Notes under the pieces: model-generated
Databases searched by the model: none
Seen by the model: only the letters and a program-made list of their open reading frames with translations
What the model was told of the DNA's origin: nothing
DNA from: Catellatospora sp. KI3
GTDB lineage: Bacteria > Actinomycetota > Actinomycetes > Mycobacteriales > Micromonosporaceae
NCBI RefSeq assembly: GCF_029948125.1
Contig: NZ_JASAMB010000011.1
Location: 62,001 to 126,000 of the forward strand
DNA: 64,000 nt
Direction: 5' to 3'
Made by a program: the position numbers and the translations under genes
In this document: piece after piece, positions 1 through 64,000 of the stretch
Layout: every line of letters begins with the position of its first letter
How positions within the stretch are numbered: the first letter of the stretch is position 1

Positions 1-957
1 CAGGTCGCTCTTGATGTGCAGCTCCGCGCCCAGGTCGAAGGGCAGCAGCTCGGGCCGCACCTTGTTCACGACCTCGGCGTCCTCGTAGAAGATCTTCAAG
101 GTGCGCTGCACGGCGTTCTTGTCGGCCCACTTGCCGGTGAAGAAGGTGCGCAGCGCCACCCACTTGACCAGGGTGGTCGTCTCGTCGATCGGGATGTTCG
201 TGTCGTAGATGATCAGCTCGCCGATCGGCAGCCGCACGTGCAGCTTGATCATGTTCGGCAGCATCCAGCCCGCCGAGGTGCGCACCGGCGGCCGGTTGTT
301 CAGGTCGCCCTTGTTCCGGTTGAGCATCGACCAGATGCCCTTGGGGCGCGGCGGGAACAGGTCGACGGTGGCGAACGCCGACCACTCGTCCGGCACCTCC
401 AGCTCGTACTCCTGCACCTCCGGGCGCTCCGGGTTGCCGAACGCGCCCGCGTGCACGAACGGGGCGTGCGCGATGTCGCAGCCGTTCTCCAGGATCCGCT
501 CGTAGTTGGAGTGCCACAGGAACTCGCCGGTCACCGCCCGGAAGCGGCCGCCGTTCTCCTTGAGGTCGTCGAACTCCGGCCACACCGGCAGCGGCGGGCG
601 CTCGGCCTCGGGCAGGTCGCCGAGGAACACCCACACGAAGCCGTACTTCTCCTGCACCGGGTACGAGTCGACGCGCGCCTTCTTCGGGATGGCGCGCCCC
701 GGCAGGTTCGCCGGGATCTTGGTGCACTGCCCGTCCGCGTCGTACTCCCAGCCGTGGTACGGGCAGACGATGCAGCCGTCCTTGGTCCAGCCGCCCGACA
801 GCGCCGCACCCCGGTGCACGCACAGGTCCGACAGCGCCACCGGGCGGCCCTTCGGGGTGCGGTACAGCGCCAGGTGCTGGCCCAGCACGGTCACCCGCAT
901 CGGCTTGGTGGTGACCCGGTCGGCGAACTCGACCGCGTACCAGAAGTTCTTCAGCAT
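1..957 (-). CDS. Rieske [2Fe-2S] aromatic ring-hydroxylating/PAO-type oxygenase, partial (C-terminus beyond window)
   Basis: Oxygenase component of a Rieske non-haem iron system. 319 residues are present and the C-terminus lies off the window. The Rieske ligands are C46/H48 and C65/H68 (CVH...CPYH). The mononuclear iron motif is N158-x2-D161-x2-H164-x4-H169, the arrangement of the PAO/VanA/KshA group. The ATG at 957 has a GGAGG six bases upstream. It is the last visible gene of the leftward operon from 4307 and starts two bases after the alpha/beta hydrolase stop. Sharing an operon with an RCCR homologue recalls plant pheophorbide a oxygenase, also a Rieske enzyme that acts just before RCCR. 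That substrate is inference; an aromatic, steroid or heterocycle oxygenase is the alternative. Electrons must come from a reductase not seen here. Confidence 0.9.
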   Translation of the reverse strand, partial: MLKNFWYAVEFADRVTTKPMRVTVLGQHLALYRTPKGRPVALSDLCVHRGAALSGGWTKDGCIVCPYHGWEYDADGQCTKIPANLPGRAIPKKARVDSYPVQEKYGFVWVFLGDLPEAERPPLPVWPEFDDLKENGGRFRAVTGEFLWHSNYERILENGCDIAHAPFVHAGAFGNPERPEVQEYELEVPDEWSAFATVDLFPPRPKGIWSMLNRNKGDLNNRPPVRTSAGWMLPNMIKLHVRLPIGELIIYDTNIPIDETTTLVKWVALRTFFTGKWADKNAVQRTLKIFYEDAEVVNKVRPELLPFDLGAELHIKSDL

Positions 958-959
958 CT

Positions 960-1922
960 CTACCTCCGCTGGATCGATGCGACGCCGTGGTGGGCGGTGA
1001 GCTTGTCCCACTCGGTGAACGACGCCGGGTCACCGCTCAGGTGCATCCGGCAGAAGACGGCCAGCAGGTCGGCGAGCAGCGCCCGGTGCGCGGCCGGGTC
1101 GCCGTCGGGGGCCTGGTCCAGGAACGCCCGCGCGGCGGTGTGGTCGACCGGGTCCACGATCGCGAAGTGGTTGGCCCCGGCCAGGCGGATCAGCGCGTTG
1201 GCGCCGTCGCGGTCGGGCAGCGCCTCGTCGAACGTGCGCGTGATCGGGTCGCGCCGGGCGGCCGCGTCCTCGCCGTACCGGTCGGCGGAGCCGTTGATGA
1301 CCCCGTCGTTGGTGCCGCCGACCAGCAGCACCGGGCAGTCCGCCTGCGCGGGCAGCACCGTACCGGCCGGCCAGCCGAGCATCGTGGCGACCATGTTGTG
1401 CGCACCGTACGTCGCGACCGCCTTGACCTCCGGCACGAAGCTCGCCGACTGCAGCGCGACCGTGCCGCCCGCCGAGTGGCCGATCAGGGCCACCCGGTCC
1501 AGGTCCAGCAGCCCGGCCACCGGGCCGGTCATCGACGCCAGCGCGTCGAGCACCGGCCGCAGCGACGGGCAGGTCGGCCGCTTGCCGTAGCCGTCGGGCC
1601 GGGCCGCGTCCAGGTCCACGCCCGGTGTGATGCCGTGCAGGCCCCCGAACAGGGTGCCGACCCAGTCGTAGGTGACCGCGACGATGCCGCGCTCGGCCAG
1701 CCGGGTGGCCAGCCAGCGGTACGCCTCCTGCCCGACGTTCACGCCGGACACGATCACCGCCACCGGGAACGGCGCCCCGGCCGGGTCGGCGGCCATCACG
1801 CCCGACAGCCGCTCCCGGTCGCTGCCGTCCGGCGCGGCCGGGTAGTAGACGCGCAGGTGGGCCGTGTCGAACGGGGCCTCGTGGCCGGGGATCGTCGCGG
1901 CCCACCACACCGAGCGGATCAT
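960..1922 (-). CDS. alpha/beta hydrolase, chlorophyllase/PAF-acetylhydrolase-like, cytoplasmic
   Basis: A 320-residue serine hydrolase. The nucleophile elbow is GHSAGG with S150; the likely acid is D206 (GGTNDG) and the likely base H252 (GANHF). No signal peptide is seen. The N-terminal layout (a VIVSG oxyanion region, then ERGIVAVTYDW) resembles dienelactone hydrolases and plant chlorophyllases, where a similar HGF...ASHGFIVVAPQ segment precedes the serine. The ATG at 1922 overlaps the RCCR-like stop as ATGA, so the two are translationally coupled. In this operon an ester-cleaving role on a tetrapyrrole side chain is plausible but unproven. Family is secure, substrate is not. Confidence 0.85.
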   Translation of the reverse strand: MIRSVWWAATIPGHEAPFDTAHLRVYYPAAPDGSDRERLSGVMAADPAGAPFPVAVIVSGVNVGQEAYRWLATRLAERGIVAVTYDWVGTLFGGLHGITPGVDLDAARPDGYGKRPTCPSLRPVLDALASMTGPVAGLLDLDRVALIGHSAGGTVALQSASFVPEVKAVATYGAHNMVATMLGWPAGTVLPAQADCPVLLVGGTNDGVINGSADRYGEDAAARRDPITRTFDEALPDRDGANALIRLAGANHFAIVDPVDHTAARAFLDQAPDGDPAAHRALLADLLAVFCRMHLSGDPASFTEWDKLTAHHGVASIQRR

Positions 1923-2722
1923 CGCGGCCGCTCCAGTTCCCGGTCCCCGCCCCACAGGCCGCGCACCAGGCGGTCGGTGGTCTCCTGGCCGAAGAAGCGC
2001 ACGCCCATCACGTTGGCCGGGTCGCGCTCGGCGATGTTGCGCCGCATCCGCAGGTCGGTCTCGGCGAGCGCGGCGCGCTCGGACTCCGGCACCGGCGGCG
2101 CGTTGTCGACCCAGCCCAGCCAGCGGTCCACGTGCTCGTGGGTCAGCTTGCGGACGACGTCGATGTTGCGCTCGCTGCGCCCGAACGAGTAGCAGTACGC
2201 CGTCGGGCTGAGGCTGGCCCGGATGAAGCCCGCCCGCGAGACGAAGTACTCGAACTCGGGGTCCTGCCGGTGGGCCAGCCAGTCCGCGTCCAGCGGCGCG
2301 TAGTACTCGTCGTAGTACTCGCCGTCCTCGATCAGGTTCACCCGGGGCACGGAGTCGAGGTAGAACCAGCCTTCGGGCCATACCAGCAGGGCCAGGCCCA
2401 GGTGGGGCACCTTGACCTGCGGGCCGAGCCAGACGGTCAGGTGCAGGTTGGCGAAGCTCGCGCTGGGGTTGCCCAGCCACGAGTGCACCATCCAGTCGAC
2501 CTCGGGGCCGCTGTAGGCGGCCAGCGAGCCGCCGGGGCCGTCGGGATAGGTCCCGTACGACTCCAGGGCCAGCGTCGACGGGTCGCGCTTCAGCTCGAAC
2601 CGGGCGTCGATCTTCGCCTTGAGCTCGGCGAGCAGCTGCTGCCACTGGTGGAACGTCTCGTGGACGTCGACGACGGGGGAGTTGTCGACCATGTCCTCGA
2701 CGTGGCGGAGGGTCTCGGCCAC
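1919..2722 (-). CDS. red chlorophyll catabolite reductase (RCCR) family protein
   Basis: A 267-residue homologue of plant RCCR, the ferredoxin-dependent bilin-reductase-fold enzyme that reduces red chlorophyll catabolite. From memory of Arabidopsis ACD2 I can align three blocks: residues 76-130 (WMVHSWL, then a stretch ending in YLDSVPR, compare LDLPPR); 166-175 (FIRASLSPTA against FVRSAFSPTA); and 215-258 (ER...DLRMRRNI, then VRFFGQETTDRLV against PRMFGEEVSSRVV). The plant catalytic Glu appears to be replaced, near A111, so the chemistry may differ. GTG start at 2722 with AGGTAGG upstream, four bases after the nitrilase gene; it is coupled to the hydrolase downstream. Family assignment is by eye. 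Confidence 0.8.
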   Translation of the reverse strand: MAETLRHVEDMVDNSPVVDVHETFHQWQQLLAELKAKIDARFELKRDPSTLALESYGTYPDGPGGSLAAYSGPEVDWMVHSWLGNPSASFANLHLTVWLGPQVKVPHLGLALLVWPEGWFYLDSVPRVNLIEDGEYYDEYYAPLDADWLAHRQDPEFEYFVSRAGFIRASLSPTAYCYSFGRSERNIDVVRKLTHEHVDRWLGWVDNAPPVPESERAALAETDLRMRRNIAERDPANVMGVRFFGQETTDRLVRGLWGGDRELERPR

Positions 2723-2726
2723 CGGC

Positions 2727-4307
2727 CTACCTTTCTGTTAGTGCTTGGAGCAGCCGCCACGGGCGGCCGTCGACGAGATCGGTGTTGCGCGAGACGAGCC
2801 GGTTGGCGGCCTGCGCGGGAGCCACCTCGGCCCGGCCGGACGGCTGCCCGGCGGGGACGGTGGTGACCACGGGGTGGCTGATCCGGCCGGTGAACGGCCC
2901 CTGCCAGTTGGTCCACAGCGTGAAGTCGGGCGACATCGCGAAGACCGCGCTGTCCTGGTCCAGCGGTGCGGCGGCGATGACGTTGAGCCGGTTCTCGGCC
3001 GCCCGCTCGGGCAGGCCCAGGCTGAGCTCCCAGCTCTCGGCCGCGGTGAACGGCACCGCGACCACGTCGGCGTCGGCCAGCGCGGCCAGCCGGAACACCT
3101 CGGGGTAGAACGAGTCGGCCCCGGCGACCAGCGCGAGGCGCCCCCAGGGCAGGTCCACCATGAGCGGGCCCTCGGTGTCGGCGTCCTCGCCGTGCAGCGG
3201 CTGCTGCGCGGCGACCGGCCCGGCCGCGTTCACCAGCACCGTCGACCCGTCCGCGGCGCGGGTCACCGCGTGGGCGGCGGTGCCGTCCAGGGCGGCGGCC
3301 AGCAGCTGCGGGTCGGCGTCGGCGACCACGACCAGCTGCGCACCGCCGGCCGCGGCCAGGGCGGTCTCGCGGGACACGGTCGCGGCGTCGCCGCGCACCA
3401 CCGCGACCGGCAGCGTGGCCGCGCCCGCGGGGCGCAGCCGGCCGGTCGGCGGGTACGCGATCGGGGCGTACAGCTCGGGGCGGCGGCTGGCCAGGATGTC
3501 GGTCCCGTCCGGACGGCGCTTGTCGTCGGCCAGGTCCGGGTCGATGTCGGCGATCACGACGGCCTCGCCGGTGCGCGGCCCGCGCGCCACCACCGTGCCG
3601 TCCGGGGCGACGATCTGGCTCTCCCCGGCCCCGTGCAGCCACTGCGCGGGCACGCCCAGCGCGGCGCTCAGCCGCGGCAGGTGCTCCTCGGGCAGCAGCG
3701 GGCCGATCTTGTTCGCGGCGACGACCCACACCTTGTTCTCGGCGGCGCGCACCGGGATGTGCAGGCTCGCCTCGTCGGTGGCGAACGAGTTGAGGCTGTT
3801 GAGCAGCACCTGCGCGCCGCGCAGGGCCAGGCCCCGGGCCACCTCGTTGAGCACGCCCTCCATGCAGGCGTACATGCCCAGCCGCCCCAGCGGGGTGTCG
3901 ATGATCGGGCCGACCTCGGTGGCCGTATCCAGGTGGTCGTTCTCGGCACCCATCAGGGTCTGCTTGTCGCACTGGCCGAGCAGTCCGCCGTCGGGGCCGA
4001 ACAGGAAGTTGGTGCCGCCGGTGCGGCCGTCGGCGTGGGCGTGCGTGACGTTTATCTTCACGTGTACGCCGTGCTGCCGGGCCCGGTCGGCGACCGCGGT
4101 CAGGAACGGGTCGCCGGGCCGGGTGGCGAGGCGGTGCGCCTGCGCGCGGTCGGCGTAGTAGGAAAGGTGGTTGCAGAACTCGGGCAGGACGATCAGTTGC
4201 GCACCCTGCGCGGCCGCGTCGTCGATCAGGCGCAGACAGGCGGCCAGGTTGGCCTCGACGTCCTGGCCTGCGGCGAGCTGCACCGCGGCGACCCGTACTG
4301 GAGCCAT
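2727..4307 (-). CDS. tandem nitrilase-superfamily (carbon-nitrogen hydrolase) protein, second domain degenerate
   Basis: A 526-residue protein with two carbon-nitrogen hydrolase domains. The first (about 1-270) has the full catalytic triad E43 (VLPEF), K115 (QCDKQT) and C148 (YACMEG), so it should hydrolyse an amide, nitrile or carbamoyl bond. The second (about 300-520) keeps the fold pattern, but the nucleophile position reads GADSFYPE with no Cys, so it is probably inactive and structural. The ATG at 4307 has GGAG upstream and follows an IclR-type operator. It is the first gene of the operon running nitrilase, RCCR-like, hydrolase, Rieske oxygenase. An amide-trimming role on a nitrogenous catabolite is inferred. 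Confidence 0.85.
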   Translation of the reverse strand: MAPVRVAAVQLAAGQDVEANLAACLRLIDDAAAQGAQLIVLPEFCNHLSYYADRAQAHRLATRPGDPFLTAVADRARQHGVHVKINVTHAHADGRTGGTNFLFGPDGGLLGQCDKQTLMGAENDHLDTATEVGPIIDTPLGRLGMYACMEGVLNEVARGLALRGAQVLLNSLNSFATDEASLHIPVRAAENKVWVVAANKIGPLLPEEHLPRLSAALGVPAQWLHGAGESQIVAPDGTVVARGPRTGEAVVIADIDPDLADDKRRPDGTDILASRRPELYAPIAYPPTGRLRPAGAATLPVAVVRGDAATVSRETALAAAGGAQLVVVADADPQLLAAALDGTAAHAVTRAADGSTVLVNAAGPVAAQQPLHGEDADTEGPLMVDLPWGRLALVAGADSFYPEVFRLAALADADVVAVPFTAAESWELSLGLPERAAENRLNVIAAAPLDQDSAVFAMSPDFTLWTNWQGPFTGRISHPVVTTVPAGQPSGRAEVAPAQAANRLVSRNTDLVDGRPWRLLQALTER

Positions 4308-4332
4308 ATGTGGTGTCTCCGGTTCCCCTAGC

Positions 4333-4345
4333 GAAACGCTGTTTC
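4333..4345. promoter_or_regulatory. IclR-type operator, site A
   Basis: GAAAC-GCT-GTTTC, a perfect 5-3-5 inverted repeat in the 90-bp gap between the divergent nitrilase/RCCR operon and the Dabb gene. It matches the other copies at 13.5, 16.3, 17.1, 33.2, 37.6 and 39.5 kb. The spacing resembles known IclR-family operators (TGGAAATNATTTCCA type). Confidence 0.65.
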
Positions 4346-4397
4346 CCGAAACTACACTCGCGGAGGCGTTTGCAACAGTGGTTGACCGGAGGTCGTG

Positions 4398-4679
4398 ATG
4401 CTGACCCACGTGGTGCTGATGACGTTCACCGACGCAGCCGATGCTGCCAAGGCCAAGGATCTTTTGGAAGGCCTGGTGGGCGCGGTTCCCGAGATTTCCT
4501 CACTGACCGTGCACCTCGACGAGCTGCACACCGCGGTCTCGGCGCACCTGTGCATGGTCAGCACCCATGCCGACGCCGCCGGGCTGGCCGGATACCAGGC
4601 GCACCCGGCGCACCTGGAGCTGGCGCAGTGGCTGCGCCCGCGCCTGGCCGCGCGCACGGTGGTCGACTACACCAGCTGA
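4398..4679 (+). CDS. Dabb (stress-responsive A/B barrel, ferredoxin-like) domain protein
   Basis: A 93-residue protein of the Dabb family: N-terminal LTHVVLMTF strand, a central LxVHLDEL strand, and a C-terminal HPAHLELAQWL helix followed by VVDYTS. Members are small dimeric barrels, some of them cyclases or decarboxylases acting on aromatic or polyketide-like substrates. The ATG at 4398 is preceded five bases upstream by GGAGG; a GTG at 4395 is also in frame. It is divergent from the nitrilase/RCCR operon and shares operator A, so it is probably co-induced. Substrate unknown. Confidence 0.8.
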   Translation: MLTHVVLMTFTDAADAAKAKDLLEGLVGAVPEISSLTVHLDELHTAVSAHLCMVSTHADAAGLAGYQAHPAHLELAQWLRPRLAARTVVDYTS

Positions 4680-4685
4680 GACGGC

Positions 4686-4717
4686 CCCGCAGCCCGGCCG
4701 GGTGGCCGGGCTGCGGG
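4686..4717. terminator. bidirectional hairpin terminator
   Basis: A perfect 14-bp stem (CCCGCAGCCCGGCC and its complement) with a GGGT loop, between convergent genes ending at 4679 (+) and 4736 (-). Confidence 0.85.
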
Positions 4718-4735
4718 ACCAGACGTTCCTCCAGG

Positions 4736-6049
4736 TCAGGGACGCGGCGGGTACGGGCGACCGTAGGGCGACCGCGACGGCCGCACGGTCGGCGACGCCG
4801 ACGGGCTGCGCGAAGGCGACATGCTCGGCGACGGGCTGGTGGAAGGCGACGCGCTCGGCGACGGACTGGTCGAGGGCGACGCGCTCGGCGACGGGCTGGT
4901 CGAGGGCGAGGCACTGGGCGACGGGCTCACCGAGGTCGACGGGCTGACCGACGGGGTCGGCGAGGTCGCCACGCAGTTCAGCGTAGCGGTGAACGGGGCG
5001 TAGTGGACCTCGCCGCCGTTGGCGTTCGGACCGCCCATGGTGATGCTCTCGGTGATGACCTGGCCCTCGATGTTGTTCGGGGACAGGTCGATCAGGTCGG
5101 CGTTGGGCGCGTAGAGAGTGCCCTCCAGGGTGGCCGCGGTCGACGGCATGGTGATCGACGAGGCCGTGGGGAAGTTCCACAGGATGAACGGCGCCTGGCC
5201 GATGCCGATGCCCGCCTGGTTCGGCACGTCGAAGACGTAGGTGTTGTCCGCCGAGGTGTCCACGTTGACCAGCAGCGGCTGGGTGGCCGTCGGGCTGTTG
5301 TTGAACGTCAGCGAGACGAGGTTGTCCAGCTCCACCCCGGTCAGGTTGAGCACGTTCGTGGTGTTCGGGGCGAGGGTGATGTAGGCCTGGGTGAGCGGCG
5401 CGATCGGCCGCGACAGCGGCACGCCGTTGGCGTTGGTCAGGATGACGTTGTTGGTGCACCCCGCCAGCGCGGTCGAGCTGTTGCGGAAGTCGGTGAAGGC
5501 GGCGGCGAAGTCGATGACCGACTGGAGCACCGAGGTGACCGGCTGGGTCAGCCGCAGCTCGACCCGCGGCGTGCCCTCGTAGGGGGTGTTCACGGGCACG
5601 ATGTGGGTGTTGCCGGGGGCGTTGTTGGAGTCGACGTTGAGGACCTGGGAGCCGGTGACGTCGCCGAGCTTGGCGTAGGCGTTGTTGTTGTTCACCGCCA
5701 GGATCGCGCCGGGTGCGCTGGTGAGCCAGTTGATGGCCCCGCCGATGACCAGCGCGCTGGGGTGCGTACCGTCGCCCGGGGCGATGAAGGTGCCCGGACT
5801 GCTGCCCGCGACCTGGAACGGTCCGCCGATGCGCAGGTTGCCGCCCAGGGCCAGCGGGCCCTCGATCTCGTTGCTGGTGAGGTCGGCGTTCTCGTCGACG
5901 AACACGTTGAAGCCGAGGGCCGCGGCGGTCGGGTTGGTGGGGCTGGCCAGCGCCGCCCCGCCTGGGCCGAGCATGACGACCGCCGCCATGGTGCTGACCC
6001 CGATGGAGACTGATGCGGCAATCATGCCGCGAAGTACTGGTTTCCGCAT
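4736..6049 (-). CDS. secreted choice-of-anchor A family protein with Ser/Pro-rich repeat tail
   Basis: 437 residues. A Sec-type signal (about 1-37, ending ALAS) is followed by a choice-of-anchor A beta-helical domain beginning near GFNVFVDENADL and containing GGNLRIGG, ...AINWL and LEGTLYAPNADL motifs, through about residue 365. The last 70 residues are low complexity, with near-perfect SPSPSASPST repeats, then a basic Arg/Pro-rich end. No LPXTG motif or C-terminal membrane helix is visible, so it may be released or held non-covalently in the wall. ATG at 6049. It does not obviously belong to the surrounding catabolic genes and has no GAAAC operator. Confidence 0.8.
   Translation of the reverse strand: MRKPVLRGMIAASVSIGVSTMAAVVMLGPGGAALASPTNPTAAALGFNVFVDENADLTSNEIEGPLALGGNLRIGGPFQVAGSSPGTFIAPGDGTHPSALVIGGAINWLTSAPGAILAVNNNNAYAKLGDVTGSQVLNVDSNNAPGNTHIVPVNTPYEGTPRVELRLTQPVTSVLQSVIDFAAAFTDFRNSSTALAGCTNNVILTNANGVPLSRPIAPLTQAYITLAPNTTNVLNLTGVELDNLVSLTFNNSPTATQPLLVNVDTSADNTYVFDVPNQAGIGIGQAPFILWNFPTASSITMPSTAATLEGTLYAPNADLIDLSPNNIEGQVITESITMGGPNANGGEVHYAPFTATLNCVATSPTPSVSPSTSVSPSPSASPSTSPSPSASPSTSPSPSASPSTSPSPSMSPSRSPSASPTVRPSRSPYGRPYPPRP
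4775..4945 (-). repeat. in-frame Ser/Pro repeat tract (S-P-S-P-S-A-S-P-S-T type)
   Basis: Degenerate tandem repeats of about 36 bp encoding Ser-Pro-Ser-Ala units in the tail of the choice-of-anchor A protein. Such tracts commonly vary in copy number by slippage and act as wall-spanning linkers. Confidence 0.8.
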
Positions 6050-6155
6050 TGCTCGACCGTATAGCCAACTTGATGGCGATTAGGGCGATTTCCAAATCAT
6101 CCGTTCAGCCACATACGGGCAGTTCAGGGCACGTATTCTGCGGGAATGTCCACGG

Positions 6156-7598
6156 TCACGCGGTCGGGTATGCCGTCGCGCTCGCGCCCTGCCCGCCCGG
6201 CCGGAACGCCGCCGGCGCGTGCACCGAGCACAGCTGGGCGTACTCGGCGATGCCGGCCTCGCCGTACTCGCGGCCGTGGCCGGAGCGCTTCACCCCGCCG
6301 AACGGCGCCCGCAGCGCCATGCCGGTGCGGTTGTGCGTGTTCACGAAGACGAACCCGGCCTCGAGCCGTTTCGCCACGCGGAACGCCCGCTCCTCGTCCG
6401 CCGACCATACCGAGGCGCCCAGCCCCAGCTCGTCGGCGTTGGCGCGGGCGACCAGGTCGTCCTCACCGTCGTGCACCAGCAGCGGCACCGTCGGCCCGAA
6501 CTGCTCGGACACCACGACCGGATCGTCGTCGCCCACCCCGACCAGCAGCGTCGGCGCCACGAAGTGGCCGCCCGAAAGCTCCGTGCCCGGATGCACCCGG
6601 CCCAGCGCGAGCGCTGTCCCGCCCCGGGCCACGGCCCCGTCCACCAGCGCGGTCACCCGGGCGGCGGCCTCGGCGGTGATCACCGGACCCATGCTGACCC
6701 CCTCGGCCAGCGGATCGCCCAGGCACAGCACCTCCTCGGCGGCGCGCAGGTACGCGTCCACGAACTCGTCGTACCGCGCGCGCGGCACGTACAGCCGCTT
6801 GGCGGCCATGCACACCTGCCCGCTGGTGGCGAACGAGGCCATGACCAGGCGCCGCATCGGTTCCGGCGACAGGTCCGCGTCGTCGAGCAGCAGCACCGGA
6901 TCGTTGCCGCCCAGCTCCAGCACGGTCGGGGTGGTGCCCGCCGCCGCCGCGACCGCCCGCGCGGTCTGCTCGCCGCCGGTGAACGCCACCTTGCGCACCA
7001 GCGGGTGCCCGACCAGGGCCGCGCCCGCCGCCGCGTCGCCGTGCACGACGTGAAGCACGTCGGTGGGCAGCGCGCCCGCCAGCAGCCGTACCACCCGGTC
7101 GACGGCCAGCGGTGCCAGCGGCGACGGCTTCACCACGACGGTGTTGCCCGCCGCCAGCGCCGGCGCGATCTTCAGCAGCGACAGGATGATCGGGGCGTTC
7201 CACGGGGTGATCGCGGCGACCACGCCGTACGGGCGGCGGGTCAGCAGCAGCCGGCCCGCCGCGTCGTCGGTCTCGGTGTCGGCGAGCACCGCCGGGGCCC
7301 GGTCGGCGACCCAGCGCAGGTACGTCAGCGCGAACCCGAGCTCGCCCCGGCAGTCGCCCCGCACCTTGCCCGACTCGCGCGCCAGCAGCTCCGCGAGCGT
7401 GTCCAGCTGCGGTTCGACCGCCTCGGCGGCGGTACGCAGCAGCGCCGCCCGTTCGAGTGGACCGGTGCCAGCCCAGCCGTGTCGGGCGGCGTCGGCGGCC
7501 CCTACCACCGCGTCGACCTGCTCCGCCCCACTGACCGGCACCGACCCGACCAGCTCCCGCACCCTGGCCGGGTTGTACCGGCTGACCCGCTCGCTCAT
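6156..7598 (-). CDS. NAD(P)-dependent aldehyde dehydrogenase
   Basis: 480 residues, full length for the ALDH superfamily. It oxidises an aldehyde to the acid. Visible are the cofactor region around TPWNAP (131-136), VVKPSP (155-160), FTGG (206-209), the general base E228 (LELGGN) and the nucleophile C263 (SGQVCMA). The ATG at 7598 has GGGGAGG just upstream and is preferred to an upstream in-frame start. It lies 145 bp downstream of the FAD-monooxygenase gene on the same strand, the gap being filled by a palindromic repeat, so it may have its own promoter. Likely part of the catabolic set; substrate unknown. Confidence 0.9.
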   Translation of the reverse strand: MSERVSRYNPARVRELVGSVPVSGAEQVDAVVGAADAARHGWAGTGPLERAALLRTAAEAVEPQLDTLAELLARESGKVRGDCRGELGFALTYLRWVADRAPAVLADTETDDAAGRLLLTRRPYGVVAAITPWNAPIILSLLKIAPALAAGNTVVVKPSPLAPLAVDRVVRLLAGALPTDVLHVVHGDAAAGAALVGHPLVRKVAFTGGEQTARAVAAAAGTTPTVLELGGNDPVLLLDDADLSPEPMRRLVMASFATSGQVCMAAKRLYVPRARYDEFVDAYLRAAEEVLCLGDPLAEGVSMGPVITAEAAARVTALVDGAVARGGTALALGRVHPGTELSGGHFVAPTLLVGVGDDDPVVVSEQFGPTVPLLVHDGEDDLVARANADELGLGASVWSADEERAFRVAKRLEAGFVFVNTHNRTGMALRAPFGGVKRSGHGREYGEAGIAEYAQLCSVHAPAAFRPGGQGASATAYPTA

Positions 7599-7644
7599 CC
7601 CGCCCTCCCCGTCCGCCACGCGCGCCGCGCCCCGTCAAGATCGC

Positions 7645-7707
7645 TCAAGTTGCCGGGCAACTGGGCGTATCTTGGCCCCCGATCGGCCCGATTGCCCGGC
7701 AACTTGA
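7645..7707. repeat. intergenic palindromic element, family 2, copy 1
   Basis: Arms TCAAGTTGCCGGGCAA (7645-7660) and its exact complement (7692-7707), 16 bp each, around a 31-base centre. A related element is at 21115-21173. It could fold as a large hairpin between two tandem genes and attenuate or terminate transcription. Confidence 0.8.
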
Positions 7708-7743
7708 ACCGATCTTGAAGCGCGGGCGCGGGCGGGGGCGGGG

Positions 7744-8898
7744 TCATGGGGTCACCGGGCGGAGGGACTCGATCATGCAGGCGCGCAGCAGGTAGGCACG
7801 GGTGCGGGCGGGGTCGGCGGCGGTGGCGCGGAGCTGGTCCAGGTGGGCGGCGCGGGCGGCCGGGTCGGTGGCGCTGAGGCGCTCGTAGTTGCGGTGCGAC
7901 ACGGCCTGGGTGAACTCCAGCGCGACACGTCGCCGCCGGTCGGCCGCCTGCGCGGTGGCGGTGTCAGGATCGCCGGCGGCCAGGGCGTCGGCGTACGCGA
8001 TCGCGTCGTGGATGCCGGAGTTCATGCCGAGCCCGCCGAGCGGGTTGTTGACGTGCGCGGCGTCCCCGGCCAGCAGCACCCGCCCCACCCGGAACGACGC
8101 GGCGACCCGCTGGTGCACCCGGTAGATGCTGGCGTGCGCCACCTGCCAGGGGCGGCCCGGGTCGTGGATCTGCCGCAGGCGGCCGTCCAGCCGGGCCAGC
8201 TCGGCCTCGTCGGGGGAGTCGTCCGGGGTCGGCAGCAGCACCCGCCAGTGGTCGGGCGTACGCAGCAGCACCGACCAGTCGACCGGGTCGAACACGTAGT
8301 TGACCGCCGCCAGCCCGTCCAGCCAGCCGGTCAGCTCCTCCGAAGTGGACGCCACCAGGAACCGCTCCGGGTAGGTGATGCCCTCGAAGGGCGTCTGGAG
8401 CGCGCGCCGCACCGCCGAGTGCGCCCCGTCGGCGGCGACCAGCCAGTCACCGCGTACGGCGGAGCCGTCGGCGACGTGCACGCCCACCCCGGTCTCGTCG
8501 CTGCTCGCGCCGGTGACCCGGCTGTCGAACCGGATCTGGACCCCGCGCCGGGCCAGGTGCTCGCGCAGGATCGGGGTCAGCTTCGACTGCTCCAGCTGCA
8601 CCCGGTACGGGTAGGCCGTGTCCTGTGCCAGGACGGCCAGGTTCAGGGTCGCGATGTGCCCGGCGGCGCGGTCGCGGTAGGCGAACGTCGGCGCGGTCAG
8701 CCCGCGTGCCAGCACCTCGTCGACCACGCCCAGCTCGGCCAGCATCTCCAGGGTGGGCGGGTGGAACGTGGAGGCGCGCGACTCGGCGGCCAGGTCGGGC
8801 CCGGCCTCCAGGACGGTGACGTCCAGGCCGTGCCGGGACAGGGCCAGGGCGGCGGTCAGCCCGACCGGCCCGGCACCGGCGACGATCACGCGGGTCAT
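7744..8898 (-). CDS. FAD-dependent aromatic monooxygenase (PHBH/UbiH-like)
   Basis: 384 residues. A class A flavoprotein hydroxylase with an N-terminal Rossmann GAGPVG (8-13), the central WLVAADGAHSAVR (DG) motif and the C-terminal VLLAGDAAHVNNPLGGLGMNSGI-type (GD) FAD motif. Such enzymes use NAD(P)H and O2 to hydroxylate or oxidatively cleave activated rings. The ATG at 8898 overlaps the upstream lyase stop as ATGA. It is the fourth gene of the coupled leftward operon from 13504. Ring opening of a pyrrole- or maleimide-like intermediate is one possible role; substrate unknown. Confidence 0.9.
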   Translation of the reverse strand: MTRVIVAGAGPVGLTAALALSRHGLDVTVLEAGPDLAAESRASTFHPPTLEMLAELGVVDEVLARGLTAPTFAYRDRAAGHIATLNLAVLAQDTAYPYRVQLEQSKLTPILREHLARRGVQIRFDSRVTGASSDETGVGVHVADGSAVRGDWLVAADGAHSAVRRALQTPFEGITYPERFLVASTSEELTGWLDGLAAVNYVFDPVDWSVLLRTPDHWRVLLPTPDDSPDEAELARLDGRLRQIHDPGRPWQVAHASIYRVHQRVAASFRVGRVLLAGDAAHVNNPLGGLGMNSGIHDAIAYADALAAGDPDTATAQAADRRRRVALEFTQAVSHRNYERLSATDPAARAAHLDQLRATAADPARTRAYLLRACMIESLRPVTP

Positions 8899-9748
8899 GC
8901 TGCATACCTCGCATCCAGTTCGAGGGCTTCGTCCTGTCCGACCAGCTTGGTGAAGTCGGCCCACGCCATCCGGTCGACGCCGTCGGCGCGGCCGTGCGCG
9001 CCGATGGCGGCGTAGGCGCGGGCGGCGGCGTCCAGCGCGGCGAGCAGCGGCGCGACCGGGTGCAGCACCAGCCGCACCCCGACGGCGGCCAGCTCGTCGT
9101 CGCCGGGCCAGCCGCTCGTGGATCCGGCCTCGGAACGGTTGACCACCATGGGGACGCCCGGCAGGGCCGCGTGCGCGCGGGCCAGTTCGTCTAGGTCGGT
9201 GACGCCCTCCAGGAAGACGGCGTCGGCTCCGGCGGCGGCGTAGCGGGCCGCGCGGTCGACCGCGTCATCCAGGCCGGTCACCGTGTACGCGTCGGTGCGC
9301 GCCACCACGACGATGCCGCCGCCCTCGGCCGCGACGGCGCGTACCTTGCGGGCGGCGGTGTCGGCGGGGACCAGTTCCTTGCCCGCGAGGTGGCCGCAGC
9401 GCTTCGGCTGGAGCTGGTCCTCCAGGTGCAGCCCGGCGACCCCGGCGGCGGTGTAGGCGCGGGCGGTCCACACCGCCTGCAGCGCGTCGCCGTAGCCGGT
9501 GTCGGCGTCGGCCAGCAGCGGTGCCCCGCGCAGCGCCGGGACCAGGCGCGCGGCCCGTGCGGCCAGGTGCGTGCCGTGGACGTAGCCGAGGTCGGGCAGG
9601 CCCAGGTCCAGGGCGGCGCAGGCCGCCCCGGACAGGTGCGCGGCCCGGTGGCCGGCCCGCACGGCCAGGGCGGCGGTGGGGGCGTCGTATACGCCGGGCA
9701 GGTGCGTGACCTGCCCGGCGGCGAGCAGGGCCCGCAGCGCGGCGGCGG

Positions 9749-9752
<4 letters not shown>
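8895..9752 (-). CDS. isocitrate lyase/PEP mutase superfamily lyase (methylisocitrate/dimethylmalate lyase-like)
   Basis: 285 residues. A C-C bond lyase of the PEP-mutase/isocitrate-lyase superfamily: metal motif DADTGYG (82-88), then EDQ and the lyase loop PKRCGHLAGKELV with C119 and H121. The KRCGH signature separates lyases from phosphonate mutases. Methylisocitrate, dimethylmalate and oxaloacetate are known substrates in this group. GTG start at 9752, overlapping the upstream aldehyde dehydrogenase stop as GTGA. A 2,3-disubstituted malate, as would form by hydrating a dimethylmaleate-type acid, would fit the pathway proposed here; that is inference. Confidence 0.85.
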
Positions 9753-11223
<1,471 letters not shown>

Positions 11224-11227
<4 letters not shown>

Positions 11228-12510
11228 TTGGGCACGCTCGCGAACAGCTCGTTGGACCGGTCGGCGGTGACCATCGAGGCCGCCTCCAGCCGCCCGCGCT
11301 CCGGCGGGAACGTCATGACCAGGCCCATGGCCAGGTCGCGCAGGGCCCGGCCCATGGTGCCGTGCAGGGTCGCCCCGGAGGTGCCCGACGCCTTGAACGC
11401 GCCGACCGCCACCGCGAACGCGGCCTCGCAGATCGACCCCTTGGCCAGCCGCCACTGCCGGTAGACGTCGGACTTGCTCGCCAGCGGGGGCTCGGAGGTC
11501 TCCAGCAGCAGCTGGCGGCGCAGCCACAGGTACGCCGTCTCCAGGTTCTCGGTCATGTCACCGATGATCACCTGGTGCATCGGGGACTCGGCGATGGGGC
11601 GGCCGGTGTCGGCGAACGTCTTGGCGGTCAGCCGGGACAGGGTCTCGTCGTAGACGCCCTGGGCGCAGCCGACGTACACGGCGGTGATGGCCAGCTGGTT
11701 GCCGACGAAGCTGCCCCGGCTGCACTGCAGCATCTTCACGAACGCGCCCGGCACGGTCAGCGCCTCGGTCGCGGGCACCCACACGTCGGTGAGCACGATG
11801 CCGTGGTTGGCCGAGCCGCGCATGCCCAGCCCGTCCCAGGACGGGCGCGACGCCACGCCCTCAGCCGTGCGCGGCACCAGGAACAGGGCCAGCCCGGCGG
11901 CCGTGTCGGTGCCGTCCACCCGCGCGGTGACCAGGTACGTGTCCGCGACGCCGGTGGCGCAGCCGAACGACTTCTCACCGCTGATCAGCCAGCCGTCGAC
12001 GCCGTCGCGCTGGGCGGGCCGGGCGGTGGTGGAGATCGCGATGTTGGCGCTGGCGCTCTTGACCGACTCGCTGGCGAAGTTGGCCAGCCAGGTGCCGCCG
12101 GCCATGCGGCGCAGCACCAGCTCGGCGAAGGCGCGCACGGTCGGCACGTCGGCCTCGTCGAACAGGCCCGCCTCGACCGCCTCCAGCGGCAGCAGGCCGC
12201 GCGAGGCGCTGGTGTTGTGGAAGAAGAACGCCAGCGCGGTCGACGGGCAGGCGGTGCCCATGGCGAAGGTGGCCGCGGCCAGGTCGCGCAGGCCGCCGCC
12301 GAGGCCGCCGTACTCCGTGGGCACGACCAGGCCGAGCAGGCCCGCCTCGCGCAGCAGGTCCACGTGCCCGGCGGGGAACTCCCCGGCCGCGTCGGCCTTG
12401 GCGGCCGCGGCGCGCAGTGCGGGCAGCACCGCCTCCACCCGCTGGGCGCGGTCGCGCTCGGCCTCGGTCATGTCGTCGACGAGGCGTTCGCCGGTGAGCG
12501 GGTCAGCCAT
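11224..12510 (-). CDS. acyl-CoA dehydrogenase-fold flavoprotein (dehydrogenase or two-component monooxygenase)
   Basis: 428 residues with the acyl-CoA dehydrogenase fold. The N-terminal helical domain contains LREAGLLGLVVPTEYGGLGG; the middle beta domain has GWLISGEKSFGCATG and LFLVPR; the C-terminal helices follow. Two roles fit. It may dehydrogenate an acyl-CoA, or, because a flavin reductase gene lies 22 bp upstream in the same operon, it may be a reduced-flavin-dependent monooxygenase of the HsaA/DszC type, which shares this fold. The usual catalytic Glu cannot be placed with certainty. ATG at 12510 with AAGGGAGA upstream. Confidence 0.8.
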
Positions 12511-12532
12511 GCTCTTTCTCCCTTGTGGATGT

Positions 12533-13504
12533 TCAGGCCGGTTCGGCGCAGGCCACGCCGAGTTGGCGGGCCAGCAGCAGCAGGTCGTCGGCGGGCAGGC
12601 CGCCGGAGGCCGGATCGCGTACGGCGTCGAAGCGGCGTACGCCGCTCTTCATCGCCACCAGCGCGTTGACCAGTCCCAGTCCGTGGTGGGCGCGCAGCCG
12701 TACGTGCAGGGCGGCCGGGCGCACCCGCACGACCGCGTCCTGCAGCACCCGGCGCACCTGCAGCGGCGAGGCGGCCGCGTCCTCGGCGCAGCCGACCGCC
12801 ACATCGGGCAGCCCGGCCAGCGCGTCGAGGGTGGCCAGCACCACGGCCTCCCGGTCGGGGGCGAAGGCGTCGGCGACGTAGGCGCGCACCGGCACGGCGG
12901 CGGACAGGTCCCGCACGGCGGCCAGGTCGCCCGGGTCGCGGACGATCACCTGCGCCCCGATGCCGTCGGCGCCGTCCAGGACGGTGATGGTGATCTCGTC
13001 GGGCAGCGGGTCGGCCAGCTGGCCCCAGCTGCGCGAGTGGAACAGCAGCGGGGCGGTGACCCGGTCGACGGCGGCCTCGCGCACCCGGCCCACGAAGATG
13101 GTGTGGTCGCCGCCGGGGTAGGCGTGCTCGACGGTGCAGTCGAGCCGGCCGGTGGCGTGGGCGAGCATCGGGGAGCCGGTCGGGCCGGTGACCCACTCGG
13201 CTCCGGCGAAGCGGTCGGCCAGCCCGGGGACCTGTCCGGCGAAGCGGCGGCCGATCTCGGCCTGGTCCTTGCCCAGGAAGCTGAGCGCGAAGACGCCCGA
13301 TGATGCGATCATGGCCCGGGTGGGCAGGTGGTTGCCCAGGCAGACGGAGACCAGTGGCGGATCGAGGCTGACCGAGGAGAATGAGCTCGCGGTCATGCCG
13401 TGCGGCCGCAGCGATCCGTCGGCGTCCGCGGTCACGGTGGTCACGATGGCCACGCCGCTCGGCCACTGGCTGAGCACGGAACGCAGCTGCGCACTGTCCA
13501 CCAC
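12533..13504 (-). CDS. flavin reductase fused to degenerate HMG-CoA lyase-like (DRE-TIM) domain
   Basis: 323 residues. Residues 1-160 are a flavin reductase (HpaC-like FMN-binding split barrel): SGVAIVTT, PHGMTASSFSSVSLDPPLVSVCLG and the GDHTIFVGRV strand. Residues 165-323 match the C-terminal half of an HMG-CoA-lyase barrel, by comparison with the intact paralogue at 36694-37587 (the CAEDA...LQVRRVL and LRAHHGLGLVNALVAMKSGVRRFDA-type segments). The HxH metal motif is lost and the glycine-rich GGCPF loop is absent. GTG start at 13504. First gene of the leftward operon and divergent from the IclR gene. A reductase feeding the ACAD-like or FAD partner is likely; the tail is probably structural or regulatory. 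Confidence 0.75.
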   Translation of the reverse strand: MVDSAQLRSVLSQWPSGVAIVTTVTADADGSLRPHGMTASSFSSVSLDPPLVSVCLGNHLPTRAMIASSGVFALSFLGKDQAEIGRRFAGQVPGLADRFAGAEWVTGPTGSPMLAHATGRLDCTVEHAYPGGDHTIFVGRVREAAVDRVTAPLLFHSRSWGQLADPLPDEITITVLDGADGIGAQVIVRDPGDLAAVRDLSAAVPVRAYVADAFAPDREAVVLATLDALAGLPDVAVGCAEDAAASPLQVRRVLQDAVVRVRPAALHVRLRAHHGLGLVNALVAMKSGVRRFDAVRDPASGGLPADDLLLLARQLGVACAEPA

Positions 13505-13528
13505 TGCACCTGCCCTTGTTTCGCATCA

Positions 13529-13543
13529 GGAAACGCCGTTGCC
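13529..13543. promoter_or_regulatory. IclR-type operator, site F (imperfect)
   Basis: GGAAAC-GCC-GTTGCC, one mismatch from a 6-3-6 inverted repeat, in the 147-bp gap between the divergent flavin-reductase operon and the IclR gene. A further GTTTC half-site lies at 13518-13522. This position fits autoregulation. Confidence 0.5.
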
Positions 13544-13651
13544 GTGAAGGTAACGACTTGGCAGGTGTCGTGTCAACGGCCGAGCCGGTGTCTGTGTGGT
13601 GGCGGTGATCGGCTCTAGACTGGCGCACGTCCACGCCGAACAGGAGGGCCC

Positions 13652-14464
13652 GTGTCGACCAGCGCCGCAGCGAAGGCGAATCACGCCACCGACGACGACA
13701 GCCAGTCACGCTCCATCGCCGCCGTCGAGCGGGCCATGGACGTGCTGCTGTACTTCGGCCGCAGCGGCCAACCCGACCTCGGCGTGACCGAGATCGCGAC
13801 CGCGCTGAACCTGACCAAGGCGGCGGTGCACCGCATCCTTACCGCGCTGCGCAGCCGCGACCTCATCACCGTCGACCCGGTCACCCGCCGGTACGCCCTC
13901 GGCCACGCCGCCGTGGCGCTGGGCCGCGCCTACCTCGCCCGCACCGACCTGCGCGCGATGGCCGCACCTGAGCTGCGGCAGCTGGCCGAGCAGACCGGCG
14001 AGACGGCCACGCTGTCGCTGCGCCGCGGCGACACCCGCCTCTACGTCGACCAGGTCGTGCCCGATCAGGAGCTGCGGATGGAGGTCACCCTCGGCATCCC
14101 GTACCCGCTGCACGCGGGCGGCTCGTCCAAGGCGTTCCTGGCCTTCCTGCCCGAGGTCGAGATCGACTCCTACCTGGACCGGCACCCGCTGCAGCAGCTG
14201 ACCGACAAGACCCTCACCGAGCCGGCCAAGCTGCGCAAGGAGCTGACCGCGATCCGCAAGCGCGGCTACGCCACCTCGCTGGGTGAGCGCCAGGCCGGGG
14301 CGGCCTCGATCGCGGCGCCGATCTTCGACCACGACGGCCACGTGGTGGCGGTGCTGAGCGTCGCCGGGCCGTCGGCCCGGTTCAAGCCCGAGCAGGGCGA
14401 GACGGTCCAGTCGCTGCTGGACGCCGCCGGGCGGATCTCGGCGCAGCTGGGCTACGCGGGCTGA
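13652..14464 (+). CDS. IclR family transcriptional regulator
   Basis: 270 residues. A winged helix-turn-helix spans about 25-85 (SIAAVERAMDVL, then DLGVTEIATALNLTKAAVHRIL with the recognition helix). The IclR effector domain spans about 95-268, with MAAPELRQLAEQTGETATLS and the ligand loop near LHAGGSSKAFLAFLP. GTG at 13652 with GGAGGG four bases upstream; a TAGACT -10-like box is at 13616-13621. It is divergent from the flavoenzyme operon. The GAAAC-N3-GTTTC repeats at seven local promoters have the form IclR proteins bind, so I propose this protein as their common regulator, with a pathway intermediate as effector. Confidence 0.9.
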   Translation: MSTSAAAKANHATDDDSQSRSIAAVERAMDVLLYFGRSGQPDLGVTEIATALNLTKAAVHRILTALRSRDLITVDPVTRRYALGHAAVALGRAYLARTDLRAMAAPELRQLAEQTGETATLSLRRGDTRLYVDQVVPDQELRMEVTLGIPYPLHAGGSSKAFLAFLPEVEIDSYLDRHPLQQLTDKTLTEPAKLRKELTAIRKRGYATSLGERQAGAASIAAPIFDHDGHVVAVLSVAGPSARFKPEQGETVQSLLDAAGRISAQLGYAG

Positions 14465-14471
14465 GCCTGAC

Positions 14472-15185
14472 TCAGCGCGTGCGGTGGCGCGCGGTGGTGC
14501 GCTCCGGCATGCCCCAGGCGGGCTGGTCGCCCTGGTGCGCGGCCGGGAAGTCGCCGCCACCGCGGCGCACCGCCCGGAAGGTGAGCAGGCCCGCCACGAA
14601 GAAGATCAGCTGGGCCATGGTGTTCACGCCCTGCTGCACCCACTGGAACGCCAGTGCGTCGCTGGCCGGGTGGTTGCGCAGCGGCACCAGTGCCAGCACC
14701 GCCAGCACGCTGATCGGGAACAGCGCGGCCGCCAGCGCCTCGCCGTTGCGCCAGGCCCAGACCGCGCCGACGACGCTGATCCAGATGACGAACGCGGTGG
14801 CCGCGATGAACGCGGGCTGCACCGACTGCTGCTTGACCGCCAGCCCGGCGGCGGCCAGCCCGGCGACCGCCAGCGGCCACCAGGACCAGCGCAGCGCCCG
14901 GTGCAGCGAGATCGCCAGCAGCACCCCGCCCGCGGCCAGCAGCGGGAACAGCAGGTCGGCCAGGACCGGGATGTCGATCGAGTAGCCGGCGTGCAGCAGC
15001 TTCCAGGTGGACTTGGCCAGGCCGCCCGCGCCCATCAGCACCGCCCCGATCCGCCCCAGCGTCGACGGGGCGACGAAGAGGTAGCCGAGGAAGGCCAGCA
15101 GGGTGGGGACGAAGTCCTCCACTGCCAGGGCCATGCTCAGGTCGGGGGTTTCTGCGGCGAGGCTCGCCAGGCCATCCACGAACAT
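14472..15185 (-). CDS. integral membrane protein of unknown function
   Basis: 237 residues from the ATG at 15185, with about six or seven hydrophobic helices (for example TLLAFLGYLFVA, LLFPLLAAGGVLLAIS, WPLAVAGLAAAGLAV and FIAATAFVIWISVVGAVWAW) and a charged C-terminal tail. No family recognised. Convergent with the IclR gene, seven bases apart. No strong ribosome site precedes either candidate start (15185 or 15209). It lies inside the catabolic region but has no GAAAC operator of its own. Confidence 0.6.
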   Translation of the reverse strand: MFVDGLASLAAETPDLSMALAVEDFVPTLLAFLGYLFVAPSTLGRIGAVLMGAGGLAKSTWKLLHAGYSIDIPVLADLLFPLLAAGGVLLAISLHRALRWSWWPLAVAGLAAAGLAVKQQSVQPAFIAATAFVIWISVVGAVWAWRNGEALAAALFPISVLAVLALVPLRNHPASDALAFQWVQQGVNTMAQLIFFVAGLLTFRAVRRGGGDFPAAHQGDQPAWGMPERTTARHRTR

Positions 15186-15294
15186 GAGCGGGAGCGTAGC
15201 CCGGTCCATCGACGGCGTTCCAGTCGATCGGCCGGACAACTAGCTGCCGATCATCCACATTGGGTTGACCGGATGGGGGAGGGTCGATGCGGGT

Positions 15295-15325
15295 GTTCCC
15301 GGCCCGATAGCGCCGGGCCGGGAAC
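15295..15325 (-). terminator. hairpin terminator
   Basis: Arms GTTCCCGGCCC (15295-15305) and its complement (15315-15325), 11 bp, just downstream of the exported-hydrolase stop at 15338. Confidence 0.75.
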
Positions 15326-15337
15326 CGGGGTGGCGCG

Positions 15338-16273
15338 TCAGTGCACGGACTCGGCCGTGGCGTTGGCGTCGAAGAAGTCGCCCACGCTGTAGACCCAGGC
15401 CTGGCCGACAGGGTCGCCGAGCTGGGCCCGCAGCCACAGCGCGCTCCAGCGCGCCGCGGTCTCGACACTCGTCGCCTGGTCCAGGGTCTGCGCCGAGGTC
15501 TCGGGGCGGGCTCCGGCCGGGTTCTGCGCGTCGGTGATGCCGTAGTGGTTGGCGCCGAGCAGGCTCACGTACAGCTTCGGCGGGGTGGTGACGACCTGGT
15601 ACGTGGCGTACCCGTTGGCGGGGCTGCCGATGCCGTCGAGGCTGCCCTGCACCAGGGCGATCGGCACCGTGTTCGCGACCGGCGGGGTCTGCCCGGTCTG
15701 CGGCACGGTGTTGTTGGTGCCGTAGAACGCCGCCGCCTTGAGCTGCGGCGGCGTCGGCAGCGGCGCCATGCAGAACGGCGGGGTGCACAACCCGGTGCTC
15801 AGGTTGAGCCCCGCCGCGCCGCCGAACGAGTGCCCGAGCAGCACCAGGGTCTGCGGGTCGATCGCGCCGAGCAGCGGCGAGGCCGCGTTGGCGTTCTCGG
15901 CCGCGGCCCAGCCGACGGTCCAGGTGGCCTGGGCGCCGGTGGCGTACAGGCCGGGCTGGCCGAACAGCACCTGGTAGTGGTTCGGGACCACGACCACGAA
16001 GCCGTACGAGGCGACCTTGGTGGCGAAGCCGCGGTAGGCGGACTTGTCCACGTTGGCGCCCTGCAGCAGCAGCGCCACCGGCCACGGGCTGTGCGCGGAC
16101 CCGGTGACCGGGTGGTACACGTCAGCGGCGTCGCCGTTGACGCTGGTCGTGTAGCTGCTGACGGTCGAGTACGCCGCCTGGGCCGGGGCGGGGACCGCCA
16201 TGGCCGCCAGGGCCGCGGCGGCCGCGACCGCCGCGGCCCGCAGCAGTCCGCGGCGGTGGAGACGAGGTGTCAC
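15338..16273 (-). CDS. Tat-exported alpha/beta hydrolase, chlorophyllase/dienelactone-hydrolase-like
   Basis: 311 residues. The N-terminus carries a twin-arginine signal (HRRGLLRAAA, hydrophobic run, cleavage near AQAA at about 34). The mature enzyme has an oxyanion segment VALLLQGANVD, then ASYGFVVVVPNHY, the nucleophile elbow GHSFGG with S149, a later acid in GSLDG, and H in GANHYG. The HGF..ASxGFVVVxPN pattern is that of chlorophyllases and PET-hydrolase/dienelactone-hydrolase relatives. The GTG at 16273 is chosen because GGAGG stands five bases upstream and the operator at 16294-16310 would otherwise be inside the coding region. An extracellular ester-cleaving first step in the catabolic pathway is inferred. 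Confidence 0.8.
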   Translation of the reverse strand: MTPRLHRRGLLRAAAVAAAAALAAMAVPAPAQAAYSTVSSYTTSVNGDAADVYHPVTGSAHSPWPVALLLQGANVDKSAYRGFATKVASYGFVVVVPNHYQVLFGQPGLYATGAQATWTVGWAAAENANAASPLLGAIDPQTLVLLGHSFGGAAGLNLSTGLCTPPFCMAPLPTPPQLKAAAFYGTNNTVPQTGQTPPVANTVPIALVQGSLDGIGSPANGYATYQVVTTPPKLYVSLLGANHYGITDAQNPAGARPETSAQTLDQATSVETAARWSALWLRAQLGDPVGQAWVYSVGDFFDANATAESVH

Positions 16274-16293
16274 AGGAACCTCCGTTTCTCTCA

Positions 16294-16310
16294 GCGAAAC
16301 AACGTTTCGC
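16294..16310. promoter_or_regulatory. IclR-type operator, site B (perfect palindrome)
   Basis: GCGAAAC-AAC-GTTTCGC, a perfect 7-3-7 repeat, flanked by a second complementary pair, TCTCTCA (16287-16293) and TGAGAGA (16313-16319). It lies 21 bp upstream of the exported-hydrolase start and is the best copy in the window. Confidence 0.75.
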
Positions 16311-16355
16311 ATTGAGAGACATAGTGGAGTCCATAGACCGCCCTCGTCAACGCCG

Positions 16356-17063
16356 TCACAACTGCGCGAACGGCTTCAGCACCCCCAGGGCCGCCGCCAG
16401 CAGCACACTTCCCCAGATTCCCCACACGTACGGCAGGCAGCCGTCGATGCTGCGCTTGAGCGCCTTCTCCACCTCGGGCGTCGAGCCCGTCTTCATCAGC
16501 GCTCCGAACGCGGCCCCGAACGGGCGCAGGGTCAGCCGGATGCCCAGCCCGCACGCGATCGCGACGGTGTAGAGCAGCAGCTTGGCGCCCAGCCAGCGGG
16601 GGTTGGTGTCCACGCCGAACGGCTTGTCGGCGAACAGCGTGTAGAGCGCGATCGCGGCCAGGGCCGTGATCAGCGTCAGCCGGATGGTCCAGTCGGCCCG
16701 GCGTACCCACGGGCGGCGGCCGGGGTGGTGGTGGTCGGTGATGGTCGCGGCCAGCCAGCCCGCCGCCAGCAGCCACACCGCGACCACGGCGGGCCAGGGG
16801 AACGGGTTCATGCCGAAGACCTGCGCGCCGTGCGGCTCCAGCGCCATCAGCGTCACGCCGCTGGGCAGGAACAGGACGAGGCAGATCTTCGGGCCGAGGT
16901 CCAGCCCGCCCATGATCTTCAGGGCGGTGGCGCGGGCGGCCGGGGGCAGGTCCGGGCGGAGCACGAACCGGCTCGACCAGAAGACCCCCAGGTCGCCGCC
17001 GAGCCAGAAGACGAAGAGGACGAGGTGGAGCACGATCCACCAGCCGTGCGTATGCGGTCCCAT
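16356..17063 (-). CDS. integral membrane protein, HemJ/CopD-like architecture
   Basis: 235 residues with about six membrane helices. The N-terminal helix WWIVLHLVLFVFWLGGDLG has a His followed by the WxGG turn seen in HemJ/CopD-type haem membrane proteins. Next come DLGPKICLVLFLPSGVTLM, two helices around 80-100 and 135-155, and a C-terminal pair. The ATG at 17063 is preferred, because an upstream TTG start would place operator C inside the gene. It is divergent from the thiolase operon and shares that promoter region. A haem- or tetrapyrrole-binding role would suit the cluster but is speculative; simple transport or copper handling is an alternative. Confidence 0.55.
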   Translation of the reverse strand: MGPHTHGWWIVLHLVLFVFWLGGDLGVFWSSRFVLRPDLPPAARATALKIMGGLDLGPKICLVLFLPSGVTLMALEPHGAQVFGMNPFPWPAVVAVWLLAAGWLAATITDHHHPGRRPWVRRADWTIRLTLITALAAIALYTLFADKPFGVDTNPRWLGAKLLLYTVAIACGLGIRLTLRPFGAAFGALMKTGSTPEVEKALKRSIDGCLPYVWGIWGSVLLAAALGVLKPFAQL

Positions 17064-17071
17064 CGCGATAT

Positions 17072-17085
17072 GGAAACACTGGTTC
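17072..17085. promoter_or_regulatory. IclR-type operator, site C (imperfect)
   Basis: G-GAAAC-ACT-GGTTC, one mismatch from the consensus, between the divergent membrane-protein and thiolase genes. It sits just upstream of the promoter at 17104-17133. Confidence 0.55.
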
Positions 17086-17103
17086 GCTGTGAGAAACAAG
17101 CTC

Positions 17104-17133
17104 TTGACGGGCTGGTTCGCGCCTGGCTAGCGT
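17104..17133 (+). promoter_or_regulatory. candidate sigma-70-type promoter for thiolase operon
   Basis: TTGACG (17104-17109) and TAGCGT (17128-17133) with 18-bp spacing, 48 bp before the thiolase-like start. Operator C abuts its upstream side. Confidence 0.5.
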
Positions 17134-17180
17134 CGCCCCATGCTCGGCCGATACTACGAGGACCCCGCCCGGGTGCGGCG

Positions 17181-18287
17181 ATGACCGTCGCCGTGGTCGG
17201 CGCCGCCGAGTGCGACCTCGGGCACACCGGCCGGTCGGCGCAGCACCTGCTCGCCCAGGCCGTCCGCCGCGCGCTCGACGACGCCGGGCTGCGCCTGTGC
17301 GACGTCGACGGCCTGGCCACCACCAGCCGCCTCCCGGCCACCCAGCTGGCCGACCAGCTCGGCCTGTGCCCGTCCTGGACCGACTCGGCCGACGCCGGAG
17401 CCGCCGTGTTCGAACGGTACGTCGCCCGCGCCGTCCAGGCGATCGAGGCCGGGCAGTGCGCCGTGGCCGTCCTCGCGTACGCCTCCGACCAGCGCAGCGC
17501 CCGCTCGCGCCGGCTCGGCGGCGGCTACGACCGGGGCACCCCCGAGGCCCAGTTCGAGCAGCCCTACCTGCCGCTGTGGCCGCTGTCGTACTACGCCATG
17601 ACCGCCCGGCGCTACCTGCACACGTACGGGCTGGACCGCGGTGACCTGGCCCGGGTCGCCGTCGCCGCCCGCGCCCGGGCGCTGGCCAACCCGGCCGCGT
17701 TCCGCCACGGCGCCGGACCGCTGACCGTCGACGACGTGCTGGCCGCGCCCCTGGTCTCCAGCCCGCTGGGCACCCTCGACTGCTGCCTGGTCACCGACGG
17801 CGGCGGCGCGATCGTGCTGACCTCCCTCGACCGCGCCCGGCACCTGCCGCACCCGCCCGTGGCCGTGCTCGGCTACGGCGAAGCCGTCACCCACGCCGCC
17901 ATGGCCACCCCCGAGGACCTGCTCACCACCGGCGTCGCCGCCTCCGGGGCGCGCGCGTTCGCCCACGCCCGGCGCGAGCCCGCCGACGTGGACCTCATCC
18001 AGCTGAACGACTCGTTCACCGTCAGCGTCCCGCTCGGGCTGGAGCAGCTCGGCTTCTGCCCGCCCGGCAGCGGCGCGGCCTGGGCCGGGACGCCGGTCAA
18101 CACCACCGGCGGCGGGCTGTCCTACGGCCACCCCGGGCAGCTCGGGGTGCTGCTGGTGATCGAGGCGGTACGCCAGCTGCGCGGCGGGTGCGGGCCGCGG
18201 CAGATCCCCGGCGCCCGCACGGCGCTGGTGCACGGCACCGGCGGCATCGGGTCCAGCCATGCGACCGTCATCCTGGAGGCTGCGTGA
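17181..18287 (+). CDS. thiolase-like protein (SCP-x/Ltp2 type), nucleophile Cys apparently absent
   Basis: 368 residues with the thiolase fold: N-terminal VAVVGAAECDLG, a mid-section GGGAIVLTS, the LIQLNDSFTVSVPLGLE motif, and C-terminal NTTGGGLSYGHPG with the conserved His. Where SCP-x thiolases have their acyl-accepting Cys (N-C-A-T-G), this protein reads SADAGAA, so I see no nucleophile. Together with the downstream DUF35 gene, overlapped as GTGA, this resembles Ltp2-DUF35 pairs that act as retro-aldolases in steroid side-chain cleavage. A C-C cleaving step on a CoA thioester is therefore more likely than thiolysis. ATG at 17181. Confidence 0.8.
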   Translation: MTVAVVGAAECDLGHTGRSAQHLLAQAVRRALDDAGLRLCDVDGLATTSRLPATQLADQLGLCPSWTDSADAGAAVFERYVARAVQAIEAGQCAVAVLAYASDQRSARSRRLGGGYDRGTPEAQFEQPYLPLWPLSYYAMTARRYLHTYGLDRGDLARVAVAARARALANPAAFRHGAGPLTVDDVLAAPLVSSPLGTLDCCLVTDGGGAIVLTSLDRARHLPHPPVAVLGYGEAVTHAAMATPEDLLTTGVAASGARAFAHARREPADVDLIQLNDSFTVSVPLGLEQLGFCPPGSGAAWAGTPVNTTGGGLSYGHPGQLGVLLVIEAVRQLRGGCGPRQIPGARTALVHGTGGIGSSHATVILEAA

Positions 18288-18676
18288 GCATCGATACCGA
18301 GATCCCCGTCGACGAGGTCACCGAACCCTGGTGGGAGCTGACCCGGCAGCGGCGGCTGGCCGTGCAGCGCTGCGGCGTCTGCGGGCTGGCGCAGCTGCCG
18401 CCCCGGCTGCTCTGCACCGGCTGCGGCGGCGACGAGCTGGAGCTGGGCGCGGCGGGGCGGCGCGGGATCGTCGACTCGTACACGGTGGTCCATCGCGCGC
18501 CCGCGCCCGACGTCGCCGTGCCCTACACCCTCGCCCGGGTACGCCTGGTCGACGGGCCGATCCTGCTGACCCGGCTGGTCGGCGACTTCGAACCGCGGTG
18601 CGACCAGCCGGTCGTGCTGACCTGGCTGCCACTGCCCGACGGCCGGGCGCTGCCCGCCTTCACCAGGGAGCTGTGA
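18284..18676 (+). CDS. DUF35 OB-fold/Zn-ribbon protein, partner of thiolase-like enzyme
   Basis: 130 residues. It has an N-terminal helix (PWWELTRQRRLAVQRC), a rubredoxin-like zinc ribbon CGVCG...CTGCGG with four Cys, and a C-terminal OB fold starting at GIVDSYTVVHR. DUF35 proteins bind thiolase-type enzymes and help position acyl-CoA. GTG at 18284 with GGAGG three bases upstream; it overlaps the thiolase stop. The function is surely linked to its neighbour; it probably has no activity alone. Confidence 0.85.
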   Translation: MSIDTEIPVDEVTEPWWELTRQRRLAVQRCGVCGLAQLPPRLLCTGCGGDELELGAAGRRGIVDSYTVVHRAPAPDVAVPYTLARVRLVDGPILLTRLVGDFEPRCDQPVVLTWLPLPDGRALPAFTREL

Positions 18677-18680
18677 GGAC

Positions 18681-19523
18681 TTGCGGTCCTACCTGTACGT
18701 GCCGGGCGACAGCCCGGCCAAGCTGGCCAAGGCGCGCACCACCGGCGCGGACGCGCTGATCGTGGACCTGGAGGACGCCGTACCCCCGGCGGGCAAGGAC
18801 GCCGCCCGCGCCGGCGTCGCCGAGTTCCTCGCGGCAGGCTCGGCGCAGCCCCGGATCTGGGTCCGGATCAACCCCGGCGCGCTCGGCCACACCGACGCCG
18901 CCGCCGTGGTCGGGCCGCACCTGGCCGGGCTCTGCGTCGCCAAGACCGAGTCGGCCGCCGAGCTGCTCGAACTCGACCGGCTGCTGAGCGCGGTGGAGGC
19001 GGAGCGCGGTCTGGCCGAGGGCGCGGTCCGGATCGTACCGCTGCTGGAGTCGGCCGCGGCCGTGCTGGCCGCACCGGCGATCGCCCGCGCCCCGCGCGTG
19101 GCCCGGCTCCAGCTCGGGGAGGCCGATCTCGCCGCCGACCTCGGCGTCACCCCCGGCCCGGACGGGCGCGAGCTGCTGTGGGTCCGCTCGCACGCCGTGC
19201 TGGCCTGCGCCGCCGCCGGGATCGCCCCGCCCGTCGCCCCGGTCAGCACCGACTTCCGCGACCTGGACGCGCTGCGCGAATCCACCCTCGCCCTCAAGCG
19301 GCTCGGCTTCCGGGGCCGGGCCTGCATCCATCCGGCGCAGCTGCCCGTGGTGCACGAGGTGTTCACCCCGACCGAGGCGGAACTTGACGCCGCCCGCGAC
19401 CTCGTCAGCCGCCACGACCAGGCGCTGCGCGAGGGCAGCGGCGTCTGCCTGGACGCGCGCGGGCGCCTGGTCGACGAGGCCGTGGTCCGGTCCGCGCGGC
19501 GCCTGCTCGACCCCGAGGGCTGA
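18681..19523 (+). CDS. HpcH/HpaI-CitE family CoA-ester lyase (citramalyl/malyl-CoA lyase-like)
   Basis: 280 residues with CitE-family motifs: RSYLYVPGD (2-10), ALIVDLEDAVPP, WVRINP, the PLLESAAAV glutamate, LGEADLAADLG (metal Glu/Asp) and GRACIHPAQLPVV. Relatives split malyl-, citramalyl- or citryl-CoA to acetyl-CoA plus an oxo acid. The start is a TTG at 18681, four bases after the DUF35 stop, because it gives the canonical N-terminus. Third gene of the thiolase operon. With the CaiB CoA-transferases elsewhere in the cluster it could convert a hydroxylated diacid CoA ester to central metabolites. Confidence 0.85.
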   Translation: MRSYLYVPGDSPAKLAKARTTGADALIVDLEDAVPPAGKDAARAGVAEFLAAGSAQPRIWVRINPGALGHTDAAAVVGPHLAGLCVAKTESAAELLELDRLLSAVEAERGLAEGAVRIVPLLESAAAVLAAPAIARAPRVARLQLGEADLAADLGVTPGPDGRELLWVRSHAVLACAAAGIAPPVAPVSTDFRDLDALRESTLALKRLGFRGRACIHPAQLPVVHEVFTPTEAELDAARDLVSRHDQALREGSGVCLDARGRLVDEAVVRSARRLLDPEG

Positions 19524-19629
19524 CGTCGACCCCGGAGGGGACGCCTTCAAGTATCGAAAACTGTCGACTGTGTCGGAAGTGGATGGATAGCTTGCGGATT
19601 CCATCCACTCCCGAGAGGAGCCAACGCCC

Positions 19630-21096
19630 ATGGCTCTGTCGACACCCGCCCGCGCCCGGTGGCTGCTGCCCGCGGCCGCCGCCGCGCTGCTGCTGTCCAC
19701 GGCCCTGTCCGGTTCGGCCACGGCCCGTCCCGCCGCGCCCGAACCCGAGTTCCACGCCTTCGGCGCCGACGCCCGCGCGATCTCCATGCCCGCCGACGAC
19801 CCCGCCCGCGGCCTGGTCCACCAGGGCCTGGCCGCCGACAAGTCCGGCGTCTGCGTCGGCGGCTTCCGCGTCACGGCGGTGCTGCCCGTCATGTGCAGCC
19901 ACGGCCCCGACGCCCCGCCCGCGCAGCTGTCGGTCAAGCGCAGCATCGCCCCGACCACCGCGCTCGCGGCACCGGCCGCGCTCGCGGTCTGCGAGGGCGA
20001 CGGCGTCTCCGGCCGCCGCGTCGAGGTGCTGTACGTGCACGGCGACACCAGCCGCTACGGCCAGTACCTGGAGACGTTCCGGACCCTGGCCGAGGGCATG
20101 GACGTCATCTACAACGAGAGCGCCCGCGAGACCGGCGGCGAGCGGCACATCCGCTTCGTCACCGAGAACGTCAACGGCGCCTGCCGCCCCGTCGTCCGCG
20201 ACGTCCGGGTCGCGCAGTCGTCGCTGGGCGAGTTCGGGGCCAGCGTCAACGCAGTGAAGGCGGCGGGCTACAACCGCACCGACCGCAAGTACGTGATGCT
20301 GACCGAGGCCAACGTGTACTGCGGCATCGGCGGCTTCGCCGGGGACACCCGCAAGACCGACGACAACCGCTCCAACTTCGGCCCCGAGTACGGCCGGTCC
20401 GACAACGGCTGCTGGACCTCGGCCGTGGCCAGCCACGAACTCGGCCACAACCTGGGCGCGGTCAACAACAACGCGCCCAATGCCTCCGGCGGCGCCCACT
20501 GCACCGACGAGTACGACGTCATGTGCTACTCCGACGACCCGTACCACCCGCCGATGCGGTACGTGTGCGGCAACCAGTCGCACGAGCAGCGGCTGGACTG
20601 CAACCACGACGACTACTACAGCACCAACCCGGCGTCGGGGTCGTACCTGGCGAACAACTTCAACGTCGCCGACAACCTGTTCCTGATCAGGGGAGGCAGC
20701 AGCGGCGCCCGGCCGATCGTCAACCCGGTGTCGGGGCGGTGCCTGGACGTGTCCGGCGGGCGTACCGCCGACGGCACCAAGACCCAGCTGTGGGACTGCC
20801 TGAACAACCCGGCGCAGCTGTGGCAGCGGGTCGGCAACACCCTGGTCAACCCGAACTCCGGCAAGTGCCTCGACGTCGCGGGTGCCAGCACCGCCGACGG
20901 GGCCGAGGTCCGCCTGTGGACCTGCCTCAACAACTCCGCCCAGCAGTGGATCTTCCAGGCGAACGGCAACCTGGTGAACCCGGCCTCGGGCAAGTGCCTG
21001 GACGCCGACGCGTGGGGCACGGTCAACGGCACCCGCACCATCCTGTGGGCCTGCGGCGCCGGCCCCCAGTCCAACCAGGTCTGGCTCTGGCGCTGA
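19630..21096 (+). CDS. secreted zinc metalloprotease with C-terminal ricin-type beta-trefoil lectin
   Basis: 488 residues. Sec signal at about 1-33 (ending ATA), a propeptide-like segment, and a protease domain with zinc motif HELGHNLGAVN and the downstream DVMCYSD Met-turn, as in actinobacterial metzincin-like proteases. Residues 355-488 form a ricin B trefoil with three repeats, each with GKCLDV/GRCLDV and a QxW-type end. It is probably an extracellular protease that binds carbohydrate through the lectin. ATG at 19630 after GAGAGGAG. Own promoter region; not related to the catabolic regulon. Confidence 0.85.
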   Translation: MALSTPARARWLLPAAAAALLLSTALSGSATARPAAPEPEFHAFGADARAISMPADDPARGLVHQGLAADKSGVCVGGFRVTAVLPVMCSHGPDAPPAQLSVKRSIAPTTALAAPAALAVCEGDGVSGRRVEVLYVHGDTSRYGQYLETFRTLAEGMDVIYNESARETGGERHIRFVTENVNGACRPVVRDVRVAQSSLGEFGASVNAVKAAGYNRTDRKYVMLTEANVYCGIGGFAGDTRKTDDNRSNFGPEYGRSDNGCWTSAVASHELGHNLGAVNNNAPNASGGAHCTDEYDVMCYSDDPYHPPMRYVCGNQSHEQRLDCNHDDYYSTNPASGSYLANNFNVADNLFLIRGGSSGARPIVNPVSGRCLDVSGGRTADGTKTQLWDCLNNPAQLWQRVGNTLVNPNSGKCLDVAGASTADGAEVRLWTCLNNSAQQWIFQANGNLVNPASGKCLDADAWGTVNGTRTILWACGAGPQSNQVWLWR

Positions 21097-21114
21097 CCGG
21101 GTTGTAGATCATCT

Positions 21115-21173
21115 GAGTTGCCGGGCGATCGGGGGTATGGCGGTTCAAGGTACGCCCGACTGCCCGGCAACTC
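21115..21173. repeat. intergenic palindromic element, family 2, copy 2
   Basis: Arms GAGTTGCCGGGC (21115-21126) and its complement (21162-21173). The arm core AGTTGCCGGGC is shared with 7645-7707, and the total length is similar. It lies 19 bp after the metalloprotease stop and may also serve as its terminator. Confidence 0.75.
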
Positions 21174-21518
21174 ACCCGCTCTCGGCCGGACCAGGCTCAG
21201 AGGGTGGGAAGACGATCTCGAAGAAGGCGGTCAGGGTCATCGCCCAGATCAGCGAGCCGACCAGCGCGGTCACCCGCGGGCGGTCGCTCTTGACCAGCAG
21301 GAACGGCGCGTGCGGCAGCAACGCGAACACCCGCCCCAGCACGCCGGTCTCCTTATGACCGACAGCAGCTGGTCGGAGACGTTGTCCAGATGGGTGTCCG
21401 GCAGCTTCGCCGCCATCCGCTGCGCCACCAGGCCGTAGTAGCCAGGCTTCGCGGCGTCGGCGGGGTTGGCGCGGTCGGCGGTGGCGAAGATCGCCGTTCG
21501 CGGTCTGAAGGCGGTGTT
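21172..21518 (-). pseudogene. decayed membrane-protein gene remnant
   Basis: The minus strand has a coding-like stretch broken by a frameshift near 21353. Upstream it reads AIFATADRANPADAAKPGYY and ends with LDNVSDQLLSVI; after a one-base loss it continues as ETGVLGRVFALLPHAPFLLV, then a hydrophobic segment ending FFEIVFPPSEP before a stop at 21172. An in-frame stop at 21519-21521 and the lack of a start show 5' truncation. Family not recognised. The remaining bases to 21728 hold no gene, only a weak hairpin at 21610-21636 (GCCAGG/CCTGGC). Confidence 0.6.
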
Positions 21519-21728
21519 CTAGCCCGGGTTATGACCTGGACCGGCGATCTCGAGGGCGGAGGGCGGCTGTGATCAGCTGTTTCGGGCAGAAAGTCGGCTG
21601 GAACGGGGTGCCAGGGTGACTAGATCACTGCCTGGCGCCGGTCACGGTGCATCACGGATCGTCGATGTGGCGCTCAGAGTGTGGCGCGGTGGCTTACGGG
21701 GCGGGGAAGCAGTGCGATACTGCCGCGC

Positions 21729-22022
21729 GTGACGATCGACGACGTGGAAATGTTCCTGGTGGCCGTGGTGGAGATGGCCGCAGGCCACTTCGACGCCGGG
21801 CGGGAGTACGAGGACGCGGTGCTGGGCCTGCTGCACCGCCACGGCGGCAGCGTCGACCAGCGCCTCTACAGCACCGACGGGGCCACCGAGGTGCACACGA
21901 TCCGGTTCGCCTCCCGGGCCGGATACGAGGCCGCCCTGGCCGACCCGGACCGCCTCGCACTGCGCGCCGAACTCGGCACCGCCGCGCCCACGACCCGCGT
22001 CATCGAGATGCGCGGGTTCTGA
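21729..22022 (+). CDS. small ferredoxin-like-fold protein, DUF1330-like
   Basis: 97 residues from a GTG at 21729; an ATG at 21750 is an alternative, and neither has a strong ribosome site. The pattern VEMFLVAVVEM, YEDAVLGLLHRHGGSVDQRLYS, EVHTIRFASRAGYEAALADP resembles DUF1330/NIPSNAP-type dimeric alpha-beta barrels. Function unknown. Isolated gene followed by twin hairpins. Confidence 0.65.
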   Translation: MTIDDVEMFLVAVVEMAAGHFDAGREYEDAVLGLLHRHGGSVDQRLYSTDGATEVHTIRFASRAGYEAALADPDRLALRAELGTAAPTTRVIEMRGF

Positions 22023-22033
22023 CCTGACGTGTT

Positions 22034-22082
22034 AAGAAGGGCCCCTTCTTCTACGTAAAGCGATAAGAAGGGGCCCTTCCTT
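22034..22082. terminator. tandem hairpins, probable bidirectional terminator
   Basis: AAGAAGG-GCC-CCTTCTT (22034-22050), then a near copy AAGAAGGGGCCCTTCCTT at 22065-22082, between convergent genes. I associate this hairpin type with Micromonosporaceae genomes. Confidence 0.75.
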
Positions 22083-22118
22083 GTGCTCGGGGCGGGTGGG
22101 TGGGGCTTTCGCGCGCGG

Positions 22119-23345
22119 TCAGTGGGCGGTGAGGAGGAGGCCGCCGACGCTCGCGACCAGGGTGAGGATCGCGGCGACGGTGCTGGCCAGGATGAACGGG
22201 CGCCACTGGATGCGCAGCCCGTTGGCGGCGCAGCGTTCGGCCCAGATCATGGTCGCCAGCGACGCCCACGGCACGATCAGCGGCCCGACGTTGGTGCCGA
22301 TCAGCAGGCCGATGAGCTGGTCGTGGTTGGCGACCGGGATCACCGACTCGCCCGCGACGTAGCTGGGCAGGTTGTTCAGCAGGTTCGCCGAGCCCGCGCC
22401 GACGGAGGCGGCCCGGATCACGCCTTCGGTGCCGGGGTCGGTGCCGATCAGCGCGGACATGACCGTGGACAGGCCGTGCCGGCTGATCGTGTCGACGACC
22501 AGGAACAGCCCGGTGACGAAGACCAGCAGGCGCCAGGGCAGCAGGCTCCAGGACAGGTCCGCGCGCCGCCAGAGCAGGAAGGCCGCCAGCAGCACCACGG
22601 CGCCCGCGATGGAGGCGATCTCGATGGTGACGCCGGTCAGGATGCAGACGATGAACCCGGCGACGCAGACGGCCGCGATGCGGAACAGGCGCGGGTCGGC
22701 GGGCCGGTGCGGCGCGGGGACGTCGTACCGGGGCGGGTTCTTGCGCCAGTAGAACAGCCACAGGCACAGGCCGATCGACAGCAGCGCGCCGAGCTGCGGC
22801 AGGGCCATCTTCGCGGCGAAGTCCAGCGGCTCCAGGTCGATGCGGTCGGCGGCGAGCAGGTTGGTGAGGTTCGACACCGGCAGCAGCAGGCTGGCCGTGT
22901 TGGCCAGCCAGACGGTGGTCACGGCCAGCGGCAGGGCGGCCGTGTTGGCCCGGCGGGCGGTGGCCAGCAGCACCGGGGTCAGCAGGACCGCGGTGGTGTC
23001 GAGGTTGAGGAAGATCGTGTTGAGTGCGGCGAAGGCGAAGCACAGCAGGAACAGCGCGACGTTGCGGCCGCGGCCGAGCGCGGTGACCTTGACGGCGATC
23101 ACGTCGAACAGCTCGGCGCGGGCGGCGAGCTCCGCCAGGATGATCACCGAGCCGAGGAAGACCAGCAGGGGCAGGATGCGCGAGACCGTGGCCCTGGCGT
23201 CGCCGTACGGCAGCAGCCCGGTCGCCACGGCGATCCCGCCGCCGAGCAGCAGCCCGATCGCGATCCAGTCCATCGCCTCCAGGCGCCACCGCGACGGTGC
23301 GGGCGTGAGTTCGGCCTGTTCCTGCGGTTGGCGCGTGGTGGTCAC
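22119..23345 (-). CDS. ArsB/NhaD/SLC13-superfamily membrane transporter
   Basis: 408 residues with about 11-12 membrane helices. The first half has VFLGSVIILAELA, ALNTIFLNLDTTAVLLTPVL and the WLANTASLLLPVSNLTNLL signature; the second half has the counterpart NLLNNLPSYVAGESV and GTNVGPLIVPWASL. The two inverted N-x-L/N-x-P loops are typical of ion-transporter-superfamily carriers for arsenite, Na+/H+ or dicarboxylates. The GTG at 23345 is chosen because AGGAG lies eight bases upstream. No arsenic genes are nearby, so the substrate is open. Divergent from the WD40-KAP gene. Confidence 0.8.
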   Translation of the reverse strand: MTTTRQPQEQAELTPAPSRWRLEAMDWIAIGLLLGGGIAVATGLLPYGDARATVSRILPLLVFLGSVIILAELAARAELFDVIAVKVTALGRGRNVALFLLCFAFAALNTIFLNLDTTAVLLTPVLLATARRANTAALPLAVTTVWLANTASLLLPVSNLTNLLAADRIDLEPLDFAAKMALPQLGALLSIGLCLWLFYWRKNPPRYDVPAPHRPADPRLFRIAAVCVAGFIVCILTGVTIEIASIAGAVVLLAAFLLWRRADLSWSLLPWRLLVFVTGLFLVVDTISRHGLSTVMSALIGTDPGTEGVIRAASVGAGSANLLNNLPSYVAGESVIPVANHDQLIGLLIGTNVGPLIVPWASLATMIWAERCAANGLRIQWRPFILASTVAAILTLVASVGGLLLTAH

Positions 23346-23479
23346 CGGGCCGACTCCTGTCGCGTCCGTGATCTTCACTTTCATCTGCACCCGGTCGTCG
23401 TGGCTCGGTCGTAATCGTGGCCTACTGTACGTGAGGTCATCCACCTATGCTGATGTCGCCACGGTGATGGGGGAATTGC

Positions 23480-26400
23480 GTGACGCAGGCAACGGGTCTG
23501 ATGCTCAGTGGCCAGATCGACCATATGGCCTTTGTGCGCGTTGATCAAGATTTGATCCTCGCCGCCGGACGAAGCCAGGGTGTCGATCTGATCGAGGCCA
23601 GGTCGCGGCAGCTTATCCGGATCGTGGCGGCCGGGGTGCCGGTGACCGCGCTCGCGGCGCTGCCTGGCGGCACGCACGGTGACCGGCTGCTGGTCGGCGG
23701 CCCCAACGGCGAGATCCGGGAGATCAACCCCGGCAACGGGCATGAGATCCGTCGGCTGGCCCACGGCCGGGGCGAGATCCGGGACTTCGCCGTGGGCAGG
23801 GGCGCCGGCGGCGGCGACGTCGTGGTGGTCGCGCGGGAGACCGGGGTGTCCCTGTGGGATCCGCACGCGGCGAAGGACCCGTTCACGGAGCTGGTCGCCG
23901 ACGTGTCCGCGCTGAGCGCCCGCCCGTTCAAGGTGTGCCTGTACCGGCACGGCGGCCGGCCGTACGCGGCCTGCGCGCTGACCGACGGCGCGATCCTCAC
24001 CTGGAACCTGGACGATCCGGGCGCCGAACCGGTGGTGACCAGCGGCCACAACGGCCCGATCTGGACCGTCGTCGCGCTGCCCGCCGGACCCGACGGCGAC
24101 CAGCTGATCGCCTCCGGCAGCTCCGACCAGGTGCTCAAGGTCTGGCAGCCGACCGGCGAGGGGCGGCTGCGGCAGCTGCGCGAATATCACACCGGCGGCA
24201 CCATCCGGCGGCTCGGCCACGTGGTGGACGCCGGAGTGTCGATGCTGGTCACGGCCTCGGCGCGGGGCCCGGTGTCGCTGTGGCGCTACGACGGCCCGAC
24301 CGAGCGCCCGGCGGCCGAGGTGGCGCTGCACAGCGGCGAGGTGTACGCGGTGGCCTGCGAGACCCTGCCCGACGGCATCCTGGTCGCCTCCGGCGACTTC
24401 AACGGCGACATCAAGATCAACCGGTTGACCTCGAGCGTCCTGCTGGACCAGCAGAAGCGCGACGTCACCCGGATCCCGAACACCATCTGGGCGGTCACCG
24501 GCGGCACCACCGAGTCCGGCGACTTCTACGCCTGTGCCGGCGTCAACCGCGTCATCTACGTCGTCGACCCGGCCACCCAGCAGCACCGCCACAAGCTGGA
24601 AGGGCACGACAGCACCGTGCGCGCCCTGGCCTTCGGCGGCACGCCCGACAACCCGCACCTGCTCAGCGGCGGCGCCGACCACCGGGTGTACGACTGGCAC
24701 CCGGAGACCGGCTGGCGCGAAGAGCTGCGCATGGGCCACGAGGCCGAGGTGTGGGCCCTGGCCACCGCCGAGCACCAGGGCCGGTGGTACGCCATCAGCG
24801 GCGGCCCCGACGGCACCGTCCGCACCTGCCCGCTCGACGACCCCAACGACATGCGGATCCTGGCTGAGGAGGTCGGCGAGGTCTCCTCGCTGGCGGTCAG
24901 CTACGCCGACGACGAGGTCCGGGTGGTCATCGGCTCCACCCAGGGCCTGTTCCGCATCCCGCTGCTCGGCGGCGAGCAGCGCACCATCGAGACCGACTCC
25001 ATCGCCGACGTGGCGACCCTGCGCGGCGCGCCCCGCCAGGCCGGGCGGCCTGACACCACCAACCTGGTGGTCGTCGCGCGCACCGACGGCAACGTCGAGC
25101 TGTACGACATCAAGATCGGTGTCCTGGTCAAGCGGTTCGCGATGCCGGTGACGCCGGAGACCCGCTCCAACCGCCAGGTGCGCGCCGTGTCCATGCACCG
25201 CACCGCCCAGGACGACGTGCTCGTCTTCGGCGGCTGCGACAACGGCGAGCTGCTCAAGTGGGACCTGGACGGCCAGCTGATCGGGCAGGCGTCCAAGCCC
25301 GCGGGCAGTGACACCTCCGTGCGCGACCTGCACGTCATGCACCCCAGCGCGACTGAGGACGTGACCTCGGGCCTGCTCAGCGGCGGCCACGACGGCGTGC
25401 TGCGGCTCTGGCCGATCTCCAAGGACAAGCCGCTGTCCTCCGGCGGGGTGCTGGAGTCTCCCGTCGAGGCCAACTCCATCCTGCTGCAGGACCAGCCCGC
25501 CGACTCGGACCTGCTCGCCCGCGCCGCGTTGACCAAGACACTGGTCAGCGCCCTGCGCTCGGCCGAGCCCATCGCGCCGGTGGTGGTCGGCGTGCACGCG
25601 CCCTGGGGCCAGGGCAAGTCCAGCATCCTGCGCCAGATCCGGGCGGCCGTCGACGCGCCCGGCAGCCGGGAGAAGCCCTCGCCGCAGGAGCTGCAGACGC
25701 ACCGGCTGGTCATGACCGAGACCGGTAGGCCGGTCACCACGAACGTGACGCCGACCTGGGCCTGGAAGCGGCTGCAGGAGCGCGCCGCCGAGAACGAGCT
25801 GCCGTACCGGATGCGCCCCGCCGACGGCAAGCCCACCCCGATCACGGCCTGGTTCAACCCGTGGATGTACGAGGAGCGCAACCAGATCTGGGCCGGTCTC
25901 ACGAACGAGATCCTCACCGCGATCACGCGGCGGCTGCCCCAGGCCGAGCGGCGGCGCCTGTTCATCGACCTCAACCTCAAGCGCACCAACTCGGCCGAGG
26001 TGCGCAAGCAGATCCTCGACAGCTACCGTCCGCACACCCTGCGCGGCATCGTCGGCCTCGGTGCGGCGGCGCTGGCGCTGGTGGCGGCGGTGGTCGCCAC
26101 GATGGTGGCGATCGTCAACACCGGCGAGCTGGACAAGATCCTGGGCAGTGCCGCGCTCATCTTCCTGGCCGCGCTCGGCATCGTCATCCGGCTGGTCGCC
26201 ACCAGCGTCAAAGGCTTCAACGTCTGGTACGACCCGCTGGCCGACAGCGGCCCGCGCATGGGCGGGGTCAGCGCCAACGGCGCCTCGGGCGACCCGCTGG
26301 AGACGCCCGACCGGGGCTACCTGTACCTGCTGCGCCACGACGTACGCGAGGTCATCGACCTGATCGCCGACTCGCCGCTGTACATCTTCATCGACGACAT

Positions 26401-27337
26401 GGACCGGTGCAGCCCCGGCATCGTCGCCGACACCATCGAGGCGATCAACCTGTTCCTCACCAAGGCGTTCGGCCCGTGCATCTTCGTGATGGGCCTGGAC
26501 CCGGCCACGGTCGCCGCGCACCTGGAGTCGCACCTGCCCGCGATCGACCAGCGGGCCAAGGAGGACCCGGTCACCTACCGGCACCTGCGCCACACCGGCT
26601 GGCGGTTCATGGAGAAGATCGTCGACCTGCCGGTGCGGCTGCCCCGGGTCACCGACATCGCCATGCGCAGCTACCTGGACCAGCTGCTGCTGTCCAACCG
26701 GGTGCAGTCCCGGGTCGTCGTACCGCAGGAGCAGGCCCCGCCCGCCGACCGCAGGCGCGGCTTCCGCAAGCCGAAACCCCAGGCCGCGCCCGCCGCGCCC
26801 CCGGCGCCGCCGGTCGTGGCGGCGGCGATCCCCGCCCAGCGCGCGGCTGCGACGACCACGGCGCCCGCGACGCAGAACGCCGAGAGCGTGCTGGACCGGC
26901 TGGAGGACATCCCGGTCGTACGCGACGCGCTGCACGAGGCGGTGCAGAACCTGCCCGGCCGCAACCCGCGCCAGATCAAGGCCTTCGTCAACCTGTGGCG
27001 CTTCTACATGGCGCTGGAGCACGAACTCGGCGCCACCACCAGCAGCCTCAGCGGCACCCAGGTGCACAGCGCCGAGATGGCCCGCCTGGTCGAGATCATG
27101 GTGCGCTGGCCGTGGCTGCTCGACCCGCTCGGGTTCCGGCGCGTCGTGAAGGGCAAGACGGTCATCCTGCTGGAGCTGCTGCTCAAGGCCGCGCCGGACC
27201 GGTCGGAGTGGGAGCGGGTGGTAAAGGAGGAGGGCATGGACGCCGACGACGAGGACCTGCGCGGCCTGCGCGAACTGCTCACCCGCCGCGGCGCCGACGG
27301 CCCGGAGCTGGTGTCCATCGCCCGCCGCTACCTCTGA
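23480..27337 (+). CDS. WD40 beta-propeller fused to membrane-anchored KAP family P-loop NTPase
   Basis: 1285 residues. Residues 1 to about 655 hold repeated WD40-like blades (for example SGHNGPIWTVV...VLKVWQ, GHDSTVRALAFGG...VYDW and LLSGGHDGVLRLW). Then comes a KAP NTPase: Walker A GVHAPWGQGKSS with K713, two inserted membrane helices (about 854-880 and 890-911), and Walker B LYIFIDDMDRC with D972/D973. A Pro/Ala-rich linker near 1095-1135 precedes a helical C-terminus. KAP proteins sit at the inner membrane face and include the phage-exclusion protein PifA. A propeller sensor on a membrane NTPase suggests signalling or antiphage defence, unproven. GTG at 23480. Confidence 0.85.
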   Translation: MTQATGLMLSGQIDHMAFVRVDQDLILAAGRSQGVDLIEARSRQLIRIVAAGVPVTALAALPGGTHGDRLLVGGPNGEIREINPGNGHEIRRLAHGRGEIRDFAVGRGAGGGDVVVVARETGVSLWDPHAAKDPFTELVADVSALSARPFKVCLYRHGGRPYAACALTDGAILTWNLDDPGAEPVVTSGHNGPIWTVVALPAGPDGDQLIASGSSDQVLKVWQPTGEGRLRQLREYHTGGTIRRLGHVVDAGVSMLVTASARGPVSLWRYDGPTERPAAEVALHSGEVYAVACETLPDGILVASGDFNGDIKINRLTSSVLLDQQKRDVTRIPNTIWAVTGGTTESGDFYACAGVNRVIYVVDPATQQHRHKLEGHDSTVRALAFGGTPDNPHLLSGGADHRVYDWHPETGWREELRMGHEAEVWALATAEHQGRWYAISGGPDGTVRTCPLDDPNDMRILAEEVGEVSSLAVSYADDEVRVVIGSTQGLFRIPLLGGEQRTIETDSIADVATLRGAPRQAGRPDTTNLVVVARTDGNVELYDIKIGVLVKRFAMPVTPETRSNRQVRAVSMHRTAQDDVLVFGGCDNGELLKWDLDGQLIGQASKPAGSDTSVRDLHVMHPSATEDVTSGLLSGGHDGVLRLWPISKDKPLSSGGVLESPVEANSILLQDQPADSDLLARAALTKTLVSALRSAEPIAPVVVGVHAPWGQGKSSILRQIRAAVDAPGSREKPSPQELQTHRLVMTETGRPVTTNVTPTWAWKRLQERAAENELPYRMRPADGKPTPITAWFNPWMYEERNQIWAGLTNEILTAITRRLPQAERRRLFIDLNLKRTNSAEVRKQILDSYRPHTLRGIVGLGAAALALVAAVVATMVAIVNTGELDKILGSAALIFLAALGIVIRLVATSVKGFNVWYDPLADSGPRMGGVSANGASGDPLETPDRGYLYLLRHDVREVIDLIADSPLYIFIDDMDRCSPGIVADTIEAINLFLTKAFGPCIFVMGLDPATVAAHLESHLPAIDQRAKEDPVTYRHLRHTGWRFMEKIVDLPVRLPRVTDIAMRSYLDQLLLSNRVQSRVVVPQEQAPPADRRRGFRKPKPQAAPAAPPAPPVVAAAIPAQRAAATTTAPATQNAESVLDRLEDIPVVRDALHEAVQNLPGRNPRQIKAFVNLWRFYMALEHELGATTSSLSGTQVHSAEMARLVEIMVRWPWLLDPLGFRRVVKGKTVILLELLLKAAPDRSEWERVVKEEGMDADDEDLRGLRELLTRRGADGPELVSIARRYL

Positions 27338-27348
27338 CGGAGGACCGG

Positions 27349-28608
27349 TCAGCCCGCGACGAGGACGTCGACCGTGCGCAGGTCGCGGTGGGCGAAGTGC
27401 ACCTCGGCTATGTCGGCCAGCGCGCCGCGTCCCAGTGCCCGGTACGCCCCGACCTGCAGTTCCAGCGCCTCCTGCCGGAACTCGTCCGCGTCCAGCCAGT
27501 GCAGCTCAGTCCCCAGCGCCAGGGCGAACGCCGGTTCGCCCGCGGCCAGCTCCGCCCGCGCCTGCCCGATCCAGCCCCGCACCGCCGCATGGTCCCCGCG
27601 GTACGCGTCGAAGCGCGCCCGGTGCTCGCCCCCGCGCGGATCGCCGCTGCCCGGGGGCAGGGCCGCGCCGATCGACACCGTGTCCTGTGCACGCGGGGCG
27701 TCTGCCCACACCCGTTCCCCGTCAGCCCGCAGCGCCTCCGCGTCAGCCTCGGCGAACCAGTCGAGCGCGCGCCGCAGCGGGTGCAGCCGCCAGCGCTTGT
27801 CACCCTCCTCGCCGTAGCTGTCGTCCAGGGACTTCTCCAGCCAGGCGCTGATCTCGCCGAGCAGCGTCGGGCGGCCCGACGTCCAGGTCTCGGCCGAATC
27901 GCGAGCCCAGTTGTGGGCGATGAAGGACGGCAGCTGGGCCGGGTCGTCGTACCAGAGTCCGAAGTGCAGGCCGTCGGAGTCGCCGCCGAGCACGGTCACG
28001 AACTCGGCCGGATCGCGGCGGAACCGGCAGTGCAGCCGCTCGTCGAGCCCGTCCCGGCCGACCAGCGCCAGTCCATCGGTCTTGAAGTAGTCGCTGACAC
28101 CCCAGGGGTGCAGCCCGGCGACGTCGCCGATGGCGTCGCGCTCGCGCCGGTCGAGGCTGTCCCAGAATGCGGCGAAGACGGCGAGGTGCCGGGGCAGGCG
28201 CAGGCCGTAGACGCGGCTGAAGCGCTCGGCGACGGCGGGGAAGCGGTCGGACATGGCGGCCAGTGCGGCGGTGCGGCGCTGCACGTCCTCGGGCGTCGGG
28301 TCGAACAGGTTCTCGTCGAACACCGCCTCGGGCAGTCCGAACGTCTCGGCCAGCGGCCGGTCCAGCGCGGCGGCCGCGGCGCCCGGCTCCCGCAGCCCGC
28401 GCAGCACGTCCGCGACGTGCGCGGCAGCGGCGTCCGCATCGGCGGGCAGCACCAGGTGGGCCACCGGTCCGCTGTAGTTGCGCAGGCTGTACATGCGCAC
28501 CTCGACCACCCAGCCCTGGCCGTCGACCAGGATCGGCTCGCCGTCCACGGTCACGGCCACACCGTCGAGCTGACACAGGTTGATCTGCCGCACCACGTCA
28601 CCCAGCAT
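27349..28608 (-). CDS. HPF1-like (DUF2228, ADP-ribosylation family) protein
   Basis: 419 residues. Residues 120-250 match the core of histone PARylation factor 1: FSRVYGLRLPRHLAVFAAFW, then RFRRDPAEFVTVLGG (195-209) and HFGLWYDDPAQLPSFIAHN (215-233), close to the human pattern of RFYDPPEFQTI followed by FRDSPEELPVFVGEN. The N-terminal 75 residues and the C-terminal helical half (about 270-419) are unlike HPF1 and I do not recognise them. Human HPF1 completes the active site of PARP1/2; bacterial members are undescribed to me. No ADP-ribosyltransferase gene is nearby. ATG at 28608 without a strong ribosome site; convergent with the KAP gene. Confidence 0.65.
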   Translation of the reverse strand: MLGDVVRQINLCQLDGVAVTVDGEPILVDGQGWVVEVRMYSLRNYSGPVAHLVLPADADAAAAHVADVLRGLREPGAAAAALDRPLAETFGLPEAVFDENLFDPTPEDVQRRTAALAAMSDRFPAVAERFSRVYGLRLPRHLAVFAAFWDSLDRRERDAIGDVAGLHPWGVSDYFKTDGLALVGRDGLDERLHCRFRRDPAEFVTVLGGDSDGLHFGLWYDDPAQLPSFIAHNWARDSAETWTSGRPTLLGEISAWLEKSLDDSYGEEGDKRWRLHPLRRALDWFAEADAEALRADGERVWADAPRAQDTVSIGAALPPGSGDPRGGEHRARFDAYRGDHAAVRGWIGQARAELAAGEPAFALALGTELHWLDADEFRQEALELQVGAYRALGRGALADIAEVHFAHRDLRTVDVLVAG

Positions 28609-28670
28609 CGGCGGAGCCTACCGAACTACATCCGTTGCGCCACAATCCCGCCGTGCCATTACCATACGGC

Positions 28671-28787
28671 ATGATCACTCCTTACCGACACCGTCCCGAG
28701 CCGCCCTACTACGCCGTGATCATCACCACTGCGCCCAGCGGGGTGGACCCGGAGGGCTACGCCGCGACCGCCGATCTTGGCGAGTGA
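28671..28787 (+). pseudogene. truncated N-terminus of an antibiotic-biosynthesis-monooxygenase-type protein
   Basis: 38 codons reading MITPYRHRPEPPYYAVIITT and continuing PSGVDPEGYAATAD before a stop. The RPEPPYYAVI start is familiar from small ABM-domain proteins of about 100 residues, whose remainder is missing here. A long palindrome (28795-28861) begins eight bases later and may mark what replaced the rest. Confidence 0.45.
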
Positions 28788-28794
28788 AGCCGCT

Positions 28795-28861
28795 GATGAT
28801 CGCGGTCTCTGGTCATCCGACCGAGTTCGAGCCCAGCTTCCGACCAGAGACCGCGATCATC
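28795..28861. repeat. intergenic palindromic element, family 3, copy 1
   Basis: Arms GATGATCGCGGTCTCTGGTC (28795-28814) and its exact complement (28842-28861), 20 bp each, 27-base centre. Arms and centre resemble 53323-53381. The following stretch to 29059 holds a GC-rich tandem repeat (28864-28905) and no gene. Confidence 0.8.
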
Positions 28862-29059
28862 GCGCCCGGCCCCGCCGGGCCCGGCCCCGCCGGGCCCCGC
28901 CCGGCCGACCCGCTCCGCCGCCGCGTGGCGTCCTGCCCGCGGCCGCGAGGAACGGAACGGTCCGGATGGGCCATCGACCCATCCTCCTAGGACGCAGTAG
29001 CGGAGGTGACTCGGTTACGCTCGCCGGACACCAGCCCGCCGACGGCAAGGGAGACGCTG

Positions 29060-29683
29060 ATGAGTGGCCGTTCGTTCATGCTCGCGACCCGCGTGCCGAT
29101 GTCCCGGACCGGGTTCGAGGCCTGGCTGGACACGCCACCGCCGAGCCTCGACGTGATCGAGAACCCGGCTGCCATGTGGACCGGCTGGGCCGCAGCGGGC
29201 GATGCCGCGGACTGGGACCTGACCGCGTTCGCCGACTCCCCGCACATCGTCGCCGCGATGCGCGCCGACCAGCGCAAAACCCCTCGCGAGCTGCTGACCG
29301 ACCGCGTGAAGACGGGCGGCTGCGTGGCCCGGCACCGCGACGAGGCGCTGGAGCTCTACCTCTACGACTACCACGCCGACTTCTACCGGACCCGCACCGA
29401 GCTGCTGATGCTCGCCGGAGCCGGCCGCTACGCCGACGTCGGCGCGCACCCCGTCCTGTTCTGGGGCGGCAACGTCTACGCCGACCTGCCGATCGCCGGT
29501 GACCCGCCGCTGTCGGTGCTGGTCGTGTCGCGTGCCGGGGCGCACTTCGTCGACCGATACCCGATCGACGCCCTGGTCGAGTCGCTGCGCCCCATCGAGG
29601 CGGCTTTCCTCGCCCGGTACGAGGGCGACGGCTCGGCCGAACCGGACCTCACCGACGCCGTCGACCCCGACCTGCGGCCCTGA
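29060..29683 (+). CDS. hypothetical protein
   Basis: 207 residues, ATG at 29060 with AGGGAGA six bases upstream. Soluble and acidic, no signal peptide or membrane helix. Contains GFEAWLDTPP, two WTGW/DWDL tryptophan-rich turns, LELYLYDYHADFYRTRTELLMLAGAG and VLVVSRAGAHFVDRYPIDALVESL. I do not recognise the family. Convergent with the MmgE/PrpD gene, one base apart. GC and codon use match the neighbours. Confidence 0.7.
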   Translation: MSGRSFMLATRVPMSRTGFEAWLDTPPPSLDVIENPAAMWTGWAAAGDAADWDLTAFADSPHIVAAMRADQRKTPRELLTDRVKTGGCVARHRDEALELYLYDYHADFYRTRTELLMLAGAGRYADVGAHPVLFWGGNVYADLPIAGDPPLSVLVVSRAGAHFVDRYPIDALVESLRPIEAAFLARYEGDGSAEPDLTDAVDPDLRP

Positions 29684-29684
29684 C

Positions 29685-31073
29685 TCAGGCGGCCGCGCCG
29701 ACCGTGCAGGTCGCCAGCAGCCGCGCCGCCGGGGACTGCCGGTAGGCGCGGTCGGTGAGCAGCGCCGCCTGCACCGGCGGCAGCACCCCGGCCGTGTTCA
29801 CCTTGAACTTCAACGCCAGCTCCGCCTCGGTCAGCGGGTGCGCGGAGCTGCCCCGCGACGAGTCCACCCGGTGCTCCAGCAGCTCACCCGAGGTGGTGCG
29901 GACGCGCAGCACCGCCGCGAACGCCTCCGGGAACAGCTCGGTCGCCCGCGCGTCGGCCACGCAGGTGACCTTCGCCGCCAGCGCCAGGCAGTCCGGGCGC
30001 AGCTCGGTGAAGTCGCTCATGCTCAGCCCCAGCCCGCCGCCGCCGAGCAGGGCCGCCGCCACCGTGTACGGCCCGGAGAACTTCCCGTGGTACGCCGTCT
30101 GCGGCCGGGCCTTCTCGGCGGCCGGTTCGGCGATGGTCCGCAGCACCGGTGCCGCCACGCCCAGCTCGACCGACTCGACCGCAGCCGGGTCCAGCCCCCG
30201 CGCGCGCAGGGCCAGCGCGCAGTCGATGCCCGGGTGGGTGAAGTGGTTGGTCGGGTAGGGCTTGTACACGGTCCGCGACAGCTCCCAGCGCGTGCCGAGC
30301 TCGCCGAGCAGCGCGTCGGCGTCGAACTTCCCGTCGGTGTACGCGGCGAAGAACCCGAACCGCCCCTCCAGCACCGTCGGCGGGCCGGTCAGCCCGTCGG
30401 CGGCGAACACGGCCGCGCTGACCGCGGCGTGCGCGGCCCAGCCGCAGTGCGTCTTCTTGACCGTGCCGCCGGTGCGGTTGGCCTCGATCAGCCCGGCGCC
30501 CATGCTGGCCGCGATGCCCATCGCGTGGGCGACTCCGGCCGGGTCCAGGCCGTGCAGCAGCGCGGCGGCGGCCGCCCCGCCGATGGTGCCGCAGATCGAG
30601 GTGGCGTGCAGGCCGCGCTCGAAGAAGACGGAGTTGCGCAGCCGGCGGTCGTACGCGGCCATGCCGAGCCGGTTGCAGATCTCGATGCCGGCGGCGACCG
30701 CGCGCACGAGGGCCGGGCCGTCGGCGCCGGTCGCCTCGGCGGCGGCCAGCGCGGCGGGCACGATGCTGGCGCTGGGGTGCAGCACCGACGGAAGGTGGGT
30801 GTCGTCGAAGTCGAGCGCGTGCGCCATCACGCCGTTGACCAGCGCGGCGGCGGGTGCGGGCAGCCGGTCGCCGGTGCCGATGACGGTCGCCTCGGCGGTG
30901 CCGCCCCAGCGGCGTACGGAGGTGAGGACGGCGGTCACGGCGGGGTCGTCCTGGGCGGCCAGGGCCAGGCCGAGGATGTCGAGGACGCGGCCGGGCACGC
31001 CGTCGGGGACGGCGCCGTCGCGGCAGCTCACGGCGAAGTCGGCGAGGGTGTGTACCGCGCGGTCGGTGTTCAT
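29685..31073 (-). CDS. MmgE/PrpD family protein (diacid dehydratase/hydratase-like)
   Basis: 462 residues. It has the two-domain MmgE/PrpD layout: an N-terminal helical domain with NGVMAHALDFDDTHLPSVLHPSASIVPAAL and KKTHCGWAAHAAVSAA, then an alpha/beta lid with YKPYPTNHFTHPGIDCALAL and AELALKFKVNTAG. Family members hydrate or dehydrate tricarboxylates and diacids (methylcitrate dehydratase) or decarboxylate them (cis-aconitate decarboxylase). The ATG at 31073 overlaps the upstream cyclase stop as ATGA. Third gene of the leftward operon from 33120. Hydration of a substituted maleate is an attractive but inferred role. Confidence 0.85.
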   Translation of the reverse strand: MNTDRAVHTLADFAVSCRDGAVPDGVPGRVLDILGLALAAQDDPAVTAVLTSVRRWGGTAEATVIGTGDRLPAPAAALVNGVMAHALDFDDTHLPSVLHPSASIVPAALAAAEATGADGPALVRAVAAGIEICNRLGMAAYDRRLRNSVFFERGLHATSICGTIGGAAAAALLHGLDPAGVAHAMGIAASMGAGLIEANRTGGTVKKTHCGWAAHAAVSAAVFAADGLTGPPTVLEGRFGFFAAYTDGKFDADALLGELGTRWELSRTVYKPYPTNHFTHPGIDCALALRARGLDPAAVESVELGVAAPVLRTIAEPAAEKARPQTAYHGKFSGPYTVAAALLGGGGLGLSMSDFTELRPDCLALAAKVTCVADARATELFPEAFAAVLRVRTTSGELLEHRVDSSRGSSAHPLTEAELALKFKVNTAGVLPPVQAALLTDRAYRQSPAARLLATCTVGAAA

Positions 31074-31924
31074 GCCAGCACCGCCAGGGGGCGGACCGGG
31101 GAGCCGGTGGCGCCGACGATGGGCAGCGGGTTGAGCACCAGCAGGATCTCGCGGGCGCCGGTGCGCAGCAGTGCGTCGAGGTTCATCGTCTCGACGATGT
31201 GGACGCCGTGCTCGACCAGCAGCACCCGGTGCGCGGGCAGTACGGCGTGGCCGCGACCGGCCGGGATGTGCTCGAACGCGATGGTCTCGCCGCCGACGGC
31301 GACGGGCCGGTGCGCGGCCAGCCACCGGGCGGCGGCCTCGCCGGGTCCGGGGGTGCCGTCGCGGCCGCCGATGAACGCGTCGTGCTCGTGCCAACGCCGC
31401 GACCAGCCGGTGCCGATGAGGATGGTCTCACCGTGGTTCAGTTCCAGCCCGTCGGCGGCGGCGGCCAGGTCCTCGGGGGTGATCTCGTACCCGGCGGGCA
31501 GCACGTCGACGCCGTGCACCCGGGCCACGTCCAGCACCACGGCCCGGCCGAGGTAGGGCGGGAAGGTGTCGATGCCGAGGTCGCTGAAGCCCAGGTGGGA
31601 CTGGAGTCCGGCGGCCTCGACGGCGCCGTGCAGGCGCCCGTCCTGGGACACGTGGGCCAGGGCGTCGACGTGGGTGCCGACGTGGCCGCCGGTGACGATG
31701 AGCTCGTTGGCGGCCGAGCCGCCGTCGGGGCGGACCATGTCGCCGTGGCGGCGCTCCAGGGCCATCCGGAACGGCGGGTGGTTGGGCGACTGGGGCATGC
31801 CGCGGCGCATGGGCTGGGCCAGGTCGAGCACCTGCCGTCCGCGTACGGCGTCCCAGGGTGCGGTGGTGCTGCGGCCGCTGGGGGAGGGCATCAGCTCGTG
31901 GGAGTCCAGGTCGAGGCTCTGCAT
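31070..31924 (-). CDS. cyclase/kynurenine-formamidase-type metal-dependent hydrolase
   Basis: 284 residues of the cyclase family (Pfam Cyclase). The metal-binding signature HVGTHVDALAH places ligands at H81, H85, D87 and the base H91. Further conserved parts are VLDVARVHG, GETILIGTGWSRRW and the C-terminal VETMNLDALL...ILLVLNPLP. Known members hydrolyse formamides or ring amides, such as N-formylkynurenine, or isatin in isatin hydrolase. The ATG at 31924 overlaps the CaiB stop by one base (TGATG). Ring amide or lactam cleavage in a nitrogen-heterocycle pathway is plausible. Confidence 0.85.
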   Translation of the reverse strand: MQSLDLDSHELMPSPSGRSTTAPWDAVRGRQVLDLAQPMRRGMPQSPNHPPFRMALERRHGDMVRPDGGSAANELIVTGGHVGTHVDALAHVSQDGRLHGAVEAAGLQSHLGFSDLGIDTFPPYLGRAVVLDVARVHGVDVLPAGYEITPEDLAAAADGLELNHGETILIGTGWSRRWHEHDAFIGGRDGTPGPGEAAARWLAAHRPVAVGGETIAFEHIPAGRGHAVLPAHRVLLVEHGVHIVETMNLDALLRTGAREILLVLNPLPIVGATGSPVRPLAVLA

Positions 31925-33120
31925 CAGATCACTCCGCTCTCGCGCAGGGCGGCCAGCTCGTCGGCGTCGAGGCCGAGGCGGTCGCGGTAGACGGCGTCGT
32001 TGTCGGCGCCGCGCGGGCGGCCGGTCCAGCCGATGCGGCCGGGGGTCTCGGACATGCGGTAGAGCACGTTGGGCATGCGTACCGGTCCGAGCACGGGGTC
32101 CTCGACGGTGGTGATCGAGTCGAGGGCGGTGTACTGGGGGTCGGCGAAGATGTCGGCGATGTCGTAGATCGGGGCGACGGCGGCCTGGGCCTGGTCGAAT
32201 GCCTCGCTGACCTCGGCGAGGTCGCGTTGCGCGACCCAGGCGGCGACGTGGGAGTCGAGCAGGTCGGCGTGCGCGGCGCGGCCGACGCCGCTGGCGAACC
32301 ACGGCTCGTCGATGACCTCGGGGTGCCCGACCAGGCGCATGACCCGTTCGGCGATGGCCTGGGCGCTGGTGGAGACCGCGACCCAGCGGCCGTCGCGGGT
32401 GCGGTAGGTGTTGCGCGGGGCGTTGTTGACCGAGCGGTTGCCGGTGCGGGGCTGGACGAGCCCGAGCTGGTCGTACGCCATGGCCTGCATGCCCAGGACG
32501 GTGAGCAGCGGTTCGATGATGGCCAGGTCGACGACCTGGCCGGTGCCGCCGTTGTGGTCGCGGTGGTAGAGCGCGGTGAGCACGGCCTGCGCGCAGGTCA
32601 GCGCGGACACTCCGTCGGCGAGCCCGAACGGGGGCAGGGTGGGGGGTCCGTCGGGCTGGCCGGTGATCGCGGCGAAGCCGCTCATCGCCTCGGCGAGGGT
32701 GCCGAAGCCGGGGCGGTGGGCGTACGGGCCGGACTGGCCGAACGCGGTGACCCGGGCGATGATCAGCCGGGGGTTGAGCTCGTACAGCACCTCGGGTCCC
32801 AGGCCCCAGCGTTCGAGGGTGCCGGGCCGGAAGTTCTCGATCAGCACGTCGGCGTCGGCGAGCAGCCGCTTGGCCAGCTCGGCGCCTTCCGGGCGGCCCA
32901 GGTCGAGGGTGACGGCGTGCTTGTTGCGGCCGAGCATGGTCCACCACAGCGGCACGCCGTCGCGGGACGGTCCGTGGCCGCGCGACGGGTCGCCCTTGGC
33001 CGGGTGTTCGATCTTGATGACGTCCGCCCCGTAGTCGCCGAGGATCGTCGCGGCGAGCGGGCCGGCGAACAGGGTCGCGGCGTCGATGACGGTGACACCG
33101 GACAGGGCTGGGGGCGGCAT
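31924..33120 (-). CDS. CaiB/BaiF family CoA-transferase (1)
   Basis: 398 residues, full length for class III CoA-transferases. Motifs: VIDAATLFAGPLAATILGDYGADVIKIEHP (first CoA-binding loop; listed here as family-typical), RNKHAVTLDLGRPEG, VLIENFRPGTLERWGLG, and a catalytic Asp region near GQVVDLAIIEPLL. It moves CoA from a donor such as succinyl-CoA to a carboxylic acid. ATG at 33120; divergent from the hydantoinase gene across operator G and first gene of an operon with the cyclase and MmgE/PrpD. It is clearly paralogous to 37648-38841. Confidence 0.9.
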   Translation of the reverse strand: MPPPALSGVTVIDAATLFAGPLAATILGDYGADVIKIEHPAKGDPSRGHGPSRDGVPLWWTMLGRNKHAVTLDLGRPEGAELAKRLLADADVLIENFRPGTLERWGLGPEVLYELNPRLIIARVTAFGQSGPYAHRPGFGTLAEAMSGFAAITGQPDGPPTLPPFGLADGVSALTCAQAVLTALYHRDHNGGTGQVVDLAIIEPLLTVLGMQAMAYDQLGLVQPRTGNRSVNNAPRNTYRTRDGRWVAVSTSAQAIAERVMRLVGHPEVIDEPWFASGVGRAAHADLLDSHVAAWVAQRDLAEVSEAFDQAQAAVAPIYDIADIFADPQYTALDSITTVEDPVLGPVRMPNVLYRMSETPGRIGWTGRPRGADNDAVYRDRLGLDADELAALRESGVI

Positions 33121-33151
33121 GGCGCAACGGTAGCGGCTCTACCCGGAAAAT

Positions 33152-33165
33152 GGAAACCTCGTTAC
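33152..33165. promoter_or_regulatory. IclR-type operator, site G (imperfect)
   Basis: G-GAAAC-CTC-GTTAC, one mismatch from consensus, in the 79-bp gap between the divergent CaiB and hydantoinase genes. A lone GAAAC half-site follows at 33173-33177. Confidence 0.5.
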
Positions 33166-33199
33166 AGTGTGCGAAACGCAGCTCTGGGAGGTAATCGCC

Positions 33200-34627
33200 G
33201 TGGACCGCTACGACCTGCTGGTCAAGAACGGGACGCTCGTCCTGCCGTATGTCGGCACCGTACGCGCTGATCTGGGTGTGCGCGACGGGCGGATCGCCGC
33301 GATCGCCGACGACATCCCCGCCGCGCAGGCCGACCAGGTCCTCGACGCGAACGGGAAGCTCGTCTTCCCGGCCGCCGTCGACGCCCACTACCACCTGGGC
33401 ATCTACCGTGACCTGGCCCTGGACGCCGCGGAGGAGACCCGCTCGTCGCTGGTCGGCGGAGTGGGCACGGTCCTGTCCTACTTCCGGACCGGCCAGCACT
33501 ACCTCAACCGCACCGGGCCGTACGCGGAGATCTTCCCGCAGGTCCTCGACGCCGTCGCCGGGCACGCCTGGACCGACTACGGCTTCCACCTCGCGCCCAT
33601 GGACACCGCGCAGGTCGGCGAGGTCCCGTCGCTGGTCGACGAGCACGGCGTCAGCTCGTTCAAGTACTACATGTTCTACAAGGGCTTCAACCTCTCCGCC
33701 GACTCGCGCGACGCCAAGTCCTTCACCATGAGCGACGAGTACGACCTCGGCCACCTGTACCAGATCATGGAGGCCGTCGCCGCCAACCAGCGCGCGGGCC
33801 GCCGCGTCTCGCTGTCGCTGCACTGCGAGCAGGCCGAGCTCATGCGCCTGTTCATCGACCGGGTACGCGCCGCCGGCGACCCGCAGACGCTGAAGGCCTA
33901 CTCCGACGCCCGGCCGCCGCTGACCGAGCAGGTGGCCATCGGCGAGGCCACCACCCTGGCCCGCGCCACCGGCTGCCCCGTAAACCTGCTGCACCTGTCC
34001 AGCGCCGACGCGATCGCCGCGGCCGCCGCCGCCAAGGCCGACAAGTCGCTGGACCTGCGCTGCGAGGTCACCCTGCACCACCTGTGCCTGGACCACGAGA
34101 GCCTGGACCGCAAGGGCGGCCTGGGCGCGAAGGTGAACCCGCCGATCCGCGCCGTCTCCGACACCGAGGCGCTGTGGGCGGCCGTGCTCGACGGCACCGT
34201 CGACTGGGTCGCCTCCGACCACGCCTGCTGCATGGAGGAGCACAAGGGCGACGCGCTGTGGCCGGCGCTGCCCGGCTTCGGCGGCACCGCGCTGCTGTAC
34301 CCGATCCTGCTCAGCGAGGGCATGCACAAGCGCGGCCTGTCGCCGCAGCGGGTCGCCGAGCTCGCCTCGGGCAACCCCGCGCGGGCGTACGGCCTGGGCG
34401 GGCGCAAGGGCAGCCTGATGGTCGGCGCGGACGCGGACTTCACCATCGTCGACCCGGAGCTGGAGCAGGAGGTCACCACCGACCTGCTGCTGTCGGGCCA
34501 GGACCACTGCCCGTTCGAGGGCCACAAGGTCAAGGGCTGGCCGGTGACGACCGTGGTCGGCGGCCGCGTCGCCTACACCGGCGGCGCCGTCGTCGGCACC
34601 CCGTCGGGCCGCTTCGTCGCCCGCTGA
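33200..34627 (+). CDS. cyclic amidohydrolase (dihydropyrimidinase/hydantoinase/imidase-like)
   Basis: 475 residues, TIM-barrel amidohydrolase of the D-hydantoinase group. Metal ligands can be placed: H63/H65 (DAHYHLG), the presumptive carbamylated K155 (SSFKYYMFYKG), H208 (LHCEQAE), H265 (LLHLSSA) and D340 (WVASDHA). It opens cyclic amides or imides such as dihydropyrimidines, hydantoins, succinimide or maleimide. GTG at 33200 with GGGAGG eight bases upstream. Divergent from the CaiB operon, sharing operator G. With the amidase at 38841 it would form an imidase plus half-amidase pair. Substrate inferred. Confidence 0.9.
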   Translation: MDRYDLLVKNGTLVLPYVGTVRADLGVRDGRIAAIADDIPAAQADQVLDANGKLVFPAAVDAHYHLGIYRDLALDAAEETRSSLVGGVGTVLSYFRTGQHYLNRTGPYAEIFPQVLDAVAGHAWTDYGFHLAPMDTAQVGEVPSLVDEHGVSSFKYYMFYKGFNLSADSRDAKSFTMSDEYDLGHLYQIMEAVAANQRAGRRVSLSLHCEQAELMRLFIDRVRAAGDPQTLKAYSDARPPLTEQVAIGEATTLARATGCPVNLLHLSSADAIAAAAAAKADKSLDLRCEVTLHHLCLDHESLDRKGGLGAKVNPPIRAVSDTEALWAAVLDGTVDWVASDHACCMEEHKGDALWPALPGFGGTALLYPILLSEGMHKRGLSPQRVAELASGNPARAYGLGGRKGSLMVGADADFTIVDPELEQEVTTDLLLSGQDHCPFEGHKVKGWPVTTVVGGRVAYTGGAVVGTPSGRFVAR

Positions 34628-34650
34628 CCTGCGCGATCGCCGCGTATCGG

Positions 34651-34710
34651 CTGTTTCGGGAAAGTGCAGGAATCGGAGCCAGTGTTCGTGCACTTTCCTT
34701 GAAACCGCAC
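34651..34710. repeat. palindromic element, family 1, copy 1
   Basis: CTGTTTCGGGAAAGTGCA ... TGCACTTTCCTTGAAACCG, imperfect inverted repeat of about 60 bp after the hydantoinase gene. It has diverged from the two copies at 35416 and 36568. Confidence 0.75.
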
Positions 34711-34774
34711 CCAAAGCCGCACGCGCCCGGGGGCGCGGTGGGGAGGTTGCGGGCGGGGGATAGCCTCCCGGACC

Positions 34775-35368
34775 GTGAGTGATCTTCGAGTACGTCCGTC
34801 GCGCGTCGTCATCTCCGTCGTGGCCATGGCGGCCGCCGTCGCCGCCGCCGTGTGGCTGAGCGACGAGGCATATTCGGCGGAGTGGCTGTACCAGGCGCAG
34901 CGGGGGCTGCGCGACGACGGCTTCGGGATCATCGCCTGCTACGCCGCCGGGATCGTGCTCGGCACCGCGCTGCACAGCCTCCTGTCGCTGCGGCGCGGGC
35001 GGGCGCTGGCCGCCGCGTGGGGCGCGGCCGGGCTGCTGCTGGCGTACGGTGCCGCGGTGACCGGCGTGGCGTGGCTGCTGGCCGAGGTCGCCCCGGCCAT
35101 GTCGGCGAGCCGCCACCGGCACGACCCCGGCGCCCTGTACACCACCTGGCTGGTCTGCGTACTGCTGCCGGTGGCGGGGGCGGTCTGCGCCGGCGGCCTG
35201 TTTCCGCGCCGCCGTACCCCGCAGCCAGCGGGCAGGCCCGAGCCGGACGGCCCGGTCGCCGTCCTGAAATCCAGCATGGTCGTCGTCAGCGCCTCGATCG
35301 GCTGGGCGATCGGCGGGATCGTGCTGATCCTGCTGCTGATCGCCATCGTGATCAGATTGTTCGTCTGA
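34775..35368 (+). CDS. integral membrane protein of unknown function
   Basis: 197 residues from a GTG at 34775 (ribosome site weak). Four or five membrane helices: VVISVVAMAAAVAAAVWL, IIACYAAGIVLGTALHSLL, AAGLLLAYGAAVTGVAWLLAEV, LVCVLLPVAGAVCAGG and the C-terminal IGGIVLILLLIAIVIRLF. No family recognised. Lies between copies 1 and 2 of the family 1 palindromic element. Confidence 0.65.
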   Translation: MSDLRVRPSRVVISVVAMAAAVAAAVWLSDEAYSAEWLYQAQRGLRDDGFGIIACYAAGIVLGTALHSLLSLRRGRALAAAWGAAGLLLAYGAAVTGVAWLLAEVAPAMSASRHRHDPGALYTTWLVCVLLPVAGAVCAGGLFPRRRTPQPAGRPEPDGPVAVLKSSMVVVSASIGWAIGGIVLILLLIAIVIRLFV

Positions 35369-35415
35369 TCATGACGACCCGTCCTCGCGACGTGCGCGCC
35401 CCGGCCCAGCCGGGC

Positions 35416-35479
35416 GTGCAGTTTCGGGGAGAGTGCACGAATCTTGGCACCCATTCCCGCACTTTCCCCGAAACTGCAC
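35416..35479. repeat. palindromic element, family 1, copy 2
   Basis: GTGCAGTTTCGGGGAGAGTGCA (split as left arm 35416-35437) and a right arm ending GAAACTGCAC at 35479, with a CGAATCTTGG-type centre. Fills the gap between two convergent genes and could terminate both. Confidence 0.85.
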
Positions 35480-35501
35480 GAAAGACAAAGCGCGGAGGTC
35501 G

Positions 35502-35969
35502 CTAAGGGAGGGTGCCGTGCTCGATGTAGAGGAAGCGGTGCTGGTCGCGGGCCTGTAGGGCGAGGCGGAGCCGGTCGGCCAGGCGGCGGGGGACGTAGTC
35601 GTCGAGGGCAGCCGCGTCGATGAAACGGGCCTCGACGATCTCGCCGTCGGCGAAGACGAATGCGGCCAGGTCGTCTTCGGACAGGACACCGCCGTCGAAG
35701 ATGAACAGCACCTTGTCGTCCGCGCCCAGCGGTGCCCAGTCGACGACCAGCGGCTGCGGATCCACAGGGAGGTCCCGGCCGAGTTCTTCCAGCAGCTCCC
35801 GGCGGCACGCGGCCAGCGGTGACTCGCCGGAGTCGACGTAGCCGCCCGGGATCTCCCACCCGTGCTTGTACCCCGGCTTCACCAGCAGCACCCGCCCGGC
35901 GGCGTCGGTGAACAGCGCCCCCGCCGCCAGCGCCGCTGCGGCGAAGCGCTCGCCCCCGTGCGCTGTCAC
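35502..35969 (-). CDS. Nudix hydrolase
   Basis: 155 residues. The Nudix box is [23 protein letters not shown], matching G-x5-E-x7-REUxEExGU, at about 41-63, so it hydrolyses a nucleoside diphosphate linked to another moiety using Mg2+. GTG start at 35969. No partner gene; substrate cannot be read from the sequence. Confidence 0.85.
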
Positions 35970-36074
35970 GCAGGCAGCCTACCGTTGCGGCAAGGGCGAC
36001 GGCCCCGCCGGCAGTCAGCCGTGGGTGGCGATCATCTGTGATTATGTTGCGGATCGTGCGGATGAGGGGTGCCC

Positions 36075-36560
36075 ATGACCGTGGTGGAGGGCCGGATGGC
36101 CGGCCCGGACATGCTGCGGACGCTGCAAGGCGTCGTTCATGTCTCGAATGTGATGACAGAGCTGCGGCGCTGGCTGCTGACCCGGCCTGAGGTGCTGGAG
36201 GTGAACTCGTCGTGCCAGATGGCATCGATCGAGTTCCGTGAGGACGGCTGGGCCTACACCCTCCACAAGGGTGACGGGGTCGATCTCGACTGGTGGCTGG
36301 ACGCGGACCTGTGGGGCGGCCTGCGCCTGCTCGCGTCGGTGGGGTGTCGTCACACCCGGCGGCTGGGCTGGGAGGTGGGGATCAAGGCGTGGGCCGAGGA
36401 CGCTGACGGCGAAGACCACACGTTGTACGACGTGGAGGTGCTCGGACTGGAGTCGGATGAGCAGACGCTGACCCAGCTACGCGCCGGTGCCGACGACCTG
36501 TTCGCCGCCCGCGACCGACTGATGTCCGACCTGTCCGATCTCGCCGCCCGCTCCCGCTGA
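36075..36560 (+). CDS. hypothetical protein
   Basis: 161 residues, ATG at 36075 with GAGGGG five bases upstream. Soluble, acidic, mostly helical by eye, with ELRRWLLTRPEVLEV, a tryptophan-rich centre (DLDWWLDADLWGGLRLL) and a C-terminal helix RAGADDLFAARDRLMSDLSD. Family not recognised. Followed eight bases later by family 1 element copy 3. Confidence 0.65.
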   Translation: MTVVEGRMAGPDMLRTLQGVVHVSNVMTELRRWLLTRPEVLEVNSSCQMASIEFREDGWAYTLHKGDGVDLDWWLDADLWGGLRLLASVGCRHTRRLGWEVGIKAWAEDADGEDHTLYDVEVLGLESDEQTLTQLRAGADDLFAARDRLMSDLSDLAARSR

Positions 36561-36567
36561 CCCCGGG

Positions 36568-36631
36568 CTGCAGTTTCGGGGAAAGTGCACGAATCCACTC
36601 CAAGATTCCTGCACTTTCCCCGAAACTGCAC
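36568..36631. repeat. palindromic element, family 1, copy 3
   Basis: CTGCAGTTTCGGGGAAAGTG ... CACTTTCCCCGAAACTGCA, almost perfect arms of about 25 bp with a GAATC...GATTC inner stem. Lies between convergent genes. Confidence 0.85.
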
Positions 36632-36693
36632 CCACCGCGCGGCGCCCCGCGCACCCGGGCCCCCGCGCGGCGGGCGGGGGCGCGGGGTGGGGG

Positions 36694-37587
36694 TCAGGGG
36701 GTGGGGAAGGCGCCCGCGCGGCCGAGTAGGGCCGGGGCGGTGATGGCGAGCTGGTCGGCGATCCAGGTGCCGGTGGCGGCCAGCAGGGCCGGGTCGGTGC
36801 CGGTGTCGACGCCGGAGCGCTCAAGCAGCCAGGCGAGGTCCTCGGTGGCGATGTTGCCGGTCGCGGCGGGTGCGAAGGGGCAGCCGCCGATGCCGCCGGT
36901 GCTGGCGTCCAGGGCGCCGAACCCGTGCTCCAGCGCCGCCACCGCGTTGGCGTAGCCGGTGTTGCGGGTGTTGTGGAAGTGCGCCCGCAGCGCCACATCG
37001 GGTGCGAGCGGGCGGACCGCCGACGCCAGCGCCGCGACCTGGCGGGGTACGCCGACGCCGATGGTGTCGGCGAGGCAGATCTCGTCGGGCTGCCCGGCCA
37101 GGCCGAGTTCGGCGATCTCGCGTACCCGCTCGGTGCTGACCTCGCCGGTGAAGGGGCAGCCGAACGCGGCGGCGATGGTCAGCGTGGTGCGCAGCCCGGC
37201 CTGCCGGGCGGCGGCGCCGACCTCGGCCCACTGGGCGAGCGAGGCGCGGGTGTCCATGCCCTGGTTGCGCTGGGAGAACTCGTCGGTGGCGACGACCACG
37301 TAGTTGACCTCGTCGACGCCGGCGCTGGCCAGGGCGCGGTCGAGGCCGCGCCGGTTGAGGACCAGGCCGATGTAGGAGACTCCGGCGGGTCGGGGTACGG
37401 CGGCGAGCACGGCCTCGGCGTCGGCCATCTGCGGTACGCGGGCGGGGTGGGCGAATGCGACCGCCTCGATGCGGCGTACGCCCGCGGCGACGGCGCGGGT
37501 GATGTACTCGACCTTCACGGCGGTGGGCAGCAGCGTCTTCTCGTTCTGCAGCCCGTCGCGGGGCCCGACCTCTACGATCTGCGACAC
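36694..37587 (-). CDS. HMG-CoA lyase-like DRE-TIM metallolyase
   Basis: 297 residues with HMG-CoA-lyase signatures: VEVGPRDGLQNEK (5-17, the metal/catalytic DR pair), RIEAVAFAHPARVPQMAD, the HFHNTRNTG metal histidines and GGCPFAPAATGN, the active-site loop Cys. It cleaves or forms a C-C bond next to a tertiary carbinol on a CoA thioester; HMG-CoA or a 3-hydroxy-3-methyl dicarboxyl-CoA are candidates. GTG at 37587 with GGAGG upstream. Divergent from the second CaiB gene across operator D. Intact paralogue of the decayed domain fused to the flavin reductase at 12533. Confidence 0.9.
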   Translation of the reverse strand: MSQIVEVGPRDGLQNEKTLLPTAVKVEYITRAVAAGVRRIEAVAFAHPARVPQMADAEAVLAAVPRPAGVSYIGLVLNRRGLDRALASAGVDEVNYVVVATDEFSQRNQGMDTRASLAQWAEVGAAARQAGLRTTLTIAAAFGCPFTGEVSTERVREIAELGLAGQPDEICLADTIGVGVPRQVAALASAVRPLAPDVALRAHFHNTRNTGYANAVAALEHGFGALDASTGGIGGCPFAPAATGNIATEDLAWLLERSGVDTGTDPALLAATGTWIADQLAITAPALLGRAGAFPTP

Positions 37588-37615
37588 GGGTGCTCCTCCG
37601 GCTGGTTCCTCTAGC

Positions 37616-37628
37616 GAAACGGTGTTTC
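37616..37628. promoter_or_regulatory. IclR-type operator, site D
   Basis: GAAAC-GGT-GTTTC, perfect 5-3-5 repeat in the 60-bp gap between the divergent HMG-CoA-lyase-like and CaiB genes. A TAGGAT -10-like box (37636-37641) stands seven bases before the CaiB GTG, so that transcript may be leaderless. Confidence 0.7.
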
Positions 37629-37647
37629 CAAAGCATAGGATGCGGCC

Positions 37648-38841
37648 GTGACAGGCGCACTATCCGACATCAGGGTCATCGAGACCGGCACTCTGCTGGC
37701 AGGACCGTTCTGCGGTCAACTGCTGGGCGACTTCGGCGCAGAAGTCATCAAACTGGAGGACCCGGGCAAGGGCGATCCGATGCGCCAGTGGGGGCGCGAG
37801 AAACCGCACGGGCAGTCGCTGTGGTGGCCGGTGGTCGCCCGCAACAAGAAGTCGGTCACCTGCAACCTGCGCACGCAGGCCGGGCAGGACCTGCTGCGGC
37901 GGCTGGTCGCGCAGTCCGACGTGCTGCTGGAGAACTTCCGGCCCGGCACCCTCGAACGCTGGGGGCTGGGCTACGAGCAGCTGTCGGAGATCAACCCGCG
38001 GCTGATCCTGGTGCGCGTCACCGGCTACGGCCAGACCGGGCCGTACTCGCCCCGGGCCGGGTTCGGCTCCATCGGCGAGGCCATGGGCGGCATCCGGTAC
38101 GTCACCGGCGAGGCCGACCGGCCGCCGTCGCGCTCGGGCATCTCGCTGGGCGACTCCCTCGCGGCCACCTACGCCGCGTACGGGACCCTCGCCGCGCTGC
38201 ACGCCCGCACCCGCACCGGGCGGGGCCAGGTCGTCGACTCGGCGATCTACGAGGCGGTGCTGGCGATGATGGAGTCGCTGGTCACCGAGTGGGCCGTGGC
38301 CGGGTACCAGCGCGAGCGCACCGGGGCGATCCTGCCCAACGTCGCCCCGAGCAACGCCTACCCGACCGCCGACGGCAGCGAGGTGCTGATCGCGGCGAAC
38401 CAGGACACCGTCTTCGGGCGGCTGTGCGAGGTCATGGGCACCCCGGAGCTGGCCGCCGACGTCCGCTACGCCACGCACGGGGCGCGGGGGGCGCACCAGG
38501 CCGAGCTCGACGAGCTGATCAGCGCGTGGACGCGTACCCGGCAGTCGGACAAGCTGCTGGCGGCGCTGCATGAGGCGGGCGTGCCCGCCGGCGGCGTGTA
38601 CACGGCCAAGGACATGCTGGCCGACCCGCACTTCGCCGCCCGCGAGGCGATCGTGAAGGTGCCGCACCCGGACTTCGGCGAGCTGCCCATGCAGAACGTC
38701 GCACCCCGGCTGTCGGCCGACCCCGGTTCGGTCCGCTGGGCGGGGCCGACGCTGGGCAGCCACAACGACGAGGTCTACGGGCAGCTGCTCGGGCTGTCCG
38801 AGGCCGAGCGTGGCGACCTGCGCGAGCAGGGGGTCATCTGA
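37648..38841 (+). CDS. CaiB/BaiF family CoA-transferase (2)
   Basis: 397 residues, class III CoA-transferase: VIETGTLLAGPFCGQLLGDF near the start, ARNKKSVTCNLRTQAGQDLL, VLLENFRPGTLERWGLG, GQVVDSAIYEAVLAM around the catalytic Asp, and a C-terminal EDPHF-like domain. It activates a carboxylic acid to its CoA ester. GTG at 37648, possibly leaderless. Operon with the isochorismatase-family gene, overlapped as TGATG. The pairing suggests that an acid freed by the amidase is then activated, or that a CoA ester is passed on to the lyases. Confidence 0.9.
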   Translation: MTGALSDIRVIETGTLLAGPFCGQLLGDFGAEVIKLEDPGKGDPMRQWGREKPHGQSLWWPVVARNKKSVTCNLRTQAGQDLLRRLVAQSDVLLENFRPGTLERWGLGYEQLSEINPRLILVRVTGYGQTGPYSPRAGFGSIGEAMGGIRYVTGEADRPPSRSGISLGDSLAATYAAYGTLAALHARTRTGRGQVVDSAIYEAVLAMMESLVTEWAVAGYQRERTGAILPNVAPSNAYPTADGSEVLIAANQDTVFGRLCEVMGTPELAADVRYATHGARGAHQAELDELISAWTRTRQSDKLLAALHEAGVPAGGVYTAKDMLADPHFAAREAIVKVPHPDFGELPMQNVAPRLSADPGSVRWAGPTLGSHNDEVYGQLLGLSEAERGDLREQGVI

Positions 38842-39476
38842 TGGAGCTGGACGCCGACTACGCCGCCGCCGGGTTCGCCCGGCGGCTGGGCTGGGGGCGG
38901 CGGCCGGCGCTGCTGCTGGTCGACCCGGTGGTCGCGTACACGGTCGAGGGTTCGCCCTTGTTCCTGGACACCGGGGCGGCCGCGGTCGGCGCGATGTCCG
39001 CGCTGCTGGCGGCCGCGCGCGTGGCGGGCGTCCCGGTGGTGCTGACCGGTGTGCGGTACGCCGACAGCAGCTGCGCCGAGGCGCCGCTGTTCGCCGCGAA
39101 GGTGCCGGTCCTGTCGGTGTTCGCGGCAGGCGGCCCGCTGGGGGAGTTCCCAGCCGAGCTGGCGCCCGCGCTCGGTGAGCACGTGGTGCTCAAGCACTAC
39201 GCCAGCGCCTTCGCGGGCACGGCGCTGGCGGCGTGGCTGACGGCCAACGGCGTGGACACGGTCGTGGTCGGCGGCTTCTCCACCAGCGGGTGCGTCCGGG
39301 CCACGGCCGTGGACGCGCTGCAGCACGGATTCCGGCCGATGGTGGTACGCCAGGCGTGCGCCGACCGGGACTCCGGCCCGCACGAGGCGAACCTGTTCGA
39401 CCTGGACGCCAAGTACGCCGACGTGGTGGACCTGGCCGACGCGCTGGCGCGGCTCGCCGCGACGGTTGGCACATAG
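38841..39476 (+). CDS. isochorismatase-family amidohydrolase (N-carbamoylsarcosine amidase/maleamate amidase-like)
   Basis: 211 residues with the complete catalytic triad of the cysteine amidase branch: D28 (LLLVDP), K118 (VLKHYASAF) and C151 (GFSTSGCVRA). True isochorismatases lack the Cys, so this is an amidase. Maleamate and carbamoylsarcosine amidases share the AFxGTxL pattern seen after K118. ATG at 38841 overlaps the CaiB stop. As the likely second step after the ring-opening amidohydrolase at 33200 it would release ammonia from a half-amide. Substrate inferred from context. Confidence 0.85.
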   Translation: MELDADYAAAGFARRLGWGRRPALLLVDPVVAYTVEGSPLFLDTGAAAVGAMSALLAAARVAGVPVVLTGVRYADSSCAEAPLFAAKVPVLSVFAAGGPLGEFPAELAPALGEHVVLKHYASAFAGTALAAWLTANGVDTVVVGGFSTSGCVRATAVDALQHGFRPMVVRQACADRDSGPHEANLFDLDAKYADVVDLADALARLAATVGT

Positions 39477-39496
39477 ACCCTCTTGTTTCTCTTAGG

Positions 39497-39528
39497 GAAA
39501 CGGTGTTCCACTATGGGAACCCGTTCCC
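39497..39528. promoter_or_regulatory. IclR-type operator, site E (double)
   Basis: GAAAC-GGT-GTTCC (39497-39509) followed by GGGAAC-CC-GTTCCC (39515-39528). The outer flanks TTAGGGAA and TTCCCTAA also pair, so the region forms a compound palindrome 16 bp upstream of the exported-hydrolase start. Confidence 0.6.
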
Positions 39529-39544
39529 TAATAGAGGAGCATCT

Positions 39545-40444
39545 ATGTTCAGGCGAGCGATCCTCGTCCTCACGCTGCTCACCGGCGCTCTCGTCGGCAC
39601 GGCGTCCCCCGCCGCGGCGGCCGACACGTCCGTGCCCGGCTCGTACGCGGTCGGCTACGTCGACGCGTCGGTGAGCGCGTCGGGGCGTTCCTTCAGCGCC
39701 CGCATCTACTACCCGGCCACGACCGCCGGGCAGAACGCCGCCGTCGCGGCGGGCCGCTTCCCGGCCGTCGCGTTCGGCCACGGCTTCCTGCAGACGGTCG
39801 GCAAGTACTACGGCACCATGTCCCACCTGGCCTCCTGGGGCTTCGTGGTGGCCGCGCCGACCTCGCAGGGCGGCCTGTTCCCCAGCCACGGCTCCTTCGC
39901 CGACGACCTCAACGCCCAGCTGGCCTGGCTGGTCGCCCAGGACACCACCGCGGGCTCGCGGTTCAACGCGCACATCAACACCGCCAAGCTCGGCCTGTCC
40001 GGGCACTCGATGGGCGGCGGGGCCAGCGTGCTGGCCGCCTCGCGCAACCCGGCCGTCACCACCGTGGCCAACCTGGCCGCCGCCGAGACCAACCCGTCCG
40101 CGGCGACCGCCGCCGCCTCGGTGCGCGTGCCGATGATGCTGGTCGCGGGCTCGTCGGACACCATCGCGCCGATCGCCGACCACCAGCGCAAGATCTACAA
40201 CGGCAAGGGCGCGCCCAAGCAGCTGCGCACCATCACCGGCGGGTTCCACTGCGGCTTCATGGACGCCAACGGGACCTTCTGCGACAGCGGCACGATCACC
40301 CGCGCCGCGCAGCTGACGCTGGCCCGGCGGCTGCTGACCGACTGGTTCCGCTACTACCTGGCCGGCGACACCGGCTCGTACGACGCCGTGTGGGGCACCG
40401 CCGCGCACAACGACACCCAGGTGGTGTTCGAGGGCGTGGCCTGA
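39545..40444 (+). CDS. secreted alpha/beta hydrolase, PET-hydrolase/chlorophyllase-like
   Basis: 299 residues. Sec signal at about 1-26 (ending PAAAA). The mature enzyme has AVAFGHGFLQTVGKYYGTMSH as oxyanion region, LASWGFVVAAPTSQ, the elbow GHSMGG with S155, acid D205 (GSSDT) and base H235 (GGFHCG). The HGF...Y...L.S.GFVVAAP layout is shared with plant chlorophyllases and with bacterial polyester hydrolases. ATG at 39545 behind GAGGAG and the compound operator E. Exported, so an esterase acting outside the cell on a large hydrophobic substrate; the regulon context favours a catabolic role. Confidence 0.8.
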   Translation: MFRRAILVLTLLTGALVGTASPAAAADTSVPGSYAVGYVDASVSASGRSFSARIYYPATTAGQNAAVAAGRFPAVAFGHGFLQTVGKYYGTMSHLASWGFVVAAPTSQGGLFPSHGSFADDLNAQLAWLVAQDTTAGSRFNAHINTAKLGLSGHSMGGGASVLAASRNPAVTTVANLAAAETNPSAATAAASVRVPMMLVAGSSDTIAPIADHQRKIYNGKGAPKQLRTITGGFHCGFMDANGTFCDSGTITRAAQLTLARRLLTDWFRYYLAGDTGSYDAVWGTAAHNDTQVVFEGVA

Positions 40445-40750
40445 CCGGCCGCGCACCGTCCAGGGCCGCCGTCCCGCCGGGCGGCGGCCCGCCTCGCCGG
40501 ACAGGGCTGCGGGACCGGAACCGTTGCGGTACGGTCGGCGCGGGGCAGGCATCGACCGCTGACACTGAGTGTGCGTGAACGGACAGATCGGCTACCGGCG
40601 ACTGCTTCGGACAGACCCGGCAGCACCGCCGCACACCTGTGACCGAGCCGTGTCCATACGGCGCGATCTGGCTCTTGTAAAGAATCTCCGCCTGTGCCAG
40701 GCTTCCTGACCATATTCCTTCATCAACCTGTCGGGGATGGAGCCGGGAGT
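40445..40750 (+). other. 306-bp intergenic leader, no gene
   Basis: Holds a terminator hairpin at 40463-40490 (arms GGGCCGCCG and CGGCGGCCC), then about 250 bases before the C39 peptidase gene with no convincing reading frame. The length would allow a structured leader, but I could not match it to a known riboswitch. Confidence 0.5.
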
Positions 40751-42025
40751 ATGGATCGACGCACCGTAGTGCGCGCCGCGATGATCGCGGCAGGCGCGGC
40801 GGCGCTCCCACTGGGGGAGGAAGCCATGGCAGCGGCCAAACCGCAGCCGAACAACCGCGACATCAGGCTGCACCGCTGGTCCGGTGCGGCGGCGTTCGCC
40901 ACGGGCACCGGCGCGGGCACCGTCGCCAGCGGCGACACCCTCGTCGTCGGCACCGCGGCGGGGCGGCTGTCCTACCAGGACCCGCACACCGGCGCGGCGG
41001 CCGACTACGACTACGCCACCTGGACCTCGCCCTGGGCCGCGCCCGGGTTCGCCGCGACCGAGGCGATCCCGTCCTGGAACGCGAGCGCCCCGGCCGGGAC
41101 CTGGGTCCAGATCGAACTGCGCGGCACCACCGAGGCGGGCACCACCACCAAGTGGTACGTGCTGGGCCGCTGGGCCGACGCCGACTCCGGCATCCGGCGC
41201 ACCTCCGTGCCCGGCCAGGCCGACGCCGACGGCAACGTCTCGGTCGACACCTTCATCGCGGCCGCCGGCCGCGGCTGGACCTCCTGGCAGCTGCGGATCA
41301 CGCTGCTGCGCCCGGCGGGCGGCACGCTCACCCCGGCGCTGCGCTCGGCCGGGGCGGCGGTCTCGCGGCTGCCCGCGCCCGGCAAGCTCACCGCCAGCAC
41401 CCCCGCGCAGGCCCGGGGCACCGTCCTGGCCGTCCCGCAGTACTCCCAGAACGTCCACGACGGGCACTACCCGGAGTACAACGGCGGCGGCGAGGCCTGG
41501 TGCAGCCCCACCTCCACCTCGATGGTCCTGGCCTGGTGGAACGCGCTGCCCGGCCCGGCCGACTACGCCTGGGTCGACGACGCCGACCCGGCGCCGTGGG
41601 TCGACCACGCCGCCCGGCAGACCTTCGACTACGCCTACGACGGCACCGGCAACTGGCCGTTCAACCCCGCCTACGCGGCCACCCGCGGCCTGGACGGGTT
41701 CATCACCCGGCTGCGCAGCCTCAACGAGGCCGAGGCGTTCATCGCCGCGGGCATCCCGCTGGTGCTGTCGCTGTCGTTCAAGAAGGGCGAGATCCCGGGC
41801 CTGGACTACGGCACCAACGGGCACCTGCTGGTGCTGGCCGGGTTCAGCGCCGGCGGCGACCCGGTCCTCAACGACCCGCACGCCGCCACCGACGCCGGGG
41901 TCCGCAAGACCGCCGGGCGGGCCGCGTTCGAGGCGGCCTGGCTCAACAGCAGCCGGGGCGTGGCCTACGTGATGCGCCCGGCCACCGCCCCGCTGCCCCC
42001 GGCACCGGCCCAGGCGAACTGGTGA
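40751..42025 (+). CDS. Tat-exported C39-like cysteine peptidase
   Basis: 424 residues. Twin-arginine signal (MDRRTVVRAAMIAAGAAALP), an N-terminal beta domain of about 180 residues without recognised family, then a C39-like papain fold from VLAVPQYSQ. Catalytic residues: C251 (EAWCSPTS), H358 (NGHLLVLAGF) and D375 (VLNDPHA). Such secreted proteins cleave wall peptides or proteins. ATG at 40751 with GGGAG upstream. The gene overlaps the following peptide-transporter ATPase (GTGA), so peptide release and uptake look coupled. Confidence 0.8.
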   Translation: MDRRTVVRAAMIAAGAAALPLGEEAMAAAKPQPNNRDIRLHRWSGAAAFATGTGAGTVASGDTLVVGTAAGRLSYQDPHTGAAADYDYATWTSPWAAPGFAATEAIPSWNASAPAGTWVQIELRGTTEAGTTTKWYVLGRWADADSGIRRTSVPGQADADGNVSVDTFIAAAGRGWTSWQLRITLLRPAGGTLTPALRSAGAAVSRLPAPGKLTASTPAQARGTVLAVPQYSQNVHDGHYPEYNGGGEAWCSPTSTSMVLAWWNALPGPADYAWVDDADPAPWVDHAARQTFDYAYDGTGNWPFNPAYAATRGLDGFITRLRSLNEAEAFIAAGIPLVLSLSFKKGEIPGLDYGTNGHLLVLAGFSAGGDPVLNDPHAATDAGVRKTAGRAAFEAAWLNSSRGVAYVMRPATAPLPPAPAQANW

Positions 42026-43047
42026 GCGTGCCGTACCTGCGGGTCGAGAACCTGACCGTGCGCCTGCGCAGCTCCGACGGAGTGGTGCGCGCGGTCAACG
42101 ACCTGTCGTTCTCCGTGGCGCGCGGCCGCACCCTCGGCATCGTCGGCGAGTCCGGCTCCGGCAAGACCGTGACCGGGCTGGCCGTGATGGGCCTGCACGA
42201 CCCCCGCCGCAGCGAGATCGGCGGCCGGATCCTGGTCGACGGCGTCGACCTGCAGGCGCTGCCCGAACCCGAGCGGCGCAGGCTGCGCGGCGGCGACCTC
42301 GCGATGATCTTCCAGGATCCGCTGTCGGCGCTGCACCCGTACTACACCGTGGGGCGCCAGATCACCGAGGCGCACCGGGTGCACCAGAAGGGCGTCGGCC
42401 GGGCCGCCGCGCGCAGGCATGCGATCGACCTGCTCGGCCGGGTCGGCATCCCGCAGCCGCAGCGCCGGGTCGACCAGTACCCGCACGAGTTCTCCGGCGG
42501 CATGCGCCAACGGGCGATGATCGCGATGGCGCTGGTCAACAACCCCAAGGTGCTCATCGCCGACGAGCCGACCACCGCGCTCGACGTCACCGTGCAGGCG
42601 CAGATCCTCGACCTGCTGGCCGACCTGCAGCGGGAGTACCAGTCCGCGATCATCATGATCACCCATGACCTGGGCGTGGTCCGGCAGGTCGCCCACGACG
42701 TGCTCGTCATGTACGGCGGCCGCGCCGTCGAGCAGGGCAGCGCCGCGCAGGTGCTCGGCGACCCGCAGCACCCGTACACCTGGGGCCTGCTGGCCAGCGT
42801 GCCCACCCTGCGCGGTCCGGTCGCCGGCGACCTGGTGCCGATCCCCGGCAACCCGCCCAGCCTGGTCCACCTGCCCGGCGGCTGCGCGTTCCATCCGCGC
42901 TGCCGGTTCGCCGACCGCACCGGCGGCGCCAGCCGCGAGCGCGTGCCGGAGCTGCTGCCCTCCGGCCAGGCCGGGCACCTGGCCGCCTGCCACCTGCCCG
43001 CCGCCGACCGGCGCGCGGCCCGCACCGAGACCGGGGTTTCGGCATGA
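42022..43047 (+). CDS. peptide ABC transporter ATP-binding protein (DppD/OppD)
   Basis: 341 residues. Walker [10 protein letters not shown]-loop [10 protein letters not shown], signature FSGGMRQR, Walker [10 protein letters not shown]-loop ITHD, and the C-terminal oligopeptide extension ([11 protein letters not shown], with a [11 protein letters not shown]ys cluster that often binds an Fe-S centre). It powers peptide import with the DppF-like partner. GTG at 42022 overlapping the peptidase stop; ATGA overlap with the next gene. Confidence 0.92.
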
Positions 43048-44042
43048 CCTCCCCATTGCTGAAGGTGGAAGGGCTGACCAAGGAGTTCGCCGTGCGCGGC
43101 GGGCCGCCGGTGCAGGCGGTGTCCGGGGTGGACCTGTCGGTGGCGCCCGGGGAGGCGGTGGGCCTGGTCGGGGAGTCCGGCTGCGGCAAGACCACCACCG
43201 GCCGGATGCTGGTACGGCTGCTGGAGCCGACCGCCGGGTCGATCACCTTCGACGGCCGCGACATCACCCACCTGCGCGGACGGGCCCTGCGGCCGCTGCG
43301 CCGCGACATCCAGATCGTGTTCCAGGACCCGTACGGCTCGCTGAACCCGCGCCACACCGTGGGCTCGATCGTGGCGATGCCGCTGGAGGTCAACGGGATC
43401 AAGCCGCCCGGCGGCACCCGGCGCCGCGTGCAGGAGCTGCTGGAGCTGGTCGGGCTCAACCCCGAGCACTACAACCGCTACCCGCACGAGTTCTCCGGCG
43501 GCCAGCGCCAGCGCATCGGCATCGCCCGCGCGCTCGCGCTCAACCCGCGCCTGATCGTGGCCGACGAACCGGTCAGCGCCCTGGACGTGTCGGTGCAGGC
43601 GCAGGTGGTCAACCTGCTGCGCGGGCTGCAGCGCGACCTGGGGCTGACGTTCGTGCTGATCGCGCACGACCTGGCCGTGGTGCGGCACTTCTGCCAGCGC
43701 GTCGCGGTGATGTACCTGGGCAAGGTCGTCGAGTCCGGCGACCGCGAGGACATCTACGCCGCCCCGCGCCACCCGTACACCCGGGCCCTGCTGTCGGCCG
43801 TGCCGGAGCTCGGCGAGGGCGGCCAGGGGCGCATCCGGCTCACCGGCGAGGTGCCCGCGCCCACCGACCCGCCGTCGGGCTGCCGGTTCCGCACCCGGTG
43901 CTGGAAGGCGCAGGAGATCTGCGCCAGCGCCGAGCCGGAGCTGGTCCCGCGCGGAGGCAGCCGCCAGGCGGTGGCCTGCCACTTCCCCGAACCCGAGTCC
44001 GCACACGCAGAAGGCGAGGCCGCCCATGGCGCTGCCGGCTGA
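43044..44042 (+). CDS. peptide ABC transporter ATP-binding protein (DppF/OppF)
   Basis: 332 residues. Walker [11 protein letters not shown]-loop [14 protein letters not shown], signature FSGGQRQR, Walker [14 protein letters not shown]-loop IAHDLAV, and the C-terminal [14 protein letters not shown]ys motif. Second ATPase of the importer. ATG at 43044; its end overlaps the permease start at 44026 by 17 bases. Confidence 0.92.
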
Positions 44043-45027
44043 GGTCGACCTCAACCCCGCCCCGCCCCCGGCCGAGCCCGCCGCGCCGGTCGCGCCCGAG
44101 GTGGCCGGGCGCTCGCCCAGCCGGCTCGCCTGGGCACGGCTGAAGAAGGACAGGGTCGCCGTGGTCAGCGCCGCGGTGATCGTGCTGATGCTGGTCATCG
44201 CACTGGGGGCGCCGCTGATCGAGTGGGCGTACGGGATCGGTCCGTACGACGACTTCAAGGCCCGGCTCGACCGGTTCGGCATGCCGCTGGGCTACGCGGG
44301 CGGAATCGATGGTGATCACTGGTTCGGGGTGGAGCCGCACCTCGGCCGCGACATCTTCATCCGACTGGTCTACGGCATGCGCACCTCGCTGCTGATCGCG
44401 ACCGCCGCCGCCACGCTGACCAGCGTCATCGGCGTGCTCGTCGGCCTGGCGGCGGGCTTCCTCGGCCGGTGGGTCGACGCGATCCTGGGCTGGGTCATGG
44501 ACTTCGCGCTGGCGATGCCGTTCATGGTGTTCGCGCTGGCGGTGGTGCCGACCGTGGCGCTGCGCTTCTACGGGCCCCGCGACGACATCCCGCCGCTGTT
44601 CCGGGGCGTGGTGCTGGTCGGGATCTTCGCTGTGTTCGGCTGGACCGGCACCGCCCGGCTGGTGCGCGGGCAGGTCATCTCGCTGCGGGAGCGCGAGTTC
44701 ATCGAGGCGGCCCGCGCCGCCGGGGCGGGCCTGGGGCACATGCTGTTCAAGCAGCTGCTGCCCAACCTGTGGGCGCCGATCCTGATCTCCTTCTCGCTGG
44801 CGCTGCCCAGCTACGTGACCGCCGAGGCGGCGCTGTCGTTCCTGGACGTCGGCATGGTCGAGCCCGTCCCCGACTTCGGTCGGATGATCAACAAGAGCAT
44901 CAACTACCTGCAGTCCGACCCTGCGTACGTCTTCTTCCCCGGCATCACCATCTTCGTGATGGTGCTGGCCTTCAACCTGTTCGGTGACGCGCTGCGCGAC
45001 GCGCTCGACCCCCGATCGTCGAGGTAG
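44026..45027 (+). CDS. peptide ABC transporter permease (DppC-type)
   Basis: 333 residues. An Ala/Pro-rich N-terminal tail, helix [22 protein letters not shown], a periplasmic loop with [20 protein letters not shown], and five further helices with the EAA loop [24 protein letters not shown]. Forms the channel with the DppB-type protein. The large insert between helices is usual for the DppC class. Confidence 0.92.
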
Positions 45028-45029
45028 CC

Positions 45030-46016
45030 ATGTTCCGTTTCGTGGTCAAGCGACTGCTGTCGGCGGTGCTGGTCCTGTTCGCGGTCACCATGCTCAGCTT
45101 CCTGATGTTCTTCGCGCTGCCGGGCGACCCGGTCAGCGGCATGTGCCCGAAGAACTGCACGGCCGAGCGCCTGGAGCGGGTGCGGGTCGAGCTGGGCCTG
45201 CGCGAACCGAAGCTGGTGCAGTACGCCGGCTACGTGAAGGGCATCTTCGTCGGCCGGGACCTGGGCACCGCCCAGGGCGGCCACTGCGACGCCCCCTGCC
45301 TGGGCTTCTCCTACGTCCGCAGCGAGGCGGTCACCGACACCTTCAAGCGGGTGCTGCCGGTGACGCTGAGCATCGTGATCCCGGCGGCGGTGCTGTGGCT
45401 GGTGCTCGGCGTCGGCCTCGGCATGATCTCGGCGTTGCGCCGGGGGACGCTGCTGGACCGGCTGGCGGTCGGGTTCGCGCTGACCGGGGCGTCGCTGCAG
45501 CTGTACTTCGTCGGCGCGGTGCTGCTGCTGGTGTTCACGTACACGCTGCGCTGGATACCGGTGCCGCACTACACGCCGCTGCTGGAGGATCCGCTGGACT
45601 GGGCCTCGGGGCTGGTGCTGGCCTGGATGGCGCTGGCGTTCCTGTTCTCGGCCATCTACGCGCGGCTGTCGCGGGCGCAGATGCTGGAGACGCTGTCGGA
45701 GGACTTCGTGCGTACCGCGCGCGCCAAGGGCCTGTCGTCCTGGCAGGTCCACGGCAGGCACGCGCTGCGGGCCGCGATCACGCCGCTGGTGACCATCGCG
45801 GGCCTGGACGTCGGCTCCGCGCTGGGCGGCACCTTCATCACCGAGACCACTTTCGGCCTGCAGGGCCTGGGCCGCACCACGGTCGACGCCGTGCACGGCG
45901 GGGACCTGCCGACCGTGATGGGCACCGTGATCCTGGCCTCGGTGTTCGTGGTGGTCGCCAACATCGTCGTCGACCTGCTGTACGCGGTCATCGATCCACG
46001 CGTACGGCTGCGTTGA
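45030..46016 (+). CDS. peptide ABC transporter permease (DppB-type)
   Basis: 328 residues, six membrane helices starting with KRLLSAVLVLFAVTMLSFLMFFALPGDP, and EAA loop DFVRTARAKGLSSWQVHGRHAL. A short cysteine-containing periplasmic segment (MCPKNC, CDAPC) may be disulphide bonded. Two bases separate it from the DppC-type stop. Confidence 0.92.
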   Translation: MFRFVVKRLLSAVLVLFAVTMLSFLMFFALPGDPVSGMCPKNCTAERLERVRVELGLREPKLVQYAGYVKGIFVGRDLGTAQGGHCDAPCLGFSYVRSEAVTDTFKRVLPVTLSIVIPAAVLWLVLGVGLGMISALRRGTLLDRLAVGFALTGASLQLYFVGAVLLLVFTYTLRWIPVPHYTPLLEDPLDWASGLVLAWMALAFLFSAIYARLSRAQMLETLSEDFVRTARAKGLSSWQVHGRHALRAAITPLVTIAGLDVGSALGGTFITETTFGLQGLGRTTVDAVHGGDLPTVMGTVILASVFVVVANIVVDLLYAVIDPRVRLR

Positions 46017-46087
46017 CGATCCGGGCGGCCCGGTCTGCGACACCGGGCCGCCCGTCACCTCTCATGCACACCGAAGGGGAACTTCTG

Positions 46088-47821
46088 ATGAGGACACGAG
46101 CGGCATCCGCCGCGGGCGCAGCGCTGGCGCTGCTCCTGCTCGCGGCGTGCACCGAGAATAAGGGCGAGGGCCCGTCGGTCGACGTCAACCGGCAGAGCAC
46201 CGGCGTCATCGCCACCGACCCGGCCCAGTCGAGGGGCCCGGCGGCGGAGGTCGCCGGGGCCGCCAAGGGCGGCACCTTCCACATCCTGCGCCAGTCGGCC
46301 ATCTCGCACCTGGACCCGCAGCGCATCTACTCGTTCGTCGGCCTGATGACCGCCCCGCTGTACTCGCGGTTCCTGACCACGTGGAAGGACGACGGCAAGG
46401 GCCACCTGACGCTGGTCGGCGACCTGGCCGAGACGCCGGGCACCGACGTCAACAAGGACTGCAAGACCTGGGAATTCAAGATCAAGGACGGGGTGAAGTA
46501 CGAGGACGGCAGCGCGATCACCGCCAAGGACATCGCGTACGGCATCTCCCGCGCCTTCAGCCCCGACTACAGCGGCGGCCCGACCTACGTCCAGGAGTGG
46601 CTGGCCGACTCGCCGCAGTTCGACAAGGCCTGGGACTTCAAGGCCAACAAGGGCTCCTTCCCGCCCGGCCTGACCGCCCCCGACGACAAGACGCTGCGGT
46701 TCACCTTCGCCAAGGGCCACTGCGACCTGCCGTTCGCCGTGTCGCTGCCCTACACCGCGCCGGTGCCGCAGGCCAAGGACACCGGGCTGGGGCTGGACAC
46801 GCAGCCGTTCTCGTCCGGGCCGTACAAGGTCACCAAGAACACCGTCGGCACCGAGATCGTGCTGGAGCGCAACACGAACTGGGACCCGGCCACCGACCCG
46901 GTGCGCCACCAGTACCCGGACAGGTTCGTGTGGACGTTCGGCGCCGACCCCGACGCCCAGGCCAACCGGATCATCGCCGACAGCGGCGACGACCAGACCG
47001 CGCTGGGCTGGGGCGGCGTGCCGGCCTCGCTGGTGGGCACCACGATCAACAACGCGTCGCTGAAGTCGCGCTCGATCCTGTCGCCGACCCCCTCGGCCAA
47101 CCGCCTCACCATCAACACGCTGCGGGTCACCGACGTGAACATCCGCCGGGCGCTGAACTACGCCATCGACCGCGACGGCCTGATCAAGTCGCTGGGCGGT
47201 GACACCGTGGCCGCGCCGATGACCACGCTGATGCCGTCCTCGACGCTCGGTTTCGTGAACTACGACGCCTACCCGGCGGGTCCGAGCGGCAACGTCGAGA
47301 AGGCCAAGGAGCTGCTGGCGGGCAAGACGCCGGAGCTGGTGCTGGGCGTGCTGGACACCGACGCCGAGACCGGCGCGCAGCTGGAGGCCAACCTGGAGAA
47401 GGCGGGCTTCAAGATCACGGTCAAGCTGATCCCGGCCGACGCCAAGCTCGACGAGACCAGCAAGAAGAACAACCCGTGGGACCTCTACATCGACTCCTGG
47501 GCCGCCGACTGGCCCAGCGGCGCCTCGATCCTGCCGGTGCTCTTCGACGGCCGCACGATCAAGGACGCGGGCAACAACAACCGGTCATACCTCAACGACG
47601 ACAAGATCAACGTCGAGTTCGACCGGGTGCTGGCGATGGACCCGGCCGCGCAGGGGCCTGAGTGGGCCAAGCTCGACAAGAAGCTGATGGAGGACGACGC
47701 CCCGGCGGTGCCGCTCTACGTCGACGTGGCGTACTACCTGCACGGCTCCAAGGCCGGCGGCATCTTCGTCTCCAGCATCTTCGGATACCCGTCCTTCGTG
47801 GACGCGCACGTCAAGTCCTGA
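46088..47821 (+). CDS. peptide ABC transporter substrate-binding lipoprotein
   Basis: 577 residues of solute-binding family 5. Lipobox LLLLAAC at about 20, then GGTFHILRQSAISHLDPQ, the DLAET motif, DGVKYEDGSAITAKDIAYGISR, and C-terminal PWDLYIDSWAADWPSG. ATG at 46088 with AGGGGA upstream. Unusually the binding protein comes last, after a 71-bp gap, in the operon peptidase, ATPases, permeases, binding protein. Likely imports short peptides. Confidence 0.92.
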   Translation: MRTRAASAAGAALALLLLAACTENKGEGPSVDVNRQSTGVIATDPAQSRGPAAEVAGAAKGGTFHILRQSAISHLDPQRIYSFVGLMTAPLYSRFLTTWKDDGKGHLTLVGDLAETPGTDVNKDCKTWEFKIKDGVKYEDGSAITAKDIAYGISRAFSPDYSGGPTYVQEWLADSPQFDKAWDFKANKGSFPPGLTAPDDKTLRFTFAKGHCDLPFAVSLPYTAPVPQAKDTGLGLDTQPFSSGPYKVTKNTVGTEIVLERNTNWDPATDPVRHQYPDRFVWTFGADPDAQANRIIADSGDDQTALGWGGVPASLVGTTINNASLKSRSILSPTPSANRLTINTLRVTDVNIRRALNYAIDRDGLIKSLGGDTVAAPMTTLMPSSTLGFVNYDAYPAGPSGNVEKAKELLAGKTPELVLGVLDTDAETGAQLEANLEKAGFKITVKLIPADAKLDETSKKNNPWDLYIDSWAADWPSGASILPVLFDGRTIKDAGNNNRSYLNDDKINVEFDRVLAMDPAAQGPEWAKLDKKLMEDDAPAVPLYVDVAYYLHGSKAGGIFVSSIFGYPSFVDAHVKS

Positions 47822-47830
47822 GTACGAAAT

Positions 47831-47874
47831 GGCGAGGGGGTGGTCGGCGGCGTCCCGCCGGCCACCCCCTCGCC
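47831..47874 (+). terminator. strong hairpin terminator
   Basis: 20-bp stem, left arm GGCGAGGGGGTGGTCGGCGG, loop CGTC, one wobble pair, nine bases after the peptide-binding-protein stop. Confidence 0.85.
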
Positions 47875-47896
47875 GCACCCCGCCCCGTGGGGTGGG

Positions 47897-47927
47897 CCCG
47901 GCCGCATGGCTCTGGCATGCGGCCGGG
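47897..47927 (-). terminator. hairpin, probable murQ terminator
   Basis: 12-bp stem CCCGGCCGCATG / CATGCGGCCGGG with a 7-base loop, 25 bp downstream of the murQ stop on the minus strand. Confidence 0.7.
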
Positions 47928-47951
47928 CGGTTCAGCGCGCCGCTGCGGCCC

Positions 47952-48863
47952 TCACGCCACCGCGCCGAGGGCGTCGCGCAGACTGCCCCCGGCCGCGGCC
48001 AGGCGGCGCCTGGCGGCCGCGGCGTCGACACCGAGCTGCAGCACCAGCACGGCCACCGGCACCGAGCCCTGCGCGGTCCGCAGCGCCGTGTCTACCTCCA
48101 GCTCGCCCCGGCCGGTGATCAGCTCCACCAGGCGGTGCGCCCGCGCGTAGAGCTTCTGGTTGGTCGCGTTCATGTGCACCATCAGGTTGCCGTAGGTCCG
48201 GTTCAGCCGGACCATCACCAGCGTCGACAGCGTGTTGCAGACCAGCTTCTGCGCCGTGCCCGCCTTCAGCCGGGTCGACCCGGCCAGCAGCTCCGGCCCC
48301 ACCACGACCTCGATGCCGATCTCGGCGGCGGCCGCCAGCGGGGTGCCGGAGTTGCACGCCACGCCCACGGTCAGCGCCCCCAGCGAGCGCGCGTGCCGCA
48401 CCCCGCCCACCGTGTACGGCGTCGTGCCGCTGGCGGACAGGCCGACCACGCTGTCGAGTTCGGTGAGCTCCACGCCGGTCAGGTCGGCCACGGCCATCTC
48501 GACCGAGTCCTCGGCCGCCTCCACGGCCGAGATCAGCGCCCCGGGCCCGCCCGCGATGAGGGCGCGGACCAGGTCCGGGCCGACGCCGAAGGTCGGCGGG
48601 ATCTCGCTGGCGTCCAGCGTGCCGATCCGGCCGGCGCTGCCGGCGCCCAGGTAGATGAGCCGCCCCCCGCGGCGCATCCGGTCGGAGATGGCGTCCACGG
48701 CCGCGGTCATCTCGGCCGCGACCTCGGCCATGGCCTCCGGCACGGTCCGGTCCTGGACCGTCATGAGCCGGACGAGCTCGGCCGTGGACAGCATGTCCAG
48801 GTCTTCGGTCCCGGCGAGGCGCCGCTCGGTGACCGGCATCGTCATCGCTTGACCGTCGGTCAT
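47952..48863 (-). CDS. murQ: N-acetylmuramic acid 6-phosphate etherase
   Basis: 303 residues, usual length for MurQ. SIS-domain motifs: RLIYLGAGSAGRIGTLDASEIPPTFG, the IAGGPGAL loop, VGLSASGTTPY with the phosphate-binding serines, and GSTRLKAGTAQKLV followed by the YGNLMVHMNATNQKL helix. It cleaves the lactyl ether of MurNAc-6-phosphate to GlcNAc-6-phosphate and lactate in wall recycling. ATG at 48863 with GGGGGA upstream. Next to an RpiR regulator gene on the same strand and a sugar importer, consistent with MurNAc or GlcNAc salvage. Confidence 0.92.
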   Translation of the reverse strand: MTDGQAMTMPVTERRLAGTEDLDMLSTAELVRLMTVQDRTVPEAMAEVAAEMTAAVDAISDRMRRGGRLIYLGAGSAGRIGTLDASEIPPTFGVGPDLVRALIAGGPGALISAVEAAEDSVEMAVADLTGVELTELDSVVGLSASGTTPYTVGGVRHARSLGALTVGVACNSGTPLAAAAEIGIEVVVGPELLAGSTRLKAGTAQKLVCNTLSTLVMVRLNRTYGNLMVHMNATNQKLYARAHRLVELITGRGELEVDTALRTAQGSVPVAVLVLQLGVDAAAARRRLAAAGGSLRDALGAVA

Positions 48864-48974
48864 CAGTCCCCCAAGTTCATGCACTGGTAGGCGCCGCTGC
48901 CGCGCGGCGCCCGGGTTCCGACAGGCATCGTCCCCCGAGGGGGTGGAGAAAAGCAATACAGATGTTTGTATGCG

Positions 48975-49020
48975 TGAAGAATTCTTTCATTGCAAGGACA
49001 TGTCAGACCAATGACATGTC
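48975..49020. promoter_or_regulatory. inverted repeats in murQ upstream region (candidate RpiR operator)
   Basis: TGAA-GAATTC-TTTCA (48975-48989) followed by two copies of the palindrome GACATGTC (48997-49004 and 49013-49020) spaced 16 bp apart. They lie between murQ and the RpiR stop and could be bound by the adjacent regulator. Confidence 0.45.
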
Positions 49021-49039
49021 GATTTCGCGATGTGAGCGC

Positions 49040-49927
49040 TCAGCTCCTCGGTCGCGGCCGGTGCTCGGCCATGTAGTCGCTCACGGCCTCCCGGGTCAGC
49101 TTCAGCGCCTGCTCGGAGGTGGCGAACGTGCGCTGGGTGATGCCCACGAACAGGCAGTCGACCAGCAGCAGCTGGCTGATGCGCGAGGCCATCGCGCCCG
49201 GCCGGAACGAGGTCTCCCGGCCCGCCGACACCAGCGTGTGGTCGGCGGTGCGGGCCAGGTTGGACCACGGGTTGTTGGTGATCGCCACGGTCGTCGCCCC
49301 GGCCAGCCCCGCCTGGCGCAGCGGCTCGATGATGTCGGGCGTCTCGCCCGAGGTGGAGATGCCGATCGCCAGGTCGCCCTTGCGCAGCAGCGCGGCACTG
49401 GTCAGGGCCAGGTGCACGTCGGTGAAGGCGTGGCCGGACATGCCGATGCGCAGCAGCTTCTGCGCCATGTCGGCGGCGACCAGGCCCGACGCGCTCACGC
49501 CGTAGATGTCGATGCGGCGGGCGGCGATCGCCGCGCTGATGACCGTGTCCAGCTGGTCGGGGTTGAGCTGGGCGGCCGTGTCCGACAGCGCCTCGATCTC
49601 CGAGCGCGTCACCTTGGCGATCACATCCGACAGCGGGTCGGTCAGCCCGAGGTCGCCGGGGACCAGGCGGTCCGGCTCGGCCCGTGCGGCGGCGGCGGCC
49701 AGGGCCAGGCGCAGCGGCGCGTACCCGGAGAAGCCGAGCATGCGCGCGGTCCGCACGATCGTGGCCTCGCTGACACCGGAGTTGGCGGACAGCTCGGTGA
49801 TGGTGCTGCGCGCCACCGTGGCGGGGTCGTCGAGGATCAGCCTCGCGATGACCTGCGCCGACGGCGTCAGCGAGGGCAGCACCGCGCGCACGCTGGCGAC
49901 GAGGTGGTCGGGCTGTGTCTCGGTCAT
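49040..49927 (-). CDS. RpiR/MurR family transcriptional regulator (HTH + SIS)
   Basis: 295 residues. N-terminal helix-turn-helix (about 1-75: ARSTITELSANSGVSEATIVRTARMLGFSGY) and a C-terminal SIS sugar-phosphate domain (about 110-260: RIDIYGVSASGLVAADMAQKLLRIG, GISTSGETPDIIEPLR). Such proteins sense sugar phosphates such as MurNAc-6P or GlcNAc-6P. ATG at 49927 with GAGGAG eight bases upstream; upstream in-frame codons are ignored. It lies between murQ and the divergent sugar-ABC operon and probably controls both. Confidence 0.9.
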   Translation of the reverse strand: MTETQPDHLVASVRAVLPSLTPSAQVIARLILDDPATVARSTITELSANSGVSEATIVRTARMLGFSGYAPLRLALAAAAARAEPDRLVPGDLGLTDPLSDVIAKVTRSEIEALSDTAAQLNPDQLDTVISAAIAARRIDIYGVSASGLVAADMAQKLLRIGMSGHAFTDVHLALTSAALLRKGDLAIGISTSGETPDIIEPLRQAGLAGATTVAITNNPWSNLARTADHTLVSAGRETSFRPGAMASRISQLLLVDCLFVGITQRTFATSEQALKLTREAVSDYMAEHRPRPRS

Positions 49928-50098
49928 GCGTTCATCTCCTCGGCGAACTTCGGCCAGCGCCCCATCTTCGCTGACCGGAGCCCCGGCCACAATCAGCGGC
50001 CGAATAATTCCTTCATGGAGATTGACGGATAGGGAGATTCCTGCCATCGTGGCGCTGTCCGCACGGCGGATCCTACGCTGTGCGGCTTGATTCTGATT

Positions 50099-50110
50099 CG
50101 TCTATAGACG
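50099..50110. promoter_or_regulatory. 12-bp palindrome upstream of sugar ABC operon
   Basis: CGTCTATAGACG, perfect, 18 bp before the binding-protein start. It recalls the TCTAGA core of DasR-type GlcNAc operators but has an extra TA, so the regulator is uncertain. Confidence 0.4.
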
Positions 50111-50128
50111 CTGTTAGGAGTTGATGAG

Positions 50129-51409
50129 ATGAAGGCACGACTCCTCGCCGCCGCTGCGGCTGCCGCCCTGCTTCTGGGCGTTGCGGCCTGTGGCGACGAC
50201 GCCGGATCGGACGACCCCAACGCCGGCGGTGAACTGACCGTCTGGCTTCAGGTCGAGGCGCAGAACCTGTGGCCCAAGACCGTCGAGGCCACCAACGCGA
50301 AGCTCAAGGAGAAGTACCCCAACGTCAAGGTGACCGTGGCGTACCAGACGTGGCCGGAGCACCTGGCCAAGTTCGACGCCGCGGCCCAGGCGGGCTCCGC
50401 CCCGGACGTGATCGAGCTCGGCTCCACCGAGATGGGCCTGTACATGGCCGCCGGGGCGTTCAGCGAACTCACCGCCCACCGCGGCGAGTTCGAGAACAAC
50501 ACCACCTGGGTCAAGGCGCTGGAGGACTCGGCGACCTACCAGGGCAAGCTCTACGGCGTGCCGTACTACGGCGGCGACCGCGCGGTCATCTACCGCAAGG
50601 ACCTGCTGGCCGAGGTGGGCGTCACCGAGCCGCCGACCACGTGGGCCGGGCTGATGGAGCTGGTGAACAAGCTCAACGCCAAGCACGCGGGCGACCCGAC
50701 GTTCAGCTCGTTCTTCCTGCCCGGCCAGCACCAGTACGCCGCGATGCCGTTCATCTACGACGCCGGCGGCCAGGCCGCCAAGCTCGGCGCCGACGGCAAG
50801 TGGGACGCCACCTTCAGCACCCCCGAGGGCATCACGGGCCTGAAGAACTGGAAGTCGCTGATGGACGCCGGCTACAAGGGCGACCGCACCATCAACGACC
50901 TCACCGCGTTCAGCACCATGGTCGCGGGCAAGGCCGCCATGTTCTACGACTCGGCCGGCCAGATGAAGAAGGTCTTCGGCGCCGACGGCGACCCGAAGCT
51001 CAAGGAGCAGATCGGCACGTTCCGGCTGCCCAGCCCCACCAAGGCCGACGGCTTCGTGCCGGCCTTCATGGGCGGCTCCGACATCGCCGTGACCGCCAAG
51101 AGCAAGCACCAGGAGTGGGCGCGCGCCTGGATCGCGGCGTACCTGGGCAGCGCCTCGCAGCAGGCGTTCGTCGACGCCGGCTTCCTGGCCAACACCAAGG
51201 GCATCGTGCCCAGCGACCCGCAGATGAAGGGCTACGTCGACAGCCTCGCCGACACCTGGACGCTGCCGCCGGCAAAGAACTGGGCGGCCGTGGAGAAGAA
51301 CAAGATCGTGCTTAACATGCTCGTGGACATCGCCACGGGCAAGCAGACCGTCGAAGCCGCCACCGACGCGGGCGACAAGGCCATCGAGGCGTTGCTGAAC
51401 GCCGCCTGA
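50129..51409 (+). CDS. sugar ABC transporter substrate-binding lipoprotein
   Basis: 426 residues of solute-binding family 1. Lipobox GVAAC at about 21, then GGELTVWLQVEAQNLWPKTVEATNAKLK, APDVIELGSTEMGLYMAAGAF and GKLYGVPYYGGDRAVIYRKDLL. These patterns are close to actinobacterial binding proteins for GlcNAc, chitobiose or other aminosugars. ATG at 50129 after AGGAG. First gene of the rightward operon with two permeases. Adjacent murQ and RpiR support an aminosugar substrate. Confidence 0.88.
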   Translation: MKARLLAAAAAAALLLGVAACGDDAGSDDPNAGGELTVWLQVEAQNLWPKTVEATNAKLKEKYPNVKVTVAYQTWPEHLAKFDAAAQAGSAPDVIELGSTEMGLYMAAGAFSELTAHRGEFENNTTWVKALEDSATYQGKLYGVPYYGGDRAVIYRKDLLAEVGVTEPPTTWAGLMELVNKLNAKHAGDPTFSSFFLPGQHQYAAMPFIYDAGGQAAKLGADGKWDATFSTPEGITGLKNWKSLMDAGYKGDRTINDLTAFSTMVAGKAAMFYDSAGQMKKVFGADGDPKLKEQIGTFRLPSPTKADGFVPAFMGGSDIAVTAKSKHQEWARAWIAAYLGSASQQAFVDAGFLANTKGIVPSDPQMKGYVDSLADTWTLPPAKNWAAVEKNKIVLNMLVDIATGKQTVEAATDAGDKAIEALLNAA

Positions 51410-51471
51410 TCCACCCGATGCGGCGGGCGCGGATCGTCCGTGCCCGCCGCATCACCGTACGAAAGGAAGCC

Positions 51472-52401
51472 GTGGCCGTCACCGTCGCCACCCACGCCGC
51501 CGCCGGTCCGGCGCCCGCGCCGCGCCGACCGCGCCGCCCCCGGCTGCCGTTCCTGCTCATCGCGCCCGCCGCGGTCATCCTGCTGCTGGTCCAGGCATAC
51601 CCGCTGGCCCGCGTGGCCGCCCTGTCCTTCCAGAGCTGGGGCCTGGCCCAGATCTTCTCCGACGAGGCCGCCCCGTTCGTCGGCCTGGAGAACTTCCAGC
51701 GCATCCTGTCCGACCCGTTGTTCTGGGCCGCGCTGCGCCGCACGCTGGTGCTCACCGCCGCCATGGTCTCCCTGACCATGCTGTTCGGCGTCGGCATCGC
51801 GCTGCTGATGGAGCGCCTGCCCGCCTGGCTGCGCCGCGTGGTCATGTCGGTGCTGGTCATGGCCTGGGCGGTGCCCACCTTCGTGTCGACCCAGGTGTTC
51901 GCCTGGATGACCCAGCAGAACTTCGGCGTCCTCAACCACCTGCTCGGCCTGGGCCAGCACAACTGGTACGTCAACCCGGTGGAGGGCCTGTCGGTCGCCA
52001 CCGCCGTGGTCGTCTGGGGCGCCGTGCCGTTCATCGCCGTCACCACCTACGCCGGGCTCACGCAGGTGCCCGGCGAGCTGGTCGAGTCGGCGCGGATGGA
52101 CGGGGCGTCCGGGCTGCAGGTGCTGCGCCGGGTCACGCTGCCGCTGCTCAAGCCGGTGCTCGGCATCCAGATCGTGCTGTCGGTCATCTGGGACTTCCAG
52201 GTGTTCAACCAGATCTGGCTGCTGCGCAACGCCTCGCCGGAGCCGGAGTACCAGACCATCGGCATCTACGCCTACATGCAGGCCTACCAGGGCCACGACT
52301 ACGGTTACGCGGGCGCCGTCGCGCTGGTGAACGTGCTGCTGCTGGCCGTCGTGCTCGTCGTGTACGTCCGCCAGCTCATCCGGATGGGAGATCTCGCGTG
52401 A
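51472..52401 (+). CDS. sugar ABC transporter permease (MalF-type)
   Basis: 309 residues, six or seven membrane helices starting at LPFLLIAPAAVILLLVQAYPLARVA, with EAA loop ELVESARMDGASGLQVLRRVTLPLL. The GTG at 51472 with AAGGAAG just upstream is chosen over an upstream in-frame ATG. Overlaps the next permease as GTGA. Confidence 0.9.
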   Translation: MAVTVATHAAAGPAPAPRRPRRPRLPFLLIAPAAVILLLVQAYPLARVAALSFQSWGLAQIFSDEAAPFVGLENFQRILSDPLFWAALRRTLVLTAAMVSLTMLFGVGIALLMERLPAWLRRVVMSVLVMAWAVPTFVSTQVFAWMTQQNFGVLNHLLGLGQHNWYVNPVEGLSVATAVVVWGAVPFIAVTTYAGLTQVPGELVESARMDGASGLQVLRRVTLPLLKPVLGIQIVLSVIWDFQVFNQIWLLRNASPEPEYQTIGIYAYMQAYQGHDYGYAGAVALVNVLLLAVVLVVYVRQLIRMGDLA

Positions 52402-53222
52402 GGCGGGTGCGCAACGGCGTCTACATCCTGCTCGGGCTGCTGGTGGCCGCCGTGTGGCTGTTCCCCGTGTACTGGATGGCCACCACCGCGATCAAACCCG
52501 GCCGCGACATGTACTCCGCGCAGCCGCAGCTCATCCCCCTGCACCCGACCATGCAGCACATCAACCGGGTGCTCGACGACCCCGCGTTCTGGCAGGCGCT
52601 GCGCAACAGCGCCACGGTCACCGCGATCACGGTCGTGTTCGCGATGGTGGTGGCGTTCCTGTCGGCGGTGGCGGTGGCGCGGTTCGACTTCCGCGGCCGC
52701 AAGGCGTTCCTGGCCTCGGTGCTGGTCGTGCAGCTGGTGCCGCACGTGGCGCTGATCATCCCGCTGTTCCTGGCCCTGAGCGGTCTCGGCTTCGCCGACA
52801 CCCTGACCGGGCTGGTCATCGCGTACCTGGCGTTCGCGATGCCGTTCGCGGTGTGGACCATGCGCGGCTTCGTCGCCGGGGTGCCCCGCGAGCTGGAGGA
52901 GGCCGCGATGATCGACGGCTGCACGCCGCTGCAGGCGTTCCGGCGGGTGACGCTGCCGCTGGTGCTGCCCGGCCTCATCGCCACCTCGATCTTCACGATG
53001 ATCCTGTCGTGGAACGAGTACCTGGTGGCGTACTTCCTGACCAGCAGCCCCGACCGGTACACGCTGCCGCTGTGGCTGACCCACTTCATCACCTCGGAGG
53101 GCGCGGAGTTCGGGCCGCTGATGGCCGGGTCGACGCTGATCGCGCTGCCGGTGGCGATCTGCTTCGCCCTCGCCCAGCGCAACCTCGCCCACGGCCTGAC
53201 CGCGGGCGCGGTCAAGGGCTGA
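52398..53222 (+). CDS. sugar ABC transporter permease (MalG-type)
   Basis: 274 residues, six helices, EAA loop ELEEAAMIDGCTPLQAFRRVTLPLV. Pairs with the preceding permease. No ATPase gene follows; in actinobacteria a shared MsiK-type ATPase encoded elsewhere usually serves such importers. A hairpin terminator follows. Confidence 0.9.
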   Translation: MRRVRNGVYILLGLLVAAVWLFPVYWMATTAIKPGRDMYSAQPQLIPLHPTMQHINRVLDDPAFWQALRNSATVTAITVVFAMVVAFLSAVAVARFDFRGRKAFLASVLVVQLVPHVALIIPLFLALSGLGFADTLTGLVIAYLAFAMPFAVWTMRGFVAGVPRELEEAAMIDGCTPLQAFRRVTLPLVLPGLIATSIFTMILSWNEYLVAYFLTSSPDRYTLPLWLTHFITSEGAEFGPLMAGSTLIALPVAICFALAQRNLAHGLTAGAVKG

Positions 53223-53244
53223 CCCGGTACCGCAGTCTCCACCG

Positions 53245-53276
53245 CCGCAGCCCGCGACCAAGGTCGTGGGCTGCGG
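53245..53276 (+). terminator. hairpin terminator after sugar ABC operon
   Basis: CCGCAGCCCGCGACC (53245-53259) pairs with GGTCGTGGGCTGCGG (53262-53276) through one wobble, loop AA. Confidence 0.8.
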
Positions 53277-53322
53277 TTCTGTCGCGGGCTGGCAGGCGCG
53301 CGGCAGCGGTGCTGTCGGCTCG

Positions 53323-53381
53323 ATCGCCGTCTGCGGTCATATCGGACGGTTCAGGCCCACGTCGTGACCGCAGACGGTGAT
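53323..53381. repeat. intergenic palindromic element, family 3, copy 2
   Basis: Arms ATCGCCGTCTGCGGTCA (53323-53339) and TGACCGCAGACGGTGAT (53365-53381), one mismatch. Arms and centre (GTTC..GCCCA) resemble 28795-28861. The rest of 53223-53529 contains the terminator and no gene. Confidence 0.75.
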
Positions 53382-53529
53382 CCACCGGGGTTCGAGTCGC
53401 GATGATCGCCGCCGCAGATCGTAGGCGCGGGTGCCGACAGATCGCCGGGAACCAGCGGTATCGATGGGACGACTACCCGTGACAGGGCGCTGACCGGCCG
53501 GTGACGATGGACGGCGGAACGGGGGTGGC

Positions 53530-54183
53530 ATGACCGCGTGGCAGTACGTCGTGCTGGCCGGGCTGGGCGCGTTCCACGGCCTCAACCCCGGCATGGGCTG
53601 GCTGCTCGCCGTCGCCGCCGGGCTGCGGGAGCGCAACCGGGTCGCGGCGCTGCGGGTGCTGCTGCCGGTCGCCGTCGGGCACGCGCTGTCGGTGTTCGCG
53701 GTGGCGACCCTGGTGGGCCTGGCGGTGTCGGTCGGCGGGGCGCAGCAGGCGGCGGTCGTCGGCGGGGTGCTGCTGCTCGGGTTCGGCCTGTGGCAGCTGC
53801 GGGCCGGGGGACACCTGCACTGGCGCGGGCTGCGCCCGACCGGGCGGCACCTGCTGGGCTGGTCGTTCCTGATGTCCTCGGTGCACGGGGCCGGGCTGGT
53901 GCTGCTGCCGGTGCTGGTCGCGGTGCCGGTGGCCGCACCGGCAGGGCATCACCACGCCGGGGCGGCGGCCGGGCAGGTGTCGGCGCTGACCGGGCTGGCC
54001 GCGACCGCGGTGCACACGGCGGCGATGGTCGCGGTGTCGGCGGTGATCGCGCTGGCCGTGCTGCGGGTGCTGGCGGTGCGCGCGCTGCGGGTGTCGTCAT
54101 GGCTGGACCTGGACCGGGTATGGGCGGTGGCGCTGATCGGCTCCGGCGCGATCACGATCGCGCTGGTCCTGCTGGGGCACTGA
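53530..54183 (+). CDS. NicO/HupE-like membrane transporter (probable metal exporter)
   Basis: 217 residues, six helices. Histidine motifs sit in membrane segments: GAFHGLNPGMGWL (helix 1), VGHALSVFAVATL, SSVHGAGLVLLPVL, with a HHHAG loop before helix 5. The HGLNPGxGW and GHALS signatures recall nickel/cobalt NicO and HupE/UreJ carriers. ATG at 53530 with GGGGGTGG upstream. Followed by a small His-rich protein, which supports a metal role. Confidence 0.65.
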   Translation: MTAWQYVVLAGLGAFHGLNPGMGWLLAVAAGLRERNRVAALRVLLPVAVGHALSVFAVATLVGLAVSVGGAQQAAVVGGVLLLGFGLWQLRAGGHLHWRGLRPTGRHLLGWSFLMSSVHGAGLVLLPVLVAVPVAAPAGHHHAGAAAGQVSALTGLAATAVHTAAMVAVSAVIALAVLRVLAVRALRVSSWLDLDRVWAVALIGSGAITIALVLLGH

Positions 54184-54253
54184 CACCAGAATGCCATGAT
54201 TTATAACCATTAGAAGGATTCCATGGGCGTCGATGGCGGGTACGGTTGGCGGC

Positions 54254-54508
54254 ATGTGTGATCTGAACGAGCAGGAGACCGCCACCGTCGTCGAAGCGCT
54301 CACCGGCATCCGCGCCCTGGCCGACCGGCTGGGCGAGCACGTCACCTCGATCACCGCGACCAACTACATGCGGCACGAGGAGCTGGCGGTGCTGCTGGCC
54401 GAGCTCAGTGCCGCCGCCGAGTCCGCCCGCGAATGGGTCGCCGCCAAACCCCTCGCGCACGCCGGCCACGAGCACCACCAGCACGAGGGGCACGACCACC
54501 ACCACTGA
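54254..54508 (+). CDS. small protein with His-rich C-terminus (putative metal-binding)
   Basis: 84 residues, ATG at 54254. Helical body (ETATVVEALTGIRALADRLGEHV, ELAVLLAELSAAAESAREWV) and a tail HAGHEHHQHEGHDHHH with ten His in sixteen residues, a pattern of nickel, cobalt or zinc binding. It lies 70 bp after the NicO-like gene, with AT-rich sequence between that may hold a metal-responsive promoter. Confidence 0.65.
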   Translation: MCDLNEQETATVVEALTGIRALADRLGEHVTSITATNYMRHEELAVLLAELSAAAESAREWVAAKPLAHAGHEHHQHEGHDHHH

Positions 54509-54570
54509 CGCGGCCCCGATCGGCCGTTCGTCTATGTCCAAAAGCGATGATCGCCGCTATCGTCGCCGAC

Positions 54571-55806
54571 ATGTCTGAAGCGACAGCGGTCGATGCGGCG
54601 GCCGCCCCGGCGGAGCAGCCGGCCGCCGCCGAGGTGGAGCACCCGGTGGCGGCGGGCTGGCGGGAGTCGGTCCGGGCCGGGCTCGCCACCTGGGCGGCGG
54701 GCCTGCTGCTGTACGCCGCGACCACCTACGTCGCCTGGCTGCCGGTGCAGGACCTCCCGGCCAAGGCGGGCAACCCGCCGACCGGGCTCGACGGCGCGCT
54801 CGACGCCTGGAACCGGTGGGACGTCGCCTGGTACCTGCCGATCGCCGAGACCGGCTACCAGCCCGATCCGCTGCGGGCCGCCTTCTTCCCGCTGTACCCG
54901 ATGCTGGTCCGCGCCGTGAAGACGGTGACGACGCTGACCACGTTCCATGCCGCGATGCTGGTGTCGGTGCTCGCGTGCCTGGCCGCGCTGATCCTGGTGC
55001 ACCGGCTCGCCACCGACCTGCTCGACGCCGGGCACGGCCGCCGGGCCGCGTTCTACCTGCTGGCCTTCCCGACGGGGCTGTACCTCGTCGCCGCGTACAA
55101 CGAATCGCTCTTCCTGGCGCTGTCGGTGGGCGCGCTCTACTGCATGCGGCGCGGCCGCTGGTGGTACGCGGGCCTGCTGTGCTGCCTGGCCGGCGCCACC
55201 CGGCTCACCGGCCTGCTGCTGGGCCTGGCCTTCGTCTACGAGTACCTGCGCCAGCGCGACTGGTCGATCCGCCGGGTCCGCTGGGACGTGCTCGCGGCGC
55301 TGCTCGTGCCCGTGGGCGTCGGACTGTACGCCCTGCACCTGCACAACGTGCTCGGCAACGCGACGGCGTTCCTGGACGCGCAGAAGCACTGGTTCCGCGA
55401 CGGCTACCAGGCGCCGTGGACCACGTACCGCGAACTGCTCCGGCTGATCTCCGAGGGCACGGCGTACCACCCGGACACGGTCCGCAACACGGTGAACCTG
55501 GTGGTCTCGCTCGGTTCGCTGGTGCTGCTGGCGCTCGCCGTCGCCGGGCCGTGGAAGCTCGGGCGGGGCGGGCACTACCTGGTCGCGTTCGCGCTGCCCG
55601 CGATGCTGCTGCCGGTGGTCAACCCGGTCCACAACTACTACCCGCTGGCCTCGGTCTGGCGGTACTTCCTCGAATGCGTGCCCGCGTTTCTGGTGCTGGC
55701 CAGGATGGGCCGCAGCGGGAACTTCGACCGGATCTACCCGGCTGTCGCGATCGGACTGCAGGGGGTCATGGTCGTGGCGTTCGTCCAGAACAACTTCGTC
55801 GGCTGA
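54571..55806 (+). CDS. polytopic mannosyltransferase, PIG-V/GPI-mannosyltransferase 2-like
   Basis: 411 residues with about nine membrane helices. WNRWDVAWYLPIAETGY after the first helix is the PIG-V-type W-D...Y-IA motif holding the catalytic Asp, and AAFFPLYPMLVR and AFPTGLYLVAAYNESLFLALSVGALYC match the family. It transfers a sugar from a polyprenyl-phosphate donor outside the membrane. ATG at 54571; another at 54547 is possible, and neither has a ribosome site, so the transcript may be leaderless. Confidence 0.75.
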   Translation: MSEATAVDAAAAPAEQPAAAEVEHPVAAGWRESVRAGLATWAAGLLLYAATTYVAWLPVQDLPAKAGNPPTGLDGALDAWNRWDVAWYLPIAETGYQPDPLRAAFFPLYPMLVRAVKTVTTLTTFHAAMLVSVLACLAALILVHRLATDLLDAGHGRRAAFYLLAFPTGLYLVAAYNESLFLALSVGALYCMRRGRWWYAGLLCCLAGATRLTGLLLGLAFVYEYLRQRDWSIRRVRWDVLAALLVPVGVGLYALHLHNVLGNATAFLDAQKHWFRDGYQAPWTTYRELLRLISEGTAYHPDTVRNTVNLVVSLGSLVLLALAVAGPWKLGRGGHYLVAFALPAMLLPVVNPVHNYYPLASVWRYFLECVPAFLVLARMGRSGNFDRIYPAVAIGLQGVMVVAFVQNNFVG

Positions 55807-55815
55807 ACGCGAGCC

Positions 55816-56694
55816 TCACCGCTGGGCCAGGGCCCGCATCTCGCCGACGAGCTCGGCCCACTGCGGTTCGGGCAGATCGTGACCCATGCCCGGGTACCCG
55901 ACCAGGCGCGACCCAGGGATCGCCCGGGCCAGTGCTTTCGGGCCGCTCGGGCGCACCAACGGATCGTCCTGCCCGTAGACGATCAGTGTGGGCGCCTTTA
56001 GCCGGCCCAGGTCCAGCTTCTGCCGCCGGCTCCGCCCGGCCGCCAGCTGCCGCCGCTCGGCGCGCGGGTCGAACGGCCGCCGGTCGTAGCCGCGGGCCGC
56101 CACCTCGCGCGCCCACGTCTCGTCGAAGGCGCCCCGGGGTGAGGCGAGCATCCGCAGCAGGTCGACTATCCGCTGCTCCTGGCCCGCCCGGTCGGTGCCG
56201 TGCCGCATGCGCCCCATCCGCAGCACCGACCCGAACCTGATGTGGCGCAGGGCCAGCAGGCTGCCGGAGGCGGGCATGCTCATCAGCGCGGTCAGGCTGC
56301 GCACGCGCTCGGGGTGGCGTACCGCGATCATCTGGCCGATGGCCGAACCCATCGACGCTCCCGCGACGTGGGCGGACTGCCAGCCCAGGGCGTCCATCAC
56401 GGCGACCGCGTCGTCGACGAAGGCATCCGAGGTGTACGGCGGACGCCCGCCCCCCAACAGCGCCTGCCACCACCGCTGGTCGGGGCTGTCGAGGTAGGTC
56501 GACATGCCGGAGTCGCGGTTGTCGAACCGGGCGACGTGGAAGCCGGCCGCGACCAGGGCCTCGCAGAAGCGGTCCGGCCACAGCAGCATTTGGTGTCCGA
56601 GCCCGGTGATCAGCAGCAGCGGTTCGCCGGAGGCGTCGCCGAACGTCTCATAGGCGAGCTGGATTTCGCCGTTGCTCGCGAACTCGACCGCCAT
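55816..56694 (-). CDS. alpha/beta hydrolase (epoxide hydrolase/haloperoxidase-like)
   Basis: 292 residues. LLLITGLGHQMLLW (oxyanion loop), VARFDNRDSGMS, nucleophile elbow GASMGS with Ser at about 120, acid in YGQDDPLV, base in GMGHDLP. ATG at 56694 with GGAGG six bases upstream. Divergent from a TetR gene across a perfect palindrome, so probably TetR-repressed. Substrate unknown. Not similar to the chlorophyllase-like hydrolases at 1-40 kb. Confidence 0.88.
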   Translation of the reverse strand: MAVEFASNGEIQLAYETFGDASGEPLLLITGLGHQMLLWPDRFCEALVAAGFHVARFDNRDSGMSTYLDSPDQRWWQALLGGGRPPYTSDAFVDDAVAVMDALGWQSAHVAGASMGSAIGQMIAVRHPERVRSLTALMSMPASGSLLALRHIRFGSVLRMGRMRHGTDRAGQEQRIVDLLRMLASPRGAFDETWAREVAARGYDRRPFDPRAERRQLAAGRSRRQKLDLGRLKAPTLIVYGQDDPLVRPSGPKALARAIPGSRLVGYPGMGHDLPEPQWAELVGEMRALAQR

Positions 56695-56713
56695 GCCGCA
56701 CCTCCATTTTTCC

Positions 56714-56727
56714 GATACGAACGTATC
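56714..56727. promoter_or_regulatory. TetR-type operator
   Basis: GATACG-AA-CGTATC, perfect 6-2-6 palindrome in the 41-bp gap between the divergent hydrolase and TetR genes, overlapping any -10 element for either. Confidence 0.75.
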
Positions 56728-56735
56728 ATATAAGC

Positions 56736-57302
56736 ATGCCGAAGATCGTCGACCACGAAGCCCGACGCGCACTCGTCGCCGAGACCGCCGTACGGATCAT
56801 CGGCACGCGCGGCATCGAGGCGGCCTCGGTGCGCGTCGTCGCCGCCGAGGCGGGCGTCTCCGCCGGTGCGGTGCAGCGATGCTTCGCCACCAGGCAGGAG
56901 CTGCTGCGGTTCGTCCTGCACCACCTGAACGCGCGCTTCACCGCCCGCGTGCTCGCCCGGATGGCCCGCACCCCGGACCCGGCCGACCAGGCCGTCGGGC
57001 TGCGAATGATCATCGACGAGATGCTGCCGCTGGACGACGAGCGGCGGCTGACCTCCGCGGCCACCACGGCCCTGCTCGCCTACAGCGCCACCGAGCCGGC
57101 CGCCGCCGACATCATGCGCGCCGCGTACGCCGGGGCCTACACGTTCTTCGAGCGGGCCTTCGACCGGGAGGCCGCGATCACCCTGTATGCCCTGGTCAGC
57201 GGCCTTCAGGGGCCGCTGTTGGTCGGGGCGGTGACGCCCGCTCAAGCGTGGTCCATCGTCGACTCGGCGGTGTCGTCCGCCCGGTCCACCACGCCGCGGT
57301 GA
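56736..57302 (+). CDS. TetR/AcrR family regulator
   Basis: 188 residues. N-terminal helix-turn-helix (ALVAETAVRIIGTRGIEAASVRVVAAEAGVSAGAVQRCFATRQELL, positions 10-55) and a helical ligand domain (TetR_C-like). ATG at 56736, only nine bases after the operator, so the message is probably leaderless or nearly so. Likely represses itself and the divergent hydrolase. Confidence 0.9.
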   Translation: MPKIVDHEARRALVAETAVRIIGTRGIEAASVRVVAAEAGVSAGAVQRCFATRQELLRFVLHHLNARFTARVLARMARTPDPADQAVGLRMIIDEMLPLDDERRLTSAATTALLAYSATEPAAADIMRAAYAGAYTFFERAFDREAAITLYALVSGLQGPLLVGAVTPAQAWSIVDSAVSSARSTTPR

Positions 57303-57384
57303 GATCCGTAGCCGGCCGACCCGCGGCAATTCCACCCGGGGGTGGGCCGTGACCAGGCGGAACCATGCGGCAGACTCGCCAGTC

Positions 57385-58161
57385 ATGTCGACGCCTCCGG
57401 ACCGGGCCACGCTCTATCCCGAAGTGGCCGCCGAAGGCAGCCTGGCCGCGTACCTGCGGACCGAAGCGCTCGCGCAGGGGCTCGATCTCGTCGCCGTCCC
57501 CGACGCGTCCGACCCCGTCGGCCGAGCGACGGTGGCCTCGACGATCCCCGGTCGCGAGCCGCTGACGGTCCAGGCCTGGCTTCGGGAGAGACAGTGGTCC
57601 GTCAACGGCGAGAGCCGCGGCCTGGGTGCCCGCATCCCGCTGAGCATGATCGAGGGGCGGACCCGGCGGCTGAGCGACGTTCCGGCGCTGGCCGTGGCCT
57701 GGCGGGACGGCGGGACGTTGGCGCAGGTCGCCGACGCCGCCCCGTTCGCGGCGCTGACCGGGCACTACGAAGTGCCGGACGACAGCCCCGGGCACTACGT
57801 CGCCTCCCAGTGGGGACGGCTCCGCAGAGAAGCGCAGGATGTCAGCCGGTCGACCTATCGGGAATTGATCGAGGCAGCCTACGCCCAGCCCGTGCTACGT
57901 GGTCTGTTCGCGTTCAACAGCATGTGGACCCTGCGGTTCACCACCGAGGTGCCGACCGGCCTCGGCCGGTCGACCCCGCGTGCGGACACGGGCGGGTTCC
58001 AGGTGGAGAAGGTCATGTTGAACACCACCCGCCAGGGTACGTTCACGCTGCGGCTGGGCTGGGAGGAGCCGGTTCTGGCTGAGGCTGGGACGGCGGAACA
58101 GATCGTGGCGTACGTGGTGGACAGGCTTCCGGCCGACCTCGGCCCGGCGGTGTGGGCATGA
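57385..58161 (+). CDS. DUF6193 family protein
   Basis: 258 residues from the ATG at 57385; a GTG at 57349 is a possible earlier start. LYPEVAAEGSLAAYLRTEALAQGLDL, AWLRERQWSVNGESRG, PFAALTGHYEVPDDSPGHYV, SQWGRLRREAQ, YRELIEAAYAQPVLRGLFAFNSMWTLRFT and EKVMLN match actinobacterial DUF6193 proteins, some annotated in natural-product clusters. Role unknown; no biosynthetic genes nearby. Confidence 0.65.
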   Translation: MSTPPDRATLYPEVAAEGSLAAYLRTEALAQGLDLVAVPDASDPVGRATVASTIPGREPLTVQAWLRERQWSVNGESRGLGARIPLSMIEGRTRRLSDVPALAVAWRDGGTLAQVADAAPFAALTGHYEVPDDSPGHYVASQWGRLRREAQDVSRSTYRELIEAAYAQPVLRGLFAFNSMWTLRFTTEVPTGLGRSTPRADTGGFQVEKVMLNTTRQGTFTLRLGWEEPVLAEAGTAEQIVAYVVDRLPADLGPAVWA

Positions 58162-58198
58162 CCGGGGCGTGACCCGAGAAGATCCGGCGCGGCGGCAC

Positions 58199-58744
58199 TC
58201 ACGGCTGCGGATCATCGGCACCGAGCATCCAGGCCCAACCGGGGTCGGCATCCAGCGCCTCGGGCTCGGCCAGCGTCGCCTCGTACGCCGCGCGATCGAA
58301 GGTGAAGGGCCCGATCGGCAGCTCACCCCACTCCTTCCGGTGCGGCTGGACGAATGCCGACCATGTGACAGTGCGCTCGTCGACCCTGATCGCGGCCAGC
58401 AGCGGCCAGCACTCCCAGTCCCCGCAGGTGCTGCAGCCCAGCAGGGGCACTCGGCCATCCCACAGGCCGTGCGGGCGCCGGTGCTCGTCGTCCGGCTCGC
58501 CGAGCAGCAGCCGCGACGGCGCACCCAGCTCGGCGGCCCAGAGGTGGCAGTGCTGGTCAAGCACGAACCGCCACGCCAGCTCCGGATCGTCCTCGCTGGT
58601 CAGCTCGGCCAACCAGAGGTCGCGAGTCGCCTCGGCCGCCACCAGCCGCAGGTCCTCGCCGTTGACCCGGAAACCCAGGCGCCGTGGGGCGGAACCCGCG
58701 CGGCGCCTGCGGTTCGGGTGGGTGAACAACACGACCTGGTCCAC
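58199..58744 (-). CDS. hypothetical protein
   Basis: 181 residues from the GTG at 58744. Soluble; notable are GEDLRLVAAEATRDLWLAELT, the GCSTCGDWECW cluster of three Cys with Trp, and TWSAFVQPHRKEWGELPIGPFTFDRAAYE. The Cys cluster could bind metal, but no family is recognised. Convergent with the DUF6193 gene. Confidence 0.65.
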   Translation of the reverse strand: MDQVVLFTHPNRRRRAGSAPRRLGFRVNGEDLRLVAAEATRDLWLAELTSEDDPELAWRFVLDQHCHLWAAELGAPSRLLLGEPDDEHRRPHGLWDGRVPLLGCSTCGDWECWPLLAAIRVDERTVTWSAFVQPHRKEWGELPIGPFTFDRAAYEATLAEPEALDADPGWAWMLGADDPQP

Positions 58745-58802
58745 CCGGCAAGCCAACCAGCCGCGCCGGGCGCCTGTCGAACCGGATTCGCAGGGGCCGG
58801 CT

Positions 58803-59552
58803 TCAGTCGAAGGGGTCCTGGGCCTTGCCGCGCACGATGAACGTCAGCGGAGTGCCCTGGCCGGGCGCGACAGCGGCCACGCCGGTGCCGGTCACCGCCA
58901 GCGCCCGGCCGCCGAGCAGCACCTCGAACGGCGGTCCGCCCCGACCGAGGGTGACCCGCTGCTCGTCGCGTGCCGCATCGCAGGCGACGATCGCCACCCT
59001 GGCCGCCTCCAGCGCCGCGCAGCCCGGCTCGCCCCAGGTCGCGATGGTGCCGGTCTTCAGAAGGTACTCGTCGGCGCCGGGGGAGAGAGGAACGAGCGCG
59101 AACAGGGCGCCGTCAGTCGCGCCGTCCATCGTCGTGGTCGACACCGTGCCGTCGGGCAGGGCCGTGAGCAGGGGATATCCGGCGGTCGCGGTCGCCTGCA
59201 GCCAGACCGCCCGGTCGCGGGCCGGAATCCCGGCACCGGGCACTGCCGACGGGTCGACCCTCGGTGTCACCGAAGGAGACGGCACCGCGGAGGGCGAGGC
59301 CTGTGGGGGTGCCGTGGCCACCGGTACGCCCTGCCCGCCGGGCTGCCCCTGCCAGGCGAACACCCCGGCCGTCAGGGCCGCCACAGCCAGACCGGAAGCC
59401 ACGACGCCGAGCCGGGCGTTCCGGCGCCGCCGCTCGCCCCGGTGCCGGACCTGCTCGGCCGGGCGCAGCCGACCGATGCGGGTGCCGTGCCCGGCGAGCG
59501 CCGCCAGGCCCCGGCCGAGACCTGTCTCGTCGTCGCCGTGCTGCTCAGCCAT
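58803..59552 (-). CDS. membrane-anchored protein with extracytoplasmic domain, probable partner of ECF sigma factor
   Basis: 249 residues: cytoplasmic N-terminus of about 48 residues, one membrane helix (LGVVASGLAVAALTAGVFAW), a Pro/Ser linker and an outer domain (AVWLQATA...FALVPLSPGADEYLLKTG, a GEPGC...ACDAA Cys pair). No ZAS-type zinc motif. It overlaps the sigma gene by eight bases, the usual layout for a sigma/anti-sigma pair. The outer domain is paralogous to the lipoprotein at 60072. Confidence 0.7.
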   Translation of the reverse strand: MAEQHGDDETGLGRGLAALAGHGTRIGRLRPAEQVRHRGERRRRNARLGVVASGLAVAALTAGVFAWQGQPGGQGVPVATAPPQASPSAVPSPSVTPRVDPSAVPGAGIPARDRAVWLQATATAGYPLLTALPDGTVSTTTMDGATDGALFALVPLSPGADEYLLKTGTIATWGEPGCAALEAARVAIVACDAARDEQRVTLGRGGPPFEVLLGGRALAVTGTGVAAVAPGQGTPLTFIVRGKAQDPFD

Positions 59553-60060
59553 GTCTGCTCTCCTTTCCTCGGGACTGTCGCGGGTCGTCGTCGGTCAGCC
59601 GGGCGGCCAGGGCGCGGCGTCCCCGCAGCAGCCACGCCTTGACCGTGTTCGGTGGGGCGCCGACCTCGGCCGCGATCTCGGCGACGCTCAGGCCGACCAG
59701 GTGGTGCAGCACCACCGCGCGACGCTGGTCGGGCGGGATCTGGCGCAGCGCGTGGACCAGGGCCACATGGTCGGGGCCGAGACCGGCCAGGTCCTGGTCG
59801 GGCGTGGCGCGGTGGTGTGCGCGGATCCGGTTGACGGCCTTGCGCCAGGCGCTGATCGCGATCCGGGACGCGGTACGGCGTACCCACGCCTCCGGGCTGT
59901 CGCAGGCGCGGACCTGGCGCCAGCGCTGCCAGGCCCGGGCGTAGGCCTCCGCGACCGCGTCCTCGGCCTCGACCCGGCTGCCGGTCATCGCCCACAGCTG
60001 CCCGAGCACCCGCCACGACGTGTCCGCGTAGAAGGCGTCGAACTCCCCGGCGTCGTCCAT
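59545..60060 (-). CDS. ECF RNA polymerase sigma factor
   Basis: 171 residues with sigma-70 regions 2 (FYADTSWRVLGQLWAMTGSRVEAEDAVAEAYARAWQRW) and 4 (RQIPPDQRRAVVLHHLVGLSVAEIAAEVGAPPNTVKAWLLRGRRAL). ATG at 60060; a GTG at 60081 is also possible and would overlap the upstream lipoprotein gene. Acts with the downstream membrane protein. Confidence 0.88.
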   Translation of the reverse strand: MDDAGEFDAFYADTSWRVLGQLWAMTGSRVEAEDAVAEAYARAWQRWRQVRACDSPEAWVRRTASRIAISAWRKAVNRIRAHHRATPDQDLAGLGPDHVALVHALRQIPPDQRRAVVLHHLVGLSVAEIAAEVGAPPNTVKAWLLRGRRALAARLTDDDPRQSRGKESRHG

Positions 60061-60071
60061 CCCGATCCGAT

Positions 60072-60707
60072 CTACGGCCACTGGCCCACGGTGCCCGCCG
60101 CGATGAACCGGAACACGGTCTTCGCGCCGGTACGGTGCCGCACCAGCGAGATCTTGCCATCCTGGCCCACCTCGACGTCGTACTGGCCGAGGACGAGCCC
60201 GTACGTCGCCGCGGTCGCACCCGGCGGCAGGGTCACCCGCTGGTCGCGGTCGGCGGCGTCACAGGCCATGGTGTACGGCTGGTCCCCCTTGACCCCGACG
60301 CACCACGGCTCGCCGCCGACGCGCAGCACAGCCGTCTTCAGCAGGTACGTCGTCGCGCCCGGCGACAGCGGGGACAGCACGAACCGCTCGCGGTCGCCGG
60401 TGTCGGCTCCGCCCGGGTACGTGCCGATCCGGCCGCTCGCGGTCACCGTCAGCACGGGATCCTCGACCCGGTCCACCGCCTGCAGCATGAACGCGTGGTC
60501 CGGGGGCGGGACGGCGGCCGGGCTCGGGGCAGCCGCGGACGGGCTGGGGGAGCCGGGGGCGGACGCGGTCGCGGAACTCGGGGCCGACGCGCCGGCCGGG
60601 GCCGACGCGGGGCCGTCGGCGGCCTGTCCGGCGCAGCCGGTGAGCGCCGCCAGCATCATCGTGCCCAGCCACAGTAGCGTGACCGGGCGTTGCGGGGTGC
60701 GGGCCAT
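60072..60707 (-). CDS. lipoprotein sharing a domain with the sigma-associated membrane protein
   Basis: 211 residues. Lipobox ALTGC at about 25, a Ser/Ala/Pro linker, then a domain of about 140 residues (HAFMLQAVDRVEDPVLTV, RFVLSPLSPGATTYLLKTA, a GEPWC...ACDAADRDQRVTL Cys pair) that lines up with residues 120-215 of the 58803 product. ATG at 60707 with GGAGG upstream. Lies 11 bp upstream of the sigma gene, so the three form one operon, perhaps an envelope-sensing set. Confidence 0.75.
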   Translation of the reverse strand: MARTPQRPVTLLWLGTMMLAALTGCAGQAADGPASAPAGASAPSSATASAPGSPSPSAAAPSPAAVPPPDHAFMLQAVDRVEDPVLTVTASGRIGTYPGGADTGDRERFVLSPLSPGATTYLLKTAVLRVGGEPWCVGVKGDQPYTMACDAADRDQRVTLPPGATAATYGLVLGQYDVEVGQDGKISLVRHRTGAKTVFRFIAAGTVGQWP

Positions 60708-60861
60708 CTTCGTGTCCTCCTGGGGTCGGCCGGTGCCGTCATGAGCGCACCACTGACGCCTGTACCCGGTCGGCGGTTGCACCCACTCGCGGAGAATCAC
60801 GGCGGGTGCCCCCGGGTGACCCGCTGGGCGGGCGGCCACCGCGCGGTGACCGCCCGCTCCG

Positions 60862-61701
60862 TCACTGCTTGGCGGGTGCGGACGCCCCGGCCTCCGGCGG
60901 GGCCGCCGCCGACGTCGGCAGCGGAACGGCCGAAGTCGGGATGAGGTTCAGCAGACCCTGGTCGGTGACGACGGCCTTCAGGTCGTCGATGCTGATCTCC
61001 GAGACCGCCTCCAGACCGTTGCGCTCCAGCACCACCCCGCGGTGGTCCGGGTAGACGGCGCCGACGGTGACGGTGGTGTTCGAGTACGCGGTTCCGTAGA
61101 GCAGGGGCTGGGAGCCGGCGGCCTCCTGGCAGAACAGGACGCTCTGGTCCGCCGTGGGAGCCGTGGCGTTGAGGTCGGCGCAGGAGCCGGGCACCCAGGC
61201 GGCGGTCTCGTGGACGTACAGGTTCACGGTCAGATGCCCGTGCTCCCGGCCGTGGCCCAGGTTGATCACGGCGTACGCGTTGGAGATCCCGGACTCGCCC
61301 CAGTTGCAGAGGTCGTAGGTGTTCTGCACGACGTAGTCGCTCCGGGCGGGCAGCAGGTCGAGGACCAGCTGCACGTACTGCGGCCAGTGCTCGGCCGCGA
61401 CCTCCTTGGTCGTGGGGTTGACCATGGGCGCGTCCTGGCATTCGCCCAGAATCGGCGGCGTGGCGGCGAAGTCGACCGGAACGGCGTCGACCGGCGAAGC
61501 GGCGGGCGGACCCTGGCGGAGCGCGAAGGGAACGGACAGGGCGGCCACGACGCCGACCGCGGCCAGTGCCGTCACCGCACCGCGCACGCGCCGCCTGCTC
61601 CGGGCGCCCCGCAGCGCGGCGTCGGAGAGGTCGGCGGGTCCGGCGACGTCCGACAGCCGCTGCAGGGCGGCTTTCAGCTCAGGTTCGTTCGGTGAGTTCA
61701 T
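60862..61701 (-). CDS. membrane-anchored protein, probable partner of SigE-type sigma factor
   Basis: 279 residues: cytoplasmic N-terminus (ELKAALQRLSDVAGPADLSDAALRGARSRRR), one helix (AVTALAAVGVVAALSVPFAL), and an outer domain of about 190 residues with four Cys (ECQDA, DLCNWG, GSCADL, LFCQEA). ATG at 61701 with GGAGG upstream, overlapping the sigma stop as ATGA. Probably senses an outside signal and restrains the sigma factor; no zinc-binding anti-sigma motif. Confidence 0.7.
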   Translation of the reverse strand: MNSPNEPELKAALQRLSDVAGPADLSDAALRGARSRRRVRGAVTALAAVGVVAALSVPFALRQGPPAASPVDAVPVDFAATPPILGECQDAPMVNPTTKEVAAEHWPQYVQLVLDLLPARSDYVVQNTYDLCNWGESGISNAYAVINLGHGREHGHLTVNLYVHETAAWVPGSCADLNATAPTADQSVLFCQEAAGSQPLLYGTAYSNTTVTVGAVYPDHRGVVLERNGLEAVSEISIDDLKAVVTDQGLLNLIPTSAVPLPTSAAAPPEAGASAPAKQ

Positions 61702-62213
61702 ACCAGTTCCTCCATGGTTCTCAGCTCCGGACACAGCTCACGAAGGCGGGTCAGCGTGCGATGGACCTGACTGCGCACGGTCCCGACCGAGGTGCCCATC
61801 AGCGCGGCCACCTCGGCCTCGGGCAGGTCCTCGTAGTAGCGCAGGACCACCACCGCCCGCTGCTTGCGGGTCAGTTCGCCCAGCACCCGCGACATCGCCA
61901 GCTTGAGGACCGCCGCCCCGGCCGGGTCCTCAACCGATCTCGGCTCGGGCAGCTGCCCCGTGGCGTGTTCGCGGCGGTTCCTGGCGACCCGCCAGACGCT
62001 GATGTGCTGCCGGTACAGGACCTTGCGGATGTATCCGTCCGGCGAACCTGAGCGATGCACCCTGGACCAGTGCAGGGCCAGCTTCGTCAGCGCGACCTGG
62101 AGCAGGTCCTCGGCGTCCTGGTGGTGCCCGGTGAGCAGGTAGGCGACGCGGTAAAGCGACCCCTGCCGCAGTGCCACGTACTCCCGGAACTCCCGCTCGG
62201 CGAGTTGGTCCAT
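61698..62213 (-). CDS. SigE-family ECF sigma factor
   Basis: 171 residues: region 2 (FREYVALRQGSLYRVAYLLTGHHQDAEDLLQVALTKLALHW) and region 4 (VLGELTRKQRAVVVLRYYEDLPEAEVAALMGTSVGTVRSQVHRTLTRLR). This layout is the Streptomyces/Micromonospora SigE-like subgroup. ATG at 62213 with GGAGG upstream; first gene of the pair. Confidence 0.9.
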   Translation of the reverse strand: MDQLAEREFREYVALRQGSLYRVAYLLTGHHQDAEDLLQVALTKLALHWSRVHRSGSPDGYIRKVLYRQHISVWRVARNRREHATGQLPEPRSVEDPAGAAVLKLAMSRVLGELTRKQRAVVVLRYYEDLPEAEVAALMGTSVGTVRSQVHRTLTRLRELCPELRTMEELV

Positions 62214-62357
62214 CAGGCTCCTCCCTCGTGTCTACCCACCTACACGCGGCCGCGGGGGCGCCGCTATGTCGTTGGAGGGAGCCGATTCCGGGATTCGGTG
62301 CGCGGTGAGCGGTGATCAGAGTTTCGAGGGCCGAAGTGGTACCGCGGCTACGTCCGA

Positions 62358-63119
62358 CTACTCCGGTTCCCAGGCGATGAGCTGCTCGAAGACGCGCCGG
62401 TCGCCGTCGAAGGGCATCAGGTCCAGCGGAGTGCGGCCGTACATGAAGAGGACCAGTTCGCCGGCCGTGCCGGTGGCCGAGACGTCGGCCTTGTCGGCGT
62501 ACGGCTCGGTCAGGTGCGTGACCTGGGCGCCGTCGGCGGACAGGAGCACGCGCCAGGAGCGGCCCTCGGTGGCGTGGTAGTGCACCGTGGCGGGCTCGTG
62601 CGGCCAGGGGCTCGTGGTCGCGCAGCAGGTGAACAGGAAGTCCTCGACGCCGTCGAGGGCGACCTCGGCGGGCAGCGGCTGGCTGTCGCCGACGGTGAGC
62701 TGCGCGTCGTAGGTGTGGACCGTGACCTCCTGGAGCTGGTGCCGGGCGACCGCACCGCAGGTCTGCGGCGACTGCGAGGTGTCCCACCACGTCCAGCAGG
62801 CCCGGTCCGGACCGGCCTCGCGCAGCGCGTCCAGCAGCTGCCGCGTCGAGGCGGCCAGCCAGGCGAGCAGGGCTTCCCGCTCCCTGGGCGCGGCCGATTC
62901 GACCTTCACGCGGCCGGTGGCGGCGGGGCCCGCGGCGACGGTGGCGGCCCAGGAGCGCCGGCCCCCGCCCAGATGCTGCGCCAGGTCGAACAGCGTCCAC
63001 TCGGGGCAGGTCGGCACCTGCGCATCGAGGTCGGGCGCGGCGGCGATGGCGGCGCGGAAGGCGGCCGACCGCTCGTCGATCAGCCGCAGGAGGTCGGTGA
63101 ACTGCAGAGTGTTGTGCAC
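62358..63119 (-). CDS. mycothiol-dependent maleylpyruvate isomerase-family (DinB-like) protein
   Basis: 253 residues. N-terminal DinB-like four-helix bundle with CPEWTLFDLAQHLGGGRRSWAATV (metal His), and ARHQLQEVTVHTYDAQL supplying further metal ligands; C-terminal domain with the PLDLMPFDGDRRVFEQL ending. Actinobacterial members act in mycothiol-dependent isomerisation or detoxification. GTG start at 63119. Divergent from the Nudix gene; no aromatic ring-cleavage genes beside it. Confidence 0.8.
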   Translation of the reverse strand: MHNTLQFTDLLRLIDERSAAFRAAIAAAPDLDAQVPTCPEWTLFDLAQHLGGGRRSWAATVAAGPAATGRVKVESAAPREREALLAWLAASTRQLLDALREAGPDRACWTWWDTSQSPQTCGAVARHQLQEVTVHTYDAQLTVGDSQPLPAEVALDGVEDFLFTCCATTSPWPHEPATVHYHATEGRSWRVLLSADGAQVTHLTEPYADKADVSATGTAGELVLFMYGRTPLDLMPFDGDRRVFEQLIAWEPE

Positions 63120-63277
63120 CCGGGCTGTCTACCACCATGATCCGGTGAGCGACAGCGATTTCGGCCGCGGCCGGGCCGGGTCGTGTCCGTCGGCGTCTGG
63201 TACGGAAGGGCAGAACAGACGCGGTAGTCTGCTGCGGTGCTGATCGTCATGCGTCCTGCCGTCGCGTCCGGTACGCC

Positions 63278-63781
63278 ATGACGCCGAGCCTGCGCCGGTC
63301 CGTACGCGCGATCATCCTGGATGAGGACGACCGCATCCTGCTGTGCCGGTTCGTCTTTCCGCACCCGGCGGTGCCGAATTCGGCGAAGGTCGTCTGGGCG
63401 GCCCCGGGCGGCGGCATCGAAGCCGGTGAGGACCGGCTGACGGCGCTGCGCCGCGAACTGCGCGAGGAGACCGGTCTGGCGGTCACCGCCGATGTGCCGC
63501 ACGTCTGGCACCAGGAGGTCGTGGCCGTCGACCACGCGCCGGGCTTTGACGGCATCGTCAACGACTACTTCCTCGTCCGCACGAACCACTTCCAGCCCCG
63601 CGGCGAGCTGACCGACGACCAGCTCGCCGCCGAGAACCTGGACGCCTTCCGGTGGTGGCGGCTCTCGGAGATCGCCGGATACACGGGACCTGAGCTGTTC
63701 TCGCCTCGTGACCTCGCGACGCCGCTGACGGCGCTGCTGGCAGCGGGGGCGCCGGACCAGCCGGTCCGACTCGGCCTCTAG
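63278..63781 (+). CDS. Nudix hydrolase
   Basis: 167 residues. Nudix box [23 protein letters not shown] at about 46-68, preceded by [20 protein letters not shown] at 63278. Full-length, substrate unknown. Confidence 0.87.
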
Positions 63782-63801
63782 GCCGCCGCCTGACCGGTGG
63801 T

Positions 63802-64000
63802 CTACCGGGTCGACCCGGCCGGCGCATCCTCGTGCCGTGTCAGCCGTCGCCATCGGGCCCAGGCGACGAGCGACGAGCTCAGCGCGAAGTGGATCCCGAT
63901 CAGACCGCCCGCGGGCGAGGCCGATCGGCTGCCTCTGTCCATGGCGTCTCCGGGCAGGGTCAAGAATGCCGCGATGAGGGCGACGAACGCCAACCCCCAC
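63802..64000 (-). CDS. membrane protein C-terminus, partial (starts beyond window)
   Basis: 66 codons with no start before the window edge. A hydrophobic segment WGLAFVALIAAFLTLPGDAM, a second helix GLIGIHFALSSSLVAWARW, then a charged tail. Family cannot be judged from this fragment. Confidence 0.5.
   Translation of the reverse strand, partial: WGLAFVALIAAFLTLPGDAMDRGSRSASPAGGLIGIHFALSSSLVAWARWRRLTRHEDAPAGSTR

Follow-up and report, generated by a model that had tools for sequence, protein, structure and literature searches.

A nine-gene operon in Catellatospora sp. KI3 pairs two proteins of the RCCR/bilin-reductase fold with a Rieske oxygenase. Both are relatives of red chlorophyll catabolite reductase (RCCR), the enzyme with which plants bleach chlorophyll. 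We propose that the operon belongs to a catabolic cluster, made of linked blocks along roughly 45 kb, for the degradation of a tetrapyrrole that is linear or has been linearised, a reading to which we give a probability of about one half. The cluster probably enables some actinobacteria to use pigments derived from chlorophyll or haem as food by breaking them down. The fold is thereby extended to pairs of proteins, in bacteria that are not known to be photosynthetic, with one partner having consistently lost the strand acid. The accessible part of a review of phyllobilins names the fate of colourless chlorophyll catabolites as an open question (PMC4950323), and since the cluster is conserved in named, sequenced actinomycete strains, a microbial answer is directly testable.

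Operon extent and gene content

What we observe directly is gene content, homology, active-site residues, conservation and co-occurrence, together with the model folds of two proteins, FDB2 and LIP. The window, meaning the whole 64,000-nucleotide stretch analysed, contains all four genes of the initial annotation at the positions it gave, on the minus strand (Table 1). Its description of these genes as one operon holds as far as tight linkage is concerned, with a 4-nt overlap between the RCCR-like stop and the hydrolase start, but the operon is longer than described. It comprises nine genes, five of them entirely beyond the window start, as called by a simple GC3 heuristic that leaves some starts uncertain and may miss genes. 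The window edge cuts the Rieske gene, which in full (L002:13755-14957) encodes 400 aa.

Table 1. Genes of the operon and of the window. Positions are those of the window, except that L002 positions lie beyond it, in the 3' part of the operon; other L numbers denote loci with related genes. Counts out of 42 are blast hits to actinomycete loci, and paralogues may inflate those for the aldehyde dehydrogenase, hydrolase and membrane protein rows.
Feature	Position	Strand	Basis or occurrence
MAI, Asp/Glu-racemase-superfamily enzyme	L002:9933-10676	-	
Membrane protein	L002:10673-11332	-	
SDR	L002:11329-12102	-	
LIP, double-calycin protein	L002:12099-13043	-	
FDB2, second RCCR-fold protein	L002:13036-13758	-	
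Rieske oxygenase, window-truncated	1-957	-	Rieske and VanA_C domains
Alpha/beta hydrolase, PETase/dienelactone-hydrolase-like	960-1922	-	Pfam; Ser/Asp/His in 42/42
RCCR-like protein with Ala111 in place of the strand acid; Asp234 retained	1919-2722	-	PF06405, PDB RCCR, residues
Two-domain amidase of the nitrilase superfamily, apparently degenerate in the second domain	2727-4307	-	CN_hydrolase
Dabb (A/B barrel) protein, divergent	4398-4679	+	PF07876; 33/42 loci; Dabb gene also in L053
Aldehyde dehydrogenase	6156-7619	-	39/42 loci (tblastn); L053
FAD monooxygenase (FAD_binding_3)	7744-8901	-	35/42 loci; L053, L055, L057
Methylisocitrate-lyase-like protein (PEP_mutase/ICL superfamily)	8895-9752	-	
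Second aldehyde dehydrogenase	9749-11227	-	L053, L055
Acyl-CoA-dehydrogenase-fold flavoprotein, possibly HsaA-type monooxygenase	11224-12510	-	24/42 loci; L053, L055
Flavin reductase (HsaB/HpaC type)	12533-13504	-	
IclR-family regulator	13652-14464	+	IclR-type genes also in L047, L052
Membrane protein resembling that of the operon	14472-15239	-	By sequence; no Pfam match
Hydrolase, chlorophyllase family, probably secreted	15338-16312	-	PF07224; signal-like N terminus
CitE/RipC-like C-C lyase	18681-19523	+	PF03328; also L047, L048, L052
PF04199 cyclase	31079-31834	-	93.1 bits; 53-55% identity to L047, L052, L071 members
Family III CoA-transferase 1	31924-33120	-	PF02515; L047, L052, L071 at 56-71%
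Hydantoinase/allantoinase-type cyclic amidohydrolase	33167-34627	+	L052, L071
HMG-CoA-lyase-like protein	36694-37587	-	275.8 bits, subfamily cut-off 246
Family III CoA-transferase 2	37648-38841	+	PF02515; L048, L053, L055, L072, L015, L040 at 62-77%
Isochorismatase-family hydrolase	38841-39476	+	PF00857, 113.3 bits; 47-54% identity to L053, L055, L057, L072

A gene-neighbourhood survey by blast, as the initial annotation had suggested, recovered a nearly complete operon set in 42 further actinomycete loci. The RCCR-like, FDB2 and LIP genes occur in the identical 23 of 150 genomes from the family of the source strain, although these are not independent events, the genes being linked and the genomes related. 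The RCCR-like protein had no match on plasmids among 72,556 records.

Some of the window between 6 and 40 kb is related to the system to which the operon belongs. The cluster also occurs in rearranged form in another class, and the imide/amide hydrolases, CoA-transferases and lyases that it includes there have counterparts at 18-40 kb of the window. The hydantoinase-type gene shares a contig with the operon in 8 of 14 genomes, and the HMG-CoA-lyase-like protein recurs in four other loci (L048, L052, L053 and L055) and in 7 of the 42 actinomycete loci. The PF04199 cyclase appears to belong to an isatin-hydrolase/formamidase-like subfamily.

This gene content bears on the idea that the system is biosynthetic or protective and serves to produce or alter a pigment or signal of the bilin type instead of degrading one. 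Heterotrophs do have bilin-reductase clusters with bilin-binding globins, according to the accessible part of PMC10151467, and the genome encodes a haem oxygenase (171.7 bits). The latter lies on contig C12, not on the contig of the operon, and was matched in 3 of 14 controls too, so its presence says little. Neither a globin nor a haem oxygenase is among the cluster genes scanned, which instead include many catabolic-type hydrolases, aldehyde dehydrogenases, CoA-transferases and C-C lyases; we consider a biosynthetic or protective role improbable.

Two RCCR-fold proteins and their neighbours

The proposed homology to RCCR is confirmed by the PF06405 search that had been suggested for it: the RCCR-like protein scores 53.8 bits (E 2.1e-14; cut-off 24.9), placing it in the family by score. 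In the PDB it matches Arabidopsis RCCR, with E values of 2.5e-8 for the single sequence and 5.7e-13 for a 43-row profile, and its score against Fe_bilin_red (PF05996) is 19.3 bits, under the cut-off of 31. The two blocks singled out earlier, FIRASLSPTA and VRFFGQETTDRLV, are both present within the aligned RCCR region. Numbering through the alignment to the PDB protein (F218V entries), we take Glu154 and Asp291 to be the catalytic acids of Arabidopsis RCCR. All 47 aligned RCCR-like proteins have Asp in the Asp291 column and Ala in the Glu154 column, bearing out the suspected loss of the plant catalytic Glu; the pair of acids expected of an RCC reductase is thus incomplete.

The structure model of FDB2 (pLDDT 94.8) has the RCCR fold, with the alpha/beta/alpha sandwich of the bilin-reductase superfamily. 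As a single sequence it reaches 14.0 bits against PF06405, below the cut-off of 24.9, while its profile matches the RCCR-like family at 97.3%; against the Fe_bilin_red Pfam model there is no match at E 5. Both columns matching Asp99 and Asp219 of GtPEBB hold Asp in 47/47 FDB2 sequences, a pair reported as essential in the accessible part of PMC6755814.

LIP is modeled as a double calycin of the DUF3598 type and weakly resembles haem- and bilin-handling calycins; it has no Pfam match at E 5, in a profile set from which the DUF3598 model may be absent. Maleate cis-trans isomerases use two catalytic cysteines. MAI was rejected as a canonical member of that family, with Met at the first Cys site in 46/46 sequences; the second is Cys in 44/46 and Val in 2/46.

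The missing acid in all 47 RCCR-like proteins, together with downstream enzymes of generic ring-opening, amide and CoA types, would suit a catabolic cluster for another nitrogen heterocycle, such as a lactam- or imide-forming alkaloid, with both RCCR-fold proteins recruited to the new substrate. FDB2 retains both of its acids, however, LIP weakly resembles haem- and bilin-handling calycins, and, to our knowledge, all known enzymes of the RCCR/bilin-reductase fold act on tetrapyrroles. What is accessible of PMC13193486 agrees on this last point. We regard recruitment to another heterocycle as rather unlikely.

The oxygenase and plant chlorophyll breakdown

The Rieske protein has the features of a Rieske non-haem iron oxygenase: CxH/CxxH motifs and a 2-His-1-carboxylate-type site, with the C/H/C/H ligands and D161/H164/H169, seven residues in all, kept in 47/47 sequences. 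PF00355 and VanA_C both score above cut-off, the VanA_C catalytic domain with 98.5 bits. By sequence, the nearest solved relatives are SxtDIOX, SxtT and dicamba demethylase. The PaO domain (PF08417) is absent from this protein and was found nowhere in the genome, in a search whose control matched Synechococcus elongatus and Caulobacter. Assignment as a plant-type PAO was therefore rejected, given a VanA_C domain and no PaO domain.

The initial annotation also called the operon hydrolase chlorophyllase-like, which the scores do not confirm: it reaches 11.8 bits against PF07224 (cut-off 26), and Pfam places it with PETases and dienelactone hydrolases. The hydrolase at 15338-16312 does exceed that cut-off, with 34.2 bits; it is found in 20 of the 42 loci at a mean identity of 33%, a count that may merely mirror the operon hydrolase. 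In the nitrilase alignment of 48 rows, the first domain has Glu/Lys/Cys in 47 and a gap in the remaining one; close to the Cys site of the second domain, 46 rows have Gly and two are gapped.

The analogy with plant chlorophyll breakdown drawn at the outset survives in the RCCR homology, the operon linkage, the neighboring Rieske oxygenase and the lost catalytic acid, but the idea that the plant pathway is copied here is not supported. An outright bacterial PAO/phyllobilin pathway, in which the Rieske enzyme opens pheophorbide a and the RCCR-like protein reduces RCC, would account for the family match above cut-off, the adjoining Rieske gene and a chlorophyllase-family hydrolase in the region. 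VanA_C in place of PaO, Ala at the Glu154 position and an operon hydrolase below the chlorophyllase cut-off all speak against it. A search of the genome for an Mg-dechelatase (Staygreen) had no match, but its control matched nowhere either, so this negative carries no information. We see little chance that such a pathway operates here.

A proposed route and known systems

From these observations we infer the substrate, each reaction, the order of steps and the unity of the whole region as one pathway. Degradation of a tetrapyrrole could begin with removal of ester groups by the chlorophyllase-family and operon hydrolases. FDB2, with both catalytic Asp positions, would reduce the bilin, drawing electrons from a ferredoxin whose gene lies elsewhere. 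The RCCR-like protein, with its strand acid missing, would either pair with FDB2 or act as a further reductase with changed chemistry, and LIP would hold the pigment, which is hydrophobic. Oxygenation and cleavage into one-ring lactams or maleimide-type imides may then follow through the Rieske enzyme and the two flavin monooxygenases, with side products handled by the aldehyde dehydrogenases and SDR. Ring opening and ammonia release would fall to the cyclic amidohydrolase, cyclase, nitrilase and isochorismatase-type amidase, and branched C4 acids could reach central metabolites via the CoA-transferases and HMGL/CitE/methylisocitrate-type lyases.

More tentatively, we suggest that this may be an undescribed aerobic pathway by which bacteria mineralise linear tetrapyrroles, namely bilins that stem from chlorophyll or haem and perhaps the phyllobilins of plants. 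The pigment would be converted by the Rieske oxygenase together with an RCCR-fold reductase that works as two subunits or in two steps, and its one-ring fragments would reach central metabolism through a dedicated branch of imide/amide hydrolases and CoA lyases. As the initial annotation had supposed, we recognised no described pathway of this composition in the literature searched, mostly outside subscription journals.

The closest parallels are partial. The lumichrome/riboflavin cluster, as far as the accessible part of its description goes (PMC12746152), likewise represents actinobacterial heterocycle catabolism combining a Rieske oxygenase with amidases, which favors another heterocycle as substrate. 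That part of the source shows a different enzyme set and no RCCR-fold protein, and its P450, thiamin-dependent decarboxylase, xanthine oxidase and catechol dioxygenase were not identified among the genes scanned here; with enzymes that differ, the lumichrome pathway was rejected. Pre-PcyA clusters resemble ours in being conserved in bacteria that do not photosynthesise and in containing genes of the bilin-reductase fold, but they carry haem oxygenase, globin, V4R and Fe-S genes, and we identified none of these among the genes scanned (PMC10151467, accessible part). Neither "Rieske" nor "actino" turned up when that paper was searched for these terms.

At the level of single proteins, FDB2 differs from the ferredoxin-dependent bilin reductases GtPEBB, PebA and PcyA in that no haem oxygenase was identified adjoining it, and it is 15% identical to GtPEBB; LIP is 11% and 6% identical to the DUF3598 and BFA1 double calycins. 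Compared with plant RCCR (PF06405, Arabidopsis), which uses ferredoxin to reduce RCC to pFCC, the bacterial RCCR-like proteins carry Ala at the Glu154 position (47/47), and the operon, which has no PAO partner, encodes two paralogues.

Operon structure and conservation

The initial annotation proposed four genes at window 1-4307, a nitrilase-like amidase heading a chlorophyllase-like hydrolase, a Rieske oxygenase, and an RCCR homologue, and all four genes lie at the stated places on the minus strand. The window itself covers 62001-126000 of its contig. Gene reading of L002, the sequence across the window start (window position equals L002 position minus 14000), extends the operon beyond this edge. 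At the eight junctions, six overlaps of 4 to 8 nt and two gaps of 2 and 4 nt are seen, lengths that depend on the gene starts chosen here. A Ser/Pro-rich, probably secreted protein (window 4736-6049, minus strand), encoded between Dabb and an ALDH, has a match in just one of the 42 related loci.

Coordinates of operon and associated genes
Feature	Position	Strand	Remark
Rieske oxygenase	L002:13755-14957	-	operon gene
FDB2 (second RCCR-fold protein)	L002:13036-13758	-	operon gene
LIP (double-calycin protein)	L002:12099-13043	-	operon gene
SDR	L002:11329-12102	-	operon gene
Membrane protein	L002:10673-11332	-	operon gene
MAI (Asp/Glu-racemase superfamily)	L002:9933-10676	-	operon gene
Dabb gene	window 4398-4679	+	divergent, at operon head
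Hydantoinase/allantoinase-type enzyme	window 33167-34627		relatives in loci L052 and L071

One pattern scan of species genomes, which detects close relatives only, gave 42 further loci, from Catellatospora, Hamadaea, Actinoplanes relatives, Dactylosporangium, Actinomadura, Nonomuraea, Streptosporangium, Streptomyces, Nocardia, and others. By tblastn, the nitrilase, RCCR-like protein, Rieske oxygenase, FDB2, SDR, and MAI are each found in all 42, LIP in 41, the hydrolase in 40, the membrane protein and ALDH in 39 each, and Dabb in 33. Order and strand of eight operon genes (membrane protein excluded) are kept in 39 of the 42, the exceptions being L023, L026, and L044. Within the source's own family, RCCR-like, FDB2, and LIP each occur in the identical 23 of 150 genomes; across the phylum, PF06405, the RCCR profile, matches in 3/396.

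Active-site residues of the two RCCR-fold proteins

We jointly aligned 47 RCCR-like and 47 FDB2 proteins with Arabidopsis RCCR and the bilin reductase GtPEBB, in which Asp99 and Asp219 are essential (excerpt of PMC6755814). The Asp99/Glu154 column holds Ala in 47/47 RCCR-like proteins, whereas FDB2 has Asp in 47/47; thus, the RCCR-like protein lacks one catalytic acid and FDB2 is a paralogue with both. Asp occupies the Asp219/Asp291 column in all 94. All 94 also carry a His four residues ahead of the first column, a residue found in neither Arabidopsis RCCR nor GtPEBB. Loss of one acid would be compatible with the RCCR-like protein serving as a partner or having a changed chemistry. Phe218 of Arabidopsis RCCR has a stereochemical role; among the 47 RCCR-like proteins, 44 have Leu in its column (position taken from F218V entries) and 3 have Val.

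Linked blocks and versions in another class

We searched 296 genomes of the class of G252, a genome related to the source only as "same phylum" and hence outside its own class. PF06405 and LIP are found in the same 4 genomes, and FDB2 in these plus G403, where 12 kb around the hit, on a 15.3-kb contig, yielded no other query-set gene. L047, L048, and L052, loci of three of these 4 genomes, have RCCR-like, Rieske, FDB2, and LIP side by side in that order; in the fourth genome, G653, the first three adjoin, and LIP is on a different contig, close to its end. Relatives of window genes surround this core in rearranged order: a nitrilase in 4/4 and, in various subsets, CoA-transferase, CitE, MAI, FAD monooxygenase, an acyl-CoA-dehydrogenase-like protein, ALDHs, SDR, and IclR. 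A HyuA/HyuB hydantoinase/oxoprolinase pair (L047:4614-8347) adjoins the core and was not found in the other distant loci compared. Further genes accompany LIP at L052:1687-4596, possibly an array of calycins; one (2972-3922) is 25% identical to LIP, and two of those tested have no Pfam match. One cluster carries two MAI paralogues (L055:2919-3647 and 8910-9647; 52% and 73% identical to MAI of the source operon), and 52-53% identical forms adjoin CoA-transferase 2 relatives in L048, L053, and L055.

Genes of distant loci matched back to five genes at window 31-39 kb, for a cyclase, CoA-transferase 1, an HMG-CoA-lyase-like protein (HMGL), CoA-transferase 2, and an isochorismatase-type hydrolase; the hydantoinase/allantoinase-type enzyme, with its relatives in L052 and L071, belongs to this block too. 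In L015 and L040, HMGL and CoA-transferase 2 genes lie ≤8 kb from the RCCR-like gene. Among the 14 genomes checked out of the 42, the hydantoinase shares the operon's contig in 8, with roughly 9 to 40 kb between it and the RCCR-like gene, matches on other contigs in 5 (told apart by differing lengths or coordinates), and has no match in 1, so linkage is common, not universal. Seven linked copies are 70-95% identical, with a 500-base sample of each contig recovered in the operon locus; one, from Actinoplanes lutulentus, has an in-frame TAG. The eighth, from Nocardia, is 47% identical, and its contig agrees with the operon's by length alone. Dipeptide/oligopeptide-type ABC transporter genes nearby (window 43044-46016, plus strand) could encode an importer.

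Window 6-16 kb encodes ALDHs, a flavin monooxygenase, a methylisocitrate-lyase-like protein, an HsaA/HsaB-like pair, an IclR regulator, and a chlorophyllase-family hydrolase; CitE and a thiolase/ChsH2-like pair follow at 17-19.5 kb. This pair (17184-18676, plus strand), immediately 5' of the CitE-like lyase, was not found in the distant loci compared. Most genes scanned at 19.6-29.7 kb, among them those for a lectin domain, a CitMHS/ArsB transporter, a WD40/KAP NTPase, and HPF1, seem unrelated. The system is thus made up of several linked blocks and does not form a single continuous cluster. The 1285-aa protein at 23480-27337 (plus strand) joins WD40 repeats to a KAP-family NTPase domain.

Proposed function and known systems

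We give a probability of 0.5 to the cluster being tetrapyrrole-catabolic, and we infer every reaction. To our knowledge, all enzymes of the RCCR/bilin-reductase fold use tetrapyrroles; the fold also occurs in two chloroplast FtsHi-complex chains, the ligand of both being unknown. It is common to bilin reductases, RCCR, and coproporphyrinogen oxidase (excerpt of PMC13193486). The enzymes around the RCCR-fold pair are of catabolic-route types. A haem oxygenase is encoded elsewhere in the genome and could supply biliverdin. Pyrrole-ring lactams and imides would suit cyclic amidohydrolases, cyclases, and amidases, and branched C4 acids would suit CoA-transferases and citramalyl-CoA- or HMG-CoA-type lyases. 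Precedents exist in the degradation of nicotinate through maleamate, in that of cyclic imides by imidase and half-amidase, and in the oxidation of tetrapyrroles to maleimides.

RCCR homologues of Nostoc and Anabaena (part of PMC2716323) and heterotroph bilin-reductase clusters with globins (part of PMC10151467) are already published; we recognized no description of the present cluster in the literature searched, which omits most subscription journals. All the proteins are members of known superfamilies; what appears new is the pairing of RCCR-fold proteins in one system, along with the pathway context of that system. The fate of phyllobilins, a question posed in a review (excerpt of PMC4950323), would become testable through this cluster.
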